Virus record (IMG/VR): IMGVR_UViG_3300020083_000038
Coordinates: 1-34,877 of that record
Strand: one strand, 5' to 3'
Origin: a virus
DNA: 34,877 bases
Position 1 is the stretch's first letter. Every line of letters begins with the position of its first letter. Under the pieces are notes generated by a model. The model searched no databases. It saw only the letters and a program-made list of their open reading frames with translations, and was not told where the DNA came from. The translations under genes and the position numbers were made by a program. This document shows positions 1 to 34,877 of this stretch, piece by piece.

Positions 1-127
1 CAGGAGAGTTTGCACTGGGGAAAGGAGGGCTGAAATGTATAGTATCTTGCCCACCACTTCCCATTATCAATGTATCTTCTTTTTTGTCACCGTAAATCTC
101 TTCGTATTTTTCAATCAATGGATTCAT
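1..127 (-). CDS. Hypothetical protein, 3'-truncated by window edge
   Basis: Only the first 42 codons are visible, beginning MNPLIEKYEEIYGDKKED; the reading frame stays open to base 1. The ATG at 127 has a good Shine-Dalgarno sequence (AGGAGA, about 131-138) that lies inside the end of the upstream gene, whose last 17 bases it overlaps. The visible part is hydrophilic and charged and shows no recognisable domain. It is the last visible member of the small-gene operon that starts at the promoter at 1875-1903. I do not recognise the family. Confidence 0.6.
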   Translation of the reverse strand, partial: MNPLIEKYEEIYGDKKEDTLIMGSGGQDTIHFSPPFPSANSP

Positions 128-392
128 GTCTATCTCCTGTGCGATACCATTCAAAATTTCTTGGTGCTCCATCAATTATATCACAACTTATCTCAAATGC
201 TTTCCACCTAAATGTAAATCCAAACAGATGATGAGGACCAATACTCACAACTAAAAACGGAAAGAAATCAGTTGAAGGAAGTTCATCCCACTGTAATGTG
301 AGGTCAAGTAGAGCAAATTTTCTGAATTTGAGGATTTGAAGAAACCATTCCTTCCCATAATCCTCGTAGGTTTCGTAATCAAAGAGTTTCAT
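111..392 (-). CDS. Hypothetical protein, 93 aa
   Basis: A small soluble-looking protein starting MKLFDYETYEDYGKEWF, rich in aromatic residues (many W, F and Y). No family is recognised. A TTG codon nine bases upstream (401) would add three residues. I prefer the ATG at 392 because it overlaps the stop of the upstream gene as ATGA, the same coupling used by most genes in this operon. No clear Shine-Dalgarno sequence precedes it, which fits translation by coupling. Confidence 0.65.
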   Translation of the reverse strand: MKLFDYETYEDYGKEWFLQILKFRKFALLDLTLQWDELPSTDFFPFLVVSIGPHHLFGFTFRWKAFEISCDIIDGAPRNFEWYRTGDRHESID

Positions 393-619
393 TTTGGGCA
401 ATGCAGAAAGTATTTGTATTCAGAAAGCATATTATAATGCCATTGTACAACATCGCAACCTTTATACTGGTCAATGACCTTGAAGTTGGTCTTTGGGGTT
501 TCTTTTTCTCCTGTGACACCAATAGCAACTATTATTAGTAGGAATAGTGCCACGATACCACCAACAACTGCTGCACCACGCAGAAACTCGTAGAGTGCTT
601 GTTTATCCTCAAAGCTCAT
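389..619 (-). CDS. Small single-pass membrane protein, 76 aa
   Basis: Begins MSFEDKQALYEFLRG and then has one clear hydrophobic segment (about residues 15-35, AAVVGGIVALFLLIIVAIGV), followed by a polar C-terminal half with two cysteines (C55, C73). This suggests an inner- or thylakoid-membrane protein with a short N-terminal tail. The start overlaps the preceding stop as ATGA (616-619) and its stop overlaps the next start the same way. Function is unknown. The topology is inferred from hydrophobicity only. Confidence 0.7.
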   Translation of the reverse strand: MSFEDKQALYEFLRGAAVVGGIVALFLLIIVAIGVTGEKETPKTNFKVIDQYKGCDVVQWHYNMLSEYKYFLHCPK

Positions 620-1071
620 TTGTCTTTACCATTGAGAATCTTGTCAGCATCAGTGTGATAGAAATCCATTGGTTTATTCTTACCAAGCAACATCAGCACA
701 TATCCTTCAAAATCAGTAGAATCTGATTCGTAGATGACATGACCGTGATTGTTGTCACTCTCGGTATAGTTACCAAGATAATCAGCAAAGGTTAGAAATA
801 CTGCCATAGCACGAGCTTTGTCATGCTGAGTGATTGCTGTGTGTGGATGTGCCACAATGCGAGTGATACAATCAAACAACTCTTCTTTAGTATAGGAGAA
901 TGCTTTGGCGTTTTCGTCAAGTTTGTAGGTCATTCTGGTGCCTCTTGATTCAGTTTCAGAAAGTTTTTTCATACCTTCATCATTCTCCTTATAAAGTTTG
1001 TCAAGTGCTTCCAATGCTTTGTTTTCTGCTTCTCGTTGTGCGGCAACTTCAAGCATTTCTTCGTGTGTCAT
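616..1071 (-). CDS. Hypothetical protein, 151 aa
   Basis: The largest gene in the left-hand small-gene operon. The N-terminal 45 residues are highly charged and probably form a coiled coil (MTHEEMLEVAAQREAENKAL and onwards, rich in E, K and A). The remainder is mixed, with an aromatic segment AVFLTFADYLGNY and several histidines. The ATG overlaps the upstream stop as ATGA at 1068-1071. I recognise no domain and assign no function. Confidence 0.7.
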   Translation of the reverse strand: MTHEEMLEVAAQREAENKALEALDKLYKENDEGMKKLSETESRGTRMTYKLDENAKAFSYTKEELFDCITRIVAHPHTAITQHDKARAMAVFLTFADYLGNYTESDNNHGHVIYESDSTDFEGYVLMLLGKNKPMDFYHTDADKILNGKDK

Positions 1072-1322
1072 GTGTCACAGGATTCATTACTAAAGTATAC
1101 TTTGAGATTGTCGCCACCAATATTCATGTGGTAGATTGACCCATCATTTTGATAGATGCCAATCCATACGTGACGACCTTCTTCCATTGTTTCATAGTGA
1201 AACATCTTAACATCTTCCAGCACAATTTCGTCTGGATTCTTTTCAAATCGACTCATTTTGTGTACCTTCCATGATCCACCGACACCACCATCCATGTTAA
1301 CAGTAATATTTTCATTAGTCAT
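1068..1322 (-). CDS. Hypothetical protein, 84 aa
   Basis: A small soluble protein starting MTNENITVNMDGGVGGSW. It has alternating short hydrophobic/aromatic stretches (HVWIGIYQND, YHMNIGGDNLKVYF) that suggest a small beta-rich fold. The ATG at 1322 lies six bases after the stop of the upstream gene, making this the one clear non-overlapping junction of the operon; only weak purine-rich sequence precedes it. The stop is coupled to the next gene through ATGA. Family unknown. Confidence 0.65.
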   Translation of the reverse strand: MTNENITVNMDGGVGGSWKVHKMSRFEKNPDEIVLEDVKMFHYETMEEGRHVWIGIYQNDGSIYHMNIGGDNLKVYFSNESCDT

Positions 1323-1328
1323 ACTGCT

Positions 1329-1538
1329 TCATTCTTTATTTTTACTAATGTCGTTTTGCATTTTATCTAATGTATCTAAAATACCATCAAATGATTTAAG
1401 ATGGTCAATACGACACATAATCTCAGAAATGCTATTGCAAACCACTGGTCGTTCTTGTCGTGCTGCAAATGCTAGTGCGTTACGCAGTGCTGATGTTGCT
1501 TCATCTAATGAATCTGTTACTTGTTGTGCTAATGCCAT
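1329..1538 (-). CDS. Hypothetical protein, 69 aa, helical
   Basis: Starts MALAQQVTDSLDEATSALRN. The composition is strongly helix-forming, with two cysteines (C34, C42) in the middle and a polar lysine-rich tail. The start codon shares a base with the upstream stop (TGATG at 1536-1540), so it is almost certainly translated by reinitiation after the 64-aa gene. No family recognised. Confidence 0.65.
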   Translation of the reverse strand: MALAQQVTDSLDEATSALRNALAFAARQERPVVCNSISEIMCRIDHLKSFDGILDTLDKMQNDISKNKE

Positions 1539-1732
1539 CAGTCAGATGCCCTCCATTGTGTATATACAGATGTGTCTGTAGTTAATAAGACACGGTTTTG
1601 TTGAAATGCTTCTACAGTTGTTAGAATCTCATGTGCTTTTCTTTTTGCTAGCTGCTCATCCCAATATTTGTGCTCCCACGCATCATAGAGATGCATGATG
1701 AGCGTGTCAATTAATTTATCATAATGCGTCAT
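1538..1732 (-). CDS. Hypothetical protein, 64 aa
   Basis: Starts MTHYDKLIDTLIMHLYDAWE, a probable amphipathic helix with a cluster of aromatic residues, followed by a lysine/arginine-rich segment. The ATG overlaps the stop of the 41-aa gene upstream (ATGA at 1729-1732) and its own stop overlaps the next start. The reading frame is held in place by couplings on both sides, which is the main evidence that it is real. Function unknown. Confidence 0.65.
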   Translation of the reverse strand: MTHYDKLIDTLIMHLYDAWEHKYWDEQLAKRKAHEILTTVEAFQQNRVLLTTDTSVYTQWRASD

Positions 1733-1854
1733 TTAATAACCTCTAGGTGGCGCTTAAGTGATTGCAGACGTGCTTTTGCTTGACGCACTGCCTGAGGTTT
1801 CAGGGTGCGTTTTGCTTCTTTCTTAGAATGGTGCTGCCAGTTTGGCGTGGTCAT
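1729..1854 (-). CDS. Very small basic protein, 41 aa
   Basis: First gene after the promoter at 1875-1903. It starts MTTPNWQHHSKKEAKRTLKP and ends HLEVIK. It is very basic (many K and R plus four H) and could bind nucleic acid or a protein partner; that is inference from charge only. Its stop forms ATGA with the next start, matching the operon's habit. The expected transcription start (about 1868) leaves a leader of roughly 14 bases with no Shine-Dalgarno sequence. Confidence 0.6.
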   Translation of the reverse strand: MTTPNWQHHSKKEAKRTLKPQAVRQAKARLQSLKRHLEVIK

Positions 1855-1874
1855 CGGTCGGTTGCGTTTCTAAG

Positions 1875-1903
1875 ATTATATAGCATTTACCCAGCGTTGT
1901 CAA
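1875..1903 (-). promoter_or_regulatory. Perfect sigma70-type promoter for the small-gene operon
   Basis: On the minus strand this reads TTGACA (1903-1898), a 17-base spacer, then TATAAT (1880-1875): both consensus hexamers and the optimal spacing. A run of seven A lies just upstream of the -35 box. The -35 box overlaps the TGA stop (1902-1900) of the preceding gene. A host-sigma promoter of this type in a T4-like phage normally marks early transcription, in contrast to the late TATAAATA sites elsewhere in the window. Confidence 0.85.
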
Positions 1904-2862
1904 GTTTTTTTAGATAAGGAATGCTTATTATACCATTTAACTGTATAACTATCTAAATTATCCCATCTAAATTTTACAACATATGTTGTAACTAATTCAG
2001 ACTTTGTTTTTTTATTATTAATAATGTATTCTTTCTCATCTACAGATAATAAGCGTAATTCTACTAACTCATTTAAAAACTTATCAATTTTTGTTATATC
2101 AGGAAATACTTCTAAAGCAATATAATTTGCATTATTCGCATCAAATTGAATATTTATTTCATCCATTTCAGATTCTAAAATAGTATCCAATATTGTGTAA
2201 AAATTACTATATTTTAAAAAAATACGTTTAATTTCATTATTGTAAAATAAATCTGTATTAACACAATATTGCATTTTACCCAGATGTTTTGAAGGTGAAT
2301 ATGCTACACAATACAACAGAAATTTGGTTGAAATTTCTCGCATTTTTTTGTGAATTGGCATTTCAACAAATCCCAAGTTGTAATAAAGTATTTCGACTTG
2401 TTTATCAGTAATTTTTTTTACATCGAATACACAACAAAAATAATACCCCAAAAAAATATTATTTAAATCATAACATAATCCAAAATCATCATTTAACTGC
2501 CTAATCCCGCTACAATTAGCAGGGTCGTTGGCCATGCCTTCTGTCACTCCATCTAATATAAGAGCTTCTGTAAGTGCTTTAACGAAATTTATTAAATTTT
2601 GATCAAAAAAACATAGATCAAAATAAGTATAGACTTTTATATAATTTGTAAGTTGTTTACTTTGAATATCATGCTCAAAAAATATAGAGTGATAATTTTT
2701 TTTTCTGTAATTCCGAAAATATGCCTCTATAGTTATTGGCATTACTTTATCAAAACAATCATATAAATTATCAAAATTTTGAAATTCTAATTTTACTTCA
2801 TTGTCATCAAAAATTTTCATTATCCGAGTTAACTCGGATGCAGAATAACTAGATTTGTTCAT
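1900..2862 (-). CDS. Unrecognised 320-aa protein, AT-rich gene
   Basis: Starts MNKSSYSASELTRIMKIFDD. It has no signal peptide or membrane segment and is unusually rich in aromatic residues, asparagine and cysteine. The central part (about residues 125-215) alternates strand-like hydrophobic stretches such as FLGYYFCCVFDV and TKFLLYCVAYS; the last third contains ANYIALEVFPD and FLNELVELRLLSVDEKEYI, suggesting a folded alpha/beta domain. The gene is visibly more AT-rich than the small-gene operon after it, hinting at separate acquisition. It is the last gene of the fibre block, three bases after the 119-aa gene, and its stop codon is embedded in the promoter of the next unit. Position suggests a late gene linked to the tail fibres (modifier, chaperone or cargo), but I do not recognise the family. 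Confidence 0.75.
   Translation of the reverse strand: MNKSSYSASELTRIMKIFDDNEVKLEFQNFDNLYDCFDKVMPITIEAYFRNYRKKNYHSIFFEHDIQSKQLTNYIKVYTYFDLCFFDQNLINFVKALTEALILDGVTEGMANDPANCSGIRQLNDDFGLCYDLNNIFLGYYFCCVFDVKKITDKQVEILYYNLGFVEMPIHKKMREISTKFLLYCVAYSPSKHLGKMQYCVNTDLFYNNEIKRIFLKYSNFYTILDTILESEMDEINIQFDANNANYIALEVFPDITKIDKFLNELVELRLLSVDEKEYIINNKKTKSELVTTYVVKFRWDNLDSYTVKWYNKHSLSKKT
2822..2839. repeat. Perfect 18-bp palindrome inside the 320-aa gene
   Basis: ATCCGAGTTAACTCGGAT reads identically on both strands. It covers about codons 8-13 of the 320-aa gene, 24-40 bases inside its start codon, a place where an operator or an RNA hairpin could act. Its high GC stands out in very AT-rich surroundings. 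No partner copy was seen elsewhere in the window. Confidence 0.6.
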
Positions 2863-2865
2863 ATG

Positions 2866-3225
2866 TCAATTATGTAATACTGCTTGATTATTTGGTCCCA
2901 TTCCATATGCATAAATGTAATACTCTTCATTTAATGGATATTCTTGATTTTCTAACCACCAACTTCTAGGAAACCAATCTTCAACACAATTTATTGCATA
3001 TTCAACGGTTTCAAAGTAACAATAAACTTCACCATATTGCATGAGAGCATGTCTTAAATTATCATCCATTTTCCCATCATAAAACTCCCACACTTCTGCT
3101 GCTTTGTCTGGATGATTTTTAGGACCATCTGCTCGTAAATGAACAACGATTTTTCCAGAAAGATTTGCATGTTGCTCAATCAAATCTAACTCTGTCATTA
3201 TATCACCAAGTCTTAAATCTTTCAT
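2866..3225 (-). CDS. Hypothetical protein, 119 aa
   Basis: Starts MKDLRLGDIMTELDLIEQHA. It is acidic and aromatic-rich, with a C-terminal stretch dense in tyrosine and tryptophan (SWWLENQEYPLNEEYYIYAY). No domain recognised. The ATG at 3225 is preferred over an internal ATG nine codons later because it forms an ATGA overlap with the stop of the tail-fibre-assembly-like gene. Its stop is followed after three bases by the 320-aa gene. The context makes it part of the fibre operon. Confidence 0.65.
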   Translation of the reverse strand: MKDLRLGDIMTELDLIEQHANLSGKIVVHLRADGPKNHPDKAAEVWEFYDGKMDDNLRHALMQYGEVYCYFETVEYAINCVEDWFPRSWWLENQEYPLNEEYYIYAYGMGPNNQAVLHN

Positions 3226-4265
3226 TCCTGACCTCCCATGGTAATATCATTAAGTAAATCGTCTACCTCTTCTTGCACAATCATAGATTGTTTTACCATT
3301 TCCATTATATCATTAACTGTTAATGTAGTATCAATTTTTTGCAATTCTTCATCAACTTGCTGCTCAATTTTAGCAAATTCAGTAAACCACTCCATGTAAA
3401 TGTCAAAATTATCACTAATATTAATTTCTAAAATATCCTTCGGTTCTTGTGTAATATTAAATTCTGCTAATTCTGGGTTAATGATTTGATTTAAAGTTGG
3501 ATATCCTAATTTTGCAAGTCCATTAATAATAGACATTTGAGTAATAAATTTTGGAAAATTCTTAATAAAAACTTCGATGTTTGCTACACCACAAGCGGCA
3601 AAATTTATATCATAAGAGGTCAACACACTTTGTATTAAACCTAATTGATGTTTAGTTTCTGGCGCTACAGGCAATATAACATTCATGTAATCTTGATCAA
3701 CCCATGCTTGTTGAGTTGGTAAATCTCTCAACTCTTGTCTATATGTAACCCAAGCATTTTTTTTCTCCTCTTGTATTGGATAATCAGATAAAAATAAATA
3801 ATCGGTTTGCCTTAAAAAATTATCTCTAGCAGTTAACAAATACGACTTAAGAAAAGATAAATCATGTACATCTCGTTTAATTTCTTCCTTAATATCTTGA
3901 TATTTTTTGATTTTTAATTCAGAAAAAGTATTTAAAATAATTTGAGATACTTCTTTAGCACTATCTAAAGTGGCGCCATCAAAAAAATATGCTTTTTTTT
4001 CTGTTTCTCCTGTGGCAAAATTAAAAATTTCTTTTTCTCTTTCTACAAAATAAGTGCCATCTTCATTAATAACAAAATGAATTAGTCTATCTTTATCAGT
4101 ATGCCAAAACTCTGGCATTTTACTTAGCAATTCTTTTGTATCATCTTTGCTCAGATCAATTTTTTCTGATCTATATATGATATATTGCTGTTTAAATTGA
4201 GAATTTCCAAAATCAGGAGAATCATAAAATGATAGCAATCGCTTTTGAGATGTTTGAGTATTCAT
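3222..4265 (-). CDS. Tail-fibre assembly / chaperone-like protein, 347 aa
   Basis: The centre (about residues 145-185) has the signature seen in phage tail-fibre assembly proteins: ARDNFLRQTDYLFLSDYP, then KKNAWVTYRQELRDLPTQ (an R-D-x-L-x-x-T-D, W-x-x-Y-R-Q-x-L-R-D-L-P pattern). It sits directly downstream of three fibre genes, where such chaperones usually lie. The family is often shorter than 347 aa; here the motif is flanked by an N-terminal region of about 140 residues and a C-terminal acidic, helical region of about 160 residues that I do not recognise. A near-consensus late promoter (4289-4296) lies 24 bases upstream. The match is by motif only. Confidence 0.6.
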   Translation of the reverse strand: MNTQTSQKRLLSFYDSPDFGNSQFKQQYIIYRSEKIDLSKDDTKELLSKMPEFWHTDKDRLIHFVINEDGTYFVEREKEIFNFATGETEKKAYFFDGATLDSAKEVSQIILNTFSELKIKKYQDIKEEIKRDVHDLSFLKSYLLTARDNFLRQTDYLFLSDYPIQEEKKNAWVTYRQELRDLPTQQAWVDQDYMNVILPVAPETKHQLGLIQSVLTSYDINFAACGVANIEVFIKNFPKFITQMSIINGLAKLGYPTLNQIINPELAEFNITQEPKDILEINISDNFDIYMEWFTEFAKIEQQVDEELQKIDTTLTVNDIMEMVKQSMIVQEEVDDLLNDITMGGQE

Positions 4266-4288
4266 CGTTTTTTATAGTCTTATAAGAA

Positions 4289-4296
4289 TATTTATC
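4289..4296 (-). promoter_or_regulatory. Probable T4-type late promoter (GATAAATA)
   Basis: Seven of eight bases match TATAAATA. It lies 24 bases upstream of the ATG at 4265 and overlaps the last codons of the preceding fibre gene. A transcript would begin close to 4282 with a short leader. It is weaker evidence than the two perfect late sites in this window because AT-rich sequence produces such matches by chance. Confidence 0.45.
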
Positions 4297-7200
4297 ACCA
4301 AGCTTTTATCATGTATTTTAATCTAAAGTGTTTTTGATTGATAGGAATTAAATCACTATTTTGTAATGTAAATTTAAGATTACTATTCCATATAGCATTA
4401 GATTGTGTTGTTAATTTTGCTTCTCCTGAAGAAACTATAGAAGAACTGTCAAGTTGATTAAAACTACTAGAAAGAGACTCACTTCCAGCACCACCAGTGC
4501 CTTCCCCGTGCCCAGCGCCTTCAGCACCTACAGTGTCAGAGTTTGGATCAGAAATACCATGCCTATGCGAAAAATTAGTATTTGATACATCATAACCAGC
4601 ATTACCTCCAGAATTCAGTGCTGGTCCTGGCAAAAATTCACCATCTTCTCCTGCAACTGTTTTACAAGATGAAGTGCCTCCAAGGCTGCCTACGGTAGTG
4701 AACCAAGCTTCTTTGGTAGTACTCACGTAACTAAAAGATGTCATAGAGTGACTATGTAATGTAGCACTAGATAAAACGGCATTTGCTAACGTTCCCATAG
4801 TATAGTTTACGGTTTCTGTATATGTTGTAGGAACTTCGGTAATAGTATCATCTCCCCAACCCGTTGTGGTAAATGTCCCTAAAGTAAAAGTAGCAGGAGT
4901 AAGTGAATTAATACCAGCTAAACCGCCTGATGGTCCCCCTTGAGTTGGAGGAGGTAATTGATCTAATTTTTCATAATTATATTGTCCGCCCGTCGATCCA
5001 ACAATATTAATAGCGCCGCCAGCAGAGCCCAGAGGATCATACCTAGGCACTACACTAGCTGAAGATGAATTATTATTAACACTCCCAGTGCCCATCAATT
5101 TTTTACCAGCATTATTTGGTATACCAAAATTACCAGAAACAGGATTAGGTAAAGTATTAGTAATTGGCGGTAAATATCCACTAGTAATATAAGTTGCTAC
5201 AATATTGCCTCCAAAAACATTTCCCATTATTCTTGCTAAATCTGGGCAATGTGAAGCATTTAATAACTGAGCACCAGTAGCGGGGCGAGTTGATGTTGCA
5301 GAATGATACCCCAAAGGAACGAATCCAGGAAATCTAGTATCATACATTCCTTGCGAAGTTCCTGTTGCTTGCTTTAACCACGAAGTTGTATCATCACCAG
5401 TTTTCCCTTCAGTATACCCATCTGGTTTTGGTATACAAACTACTGTCCCTATTGCTGCCCCAGTTCTTGATGCTAACTCCGAATATTGTGCTTTTTTTAA
5501 ATCAGCAGATTGGATTGAAAATGCAATTTCTGCAGTTGGAGTAGGATTCCCAGCTGGCGAAATAACAATTTTTTGTAAACCACTTCTAAAATACTCATGT
5601 GAATCTTGATTACTTAATGTAATAATGCATCTAAATTTATGACCATTAATAGATGTAGTGACTGCAGCTGGAGTAATGACTAATTCGTTACTTGTTTCTC
5701 CACTATATCCTGATAAAGAAACTATATCAGACCATGAACTGCCAGTATTTCTTTGCCACTGAAATGAAGGAGCACCACCAGTTTGATAGTTATTTAAATT
5801 TAAACGTATTTCATTACCAGCTTTTTCCACTAAAGTTGCTGGACCAGCATTATAATAAAATCTTCTGTCAACAGTAACTATGCATACAGCACTATAAAAA
5901 ATGCCAGGGATACTACCATCCGTTGAAATTACTTTACATCTAATTTGAATTCCACTCTGCGATCTATTAAATGGTTGGGGAATGAAAGACGCCTCATCTG
6001 GATCTGAGGATAGATAACCAGAAGATGGTCCATAATTAATCCAGTTAGCACCAGAATCAACGCTATATTGCCATTGATATGTAGTTGGTGTTGATATTGT
6101 TGGATTAGCAACAATGCTAAAATTATATGGGAAAGAAATAGAATCTCCAGCTATACCTGAAGCTGGTTGCTGCCCTTCTAATATTTTCAGTGTTGGGGGA
6201 AAGTTAGTAATGATACTATAATTTAAAGAAGTTACATACAATCTAGCAACGTTAGTATATCTTATTGTGCCGCCTGCACTTGTTAATTTACAACGATAGT
6301 GTCCAGCATCAGATGCAGATATAGATCCTTTTGTATAAGTAGCACTAGTAGCACCAGCGATATTATTCCATGTAGCAGCACTTGGATTACTGGCATTGTA
6401 ATTGTTACTTTTTTCCCATTGATAAGTTATAGCACCTAAACTTGCAGATTGAGCAATTACTGTCCATGTTAAACTTTGAAACTCAAGCAAATATTGATCA
6501 TTTAAACTGCTAATAGATGTAAAAGAATCTATTGATACCTTCAGAATAGCAGATGAACTAGTAACAGAAGATAAAGTATCCGTTGTATTCACAACACATC
6601 GAAATTCAAAATTATTCATTGATAATGTTACATTATTAATAATTAATAAATTAGTTGTTGCGCCATTTATTTGTGCATTATTTGTTAAATTAATCCATGT
6701 CGCTGAGGAAGGAGTTTTATATTGCCATTGATAAGAAATGGTTAAAGTAGATGTACTTGCAATGGCAGCTACTGCAAAAGAAGCAACTTTGTTTACGAAA
6801 ACCACGGATTGTGCTGGTTGAGAAGAAATATACAACCAATTAAAAACATTTAATATTGCGCCAGTTGAATTTGGAGAATAGTATGGAAGATTATTTGCGT
6901 TTGCAGCACTAATTTCTGCTCTGTAGTAAGCACCATTATCAATAGTTCTTTTAAGCGGTGGAGTAACATAAGTTGAAGTGGATTGACCAATTACTAAATT
7001 ACCAACATTATTCCAAACACTACTATTATCTGTAGATTCGACTACAGTTTTAATAGCTTGTTTAAAAGTATTATTAGTGACAAATGCTGCGTGATTATCC
7101 GCTGCCGATCCATTATTATTTAAACTTATATAAGTATATGGTTGAGCATTTGCAGTCATAGCAGCAGTAAGTTGTGTCATATAATAAGGTTGCCCAGAAT

Positions 7201-9241
7201 TTGGATTGCCAGGAATAACACCAGTAGGATCATCTAATGCTTGCAAATATGTTATTGGAGCTAGATGCCCAGTAACATAAGGTTGCATAGATCTCTGATA
7301 ATATTGATTGGACGTAAGGGGTGTTGCATTTGCGGTGCCATAAGCAGTAAACAATTTATTACAAGATATATTTACACTATAAACTGCTTCTACCGCAGAG
7401 CAAGTAAGATCTAGACGAATAGGACCAGGAGCATTTGCTACCGCACCATTAGTTTGTTCTAAAGTATTCAATTTGTGAACTAAAGATCCACCTTGAGAAT
7501 GCCCAAACATAAAAACTTTATTAATAGTTTTTGTTATACCATTGGACGACATAAAACCGTTTAAATTATTTTTTGCCCACAAAAGTGCTGCTCTAGCATA
7601 TGGGAGATTATCACCAAATTTAAAATTAGATAATTCTGCTGCTGTTAATAAATTAATGTTTTGAGCTACCGTTACAGCATCTTGCGGATATGCTACACAG
7701 AAAATAATTTTATCTTTAATACCAACATTATTTTTCATAATACTCATCATATTATTAGCGGATTGTAAAATTGTAGTTGCGCTATCACTAATAGTGGGAT
7801 GATAGCAAACAACAACATCAATACTAGATGCAGATAATCCAGTAGGCACCCATAAAACACCCCTTACTGGATAACTAGTGCCACTAATTGTATATGACTG
7901 CGTGGAGCTAATAGTAATATCTTGTCCTGATATATTAGCTGATATATCAGGATTTTTTCTTTGCCACTGAATAGTAATTGGGAATCCGTTTGTTTGAGCA
8001 GTGCCTTCCAGGGGCGTTTCAGCAGGAGATTCTAATAAAGAAACAAGAAATGTAGCATTTTGCACTGCTTCTATATAAGCATCTCTGTCGGGAATATCTC
8101 CATATATGTCTTCGACAACAGAAAGACTGGAAACAACATGTTGATCAACAACAACAGATTGCTCAATAATTACAGTAGCGATGTCAGTATAAACTGAAGT
8201 TTCTCCAGAAGTGCCTTCTATCTGACAATAAAATTTTAATCCATGACCATTAACATCAGACCCCACCCAATTTACCTCGGTCAAATTTAAAGTCTTTTGT
8301 TGTGCTCCTATTGCAGTAAATTTTTGATCAACTCGACCATCATTGAATGGAGAAAAACTTATAGGACCTATGATATTTGGGTCTGTAATTGCATAATACC
8401 ATTGATAACTCAAATTACTAAAAGATCCTGCAGAACTAGTCGCATCTACAGATAATCTTAATTTACCAGTAGTAGTTGGTTGCGATGGTAAATATTTAAA
8501 ACAAGTTGTTATGTCAGATCCAGTTCCTGGTTGTTTTGTTATTGTTATTGAAGATGATATTAAAACAACCGCTGATGAAGAAGTGCTAGGTGAAGTTGCT
8601 AAACTACTAGTAGCAATTACTCTATACCTTCTTTGATTATATTCAGTTGTAACACTACTTTTTATAAATGTCGATGCTTTTACAAACGCTCCAGTTGTAC
8701 CTGCTGGTATCACGGATTCCGTTAGACTACTATATTGACTAGCAGGAACGTTAGACCAAGTTATACCACCATTATCGCTAAATTGCCATTGTAATGATAT
8801 TGTGCTGACGTTAGTTTGAGTTGCTGAGTTTGATGGAGTTAAAGAACACTCTACCACCATAGAAAGATTACTCCCCGCGTTAACACTATAAGAAGGTTCT
8901 AATGGAGTAACAAAAACTAATGATACAGCGGTAGTTACTGTTACAACCGCGCCATTGGCATCTGGACCATATTCAGTATAACTACTTAAACCGCCAGTGC
9001 CAATAGTGTAAACTTTTACTCTGTAATAATCTCCATTATATGCTAACGTTAAAGCTGGAGTCGTATAATTAGTATAAATTTCTCCAGGAAGATCTTGCCA
9101 GATTATACCATCATCAGATTTTTGCCATTGATAATTTAAACTTTGTCCTAAACTAGAAGATGCATTTACAAAAAAAGTTATTACTCCATTTTCGGGAGAG
9201 ACAGCAGAGGTAGGCGTAAAACTATTGATTGAAATAGACAT
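4295..9241 (-). CDS. Large tail fibre: Ig-like domains with inserted alpha/beta-hydrolase and C-terminal collar-like tip
   Basis: A 1648-aa protein with no signal peptide. At least seven Ig-like modules are visible from the QWQ (strand C), W and Y-R/R-C (strand F) pattern, with cores near residues 38, 151, 279, 425, 838, 940, 1055 and 1160. Between about residues 431 and 741 lies an esterase/depolymerase-like alpha/beta hydrolase: nucleophile elbow GHSQGG (Ser582), Asp670/671 and His717 as likely triad. Residues about 1260-1385 resemble a phage tail-collar domain (IGTVVCIPKPDGY, NVFGG), followed by a Gly/Ser/His-rich tip ending YMIKAW. It is probably a receptor-binding fibre whose hydrolase trims a cell-surface ester or polysaccharide. 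It follows two collar-type fibre genes, three bases after the last. The substrate is not predictable. Confidence 0.75.
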   Translation of the reverse strand: MSISINSFTPTSAVSPENGVITFFVNASSSLGQSLNYQWQKSDDGIIWQDLPGEIYTNYTTPALTLAYNGDYYRVKVYTIGTGGLSSYTEYGPDANGAVVTVTTAVSLVFVTPLEPSYSVNAGSNLSMVVECSLTPSNSATQTNVSTISLQWQFSDNGGITWSNVPASQYSSLTESVIPAGTTGAFVKASTFIKSSVTTEYNQRRYRVIATSSLATSPSTSSSAVVLISSSITITKQPGTGSDITTCFKYLPSQPTTTGKLRLSVDATSSAGSFSNLSYQWYYAITDPNIIGPISFSPFNDGRVDQKFTAIGAQQKTLNLTEVNWVGSDVNGHGLKFYCQIEGTSGETSVYTDIATVIIEQSVVVDQHVVSSLSVVEDIYGDIPDRDAYIEAVQNATFLVSLLESPAETPLEGTAQTNGFPITIQWQRKNPDISANISGQDITISSTQSYTISGTSYPVRGVLWVPTGLSASSIDVVVCYHPTISDSATTILQSANNMMSIMKNNVGIKDKIIFCVAYPQDAVTVAQNINLLTAAELSNFKFGDNLPYARAALLWAKNNLNGFMSSNGITKTINKVFMFGHSQGGSLVHKLNTLEQTNGAVANAPGPIRLDLTCSAVEAVYSVNISCNKLFTAYGTANATPLTSNQYYQRSMQPYVTGHLAPITYLQALDDPTGVIPGNPNSGQPYYMTQLTAAMTANAQPYTYISLNNNGSAADNHAAFVTNNTFKQAIKTVVESTDNSSVWNNVGNLVIGQSTSTYVTPPLKRTIDNGAYYRAEISAANANNLPYYSPNSTGAILNVFNWLYISSQPAQSVVFVNKVASFAVAAIASTSTLTISYQWQYKTPSSATWINLTNNAQINGATTNLLIINNVTLSMNNFEFRCVVNTTDTLSSVTSSSAILKVSIDSFTSISSLNDQYLLEFQSLTWTVIAQSASLGAITYQWEKSNNYNASNPSAATWNNIAGATSATYTKGSISASDAGHYRCKLTSAGGTIRYTNVARLYVTSLNYSIITNFPPTLKILEGQQPASGIAGDSISFPYNFSIVANPTISTPTTYQWQYSVDSGANWINYGPSSGYLSSDPDEASFIPQPFNRSQSGIQIRCKVISTDGSIPGIFYSAVCIVTVDRRFYYNAGPATLVEKAGNEIRLNLNNYQTGGAPSFQWQRNTGSSWSDIVSLSGYSGETSNELVITPAAVTTSINGHKFRCIITLSNQDSHEYFRSGLQKIVISPAGNPTPTAEIAFSIQSADLKKAQYSELASRTGAAIGTVVCIPKPDGYTEGKTGDDTTSWLKQATGTSQGMYDTRFPGFVPLGYHSATSTRPATGAQLLNASHCPDLARIMGNVFGGNIVATYITSGYLPPITNTLPNPVSGNFGIPNNAGKKLMGTGSVNNNSSSASVVPRYDPLGSAGGAINIVGSTGGQYNYEKLDQLPPPTQGGPSGGLAGINSLTPATFTLGTFTTTGWGDDTITEVPTTYTETVNYTMGTLANAVLSSATLHSHSMTSFSYVSTTKEAWFTTVGSLGGTSSCKTVAGEDGEFLPGPALNSGGNAGYDVSNTNFSHRHGISDPNSDTVGAEGAGHGEGTGGAGSESLSSSFNQLDSSSIVSSGEAKLTTQSNAIWNSNLKFTLQNSDLIPINQKHFRLKYMIKAW
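7019..7951 (-). other. Alpha/beta-hydrolase (esterase-like) domain inserted within an Ig-like domain
   Basis: About 310 residues lie between the strand-C half of an Ig-like domain (ITIQWQRKNPDIS) and its second half (SVWNNVGN, then DNGAYYRAEIS). The flanking halves align with the intact first Ig domain (NYQWQKSDDGI then IWQDLPG and NGDYYRVKVY). The insert has the GHSQGG elbow at 7487-7504, a preceding strand DVVVCYHP as expected for the oxyanion region, and a late histidine in DNHAAF. The overall look is of secreted esterase/PHB-depolymerase-type hydrolases; this is a motif-based assignment. Confidence 0.65.
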
Positions 9242-9244
9242 TTT

Positions 9245-10165
9245 TTAATATTTAATTAGATATTCACATAATATAAACATAGGAGATATCGCGTCTATTT
9301 TTGTTGTGCTGCCAGTATTTAATTTAACTGTAGTTGAAAGAGAAGCAGACGGGATATTTATTGCTGCCATACTACCAGATTTACTTTGACTACTAATTTT
9401 TATTCCAGCATTTCCATGCCTATGTGTGGTGCCTGCGAGGACGCCGATTTCTTCTGCTGAATTGCCAACAGGGATTAATGTAACTGGTCCACATTGAGAT
9501 CCAAAACTGGCACTCCTGTAACAAGCTCCCCAATAACGAGAATTATATTTCCACCCGCCAGTGTTACAGTCACCTTGTGCTGCATTGCTTAATTGTGCCA
9601 TAGTAGCAAAGTGACCGTGTGGTAATATTTGACCTTCATCAACAGTTACTGAGTTAGTTGTTGAAGGTCCTGTAGCGGTCCACTGACCAGACATAGTTAA
9701 ATTATGAGATGGAAGATTAAAGTTTCCACTATATGTGAAAAGTATCTCGTCATCAGTTGCACTTAAAACAACGGTTATCCCTGCTTTAGTAACTATAGCG
9801 GAAGTTGAAGTAGCTTGAGGGACTGTTAAATTACTATATGTTCCTGAGTTAGTACCCGCACTGATATACTTAGATCCCAAATCTGGTAATTGAAAAGTGC
9901 CGCCTGTTCCGTCATCATCAGCATCTTGTAATATAGTGCCTTCCTTTCTATAGAGGCATTGTTGACCAACACCAACAATTGCTGCTAATTGTGGAAATTG
10001 ATCTGCAGATAAAATTTGTCCCCTACATCTTAAAAATCCAGCTGGAATATTTTCACTATATTGAGGATCTGAAGCACTATTTGTTGATAAATCCCTAAAA
10101 AAAGGAAAAATTGACCCCGTAGGTCCTCCATATTTTCCTTTCTGAAAAGAATAAGTGGTTGCCAT
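9245..10165 (-). CDS. Tail-collar-type fibre protein, 306 aa
   Basis: The N-terminal half has the layout of a phage tail-collar domain: GPTGSIFPFF, then IPAGFLRCRGQILSADQFP, an AAIVGVG segment and GGTFQLPDLGSKYI (about residues 14-105). The middle is Ser/Thr/Gly-rich beta structure. The C-terminal region has histidine/glycine motifs (LPHGHFA, THRHGNAGI) typical of fibre tips, and the protein ends FILCEYLIKY, similar to the ends of both neighbouring fibre proteins. It lies one base after the previous gene and three before the next. A perfect late promoter site (10220-10227) lies 54 bases upstream of its ATG. Likely a short fibre or receptor-binding subunit; the host receptor is unknown. Confidence 0.75.
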   Translation of the reverse strand: MATTYSFQKGKYGGPTGSIFPFFRDLSTNSASDPQYSENIPAGFLRCRGQILSADQFPQLAAIVGVGQQCLYRKEGTILQDADDDGTGGTFQLPDLGSKYISAGTNSGTYSNLTVPQATSTSAIVTKAGITVVLSATDDEILFTYSGNFNLPSHNLTMSGQWTATGPSTTNSVTVDEGQILPHGHFATMAQLSNAAQGDCNTGGWKYNSRYWGACYRSASFGSQCGPVTLIPVGNSAEEIGVLAGTTHRHGNAGIKISSQSKSGSMAAINIPSASLSTTVKLNTGSTTKIDAISPMFILCEYLIKY

Positions 10166-10166
10166 G

Positions 10167-11204
10167 TTAATATGCTCTGATGATGAAAATCATACTTAAA
10201 TTAGCAGTTGCCGTACTGATATTTATAGTTGCCACATCAGGAGGTGCGGCGTTAATTGTAATTGAATTTGAATTGACATCATAAAAAGTATAATCAGAAA
10301 CAACTGTTACGTTACATTTAAATTTTGTGTCTGGAGAATTATGCGTATGTGCAGACAAATCAGACCAACTTCTACCGTCGGCAGATAAACTAGAAGCAAG
10401 ATTGTAAACCCCGCCGCCTTGCACAGCATACATATCCCCACCAGTATAACCATTGCCATTATCAGTCATTCCACTAGCGTTAGATTTGGGGTCAGACCCG
10501 CCTTTACAAATAGTTTTATCTGCCTTAGAAGGAACATTTCTATTTCCTAAAGTATTTGATGCCACACCGCCTTTACTATTAAAAGTACAGGTGCTGTTTC
10601 TCCCGCCTGAATTGGCTGAGCATTCTCTGCCGCCAGATCGAAAGGAATTACCATCTGTATCTCCCTCAAAACTTGTTGTGTGATTATGATATTTTTGATG
10701 TCTATCACTCAATTTTCTACCATTGATAGAATAACTAGTAGCAAATGTTCCAGCAGTAAATTCAATTTCTTTAACACTGGCAACTAATTTTGGTTTATTA
10801 GTAGGATTAATAAATGATGCAATAACATCTATAGTAGAACTTCCATCAGTAGAATTTGACACATTTATATTTTCACCAATATTAGTCCAATATGGATCGC
10901 TACTTTTTGCCGTGGTTGATGGTTTTGATGGTGTATAAGCAGATAAAGAAGAGTAATGTCCTGGATATATATCCATTACTCCCCTATCCTCAGTTATTTC
11001 TGGTATTTTAAATGTAGATCCAGCTGTGCCGCCATAAACGTTACCTATTATCTTATACAATAACGGATATTTTGTAATTTGTATTACTGCACCATTACAA
11101 AAATCCCACCCCAAAGGAATAGTATCTGGCGCTCCAGACCAAGGAACTATCGTTCCTATTGGGAGACCTTGCATATGTCGTAATTTATTATATGTAATTG
11201 ACAC
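10167..11204 (-). CDS. Tail-collar-type fibre protein, 345 aa, GTG start
   Basis: Residues about 12-75 are a textbook phage tail-collar domain: GLPIGTIVPWSGAPDTIPLG, GWDFCNGA, YPLLYKIIGNVYGG and STFKIPE. The rest is a Gly/Ser/Asn-rich beta region with a histidine-containing KYHNHTTSF and AHTHNSPDTKF, ending MIFIIRAY. The start is GTG at 11204, supported by a strong GGAGG ribosome site six bases away; the nearby ATG at 11206 is out of frame. It follows the giant fibre gene with one base between stop and start. Probably a short tail fibre or fibre-tip subunit involved in adsorption. Confidence 0.8.
   Translation of the reverse strand: MSITYNKLRHMQGLPIGTIVPWSGAPDTIPLGWDFCNGAVIQITKYPLLYKIIGNVYGGTAGSTFKIPEITEDRGVMDIYPGHYSSLSAYTPSKPSTTAKSSDPYWTNIGENINVSNSTDGSSTIDVIASFINPTNKPKLVASVKEIEFTAGTFATSYSINGRKLSDRHQKYHNHTTSFEGDTDGNSFRSGGRECSANSGGRNSTCTFNSKGGVASNTLGNRNVPSKADKTICKGGSDPKSNASGMTDNGNGYTGGDMYAVQGGGVYNLASSLSADGRSWSDLSAHTHNSPDTKFKCNVTVVSDYTFYDVNSNSITINAAPPDVATINISTATANLSMIFIIRAY
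10220..10227 (-). promoter_or_regulatory. T4-type late promoter (CTATAAATA)
   Basis: A perfect TATAAATA on the minus strand, preceded by C, lies inside the last codons of the 345-aa collar gene. It is 54 bases upstream of the ATG of the 306-aa collar gene. This would give a late transcript starting near 10213 for the 306-aa gene and the Ig/esterase fibre behind it. Confidence 0.6.
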
Positions 11205-11205
11205 A

Positions 11206-14200
11206 TTAAACCTCCGTTAACCACCAACCTCTATTGTCAGAAGGAATTGCTGTAACTCCATCCGAATCATATTCTCCAACAAATAATAGACCAAAGGCAG
11301 CATTTGGTGTATTTACTAATAATTGACCAAATCCACCATCTTGATTTCCTTGTATTGCAACTCCAGCTGGAGCATTAACAATAAGAGTAACATTAAATCT
11401 CAAAGCTCCACCAAAATCAATAAATCTAATTAAATCTCCAGTCTCAGCATTATTTGGTAAGGTTAAAGTTAGATTAGAAGATGGTTTTACTAGATAATTT
11501 ATGTTGGAAATAAGAGGTGTTGTTACTATGCCACTATTATTAGTAATGTAAATTGTTTTTCTACCGCCATTTTTATTATAGAAATTGGTTTTACCAAATG
11601 CATCAATAGAAGCATCTTGTTTAATTTTATATGGTTTTGCGCCACTAATACCTAAGTTTGTTACTTCAAGACTTACTACAGAGGCAGAAGGAGTTGCAGA
11701 AGATGCACCTTTTACTTGTAAATGTCTTCCTACAACAGTATCACCTGTTTGTGCATCAACAGTAAATGTATCCGTGCCGCCTAGGGTATTCTCAACAGTA
11801 AAATCATCACCAACATGTAGAGTACCAGCAATTTTAGTATTACCAGAAGCACCGAGAACTTCAAAAGCAATATTAGAAGCAGCATCTGTTCTTCCTTTAT
11901 CAAAATTACCAGAAGTATAGAAAGAGTCTTTAAATATTTTTAAATTAGCGCCATCATACAATTTAGTATTACCACTTGCCGATTCAACATAGAATTTAGG
12001 AATACTTCCATTGGTAATAACAAAATATTGTTTTCCTGGAGTGGTTATATCAGTGTTTCCACTTAATTCAATAGAGTTATATACTTTAAGATTTCCACCA
12101 CCAGTAGTCGTTGGACTGCTTCCAGTAGCAGTGCTAGAATTAACACCATCATCATAACCAATAGTAACATCGCCAAGAGCAAAAGTATCGCCAGTAGTAG
12201 ATATTACAGAGAATGTGGTTTTTGGTGTTAATGGGACTGAAGCAGTGCCAAAATTACCGTTTGTAATAACTAGTGACTGTGCATCTGCGGTATTGATAGC
12301 AGTAATTTTAACATATTCTTCTGATAAAGTGCCTTTATTTAATCTAAGTAAATCATCATTAGCAAAGGTGCCAGTAAAATCAGACAAATTAACGCTTGTT
12401 GAAGTTGCTGTTACAGGATTCGGGAAAATAAAGGCAGCATTTTCTTGTTTTACTAATTTAACAATTTGTGTGTTATCGGCATGTGTTACAGGTTGAGTGC
12501 CTTCTTGCCCTCTTGCCACATTAACAAGATATGGTTTAGTTGGAGAAGGAATACTTGTTGTTTTTACAATTTCCGTGCCAATTAATAAGAAATCTGCAAT
12601 ATTAATTCCTTGTGGATTATTAACTTCTAATACTGTTGCAGTAGCAGATGTAAGTGCAGCACCTTGATTATCAAGACTGGTAAATGCCAGAATTAACACT
12701 GCATTTCCTGCATCAGTAGCAGTTCCAACTAAACCAATTGTATGAGTAGTAGAAAGATCACCTAATGTCGATAAAGTAAATCCTTGCTCATCTTTATCTT
12801 TAATAAAATATGTAGTCGTTGTATTTACGTTGCTTAAATTACCAACACTCTGGAATTTAACAGCATTACCTTCCGTGAAATAATGCTTATATCCAGTGAA
12901 GAAAGTAATATTGATTGCCGAAGCTAATAATTTATTACTAACTACAGTAGCTAACGAGACGCCAGGAGCTATTTGAGAATTATATTGGTAATAGTCAACA
13001 TTTAGATTTGCTAGACTTCCAGATACTTGATTTAAACCAATACCATTTAAAACAACTCCAGTAGCATTTGTTGTTGTTAAATTTGCAGCTGTATTTGAAT
13101 ATGTAAAGGTTTTATTTCCAGTAACAGTTATAACTACATCAGTAACTGTTTCAAAAGATTCTACACTACATTTAACAGAAACAGAATTGCCAGTAGTTAA
13201 ATTATGATCATCAATCGTTGTGATTGTAGCAATATTACTACTTCTAGAGACCCTTGAAATTTCAATAGTTCCTAAGACGTTTCTATTTACACCAACTGAA
13301 GAATTTCTATTTCCTCCATGCTGCACAACATCAGCTTCAAGAGTTGTTTTTCCAAAAACACGCAACCCATTTTTAATAACAGATTCTCCAGCAACACCAC
13401 CTAATTCAACACTACCAGCACTAGCACCAATTTTTACAGTTGTTGCAACATTAGGGAATAAATTAACTGTCGTAGCTTGAGTAGTTACTGTCAGAGTATT
13501 TGTATTACTATCACCACGTAATTCCATATTACCATCAAATATGGATTGATAGTTTCTAACGCGGAAAATACTATCAGATGGTCTAGCATATGCTCCACCA
13601 ATTGTAACAAATGACTTATAAGTGTTATTTGTATTTCCTACCGTAGCAATATTGACTGTCGAATCAGTAGAAGAAGTATGAAGATTTAACGTTGTTTGTC
13701 CAGTAGCGCCAGTGCCAATATTTAATGTTTGCCCAGAAGCAACATTTCCAATATTAAGTGTTTGTGCAGTTGTTGCGAGATTACCAACATTTATAGTCGT
13801 AGAATAACCACCTAAAGATAATGTAGTTGTTGTTGGTTGGTTTGCTACCGTAAATGCTGCAGAAGTAGATCTAATGTCACCACCATTTACATCAATATCT
13901 GTTTGGAAAGTAAAGTCACCAGTGATTCTTGCATCGCCAGAAACAACAAAGTTTTTATCTAATGCGCCATCACCCACATTAATACCAACTCTGCCTTCTG
14001 CTGGGTTTGCAGTTGGTCCTGGTGTAGGTAGTGGTAGCGTAGAAATTCTAAATGTAGCAGTAGTATCAGGATTATTACTATCTCCACCGACAATAAATGC
14101 TTTATTCGTATTCGAGAAAGTTGCTAGATCATTAAAACTAGTTTGTAATCTTCCACTAATAAATGCATTACCAACCACATCTAGATTTGCCCTTGGATCG

Positions 14201-17200
14201 GTTGTAGTTGTTACATATCCAACATTCCAATCGGCAGAATTAGTTCTAGATACAGTGTTGATACCTAGTCTGTAATCTCCATATGCACTAGTTTTAGTTC
14301 TTAATGCTTCTGCCCCAACAACTCCAACTTCTTTCCACTGAGAATTAGATCTCGCTATTTCAATCGTTGGTTGGACAATTGGCGCCACAGAAGAAATGAA
14401 AGGAGGACTACCAGTTAAATTAGCCTCTGATGCTCTAGTAGTTAATATATAAACATACCCATTTGATTCAGAATATTCATATCCTTCAGTAATATTATCA
14501 TAAACAGTATGCACTCCATTCAACACTGATAATCTATCAATTGCACCAGTAATACGAATTTGCGAACTTCTGGTTATATTTAAAGAAGATCCTGGGTTTG
14601 TGCTACTAAAATTGACTTTTCCTGTTTGGAAAATAAGTTTGACTATATTTAAATTTGGATAAAATTGAACTCCTGTTATATCAATGCTAGCTTCCTGACC
14701 TGGAGGTGCAGTTAATCTATAAGCAGTAAATGTATTAGCATAAACCCAACCAAGAGATCCAGAGAATCCAACCTCAGATCCTTTAAAAATTACATCACCA
14801 GAAAGAGGCACACTAGATCCAAACTGTATTGTTTGAGTAGGACTGATTCTAGCTCTTGTTCCTGAAGTATCTTGATTTGGTGTATTATTTGTAATTGCTG
14901 TGCGGAATGAATAACGCTGAGTGCCGCGTGTATTCATATCAAAAATAGCAGCTCTTACTCTATTTTTATCAATTATAATATCACCTGCTTTTGTGGTATC
15001 AAGCAATTGATCATCATCACCAGGAAGAAGTGCTTGTCTATTACCAGGACGGGAGACAATCCTCAACGATGGAGGAGTCATTACAGCATTAAACTCTGGA
15101 TCTACATTGATTTCTACAGGAGAATTAAAGAAATTCTTTAGATTAGGTGGAGCGTTGAGAGTAATAATATTTTCAAATGTTACAGGATCTTCAAATACTG
15201 TAACCAAACTGCTTAAATTACCACCATCTGCTTCATCTTCTTCTAGAATTATTGGATCAATAAAAGATTCCTCGCCTGTAATGGCATTAATTTTCTTATT
15301 GCCAATATACAATTCACCATTAGAGTTAATACCAGTATAGAATACAATACCACCATCTTGCTTCTTAGATTGCGCGTAAAAATCTTGATCTGCGGTTAAA
15401 ATAACTGTTTGCCTTACAGGGAATCCAGTAGAGTAGTTACCAGGACCGAAACCAAGGTATTCAAACGTATGGTTACCAGCACGAGCAATCGATGGTCTAC
15501 GAAGCTCAACATAGAGTCTTTGCTCTAGCGGATATACAGAATCACCAGCAATTGGGATTAATCTTTCTTCTGCTCCAGATGCAGCTGCTCCAGATTTAGC
15601 TTCAATTTTATTAGAAGAATTAGCAAAAGTATAGTTACCAGATCCTGGATCTTTTACAAAGTCTAATATTGCTTCTTTAGTTAGTGAATTTTTTGCATCA
15701 TTAATAACAACAGCCCCATGGACATAGTTATCAGCAGCGCATACAGATGCTGGAGGATCTAAAATAGTTGCATCTTGAAGTCCCCCCAAATCATTAGATC
15801 CATCATACTGGAATAGTAATGGATCATTTTTAAATGCCAACGGATATAATCTAGATACTGGTTGACTAAACTTAAACTTTCTAAAGTTTTGACCAATACC
15901 AGATCCAGTTGGATAAGGAGAAATATCACCACGAATTGCAGTTAGATAGTAGACTCCTTCTTGTTGCCTTGGGATTCTTCTTTGAATTTCATCAATTTTG
16001 TAAATATAATAAGAGTTTTCTAATTCTTTAACATCTTCGACACTAACAACTCTATATTGTCTTGCAGCATCATCAGTAATAACATCACCTGGAGTTACGG
16101 TATAAACATTTGCTGCTTCTACAGCATATAAGTATTCTTTTTTATCTTCTTTACCATCATTTGGTCTAGAAATTAATTCTGCTGTTACATCTGCTTGACC
16201 TGCAATTTCCTGTCTAATAAACGTTTGTGTTTTTTCATCAAAATCTATTTCTCCTTCAACATCTTTAAGAATAAGATAATTGAATATTTGTGTGCCACCT
16301 TCAACTGGCACTGTGCCAAACCAGGAATGCACGGTAGCAGATCCAGCGTAAGCACCATACCATGTAACTTTTTCATTTACAATGAATTCTCCATTTCCGC
16401 CTTGAGGTTGAGCAACTTTAATTGTTGCAAATCTTTTTGCTTTTAATGATTCTACATCCAATCCATGATCAAAAACTACCAATTCCATGTAATCGCCAAC
16501 TTTTTTGGCAGATTGAATGGTAAAAGAAATATTTGAAGCAGTATTAGTGCCAGAAATTCTTTTCTTGTTTGTGGGATTATATGGGTCGTAATCTATCGCT
16601 GCCTGCGTAGACGATGCGGGCAATCCTAATCTTTTAGGATTTTGTACACCAGACTCAAAGAAAGTTGCGTCTTTTGGATCATTTTGGGCAACTGGTTTTA
16701 AAAGAATTCTTTGTGATATAAGTTTTCTAGTTTCATCTGTGCGAATTTTCATCACAAATCCATTAATAGGATCTCTTACATCATCACGATATTCTGGAAT
16801 TACATAACGGAATCGATAAACTTTATCCGATTTATCTCTAGCATCATCTGCTCTATATAAGAAAGAATCAGGAGTTTTCTCTGGTTTATTAGCATAGGAA
16901 GATCCAAGGTTGGGGTCAGCAAGATTTAATCTATCAAGGATTTCGTTAGTAGAAATAAGAGTTCTTAAGAACCAACCAGATTGCACTGGGTCATATCCAA
17001 ATGGACTTCTCTTTCTATTAGCAAATACTTGGAAAGAGAAAGTAAATGGATAATTAAACTGCACAGCATTTTGACGAGTAATCGCATCCTGCTCATTCAA
17101 ATAAATTGAAAACTGATTATTTGTAGTATAAGTTGCTGGGCGACCAACAAAATAATAACGATTAATTTCCAACCTGCTGCCACTCGTTTTAGCTGGTAGC

Positions 17201-20200
17201 GTGTTTAGTGCAGCACCAGTTGCTTTGCCATTGACAAGATTTTCTTCTAATGGATAAAAATAAACTTTCTGCACTTGAGCGCCAGTGATGCCCGTGTCAA
17301 AGATATGGTTGGTAGTTGTTTGGAATACTCTAGATGAAGCAAGAGAACAAGTATAGCGATGCAAATCGTAATTTACATCCGTCAGATATTGATGAACTTC
17401 TACTTGAATGTCAGGACTCATTCCCTCGGTTTCAGAAGAATAAATGTAATTACCAGCAGCGGCATTTTCTGTGCTGGTTGCTAACATGAATACCTGATTA
17501 TCATTAAATTGAGATGTGACACCACCTTGAGAATAATCGTAAGGAGCGGTAATTTTACCAGGAGCAATTATATAATATTTTTTATTGCTGTCAAATCCTC
17601 TAGGAAGTCTTATTAATCCTTTATTAACATTAACTGGTTTCCCAGTAATAGAATCTCTTCTAGCAACAGCAACTAATCTAACGGGAGTGCCAGTTTCTAA
17701 GTTGTGTGGATTAGCACCAGCAACACGGAATAATGTTGCTCTTTGTGCAAATGAGGATGTATTTACTAATTGAGAAACCAGTGGTTCTGCATCAACGCCA
17801 TTACGAATAATGCTGTCAATCACACGCATTTTTTCAATAATAGCATCTTTAGTGCTGGCACATTTGTTGTCTGGTGTTGCAGTATCATTACTAATAGTAT
17901 TATCTCTCTGAGGTCTTTGTCTCTCAACATATTCGCTACTACCAAAAGTTTTTGGTGGTAGTGGTGCGGTATTGTTTAAAGATGTAATAAGAATATCAAA
18001 TTCTGTTGTAATAGTATAAGCAACATCAGCACAGACAGGAACACCAGCTGTTGTTGTATCAATCGTAGGATCAATTTGATAATTTAATGTATTACCAGGA
18101 GTTTTTACATATAGTGGGTCTGTAGTTGTGCCATCACCTGTTCTCCAGTTACGCATTGCAAGAATAGCAAGATCTCTTGCTTTTTTAAATGCGTATACGC
18201 TAATGTCTAATTCCCCAGTAAGTGATTGAACTCCAGAATTATATTTAAGTGTTGGATATAGATAATTACCATTTTGTAGTTTTGTAATTAGAATTCCAAA
18301 TAGTGCATTGATTTCGTTTCTTACATCAAGATAAGCATTGGGATTATCATTTGGAATATTTGGTCCTGGAACACCTAATTCTGCTGGTCCCTCAGGAATT
18401 TCAAGATCTCTTACATTTAATTGATTAGTTACTGCTTTGAAGCATAAATTTCTTGCTTCTTCAAATGCAGTAACTGACTGAGTAATCTCGCCTGCTAATC
18501 CATTATTAATTAAAGTATTACCAGTGCTATCAAAATATGATTTAGTTGCAGTAATAATATTGTAGTTTGCACCTATTGCTAAGTCCTCTGCAATAGCATC
18601 AACAACAATTCCAATATCTCTCTTACATTTTTCTTGGAATATAGGAGCACTACCATAATTGATAATTGGTAGTGCTGGATTTTGTTGAGTTGCCGTTACA
18701 AGATCGCCTTGTCGAATTCTTGCAAAAATAAGACTTCCGAGAGTATCTAAAGTTTGTTTTACGTTAGCACAAGATTGAGTATCAGTATTATTAGTAGTAT
18801 TGCCTGAAGTGCCAAATACGCTAACACCAGATTCAACAGCACCTGGATTAGGATCACCTGTAATTGTCAGATCTTTTGTAAATAATTGGTTTGTGATTGC
18901 TTTCTTCATCTCGGCAATCGCAGCAGTAAATCCAGTAATGGATTGATCTTCTTCATTTTGAAGTCCTGCATTAATCCATGCTTGCTCAACTGTAGATACT
19001 GTTACAATTACGTCGTCTACAATATTTGTGCCGCCAATAGATCCGCCAGGAATAGTTAAGGTATTTCCAACAGCATACCTATAACCCCCATTTGAAATAG
19101 TGACTGTTGAAATAGCACCACTAGCTCCTCTAGCTACAGTAAATGTAGCATTAGATCCAGAGGATGTAGTTGTAGTTGCAACACCACTATAAGTTTTATT
19201 TGCTTTTGTTGATAGAGTTGTGCCTGCAGTTTTAGTAAATGTTAAAATTTTACCGTTTACTTTATTTGCAATAAAATATTGACGAATAAAATCAATAGAG
19301 TAAGAATTTCCTAATGTAGTTAAATCAGTAGAGACTGCATCTATAAACATGCCAATATCTCTTTTGCATTTTGCTTCACCAGCAATAGCGCCTCCAGGAT
19401 AGGAGAAATTTGGATAACTGATCGCAATCTGTGCTGCTGCTGCATTAACAATATATTGCTTATTTTGCTGGATTAAGCGGTAAGAATCTTTATATCTTGA
19501 ATACACATTGGTTTGTGCATCGCCACCATTTGTAAATCCAGGTCCACCATAGTAAAAATCAGGATAATCGATTGCAAGTTTAGCAGCTGCTTTATCAACA
19601 ATTTCTCTTTTATTTGCAAGAATTAAATTCTTTGAAATAGAATAACGCTCTGCAGCATCAATATATCTTTCTGTTGCCGTTACAATACCAGAATTACCAA
19701 AGTTGCCAAGATCTTGTACAACTCCATCTAGAATATATTTAATATCTCTTTTACATTTATCATCGTTTGGCACTGAAGTTGTTGGATATTGTGCTTTAGC
19801 AAGATTAAGTGCTTCTTGTGCAATAAACTCTTTGTTAAGATTGATAAGATTACCAGCATCTAAATTTCTACCAGATGAAGTAGCAAACTTACCCTGAGTT
19901 AATTCAAAGTTAAGTCTGACGCCGCCTGCCGCAGGACCAGTTGCTGTAATGGTAGCGGTAGCATTGACATCATCAGTATCATTTGTATTACCAAGTGTAA
20001 ACTGAGTAGTGCTGATAATTTTTCTTACATAACTTCCCGCAGGAATTGGATTTGTTTGTCCTGCAATAACTGTAGCAGTTACCTTCATGCCTTCAACAAT
20101 ACCAATTGTGGTAATTCCACTAGGCACCGTTACTGTTGCTTGATTAATAAAAGTGGAGCAATGTTTAATATAAAAATTCCAATTACGCATTGCTGCAACA

Positions 20201-22479
20201 GCAAGACTTCGAGCATAATTAAAACCTTCTAAAGTTTCTTCTTTTTCACCATCAATATAATCTAATTGATTACCAACATAATATGATTGTCCTGCTTGCA
20301 GACTGTTAACGTTACCACCTACACGAAGATCATTTGCAACTGCTTCCAAAATATATCCAACATCGCGTCTACATTTAGTGATACTAATATCTTTCGTTAA
20401 TAAGTATGGATATTTACGAGTGATAAACCCATATGATTCTGCAGCAATAAAATCTCTATTAAGGTCAATTAAATTAGCAGCATCTTGGTCATTATTATCT
20501 ACTCCAGTAGATACAGTTGGATTTAATGTTGACATTGCAACATTCCACTTTCTGTATCCAGATGGTGAAATTTCTGCACTACGAATTGATCCTGTAAAAT
20601 TAACTGCAGGATCTAATTTTACATAAATTTTATCATTTGCTTTGCCACCAATTCTGAATCCATTGACAACTGTAGCTGGTTTAATAAGTGGATCTGTAGC
20701 AGTATCATGACCCAAATAAATTTTGGTTGTAATTGATGATGTACCTCCTGGACCATCAAATTCTTGGGCATTTGTCGATCTGGTTTTAAATTGATTGAAA
20801 GTATAATATTGTAATTTTTTGGTTGTAGTAGTTACTTTTTTAGGTGGAATAATATGAGAAATATATCCACCTTGATCCTGAGTAAACGCATAACCTTTGT
20901 AACCAATAGCATGTAGAGAGGTATTACCAAAGTTAGAGTTAGAGTTGGTGATTGACATATCACCACCACTTTCCATCAGGAAGTGGTCAGCAAAACCTAC
21001 AGCAAAGATCGAAACGTTTTGGATAAAAGAATCATTAGATGCTTTGACATGGAAGTTTCTCCAATCATCCTTCCAAAATGCATCGCCCTTAGCATGATAA
21101 GGAGTGGTTGCAAATGCATCAGTTAAAGGTGCTTGATTCCATGTATTACTAAATTCATCATAACGAATAAACGCACGGTCATCTCTCTGTAATGAAACAC
21201 CCGTATATTGAGCGATAACCATTGATTTAAAACCAGTCGCCTTGCTACCATCAGCGTGAATACCGCAGATACCCCACGTAGAGCGAATAGAAACGTTAAA
21301 AACATATGGCGAAGCAGATTCTACTGAATCTATTTCTGCTTGCACAATAGCGTTTGTATCTAGGTCTGGTGGTGTGATTGGTTGTGCAATTTTATCTCCC
21401 AAACCCACAGCAGCGGCATTTTTACCTTCTACTCTATATGTAAATTCTTTTGCATCTAAAGTGCTAATTCCTCTAACAGAGAATACACCAGTAAGAGGAT
21501 CATTAGAAAGAGGAATTGGAGCTGCTGCACCAGCTGGTAACGTAGAACGAAGATTACTTATAGCAACTGCTTGCCCCACATAAAAACCATGATTTGTCTT
21601 AGTTTTAACAGTAACATCAAGTGCTGTAGTGCCAACAACATTATTAACTACAATCGAATCAATACGAATAGCATCTTGCAAAGGACCAACGATTCTATTC
21701 TCTTGAGGTCTCTGTGTAAATTCTCCAGGATCATCAATTGTTGGTTGATATAATGAGAATGCCTTAGCAATTTTTCTATAAAGTAGACCTAGATCGTTTC
21801 TATCAGCAAATTCAAAATTACAAATTTTATGGTGTGAATAATATGGTACCTGAGTTACAGTAGAATTTGGTTGTGAATATACTTTACCAATTCCTGCCTG
21901 AGAATCATATAAGGGCGAATTAGGCTCAGTATCACCATCAAGAATAGTAAATTGCCAGAAATAGCAACCACCAGTTACATTAAACATTGTGGTGCGCCCA
22001 ACATCTTTATCTGCAGGATCGGGCACATATAGAGGATGTAGACGAGTTCTACGAAGGTCCATACCAATAAGAGAAGTGCCTCTAGGAATCGTGGCACCGC
22101 CATTAGGACCATTAAACTTGTAAAGAATATTGTTAGGATTTCTTAGATCAACAATAGAGTTGTCTTCCCATTCTTGAGTTGCCTGATTAAACGCAAAAGG
22201 AACAATTTCATCTGCGTTTAAAATACCAGGACGATTATCAATATAATGATTACCTGGAAACAACATGATCGAAAATTGATCAAATCGATCATTTTCTGCT
22301 CCAGGAACATACGAAAATCTAGCAACTTCTAAGAATGCTCTTTGAATTGTGAGGAATGGTCTGGTTGGGGAATTGCCTCTATTGTCTAAAGCATCAGAAG
22401 CATTAAAATCATCAGGTGAAACGTATAGATATCTTCCAGTTTTACTGGAAATTAAATTATCTAATTTGGTTAATGGCAT
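11206..22479 (-). CDS. Giant virion structural / tail-fibre protein, 3757 aa
   Basis: An uninterrupted 11.3-kb frame. The N-terminus (about residues 15-190) looks like the entry of a pectate-lyase-type beta-helix: YLYVSPDDFNASDALDNRGN, PTRPFLTIQRAF, MLFPGNHYID, then GTSLIGMDLRRTR. Residues about 700-1300 contain repeated modules with K-C-[KR]-R-D-[IV], followed by [IV]-D-A-[IV]-x-x-D-L. From about residue 2830 the sequence becomes adhesin-like (NVVSGDARITGDF, TLNIGNVASGQTLNIGTGATG-type repeats). The end (about 3640-3757) resembles the terminal domain of cyanophage fibres: GDLIRFIDFGG, VAIQGNQDGG, LLVNTPNAAFGLLFVGE, GWWLTEV. It is likely a long tail fibre or whisker-like structural protein. 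A perfect late promoter sits 39 bases upstream of the ATG. No enzyme motif seen. Confidence 0.75.
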   Translation of the reverse strand: MPLTKLDNLISSKTGRYLYVSPDDFNASDALDNRGNSPTRPFLTIQRAFLEVARFSYVPGAENDRFDQFSIMLFPGNHYIDNRPGILNADEIVPFAFNQATQEWEDNSIVDLRNPNNILYKFNGPNGGATIPRGTSLIGMDLRRTRLHPLYVPDPADKDVGRTTMFNVTGGCYFWQFTILDGDTEPNSPLYDSQAGIGKVYSQPNSTVTQVPYYSHHKICNFEFADRNDLGLLYRKIAKAFSLYQPTIDDPGEFTQRPQENRIVGPLQDAIRIDSIVVNNVVGTTALDVTVKTKTNHGFYVGQAVAISNLRSTLPAGAAAPIPLSNDPLTGVFSVRGISTLDAKEFTYRVEGKNAAAVGLGDKIAQPITPPDLDTNAIVQAEIDSVESASPYVFNVSIRSTWGICGIHADGSKATGFKSMVIAQYTGVSLQRDDRAFIRYDEFSNTWNQAPLTDAFATTPYHAKGDAFWKDDWRNFHVKASNDSFIQNVSIFAVGFADHFLMESGGDMSITNSNSNFGNTSLHAIGYKGYAFTQDQGGYISHIIPPKKVTTTTKKLQYYTFNQFKTRSTNAQEFDGPGGTSSITTKIYLGHDTATDPLIKPATVVNGFRIGGKANDKIYVKLDPAVNFTGSIRSAEISPSGYRKWNVAMSTLNPTVSTGVDNNDQDAANLIDLNRDFIAAESYGFITRKYPYLLTKDISITKCRRDVGYILEAVANDLRVGGNVNSLQAGQSYYVGNQLDYIDGEKEETLEGFNYARSLAVAAMRNWNFYIKHCSTFINQATVTVPSGITTIGIVEGMKVTATVIAGQTNPIPAGSYVRKIISTTQFTLGNTNDTDDVNATATITATGPAAGGVRLNFELTQGKFATSSGRNLDAGNLINLNKEFIAQEALNLAKAQYPTTSVPNDDKCKRDIKYILDGVVQDLGNFGNSGIVTATERYIDAAERYSISKNLILANKREIVDKAAAKLAIDYPDFYYGGPGFTNGGDAQTNVYSRYKDSYRLIQQNKQYIVNAAAAQIAISYPNFSYPGGAIAGEAKCKRDIGMFIDAVSTDLTTLGNSYSIDFIRQYFIANKVNGKILTFTKTAGTTLSTKANKTYSGVATTTTSSGSNATFTVARGASGAISTVTISNGGYRYAVGNTLTIPGGSIGGTNIVDDVIVTVSTVEQAWINAGLQNEEDQSITGFTAAIAEMKKAITNQLFTKDLTITGDPNPGAVESGVSVFGTSGNTTNNTDTQSCANVKQTLDTLGSLIFARIRQGDLVTATQQNPALPIINYGSAPIFQEKCKRDIGIVVDAIAEDLAIGANYNIITATKSYFDSTGNTLINNGLAGEITQSVTAFEEARNLCFKAVTNQLNVRDLEIPEGPAELGVPGPNIPNDNPNAYLDVRNEINALFGILITKLQNGNYLYPTLKYNSGVQSLTGELDISVYAFKKARDLAILAMRNWRTGDGTTTDPLYVKTPGNTLNYQIDPTIDTTTAGVPVCADVAYTITTEFDILITSLNNTAPLPPKTFGSSEYVERQRPQRDNTISNDTATPDNKCASTKDAIIEKMRVIDSIIRNGVDAEPLVSQLVNTSSFAQRATLFRVAGANPHNLETGTPVRLVAVARRDSITGKPVNVNKGLIRLPRGFDSNKKYYIIAPGKITAPYDYSQGGVTSQFNDNQVFMLATSTENAAAGNYIYSSETEGMSPDIQVEVHQYLTDVNYDLHRYTCSLASSRVFQTTTNHIFDTGITGAQVQKVYFYPLEENLVNGKATGAALNTLPAKTSGSRLEINRYYFVGRPATYTTNNQFSIYLNEQDAITRQNAVQFNYPFTFSFQVFANRKRSPFGYDPVQSGWFLRTLISTNEILDRLNLADPNLGSSYANKPEKTPDSFLYRADDARDKSDKVYRFRYVIPEYRDDVRDPINGFVMKIRTDETRKLISQRILLKPVAQNDPKDATFFESGVQNPKRLGLPASSTQAAIDYDPYNPTNKKRISGTNTASNISFTIQSAKKVGDYMELVVFDHGLDVESLKAKRFATIKVAQPQGGNGEFIVNEKVTWYGAYAGSATVHSWFGTVPVEGGTQIFNYLILKDVEGEIDFDEKTQTFIRQEIAGQADVTAELISRPNDGKEDKKEYLYAVEAANVYTVTPGDVITDDAARQYRVVSVEDVKELENSYYIYKIDEIQRRIPRQQEGVYYLTAIRGDISPYPTGSGIGQNFRKFKFSQPVSRLYPLAFKNDPLLFQYDGSNDLGGLQDATILDPPASVCAADNYVHGAVVINDAKNSLTKEAILDFVKDPGSGNYTFANSSNKIEAKSGAAASGAEERLIPIAGDSVYPLEQRLYVELRRPSIARAGNHTFEYLGFGPGNYSTGFPVRQTVILTADQDFYAQSKKQDGGIVFYTGINSNGELYIGNKKINAITGEESFIDPIILEEDEADGGNLSSLVTVFEDPVTFENIITLNAPPNLKNFFNSPVEINVDPEFNAVMTPPSLRIVSRPGNRQALLPGDDDQLLDTTKAGDIIIDKNRVRAAIFDMNTRGTQRYSFRTAITNNTPNQDTSGTRARISPTQTIQFGSSVPLSGDVIFKGSEVGFSGSLGWVYANTFTAYRLTAPPGQEASIDITGVQFYPNLNIVKLIFQTGKVNFSSTNPGSSLNITRSSQIRITGAIDRLSVLNGVHTVYDNITEGYEYSESNGYVYILTTRASEANLTGSPPFISSVAPIVQPTIEIARSNSQWKEVGVVGAEALRTKTSAYGDYRLGINTVSRTNSADWNVGYVTTTTDPRANLDVVGNAFISGRLQTSFNDLATFSNTNKAFIVGGDSNNPDTTATFRISTLPLPTPGPTANPAEGRVGINVGDGALDKNFVVSGDARITGDFTFQTDIDVNGGDIRSTSAAFTVANQPTTTTLSLGGYSTTINVGNLATTAQTLNIGNVASGQTLNIGTGATGQTTLNLHTSSTDSTVNIATVGNTNNTYKSFVTIGGAYARPSDSIFRVRNYQSIFDGNMELRGDSNTNTLTVTTQATTVNLFPNVATTVKIGASAGSVELGGVAGESVIKNGLRVFGKTTLEADVVQHGGNRNSSVGVNRNVLGTIEISRVSRSSNIATITTIDDHNLTTGNSVSVKCSVESFETVTDVVITVTGNKTFTYSNTAANLTTTNATGVVLNGIGLNQVSGSLANLNVDYYQYNSQIAPGVSLATVVSNKLLASAINITFFTGYKHYFTEGNAVKFQSVGNLSNVNTTTTYFIKDKDEQGFTLSTLGDLSTTHTIGLVGTATDAGNAVLILAFTSLDNQGAALTSATATVLEVNNPQGINIADFLLIGTEIVKTTSIPSPTKPYLVNVARGQEGTQPVTHADNTQIVKLVKQENAAFIFPNPVTATSTSVNLSDFTGTFANDDLLRLNKGTLSEEYVKITAINTADAQSLVITNGNFGTASVPLTPKTTFSVISTTGDTFALGDVTIGYDDGVNSSTATGSSPTTTGGGNLKVYNSIELSGNTDITTPGKQYFVITNGSIPKFYVESASGNTKLYDGANLKIFKDSFYTSGNFDKGRTDAASNIAFEVLGASGNTKIAGTLHVGDDFTVENTLGGTDTFTVDAQTGDTVVGRHLQVKGASSATPSASVVSLEVTNLGISGAKPYKIKQDASIDAFGKTNFYNKNGGRKTIYITNNSGIVTTPLISNINYLVKPSSNLTLTLPNNAETGDLIRFIDFGGALRFNVTLIVNAPAGVAIQGNQDGGFGQLLVNTPNAAFGLLFVGEYDSDGVTAIPSDNRGWWLTEV
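11211..11215 (-). promoter_or_regulatory. Strong Shine-Dalgarno (GGAGG) that fixes a GTG start
   Basis: GGAGG lies six bases before the GTG at 11204 and inside the last codons of the giant fibre gene. Clear ribosome sites are scarce in this window, so this one is informative: it selects GTG over the overlapping out-of-frame ATG. Confidence 0.7.
18575..20376 (-). repeat. Divergent K-C-[KR]-R-D modules in the giant fibre protein
   Basis: Four copies of a protein-level motif are clear: KCRRDVGYILEAVANDL (ending at 20376), KCKRDIKYILDGVVQDL (19757), KCKRDIGMFIDAVSTDL (19371) and KCKRDIGIVVDAIAEDL (18629). They begin at about residues 702, 908, 1037 and 1284, so the spacing is irregular. Weaker relatives follow (SCANVKQTLDTLG, VCADVAYTITTEFDILITSL, KCASTKDAIIEKM). 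Most are preceded by a YP and followed by GN. The DNA has diverged, so this is an old internal duplication and not a fresh tandem repeat. Confidence 0.7.
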
Positions 22480-22517
22480 GTTCCTCAGTTACCCTAATTA
22501 TGGTCTTTCTTCTGTGT

Positions 22518-22525
22518 TATTTATA
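22518..22525 (-). promoter_or_regulatory. T4-type late promoter (TATAAATA) for the giant fibre gene
   Basis: A perfect TATAAATA reads on the minus strand 39 bases upstream of the ATG at 22479. It starts one base after the T-run of the terminator that ends the tRNA module. The leader would be about 30 bases and contains GAGGA just before the ATG. Confidence 0.75.
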
Positions 22526-22526
22526 C

Positions 22527-22554
22527 AAAAAAACCTGGAGGGGTCTCCAGGTTT
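22527..22554 (-). terminator. Intrinsic terminator of the tRNA / oxygenase module
   Basis: On the minus strand, AAACCTGGAG, a four-base loop ACCC and CTCCAGGTTT form a perfect 10-bp stem, directly followed by a run of T (seven in total, 22533-22527, three of them in the stem). It lies 22 bases after the end of tRNA-Thr. The plus-strand reading has only three T after the stem, so it acts in the minus direction. Confidence 0.9.
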
Positions 22555-22575
22555 CTGCCTCTTCCTTCACACGGA

Positions 22576-22647
22576 AGCCTAATGTCAGACTTGAACTGAC
22601 GACCGCTCGCTTACAAGGCGAGTGCTCTACCACTGAGCTAATTAGGC
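22576..22647 (-). tRNA. trnT: tRNA-Thr (anticodon TGT)
   Basis: A complete cloverleaf: acceptor GCCTAAT paired with ATTAGGC, D arm GCTC-AGTGGTA-GAGC, anticodon arm CTCGC-CTTGTAA-GCGAG with anticodon TGT, five-base variable loop, T arm GTCAG-TTCAAGT-CTGAC, discriminator T. The 3' CCA is not encoded. It reads ACA (and other Thr) codons, which an AT-rich Thr-rich phage uses heavily in the fibre genes next door. It begins one base after the stop of the 88-aa gene and is followed by the terminator. Confidence 0.95.
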
Positions 22648-22648
22648 A

Positions 22649-22915
22649 CTAGTCATCTTGTGGAAGTAATTCTGGGTTTTCTACTTCTATATCAAACATT
22701 AACGGATGCATTTCTTCCATCATTAAATAATTAGAAGTTTTAAACAAATCTTCGTCATCATAATCACGATGATTTAATGCTTCTGTTTGCACAGCAGGAT
22801 GATCTTGTATAATTTGAGGTAATTCATCAAATGTATATGGAAGACCTTGGATAAAATACATACGCACAACCTCACCCATATAAAAGCAATATGCTTGAGA
22901 GAGTGTGTATTTCAT
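22649..22915 (-). CDS. Hypothetical acidic protein, 88 aa
   Basis: Starts MKYTLSQAYCFYMGEVVRMY and becomes strongly acidic toward the C-terminus (DYDDEDLFKTSNYLMMEEMH, then ENPELLPQDD). No signal peptide, membrane segment or known domain. GGGA about five to eight bases before the ATG may be the ribosome site. It lies between the 2OG-Fe(II) oxygenase and tRNA-Thr, with one base between its TAG and the tRNA, so it shares their transcript. Function unknown. Confidence 0.7.
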   Translation of the reverse strand: MKYTLSQAYCFYMGEVVRMYFIQGLPYTFDELPQIIQDHPAVQTEALNHRDYDDEDLFKTSNYLMMEEMHPLMFDIEVENPELLPQDD

Positions 22916-22936
22916 AACATTCCCACTACATGATAT

Positions 22937-23407
22937 TTAGTTGGAATATTTAATTGCAAGTGTAAATCTAGCTGTATCTCTAAACGAGGTGGCACGGTGT
23001 AATATATTACCTGCAAATATAATTGCTCTATTAGGAATAGGGGGTATACCTTTTATTTCATTATTAATAAAAAATTGGGTTTCGCCTCCATTATTCAATT
23101 TCCACTCAAGATTGGGGTAATAAAGAAATGTAATGCCATCACCATCTATATGATAATATGGTATTTCATGTGGAAAAAATAAGTTTATATATGCTCTATG
23201 TGGTAAATTATCTATTTTACACTTTTCTTTAATGCATAAAGTAAAATACTTATACCAATAATTATCAATTGATAACTCAGAAACCATTCCTGTTGGTGGC
23301 AACCCATAATCGTCTACTTCACCATAGTGATATGAGGAAGATAAACAATAATTATAAAACTCTATACATTCTTCTGATTCAATAAAATTATCATAAATGT
23401 TAATCAT
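22937..23407 (-). CDS. 2-oxoglutarate/Fe(II)-dependent oxygenase, 156 aa
   Basis: A compact double-stranded beta-helix oxygenase of the prolyl-hydroxylase-like type. The metal triad is visible: His86 and Asp88 (YYHIDGD) and distal His137 (NILHRAT); Arg147 (TARFTLAIKY) is placed to bind 2-oxoglutarate. GGETQFF and NRAIIFAG between them are the usual core strands. It would couple decarboxylation of 2-oxoglutarate to hydroxylation of an unknown protein, nucleotide or metabolite. Such genes are common accessory genes in cyanophages. It lies just after tRNA-Leu (16 bases) in the host-promoter module. No clear Shine-Dalgarno sequence. The substrate cannot be read from the sequence. Confidence 0.85.
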   Translation of the reverse strand: MINIYDNFIESEECIEFYNYCLSSSYHYGEVDDYGLPPTGMVSELSIDNYWYKYFTLCIKEKCKIDNLPHRAYINLFFPHEIPYYHIDGDGITFLYYPNLEWKLNNGGETQFFINNEIKGIPPIPNRAIIFAGNILHRATSFRDTARFTLAIKYSN

Positions 23408-23423
23408 ATTAATTTACCAGAAA

Positions 23424-23506
23424 TAGGAGCAGGGAGACTTGAACTCCCACGGGCAATGCCCAACAGATTTTAAGTCTGGTGTGTCTACCGATTCCACCAT
23501 GCTCCC
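23424..23506 (-). tRNA. trnL: tRNA-Leu (anticodon TAA)
   Basis: A class II tRNA: acceptor GGGAGCA with TGCTCCT (G1-T72 wobble), D arm with AATCGGTAGACA, anticodon loop CTTAAAA giving anticodon TAA, long variable arm GGGC-ATT-GCCC, T arm GGGAG-TTCAAGT-CTCCC, discriminator A, no encoded CCA. The outermost pair of the anticodon stem (C-T) is mismatched. It reads UUA (and UUG) codons, favoured by AT-rich phage genes. It starts six bases after the stop of the 59-aa gene. Confidence 0.93.
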
Positions 23507-23512
23507 AAGAAA

Positions 23513-23692
23513 CTATCGACAAATAACAATATCTGTCTTTAGTAGTTTTTTACACTTATCAAGTAACTCACAAAACTCATTAATAGTAGAGCATTTTAAG
23601 ACAACAGTAGTATTATCATCTCCATGAAGAATTATTTTTTTATTATATAAATCTGTTGTGATTTTGCCAATTACCTGCTCGTTAGAAATCAT
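23513..23692 (-). CDS. Hypothetical protein, 59 aa
   Basis: Starts MISNEQVIGKITTDLYNKK and ends TDIVICR; hydrophilic with three cysteines (C34, C41, C47) plus C58, and a helical second half. Its ATG forms an ATGA overlap with the stop of the upstream 76-aa gene, and its TAG lies six bases before tRNA-Leu, so it fills what would otherwise be a gap in the module. No family recognised. The coupling is the main argument that it is translated. Confidence 0.6.
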   Translation of the reverse strand: MISNEQVIGKITTDLYNKKIILHGDDNTTVVLKCSTINEFCELLDKCKKLLKTDIVICR

Positions 23693-23919
23693 TTTTCTGC
23701 TAAGCGAGGAAGAAAAAGATATCCAATTTCGTCACCATCTTCTGCACTACCCCATTCATGAAACTCTTGGCAAAGTGCATAAATGTCAGCATCACGATTT
23801 CCCTCTTTATCAAGAGATTCAAAGCGATTTTCTACATATTCAAGGATGGTATCAATTGTATCTTGTACGTCATCACAGTCAATTTCTTGCACTTGACCGT
23901 CATCACCATAATTGAGCAT
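23689..23919 (-). CDS. Hypothetical acidic protein, 76 aa
   Basis: Starts MLNYGDDGQVQEIDCDDVQD and ends GYLFLPRLAEK; strongly acidic. The open frame extends upstream to a TTG at 24048, but the ATG at 23919 is chosen because AGAGGAGA (23935-23928) sits nine bases before it and because the promoter at 23948-23976 would start the transcript near 23941, downstream of that TTG. It is the first gene of the tRNA/oxygenase module and is coupled to the 59-aa gene by ATGA. No domain recognised. Confidence 0.7.
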   Translation of the reverse strand: MLNYGDDGQVQEIDCDDVQDTIDTILEYVENRFESLDKEGNRDADIYALCQEFHEWGSAEDGDEIGYLFLPRLAEK

Positions 23920-23927
23920 TTGGAGTG

Positions 23928-23935
23928 TCTCCTCT
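23928..23935 (-). promoter_or_regulatory. Strong Shine-Dalgarno (AGAGGAGA) that fixes the start at 23919
   Basis: AGAGGAGA lies nine bases before the ATG of the 76-aa gene and within the expected short leader of the module promoter. It is one of the few convincing ribosome sites in this window. Confidence 0.75.
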
Positions 23936-23947
23936 GTGTATGTATGT

Positions 23948-23976
23948 AGTATAGCAGGATGTTTTGGGTCTGTCAA
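23948..23976 (-). promoter_or_regulatory. Sigma70-type promoter with extended -10 for the tRNA / oxygenase module
   Basis: The minus strand reads TTGACA (23976-23971), a 17-base spacer ending TGC, then TATACT (23953-23948). That is a perfect -35, optimal spacing, five of six -10 matches and a TGn extension. Three A-runs (A8, A6, A6) lie in the 60 bases upstream and may help host RNA polymerase. Expected start is near 23941. It contrasts with the late TATAAATA sites on both sides of the module. Confidence 0.85.
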
Positions 23977-24059
23977 GGGGTGACTCGACTTTTTTGAGCA
24001 ATTTTTTGCCGAGATTTTTTTTGCGACCTTTTGGTAATCAAAGGTCAATTTTGGATTTT

Positions 24060-25736
24060 TTAATTTAGTCTGATTGTACCACCCCTGATGGTAATGACTC
24101 CTGGCGCAGTCATATCAATCGTACCCGATGACTTGATAATGATGTTTCCTGGACTTTCAATTGTAACGCCAGTTTGTGATTTACTTGCTACTAAACCAGT
24201 CACGTCAGCAATGTTTGCGCCAGTTACTTTAAATGTATTTGCTCCAGTAATGTTAGTAGTAAGAGCACCTTTAATATCAATCGTACTAGGACCATTAATG
24301 TTAGAAATAATTCCAGCTGGATTAAATGCCAGGAAGTTTTGAGATGCTCCAGGTGTTTCGCCAATACCTATTCCAACTTGCAGTTTACCAAGTACAGATG
24401 CTATACCCTTTGTGGTCTTCATAGTAGCACCACCAGTTTTAGAGTCATATCCAAAACCAGGAGCAAATACAGCAACAACATCTGGAGTATTGCCTGGAAT
24501 TCCAATACCAGCTCCAGCAATAGTTTGACCAATTATTGATGCTTCCATTTTTGCATCGCCTAACAGATTTCCTTGGTATGATTTTAATACAATATCTCCT
24601 GGATTACCAGTATAACTAGCTGTCTTTCCAGCACCAGCTAAAAGTCCAACTAATCCCGTTTCTGTAGCAACACCATAATCACCAATACCAGAAACTTTTG
24701 TTAGAGCATCTCCATTGTCTACTTCAATTAACAGTGCAGTATCTAATGGAGTATTTTTTTTATTTACTGCTATAGCTAACGCTTCTAGTTGAGAAGTACC
24801 CCATATAGGAGGTACGGCAGGTCCAGTGGTATTTGCAACCATGCCTTGAGCTTCGATACGCATTTTTTGCCCAGCTGCCAAGAAAACATTACCAGAAGTG
24901 CTAAGATTTAAATCACCAGCATTTCTGAGAGCGGTTGTGCCCATCGAAGATCCAGTTTCCTGAATCTTTGCTCCACCAACTTTTTCGCTAGACTTAGATG
25001 ATGATGTTTCAATCACATTACAATCATTAACAAATTTGCCTGCTTTAATAACGACTTCGCCACCACCTGATGCAGGTAACTCAAACCCAAATAATCCCGC
25101 AGCTGCTTTAGCAAAGACTTCCGTTGCATCAAAACCAGAAAGAATATTTACCGCTCTGGTAGCATTTAAACTTAAAGTTTCTGCTGCATTAAATACAATA
25201 TTTTTACCACTAAAATGTATGTCGCCGTCAGCACACTCGATATCTAATCCACCGTTACTTACATTAATAGAAAATGCAGGATATCTCTTGTCATCTACAG
25301 TTTGTGTGCTAGAATTACTAACAGGATTTTTTTCATCATGTTTGCCACTAGTATTAACATTAATAGTAAGGGATGTGCCTACATTTAATCTAGTGTTTGT
25401 TTGAGACTCAACCTCAATTCTACCACACGTTAAGTCTTCGGCAACTGGACTAGATGCTTTGATTTTTACTGTGCCCTTTTCATCAACAGCAATATGAGAT
25501 CCAGTGCTAGTTATTGTCCCAAAACTACTGTCACCTTGCGGATTTTCTGCCGTAAAAGATATAACATTTTTGGTTATAGTAACGTTAGATGATGGCGGAA
25601 TCAAACTAACTTGACATGCCTCCAAAGGAGCAAGTCCTTTAGTGTCTTTCCAATAGTTTTCGCCTGGTTTAGCAAAAATAGAATCTCCAATTGGTGTTGG
25701 CGTTGCGTTAGGATCTCCGTATAACTTCTCGCTCAT
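24060..25736 (-). CDS. Baseplate spike-like beta-helical protein, 558 aa
   Basis: After a polar N-terminus (MSEKLYGDPNATPTPIGDSI) most of the protein is short alternating strands rich in G, N, S, T, I and V. Runs such as GDIHFSGKNIVFNAAETLSL, GDLNLSTSGNVFLAAGQ and the C-terminal GNIIIKSSGTIDMTAPG and VITIRGGTIRLN are typical of gp5/VgrG-type beta-helical spikes. It directly follows the gp5-like OB gene (10 bases), so it probably forms or caps the membrane-puncturing needle. No lysozyme motif and no PAAR-type metal site is seen. The ATG has AGGAGA seven bases upstream. It is the last gene of the right-hand late block; about 80 bases without a gene follow, holding A-runs and the next promoter. 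The assignment rests on repeat style and position. Confidence 0.6.
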   Translation of the reverse strand: MSEKLYGDPNATPTPIGDSIFAKPGENYWKDTKGLAPLEACQVSLIPPSSNVTITKNVISFTAENPQGDSSFGTITSTGSHIAVDEKGTVKIKASSPVAEDLTCGRIEVESQTNTRLNVGTSLTINVNTSGKHDEKNPVSNSSTQTVDDKRYPAFSINVSNGGLDIECADGDIHFSGKNIVFNAAETLSLNATRAVNILSGFDATEVFAKAAAGLFGFELPASGGGEVVIKAGKFVNDCNVIETSSSKSSEKVGGAKIQETGSSMGTTALRNAGDLNLSTSGNVFLAAGQKMRIEAQGMVANTTGPAVPPIWGTSQLEALAIAVNKKNTPLDTALLIEVDNGDALTKVSGIGDYGVATETGLVGLLAGAGKTASYTGNPGDIVLKSYQGNLLGDAKMEASIIGQTIAGAGIGIPGNTPDVVAVFAPGFGYDSKTGGATMKTTKGIASVLGKLQVGIGIGETPGASQNFLAFNPAGIISNINGPSTIDIKGALTTNITGANTFKVTGANIADVTGLVASKSQTGVTIESPGNIIIKSSGTIDMTAPGVITIRGGTIRLN

Positions 25737-25746
25737 TTATTTTCTC

Positions 25747-28707
25747 CTACGGGCAATCAATATATTCACCAACTGGTGTTGGTCCAACAATTTCAGCAAG
25801 TTGCCTTACATCTTGCTTATCTAAGCAAGTGATGTTTGCTATAGCAACTGCACCAATACCTCGGGACGTAGAAATAATTGTAATTTGTGGATTATCTGCA
25901 AAAGTTTTTGATTTATCAATCATTTTTATTTCAGAGACAACACCATTAGTGATAACTGCTTCTGCAACTGTATCATCATCATCAACAAATACAGCAGGCG
26001 GCACATCATATCCAAATCCTGGTTTGATAATTGTAAATCCTGTTACAATACAATCTAAATCTTCGGGTGGATTTGGTGGGTAACCTCTACCAGGACGAAC
26101 AACTCTAATTTGTCGTACAAATCCATCGTCATCTAAATCTGCTACAGCTGAAGCACCATAACCAATACCATTGCCTTGAATATAAATTGCTGGAGGTGCA
26201 AGATAAGGTGTGCCAGGATTACAAATTGGTATGCTAATAATTTGTCCAGTGGATGACACAACGGGTGGACATGCTATAGGTGGAGTTTGAGGAAGATTTA
26301 CTATAGGAGGTATTTTCTTTTGTGGACTACCATTAACTGCAAATTGAGTAGCAGCACCTCCATTTTTTAAAGCAGCAAAAATTAATTCTGTTTGAGAGAA
26401 GCTGACTGGATCACTGAAGGTAATCAGAGATTTTGCTGTATTGTTTGACACTACAAAATTACCAAGTAAACTATTATTTGATACATCAGAGAGTTTTAAA
26501 TTAGGTCCAAAAATATAATAATCCACGCTAGTGCCATTAGGAACATTTTTTGTGGTTAATGTCAGGGTTACAGTATCACCTGGATTTACTAAAAGAGGAG
26601 AGGCAGAAAGAAAATATTCAATACCAGAGGATCCTATTGGCAGAGTGTTTACTGGTGTATAAATTGCTATTGCTGTACCAGTTATATTAATTACTGGTGT
26701 GCTAGGACTAGTGGTGCCACCATTATCATACTTTGCACTCAAGATACCAGAAAGCAGAGTAGAAATATTAGGAGAGGAAGTAAAATTCAAATTACCATAT
26801 CCTGTTTGGAAATAATTAACGGGCAATCCAACAGGAGGAGTACTAACTGGATTTACGTAAATAAATGCATCTAAAGACGTTACTGAAGATGGAGTGGTTG
26901 TGCTTGAGCTACAAACACAACGATAGGAATCACTATCATCTGTTAATACAATAGAACTAATTGTAAAAGATGTTGAGTTTGCCCCAGAAATATTACTCCA
27001 ACTAGATTCAGCAACGGGTGAAGTAGAATCTAATTTTTGCCATTGATAATTAATAGCACTGCCATTTGATGTTACAGCCACAACAGTGAATGTGTAAGAT
27101 TCACCAACATTTTTTACTGCACTAACAGGATCTATTAAAATCTTTAATGTTGGAGTATCATCGTCTTCATCAGCGTCTTCATCATCGTCACCATCATCAG
27201 GTTTCGGTTTGGGGGTTGGTTTAGGCGTGCCGCCACTAATTGCCACATTTATTACTGGTGTTACTGGTTTCAATGCATCATCACAAGAAGCAATTCCTGG
27301 AGATGGCATTGTATCTGCAGAAATGGCAGCAAGTAATTTATCTAAATCATCTGCAAGTCCTTTTGCCTTAGTTTTTGGACCCTCTCCACAGTCTTGAATC
27401 GGTTTCTTACACTCTGCTGGTAGTCCTGTGCAATTAATACCCAAGAAATTCATGATATCTGATATCGTGCTAAAGATATCATTAATTGGACCAGCAACTG
27501 AATCAAGAATACTAAGTAGTGGTTCTAATATTGCATTGATTGCATCATTAATAAAATTTTGCAATGCATTCATTAAAGAATTGACCATTGCTTCAATTCC
27601 ACAAAGAGCTTCAGACCAAAATTTATCTACTAAACCAAAAATAAAATCTGTTAGAAAAGCAAGTATCTTATCATATAAACTCTCAATTGTGCATCCAATT
27701 TTTTTTAATTCATCTTCCAAAAATTTTTGAATCTGATCAAGAATTTTTTCTGGTTTTTTTGGATCATATGGTGGTTTAGCATCTTTTGGTTTACCTTTAT
27801 CAGAAACTAAACTTAATAGTGTAGTAATTAAATACTGCACTCCTTGTTGTATTAGATTATATAATTTTCCTTTTACCCAACTGTAACCCTGGAAGATAAT
27901 TGCCATTATCTTATTCACATATCCCATGATAAATGATTCTGCATCGCGTGCATAACCAGTTACTTTACTGGTAAGATAACTACCAACCTGTCCTCCAGAT
28001 TCAGAAATTGCTTTAAACATTTCTGATAATACTATCTCAAGCATTGAAGCTGTCTTGCCAGTAGGACAGTTTGCTTGTGATATAATACTGCATTTCATTG
28101 CAGCTTCATTCATTGCACTACCAGGACACTGTAAATATGCCACTGCTGGAGGTTGACCGAAACCCTTCTCTGGATTAGTTGCAGTGCCAGGAGGAGCTGC
28201 GGCAGCTGCTACTTGACCTGCTGCTGCTGCTGTCAGCTCTGCTTTATTTAATGGCACTACAACATAAGGTGATCCCGCAGTAGGACCAGGCGCAAAATTT
28301 TTAAATGCTCTGCATCCTTCTTGATTTGCCTGTAAGAATTTTGAAATTGCGGGAGAGTCCTCTGACCTAGCATTTCTAATTGCTCCAATACTCCCAAGAA
28401 TATATGGTTGTTGTGCCATATCAGAATCCATATAGAATCCAATAACCCAATCACCATGGGCTAATCCAGTAGTAACACCACTGCTGGCACTAAATGGACT
28501 AGTAGTTGGTGCTACGGTATTTGCCCATGGCAATGCATCGGTGCTCTGACTCTCACAGTCAGCAAGATGATGACCAACAATTCTAACTTTATAACGATTA
28601 GAATTTTTTACGTTATCATCTTTTTTTTCTACTTGCCCCACCCACCAGCGGAAACCATCTTTACCTACAAAGTTGGTTGGTCTGTTACCGTAACTTTCAA
28701 ATGCCAT
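25747..28707 (-). CDS. 5: gp5-like baseplate hub protein with Ig-like domain, no lysozyme domain, 986 aa
   Basis: The first about 110 residues match the OB domain of T4 gp5: WWVGQVEKKDD, RYKVRIVGHH, ALPWANTVAP, GDWVIGFYMDSDMAQQPYIL. Instead of a lysozyme domain, residues about 215-470 form a long amphipathic/hydrophobic helical region. Then come a proline/lysine and Asp-rich linker (about 490-520) and an Ig-like domain (about 520-620: NYQWQKLD, SDSYRCVCSS). The C-terminal end carries G-x-G-Y/D-rich repeats (VVRPGRGYPPNP, IIKPGFGYDVPPAVFVDD). It would sit at the tail-tube tip below the gp27-like hub. The start is ATG 28707; a TTG two codons upstream is less likely. It follows the CP12-like gene by two bases. 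Confidence 0.75.
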   Translation of the reverse strand: MAFESYGNRPTNFVGKDGFRWWVGQVEKKDDNVKNSNRYKVRIVGHHLADCESQSTDALPWANTVAPTTSPFSASSGVTTGLAHGDWVIGFYMDSDMAQQPYILGSIGAIRNARSEDSPAISKFLQANQEGCRAFKNFAPGPTAGSPYVVVPLNKAELTAAAAGQVAAAAAPPGTATNPEKGFGQPPAVAYLQCPGSAMNEAAMKCSIISQANCPTGKTASMLEIVLSEMFKAISESGGQVGSYLTSKVTGYARDAESFIMGYVNKIMAIIFQGYSWVKGKLYNLIQQGVQYLITTLLSLVSDKGKPKDAKPPYDPKKPEKILDQIQKFLEDELKKIGCTIESLYDKILAFLTDFIFGLVDKFWSEALCGIEAMVNSLMNALQNFINDAINAILEPLLSILDSVAGPINDIFSTISDIMNFLGINCTGLPAECKKPIQDCGEGPKTKAKGLADDLDKLLAAISADTMPSPGIASCDDALKPVTPVINVAISGGTPKPTPKPKPDDGDDDEDADEDDDTPTLKILIDPVSAVKNVGESYTFTVVAVTSNGSAINYQWQKLDSTSPVAESSWSNISGANSTSFTISSIVLTDDSDSYRCVCSSSTTTPSSVTSLDAFIYVNPVSTPPVGLPVNYFQTGYGNLNFTSSPNISTLLSGILSAKYDNGGTTSPSTPVINITGTAIAIYTPVNTLPIGSSGIEYFLSASPLLVNPGDTVTLTLTTKNVPNGTSVDYYIFGPNLKLSDVSNNSLLGNFVVSNNTAKSLITFSDPVSFSQTELIFAALKNGGAATQFAVNGSPQKKIPPIVNLPQTPPIACPPVVSSTGQIISIPICNPGTPYLAPPAIYIQGNGIGYGASAVADLDDDGFVRQIRVVRPGRGYPPNPPEDLDCIVTGFTIIKPGFGYDVPPAVFVDDDDTVAEAVITNGVVSEIKMIDKSKTFADNPQITIISTSRGIGAVAIANITCLDKQDVRQLAEIVGPTPVGEYIDCP

Positions 28708-28709
28708 GA

Positions 28710-28922
28710 TCAATCATCATAAATCTTACATTCTACTGCGCCTGGATTATCGTCACAGAATAATTCTAATGAAGTTGGATCATGCTCATCTTCTGGATGT
28801 CTAGCATGATATCTCTCCAGTGAGCCTAACTCATCTTCTACATGGCGTCTAGCCTGAGAAGATATCAAAGGATCATCCAAAATTTTCTTATCGTGCTCTA
28901 TATGTTTGTTAATATTTTCCAT
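28710..28922 (-). CDS. cp12: CP12-like regulatory protein, 70 aa
   Basis: The C-terminal 20 residues, LELFCDDNPGAVECKIYDD, match the end of CP12, including the C-x8-C pair (Cys56, Cys65) and the acidic terminus. The preceding part is helical and charged (RRHVEDELGSLERYHARHP) where CP12 has its VEELQ helix. The N-terminal cysteine pair of plant CP12 is absent, as in some cyanobacterial forms. CP12 ties up GAPDH and phosphoribulokinase and so slows the Calvin cycle; cyanophages carry CP12 to push host carbon toward NADPH and nucleotide synthesis. Here the gene is between two baseplate genes (1 and 2 bases of spacing), so it should be expressed late with structural genes. A short unrelated protein with a chance match remains possible. 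Confidence 0.6.
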   Translation of the reverse strand: MENINKHIEHDKKILDDPLISSQARRHVEDELGSLERYHARHPEDEHDPTSLELFCDDNPGAVECKIYDD

Positions 28923-28923
28923 G

Positions 28924-30336
28924 CTATTTTATTTTACTTGCTGTATTTTTTCTTCCAAAAGAATCTCTTATAAGAGTAATATTTGTTGTGCCAGTCATGG
29001 GTTGAGCACCTCGCATAATAAAGTTATATCCTATATTTTTTATTAAATAGTTACCGCTGTGTTCTTCATCATAAGGATTAGTTTTTCTGTTGTTATCATC
29101 AGTCATATTAGGAAACAGCAATTCCAATTTATCACCAGCCCTTATGGTAAGATTCGGTGGGACTACAATATTTAGTTGCTGATTTGAAGCTAATTTATAT
29201 CTTGCATTTGATTGAGCAATAGAATACTTATAAACATCTTTGTAAGTTGCTTTATCAGTTGCAGCAGACTCTGGATCGTCATGAAACAATTCATGATTGA
29301 TCATTTGAGTCATGACACGAGTTGCATAACCAGCTAATTTCTTTTGACCCGATGGGATTTTAGTAGCGGATCCTAAGTGAGACATTTGAGCATAAGTATC
29401 TTCCACCTTGTAAATATTTTCTTCATACTCACATGTATTAACATCAAAGAATATACAAACAGTGGAATATAGTCCTTGTCTTAATTGTTTCAGAATGTCT
29501 ATCTCATTTCCAAAAGTATATTCTAAAATTTTTAGCGGTGCCTCTGCTTCAGATCCTTCAGTGTTTACTATACCATACTTGTATGTGTATTTTGTGCCGT
29601 CACCTCCATAAGTATCACTACCATCACCAGAAGATGCTAACTTATCTAATGATTTAAAAACATATGCGTCATGCGTTTCAAAGAAAAGATAACCTGCTGT
29701 GCCAGATAACTTAGAAAGATTCTCTGTATTCAAAGAAGTTTTCCCATCAGCTGTTGCTTTTGCCTTTGATTCTGATGTGCCTTTAGTAGATGCTGTCGCT
29801 GCAGATGAAATTGTAATAGGTGCTAATTGATAAATGAAATCAAACGGTCTCTTTAAACTTGGCAACCATTTTTGTTCAAACTGTGCTATCTCACCATCGT
29901 ATTTTTTGTTTGTCTTTAATATATCTTTTAAAATATCACCAACAATTTTATCGTTAGATCCACTCAATACACCAGAAATTCTTATTCCCTCATTTACCAT
30001 TCCAGTATAACTCATAAGATTTAATTTATAAACTTGCTGCCTGCCAGAAATAGTTCTTACATCTATACCAGAGACAGACAAAGAATACTTGTATACTTTT
30101 GTAGAAAAAGTTTCTGTTTTGATATTAAAATCAATAGTTTCTCTGCCCTGTATAGGTAAATTAGCAAGAAGATTTGCAGTGGTATCTTCTATAATAATCT
30201 CTCCTAATATATAAGGATTGTTTATACTTTCATAGATAGAAAACTCTAATACAACTAAAGTTATATCATAACTTTTATTATCAACTGAAGTGAGAATTAT
30301 AGAGTCTACTGTAAACTGTCTGGAATTTTGCGCCAT
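28924..30336 (-). CDS. Baseplate hub / tail protein (gp27/gpD-like, tentative), 470 aa
   Basis: The N-terminus (QFTVDSIILTSVDNKSYDIT, SIYESINNPYILGEIIIED, LPIQGRETIDFNI) has the strand pattern of hub proteins at the tail-tube end, where a beta-barrel domain forms the trimer ring. The C-terminus (PNLTIRAGDKLELLFP, HSGNYLIKNIGYNFI) is also common in such proteins. At 470 aa it is somewhat longer than T4 gp27 (about 390); a Ser/Thr/Ala/Lys-rich insertion lies around residues 185-215. Its place upstream of the gp5-like gene, with only the CP12-like gene between, supports a partner role for gp5. No enzyme motif. The gp27 identity is inference. Confidence 0.55.
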   Translation of the reverse strand: MAQNSRQFTVDSIILTSVDNKSYDITLVVLEFSIYESINNPYILGEIIIEDTTANLLANLPIQGRETIDFNIKTETFSTKVYKYSLSVSGIDVRTISGRQQVYKLNLMSYTGMVNEGIRISGVLSGSNDKIVGDILKDILKTNKKYDGEIAQFEQKWLPSLKRPFDFIYQLAPITISSAATASTKGTSESKAKATADGKTSLNTENLSKLSGTAGYLFFETHDAYVFKSLDKLASSGDGSDTYGGDGTKYTYKYGIVNTEGSEAEAPLKILEYTFGNEIDILKQLRQGLYSTVCIFFDVNTCEYEENIYKVEDTYAQMSHLGSATKIPSGQKKLAGYATRVMTQMINHELFHDDPESAATDKATYKDVYKYSIAQSNARYKLASNQQLNIVVPPNLTIRAGDKLELLFPNMTDDNNRKTNPYDEEHSGNYLIKNIGYNFIMRGAQPMTGTTNITLIRDSFGRKNTASKIK

Positions 30337-30340
30337 TGTT

Positions 30341-33310
30341 TTACACTAAGTCTGGATATAAAAAGTCAGCAAATATCATAGCACTGGTTTTTGCTGATGG
30401 AATAGCAGATCCAAATGATCCTTCAGCAGTAGCAGATGCTCCTGATGGTTGAGCAGGTGGCATTACAACTGCGGTGCTAGAAGAACTAGAAGATGAATCT
30501 GCTCGTGGTCTGGTGCCCCCGCCAGTTTCTGGTGGTTTTCGTGGAGCTGGTTTTGGTTTGTAAGGTTTGATTCCTTGTTCTTTATTTAACCTCGCTGCAA
30601 GATTTTTTGCTAGTGCTTCTTGCTTTGCTTTTCTTTCTGCTGTTGCTTCCTTCTTACCCCAAACTCGCCACCATGGATTACTGCCAACTGCTTGATCACT
30701 TACACCCATATTAACCCATCTACCATCCACTTTTTGCACACCCAATCTTGATCGTTGTGCTGCTGCTGCATCTGCTTTTCGTTTGGCTGCTGCTTGCCTT
30801 GCTTTCCTGGTATTTTCCTGATTTTGTCGCTGGCGACTGGATGTACCACCACTCGCCATTCCCAGCCCTTCCATCTGTTCTCGGTATCTATTACCACCAA
30901 ATTTATTACCATTTATTGTTGCATTGTCCCTAGCATTATTTAACCAACTATCAACTCTTGCTTTTATATTCCACCATTCTGGCTCTTTTTTACCAGTCAT
31001 TCCAGATTGTGCTTTACTTATCATTCCACGTTGAGCAACTCGTTGGACACTTGGATCTGGTAATGCAGCAACCGCAGGGGCAACGGCAGCTGCTCCTCTT
31101 GAAGATGATATAGCGGGAGTTGGTGGAGTACTTAACAACTCTGTTGGTCTTGATATCATCATTATATCTTTATGACCAACAGGAATAGTATTTTCTGTTA
31201 CTTTATTTGTTAGGGAATTTCTTGTGCCACCTTGATTTCCGCCAACATAAGTTATGATTCCATTTTCATTTTTGGTTACAATTGCAACATGATTCGCTTC
31301 ATCATTATTATCATAATCAAATACAATAACATCATCGGGTTGGGCATCTTTTGCGTCAACTTTTGTTCCCCATGCTGGTGTACCTGCCAACTTACTAGCT
31401 TTATCTGATCTATAGGCATCAGCCCAAGCGGAATTAGGTGGTTTGTAATTGGATTTTGATAACTGTGTGGCAACCCATTGAGCACACCAAGGTTGTGAAA
31501 CACTATCACCCGCTACGCCAGGAGTGCCCACGATTGCATTTGGTACTCCCGCTTTAGTTAACACTGCATCTGCAGCATCCATGTCTGCATCAGCTTGTTG
31601 CGCTGTTTGTCCTACAGCGGCTGTTGCTGAAGATGCTACACTACCAGAACCAGGGGGAGTTGTGCTCTTTCCACTTCCCCCTTTTCCTTTACCACCTGCA
31701 ATTTTTATCCCATCAAATAGAGATGTCATGAAATCCTTAGCGTCTTTATCTGGTTTAACCTTACCAAACTGTGCATTACCAATAGCAGAAGTGAATGTTA
31801 GATTAGAGATACCAAATTCTTTCGATGCTTTTCTGATGTTTTGTTTTACTTGGTCGCCAACTGTGCCGCTGTCTGTCTTACCTAACATCCCAGCAGAGAC
31901 ACCGAGAATCATAGCACCAACAGTATCGATAGCAGTGTCACCAGGATTGGTTGCTGCTGACTTACCAAACATTTCCTTGCCTTCACTGCGATTCAATGGT
32001 ATAACACTTTGACCAGGAGATAACATTCCTTTGGTTGGATTATCATATAGTCCTGGTGCTAGTCCACCCTTAGACAGTGGCACTGCTGATGGAACTATAC
32101 CACCTTCAGACATCTTGCCCGCCATTTCTTTCGTAGCAGATTCATTGCCATAGATATTTCCAAACCCACCTTTTTGGTCTGGAATAACATTCATAAAATC
32201 AATACGATTCATCCACCCACGAGAGTGTTCTCTAATACGAGTGTCCATCTTAGCAAGATTATATGCTTGCTCTTCTTTTTGTTCTGGACTTAAGAAAGGA
32301 TTTCTAAGTGCTTCAATAGCATATCTAAATGGAGCTCCCCCCACATCCATAGCAACGCCAAGTGTTTTTCCTATTTCACCAACTCCAGTTTGTCCAACCT
32401 GAAGTGCTTCATCTAAGAAAGTATTTTCTCCCCTTGCTTTTTTCTCATCAATTGATTTTCTTCTATCTTTCAATGACTGGTCGCCCATTTTACCAAGCTG
32501 AAACATGCCTTCGCCGCCAGCGGACATAGCGAGTCCAACACCACCCACAATTGCTGCTGCACCAGCACCACCAATACCAGCTGCATTTCCAGCACCTTTC
32601 CCAGCACCAAGCAGATTGCGAATCTGCATAAAGCTTTCTACACCTTCCAATCCACCCAATAACATATCAAATAGACCGCCGCCGCCTCCGCCTCCGCCAC
32701 CACCCTCAGCATCATTTGCAGGATCAACTTCAGTGGGTCCAGAAACACCAGCAGAATCTGTAGTTTTTTCTAATTTCTTTTCTGCTCTGGCAAATTTAGC
32801 TTCTTCTAATGCTTTCCTTCTTAATTCAGTTTGTGCATCAATACTATCTTTTATAACAGTTAAAGTGCTTGACGCTCTGGTAACTTCTCCTAAATTTTCT
32901 CCTGCCAAAGACTTGACGCCATCTAATTTTGATACCATGAGACTGGTATCTTTTAGAATAGCAGTGAATCCACCAGCAATAAACTCTTTTAGTTTTGCTT
33001 TGCCCTCTCCTCCACCATCACCTCCCGTAGGTGGTTTAACTTGCTGGTCACTATCAGATTTTTTATTCCAATCAAATTGCTTTGCCCAATTTGATTTAGC
33101 TTTCTTAGATTTGATTGGGTTGAATTGATTTGCTAATGAAGATTTAAACAGCGACCCTTTCTTAGGTGTCTCCCCCTTCTCAGCTGCTTTTTCTCTTTGC
33201 TCTTTAGCATCTTCTGCAGCATCACGAATCTTCGCACCAATAGACGCAGCAATATTTAATACTGATGGACCTTGCCCTGCCTCTTGTGGTGTGGATGTTC
33301 CTGCTGCCAT
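30341..33310 (-). CDS. Tail protein with CHAP-type peptidase/amidase domain, 989 aa
   Basis: The N-terminal third is charged and low-complexity, with a polyglycine run (about 205-215) and a Gly/Ala-rich hydrophobic stretch (about 240-265) as in tape-measure or internal tail proteins; repeated GG motifs (MSEGGIVPSAVPLSKGG) follow. Residues about 600-720 form a CHAP/NlpC-like domain: catalytic Cys609 in QPWCAQWVATQL, His674 in EANHVAIVTKN, and PDDVIVFDYDNND between. It should cleave peptide or amide bonds in peptidoglycan during DNA entry. The C-terminal part is basic and Gln/Ala/Lys-rich with a serine run near 945. It lies 23 bases after a lysozyme-bearing tail gene, so two peptidoglycan-cutting activities are adjacent. 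Whether it is the tape measure or a hub component is not settled by sequence. Confidence 0.65.
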   Translation of the reverse strand: MAAGTSTPQEAGQGPSVLNIAASIGAKIRDAAEDAKEQREKAAEKGETPKKGSLFKSSLANQFNPIKSKKAKSNWAKQFDWNKKSDSDQQVKPPTGGDGGGEGKAKLKEFIAGGFTAILKDTSLMVSKLDGVKSLAGENLGEVTRASSTLTVIKDSIDAQTELRRKALEEAKFARAEKKLEKTTDSAGVSGPTEVDPANDAEGGGGGGGGGGLFDMLLGGLEGVESFMQIRNLLGAGKGAGNAAGIGGAGAAAIVGGVGLAMSAGGEGMFQLGKMGDQSLKDRRKSIDEKKARGENTFLDEALQVGQTGVGEIGKTLGVAMDVGGAPFRYAIEALRNPFLSPEQKEEQAYNLAKMDTRIREHSRGWMNRIDFMNVIPDQKGGFGNIYGNESATKEMAGKMSEGGIVPSAVPLSKGGLAPGLYDNPTKGMLSPGQSVIPLNRSEGKEMFGKSAATNPGDTAIDTVGAMILGVSAGMLGKTDSGTVGDQVKQNIRKASKEFGISNLTFTSAIGNAQFGKVKPDKDAKDFMTSLFDGIKIAGGKGKGGSGKSTTPPGSGSVASSATAAVGQTAQQADADMDAADAVLTKAGVPNAIVGTPGVAGDSVSQPWCAQWVATQLSKSNYKPPNSAWADAYRSDKASKLAGTPAWGTKVDAKDAQPDDVIVFDYDNNDEANHVAIVTKNENGIITYVGGNQGGTRNSLTNKVTENTIPVGHKDIMMISRPTELLSTPPTPAISSSRGAAAVAPAVAALPDPSVQRVAQRGMISKAQSGMTGKKEPEWWNIKARVDSWLNNARDNATINGNKFGGNRYREQMEGLGMASGGTSSRQRQNQENTRKARQAAAKRKADAAAAQRSRLGVQKVDGRWVNMGVSDQAVGSNPWWRVWGKKEATAERKAKQEALAKNLAARLNKEQGIKPYKPKPAPRKPPETGGGTRPRADSSSSSSSTAVVMPPAQPSGASATAEGSFGSAIPSAKTSAMIFADFLYPDLV

Positions 33311-33333
33311 TCTATCTACCTACCTTTTGATAT

Positions 33334-34877
33334 TTAGGACAAATACCGAAGATAACGCATTTGATTACCAGTTTCAGCGGCAACAAATGAATTTGCTGGC
33401 ACATATTCAACACGCTCTGGACCAGGAACAGGCACAGGAATATATTGTATTACTGGTTGTACCATCGCAACCATAGCACCGCCAGTAGTGCCAGTTACAG
33501 TATCTTTAGGTATGGCAACTGGAGTGACGCTGCCTTCTGGTAATGAGGCACCTTTAATTGGAGTGCCACCAAGTATTCTAAGTATTTCGGCTCCAGATTC
33601 ATCTGCTGCATAGTATCTACGCTTCTGTGATGATGATGGATAACTTACTGGTTTACCAGAAGGTCCACCGAATATCAACCTATCCATTGCATCAATAAGT
33701 CCAGCAACTTCCACTCCACCCTGATTACCTATTTGCTCGTATCTATTAAATGCTTTTGCTGGATCTTTATATACATCATATTCTTTATTAACTCCTGGGA
33801 GAATGATAAATTTGTTTGACATTTTAATCAACCATTCCAAACCATGCCCGATCACTGGTGCCCCGCCTGTTAAATATTCTGGCACTCTATACCCAGTATC
33901 AGGACCAGACATTTCAAAAATACCATCAACAGAATTTAAGAATGAAAATGGTTTGACACCACCTCTTGCCATTCCTGTGCCGCCGCCACCTTTAATTTTT
34001 TGTATCGCTTCTTTATATTTGTCCCACGTCGCATGTGCAGCATTTCTAGATGCATATTGATCTTGAAATGTTTTGCCGTCTGGACCTGCTGGCAATCCTC
34101 TCCACTCAGCAGCAACATTTTTCATGAAAGTATTGTCATCTAGTTTTCCTGCTTTCCAGTCTTTTCCTCCTCTCTTATTTTCAATAAGATCTATGGCCAT
34201 TTTGTCTTGATTTGCAGGACTAAATTTATCAGTGTCTGGATTTAATCCTGCATCTTTTGCCTGTTTCGTTGGGGTCATAAATTGATACTGTCCAACAGCA
34301 CCAGAACCTCCGTATTGTGCTCTATATTTTTCAGAAGCTTTATATGCTTCTGTTATGGTCATGTTAGTTATTCCTTTAATAACTCCTGACCCCTTTCCAT
34401 AATTTACCGCTTCGTATTTGTGGGCTTTTGCTTCAACGCTTTTAATTAAATCAAGAAGTGGACCCCATTCACCAGGAGAACCTCTATCATCATCATCATC
34501 GTCATCTTCCTCCTCATCTTCACCGATATCAAATCCAAAAATTTTAAAGAAATTAGCAAAAAATCTAGATAATTCTTTGGCACCTTGTTTTTCAGTCATC
34601 GCAGATGAATTTATTTCAGCAGCAAAAGCACCTTGATTCAATCCAAATACAGTAGCAAGTCCTCCTAGCAATGGAGAAAACATCTTAGCAATGACACCAC
34701 TAAAAGGACCAGCGGCACTAACTAAATTAGATAAAGCTCCAGAAATATGAGACCCAATTACCTGGAATGCTACATCAAAAACACTAGCAAATGGTTGGAC
34801 CTTTTTAAGTAATTCTTTATCACCGCCACCTACTTGTGATGCAACAATATTTGTTCCCGATCCACCAAATAAAGCAC
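33334..34877 (-). CDS. Tail-associated lysozyme protein, 5'-truncated by window edge
   Basis: The frame is open to the window end, giving 513 visible residues; the true start lies outside. The first about 85 visible residues are hydrophobic/Gly-Ala-rich (VFDVAFQVIGSHISGALSNL) like tape-measure proteins. After an acidic run (EDEEEDDDDDDD) comes a muramidase domain resembling lambda endolysin: LLDLIKSVEAKAHKYE with likely catalytic Glu (codon at 34434), AVGQYQFMTP, KFSPANQDKMAIDLI, AAEWRGLPAG. Beyond it are GG motifs (TGMARGGVKPF) and a Pro/Val-rich C-terminus. It probably opens the cell wall during infection as part of the tail, and is not a free endolysin. ATG codons inside the frame (for example 34683) are unlikely starts because the frame continues with sensible sequence upstream. 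Confidence 0.7.
   Translation of the reverse strand, partial: ALFGGSGTNIVASQVGGGDKELLKKVQPFASVFDVAFQVIGSHISGALSNLVSAAGPFSGVIAKMFSPLLGGLATVFGLNQGAFAAEINSSAMTEKQGAKELSRFFANFFKIFGFDIGEDEEEDDDDDDDRGSPGEWGPLLDLIKSVEAKAHKYEAVNYGKGSGVIKGITNMTITEAYKASEKYRAQYGGSGAVGQYQFMTPTKQAKDAGLNPDTDKFSPANQDKMAIDLIENKRGGKDWKAGKLDDNTFMKNVAAEWRGLPAGPDGKTFQDQYASRNAAHATWDKYKEAIQKIKGGGGTGMARGGVKPFSFLNSVDGIFEMSGPDTGYRVPEYLTGGAPVIGHGLEWLIKMSNKFIILPGVNKEYDVYKDPAKAFNRYEQIGNQGGVEVAGLIDAMDRLIFGGPSGKPVSYPSSSQKRRYYAADESGAEILRILGGTPIKGASLPEGSVTPVAIPKDTVTGTTGGAMVAMVQPVIQYIPVPVPGPERVEYVPANSFVAAETGNQMRYLRYLS

Follow-up and report, generated by a model that had tools for sequence, protein, structure and literature searches.

The tail fibre and its neighbourhood

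The window, that is the whole stretch of 34,877 nucleotides of viral DNA analyzed here, encodes on its minus strand a long Ig-repeat tail fibre flanked by genes for other tail proteins (Table 1). A PHROG scan assigned the fibre to PHROG 613/27200/3995/4069, which are families of virion and tail proteins with Ig-like domains. One of the neighbouring tail proteins is 33-34% identical over its full length to proteins of T4-type cyanophages; both the origin of the window from a cyanophage-like T4-type phage and the assignment of the insert carrier as a fibre-type virion protein are supported. The same fibre is found in two contigs from other metagenomes, L003 and L004, with 7 and 3 nucleotide differences out of 4947, respectively. 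Elsewhere in the window, residues 999-1046 of a 3757-residue virion protein (11206-22479, minus strand) partially match the Phycobilisome family PF00502 above the cut-off (E 9.1e-9, 35.9 bits), and by its sequence this part is possibly a captured piece of a host light-harvesting protein. A CHAP (peptidoglycan hydrolase) domain is located at residues 604-692 of a 989-residue tail-region protein (30341-33310, minus strand; E 1.2e-7).

Table 1. Features of the window, ordered by position, and the virion protein families that carry the hydrolase in other contigs (L numbers).
Feature	Position or contigs	Strand	Basis
Tail (fibre) assembly chaperone, 347 aa, fibre neighbour	3222..4265	-	phrog_4697 E 8.9e-27
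Tail fibre / collar-type virion protein of 1648 aa with Ig repeats, carrier of the insert	4295..9241	-	single uninterrupted ORF
Ig-like domain 4, C-terminal half (residues 741-800)	6842..7021	-	SVWNNVGN...YYRAEIS
Inserted putative alpha/beta-hydrolase cassette, residues 431-740, canonical order	7022..7951	-	homologues, predicted structure, absence from L054/L056/L059
His717, predicted catalytic base (NHAAF)	7091..7093	-	model residue 352, behind predicted beta8 (337-342)
Asp671, predicted catalytic acid	7229..7231	-	model residue 306, behind predicted beta7 (298-303)
Cys614 to Cys627, family cysteine pair	7361..7402	-	both columns Cys in 35/35 copies
Ser582, predicted nucleophile of GHSQGG (580-585)	7496..7498	-	model residue 217, immediately behind predicted beta5 (207-215)
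Ig-like domain 4, N-terminal half (residues 374-430)	7952..8122	-	strand C (ITIQWQRKN) at its end
Tail collar protein, 306 aa, fibre neighbour	9245..10165	-	phrog_4714 E 4.6e-45
Short tail fibre protein, 345 aa, fibre neighbour	10167..11204	-	phrog_4591 E 1e-30
phrog_529 long tail fibre, two sites	L010/L042/L050/L111 and L017		
phrog_4406/2885 wedge proteins	L013, L016, L021, L105		
phrog_4924/30655 short tail fibres	L020, L035, L120		
Protease-containing fibres	L007, L108, L119		
phrog_6942 fibres	L102, L114		
phrog_457 T7-type tail tubular protein	L037		

An insert in the fourth Ig-like domain

Eight QW-type Ig-like repeats were detected in the fibre, and one of these eight has a gap of about 310 residues between the strands C and C' (W). 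The distance from the tryptophan of QWQ to the next tryptophan is roughly 9-17 residues in most of the other repeats and 317 residues in domain 4. The landmarks listed in a preliminary description of this DNA were recovered at residues 425-427 (QWQ), 580-585 (GHSQGG), 715-720 (DNHAAF), 741-748 (SVWNNVGN) and 769-778 (NGAYYRAEIS), and the region 7019-7951 singled out there corresponds to residues 431-741 of the fibre.

An Ig profile was built from the domains Ig5 and Ig6 of six orthologous fibres. With this profile domain 4 scored 21.7 bits (E 1.7e-4 at Z=20000) when its halves were joined, the N-terminal half alone 6.0 bits and the C-terminal half alone 14.0 bits; shuffled controls stayed at 7.6 bits or below, and the alignment passes through QWQ and W with the gap in between. 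Because the joined halves fit one Ig profile, the insert interrupts a single Ig-like domain, and its proposed position between strand C and the following W strand, in the C-C' loop of the fourth domain, is confirmed at the level of sequence. Structure prediction, which had been suggested as a check, supported the hydrolase fold (see below) but gave no confident fold for the Ig part: the Ig flanks reach a pLDDT of ~30-50 in the sole model, so that the assignment to one Ig domain rests on the profile and not on structure.

The insert is most likely a serine hydrolase

The insert, whose family-aligned core comprises residues 439-738, was modelled with AlphaFold from a 28-row alignment. The model contains an alpha/beta-hydrolase core with a central beta-sheet and a nucleophile elbow, with a pLDDT of about 85-97 in the core. 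Its best match among solved structures was 9ble with a VIA Z of 18.8 over 202 residues, and all 1000 chains aligned gave a Z of at least 8. Dienelactone hydrolases, feruloyl/cinnamoyl esterases, lipases, cutinases and acylaminoacyl peptidases are tied or close as fold neighbours; dienelactone hydrolases, esterases, lipases and cutinases all lie within about 2.4 Z units and the ranking names no subfamily. The placement of Ser582, Asp671 and His717 in the model after beta5, beta7 and beta8 supports the canonical triad arrangement of this fold. All three residues are invariant in the 35 distinct family copies, which does not apply to the adjoining Asp670. The earlier claim of a hydrolase with Ser-Asp-His is thus borne out by the predicted fold, and the acid, which had been left unplaced, is assigned to Asp671. 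The paired cysteines at positions 614 and 627 possibly form a disulfide, as judged from their conservation.

Among seven close pairs of family copies dN/dS is 0.19-0.45, and the catalytic triad is kept by purifying selection. At the presumed oxyanion loop, residues 481-482 of the window copy (7796-7801) are His-Pro, in contrast to His-Gly in nearly all relatives, so that a changed activity of this copy is conceivable. Pro-Gly is found at this place in L087, the nearest relative of the window copy. Taken from alignment and model, the insert is most likely a self-contained serine alpha/beta-hydrolase of the esterase type, and we infer that the family consists of active ester hydrolases, with caution for the window copy.

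Neither Pfam nor NCBIfam nor PHROGs contained a family that matched the insert at the cut-off; the comparison of the insert alone with hydrolase families, also suggested in the preliminary description, returned Hydrolase_4 as best Pfam match at E 0.18, which is below the cut-off. As the curated Pfam cut-off was not reached, membership in the dienelactone hydrolase family was rejected and what is left is a likeness of fold. A sequence search of the PDB with the insert gave chance-level matches only.

Filled and empty sites in orthologous fibres

Scans of a viral collection with hydrolase queries recovered the family in about 47 further viral contigs, of which many are near-duplicates; one isolate, Synechococcus phage S-SCSM1, was added by a protein search. 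Relatives of the window insert are 42-53% identical over most or all of its length. Together with the predicted core and the empty orthologous sites described below, these relatives place the insert beyond chance. A search of plasmids with the hydrolase gave no match and two scans of cellular genome contigs yielded no true relative; one match to a Sphingobacteriales MAG is 50 residues long and limited to the nucleophile region of a different hydrolase.

The hydrolase occupies three different positions in three orthologous fibres, the remaining parts of which are collinear. It is located in the C-C' loop of Ig4 in the window, in the C-C' loop of Ig7 in L005, where the joined flanks score 22.4 bits with the Ig profile, and in a later loop of domain 4 in L009. 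The orthologous fibres L054, L056 and L059 are without the hydrolase. In L009, residues 1-489 and 789-1614 correspond to residues 1-496 and 497-1322 of the empty L054 with about 80% identity, and the flanking DNA is 84-94% identical; the C-terminal half of domain 4 of the window aligns to L054 from residue 744 on. The orthologous empty domain of L054/L056/L059/L005 does not score as Ig with our profile and a profile-profile comparison of empty domain 4 with Ig5/6 gave no signal, so that we do not claim the host domain of L009 as Ig. The junction in L009 is the only one with good DNA similarity, and neither terminal repeats nor a target-site duplication beyond chance were found there; therefore, a dedicated transposition machinery is not indicated.

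A similar situation exists in two orthologous baseplate-type giant wedge proteins, L013 and L016, which contain the hydrolase at different sites and are each empty where the other is filled. One hydrolase copy per record was counted in 32 of 32 searched records, including the complete 229-kb genome of S-SCSM1 and a 250-kb contig, and since most records are metagenomic fragments this count is a lower bound. The contigs L025 and L026, which come from different metagenomes and are near-identical to the window, stop at one and the same base of the hydrolase, behind residue 480; this looks like a branch of the assembly graph.

Carriers outside the Ig fibres

PHROG scans, and for L050 the identity to L010, assigned the other carriers to the families listed in Table 1. 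An empty state of the L010 carrier is present in the named isolates S-SRM01 and P-SSM2, and the L037 carrier has its empty counterpart in the tail tube protein of S-RIP1, compared with which L037 has 298 residues more. The deposited record of S-RIP1 (L060, HQ317388.1) has this homologue at about 519, unannotated and broken by frame changes. In L094 an Ig-like domain with a weak profile score (17.1 bits) has the hydrolase between its strands B and C. Insertion into an Ig scaffold, which had been proposed for the fibre, therefore holds for the window but is nothing special, since the hydrolase also resides in other Ig domains, in other loops and in virion proteins without Ig. From these sequence comparisons it could be shown that the hydrolase is inserted in frame at many sites in many host proteins, without disturbing the host protein.

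Circular permutation of the hydrolase

For a comparison of chain orders the hydrolase was divided into three parts: A includes the nucleophile and reaches to the end of strand 6, B contains the Asp and C the His. The canonical order A-B-C is present in the window, in L005, L010, L050, L111 and L120 and in the divergent members, the order B-C-A in 18 of 35 rows and the order C-A-B in S-SCSM1, L012 and L014. Permuted copies share a conserved linker which joins the old ends, for example AIRNAVGSTNPGGTITNQTYDI of L009. The four best VIA matches of the permuted L009 model were all engineered circularly permuted HaloTag7 proteins (Z 12.2-12.7, 197-210 residues), compared with a Z of 10.0 over 147 residues for the best non-permuted chain. 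Judged by part order and predicted structure, L009-type members qualify as natural circular permutants of an alpha/beta-hydrolase and the window copy is canonical.

In a phylogenetic tree the canonical order appears in both deep groups, B-C-A on L011 and in a main group, and C-A-B nested within the B-C-A group. Because well-supported canonical branches separate L011 from the main B-C-A group, this order arose twice or reverted once; the tree was midpoint-rooted, so that the polarity of all order changes is presumptive. At three sites both kinds of copies occupy the same place: one site of the phrog_529 fibre is canonical in L010, L050 and L111 and permuted in L042, one of the short tail fibre is canonical in L120 and permuted in L020, and one of the wedge protein is canonical in L105 and permuted in L021. 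These sites are either insertion hot spots or places where the permutation happened in situ.

Probable virion location and a possible route of spread

The hydrolase protein of S-SCSM1 is labelled as virion protein in its GenBank record, and 45 virion proteins of this phage were identified by mass spectrometry (PMC9602691). As several other structural genes of the same record are without this label, it probably marks detection by mass spectrometry. It is likely that the hydrolase is an in-frame and mobile virion esterase cassette of marine, mostly cyanophage-like phages. The N and C termini of the domain presumably lie close together, so that nearly every external virion protein would have a surface loop which can accept it. 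One enzyme per particle type would be enough, and the carrier would be interchangeable because the enzyme needs only exposure. On contact, the hydrolase would remove acyl groups or cleave ester lipids, the presumed substrates, at the cyanobacterial surface and in this way may aid adsorption or penetration, as with phage esterase tailspikes. A tandem duplication of the domain, of which the outer parts were then lost, probably gave rise to the permuted forms, and the cassettes may reach new hosts by illegitimate recombination, which is the presumed transfer mechanism and accounts most simply for the movement. Going one step further, we tentatively put forward as possible that the hydrolase is a mobile module which, as an in-frame cassette and once in each genome, has come to lie in loops of virion proteins from at least eight unrelated families, via an intermediate that forgets its ends (tandem duplicate or circle) and so gives rise to circular permutants; the catalytic module of the particle would then not depend on any one tail protein.

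The hydrolase domain could also be catalytically dead in the fibre and act as a binding module or spacer, in line with the proline that replaces glycine beside the conserved histidine in the window copy. Nevertheless, the triad residues are retained in every copy although these diverge to less than 50% identity, the low dN/dS values argue for constraint and a spacer would not retain a triad, so that we consider a dead domain quite improbable. According to another reading, the enzyme is active, but as a lipase/phospholipase or in the manner of a cutinase; it would open the outer membrane at DNA entry and would not be a glycan O-deacylase. Lipases, cutinases and feruloyl/cinnamoyl esterases are indeed among the structural neighbours at similar Z, and the baseplate and tail tubular carriers sit close to the membrane; on the other hand, many carriers are long or short tail fibres, for which contact with surface glycans is expected, and the fold neighbours do not settle the substrate. 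We regard a lipase of this kind as rather unlikely.

Concerning the origin of the pattern, vertical inheritance from one ancestral fibre with many losses, and with differing positions due to shuffling of host domains, is in accordance with the domain exchange known from Ig-repeat proteins and with the strong clustering of the topology labels on the tree. It is very unlikely nonetheless, as the Ig domains of L005 and L009 are collinear with those of the window and the insert alone is displaced, which excludes vertical inheritance as the only explanation for the fibre, and as the carriers include proteins without detectable common ancestry. Chimeric assembly of metagenome reads as the source of insertions or permutations seems hardly conceivable. 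Most copies do come from assembled metagenomes, and the common end of L025 and L026 inside the hydrolase could be taken as a hint in this direction, but near-identical copies occur in independent metagenomes (L003/L004; L017/L018/L019; L020-L024), the isolate S-SCSM1 has a permuted copy, the reading frames are intact throughout and the linker of permuted copies is conserved; on these grounds an assembly artefact was rejected.

Relation to known systems and significance

Compared with the alpha/beta-hydrolase superfamily (dienelactone-hydrolase-like proteins, feruloyl/cinnamoyl esterases, cutinases, the catalytic domain of acylaminoacyl peptidase), the favoured virion esterase cassette shares the predicted fold, the nucleophile elbow and the Ser-Asp-His placement, and differs in that it was found here only in virion proteins and with natural permutants. 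Phages are not mentioned in a recent survey of alpha/beta-hydrolases, in which circular permutation is described for peripheral strands only (PMC11878206). A precedent for a virion esterase that is essential for infection is gp63.1 of phage G7C (PMC10743462). Such esterase tailspikes probably have a like role, namely a virion-borne esterase acting on surface glycan during adsorption; the comparison is one of role, and the G7C-type esterase is part of a dedicated tail spike, whereas the module described here is spliced into loops of unrelated structural proteins. The engineered HaloTag7 permutants (8b6p, 8b6n, 6u2m, 8b6o) are likewise alpha/beta-hydrolases with a permuted chain, but they are man-made dehalogenases, in contrast to the natural phage forms, which are probably esterases. 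Domain mosaicism of phage receptor-binding proteins is known and shares the shuffling of enzymatic domains among tail proteins, with no mention of circular permutation (PMC10684548); unlike in this mosaicism, the phage hydrolase enters the middle of other domains and does so also in permuted order. The closest described protein of an isolate, QFG06499 of S-SCSM1, belongs to the same hydrolase family with about 44% identity over 218 residues, but it is a small protein of 368 residues with the order C-A-B and is annotated only as tail fibre.

The hydrolase fold, virion esterases and domain shuffling of tail proteins are already known. What appears to be new is that one enzyme module lies inside many virion proteins which are unrelated to one another, that its chain naturally has three orders and that empty alleles exist; this novelty is provisional and refers to the open-access literature, in which no description of the module was found.

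An enzyme of a phage tail is usually regarded as a permanent part of one particular spike or fibre. Here, one enzyme, most likely an esterase, has long fibres, Ig fibres, baseplate proteins and a tail tube protein as its carriers; its chain occurs in three orders, and closely related empty alleles exist. Filled and empty alleles represent natural before/after pairs for the insertion of a whole enzyme into a virion protein, and the junctions list loops of virion proteins in which an insert of 300 residues is tolerated. Furthermore, the allele pairs bear on the natural origin of circular permutation and on a possible need for an esterase in cyanophage adsorption.
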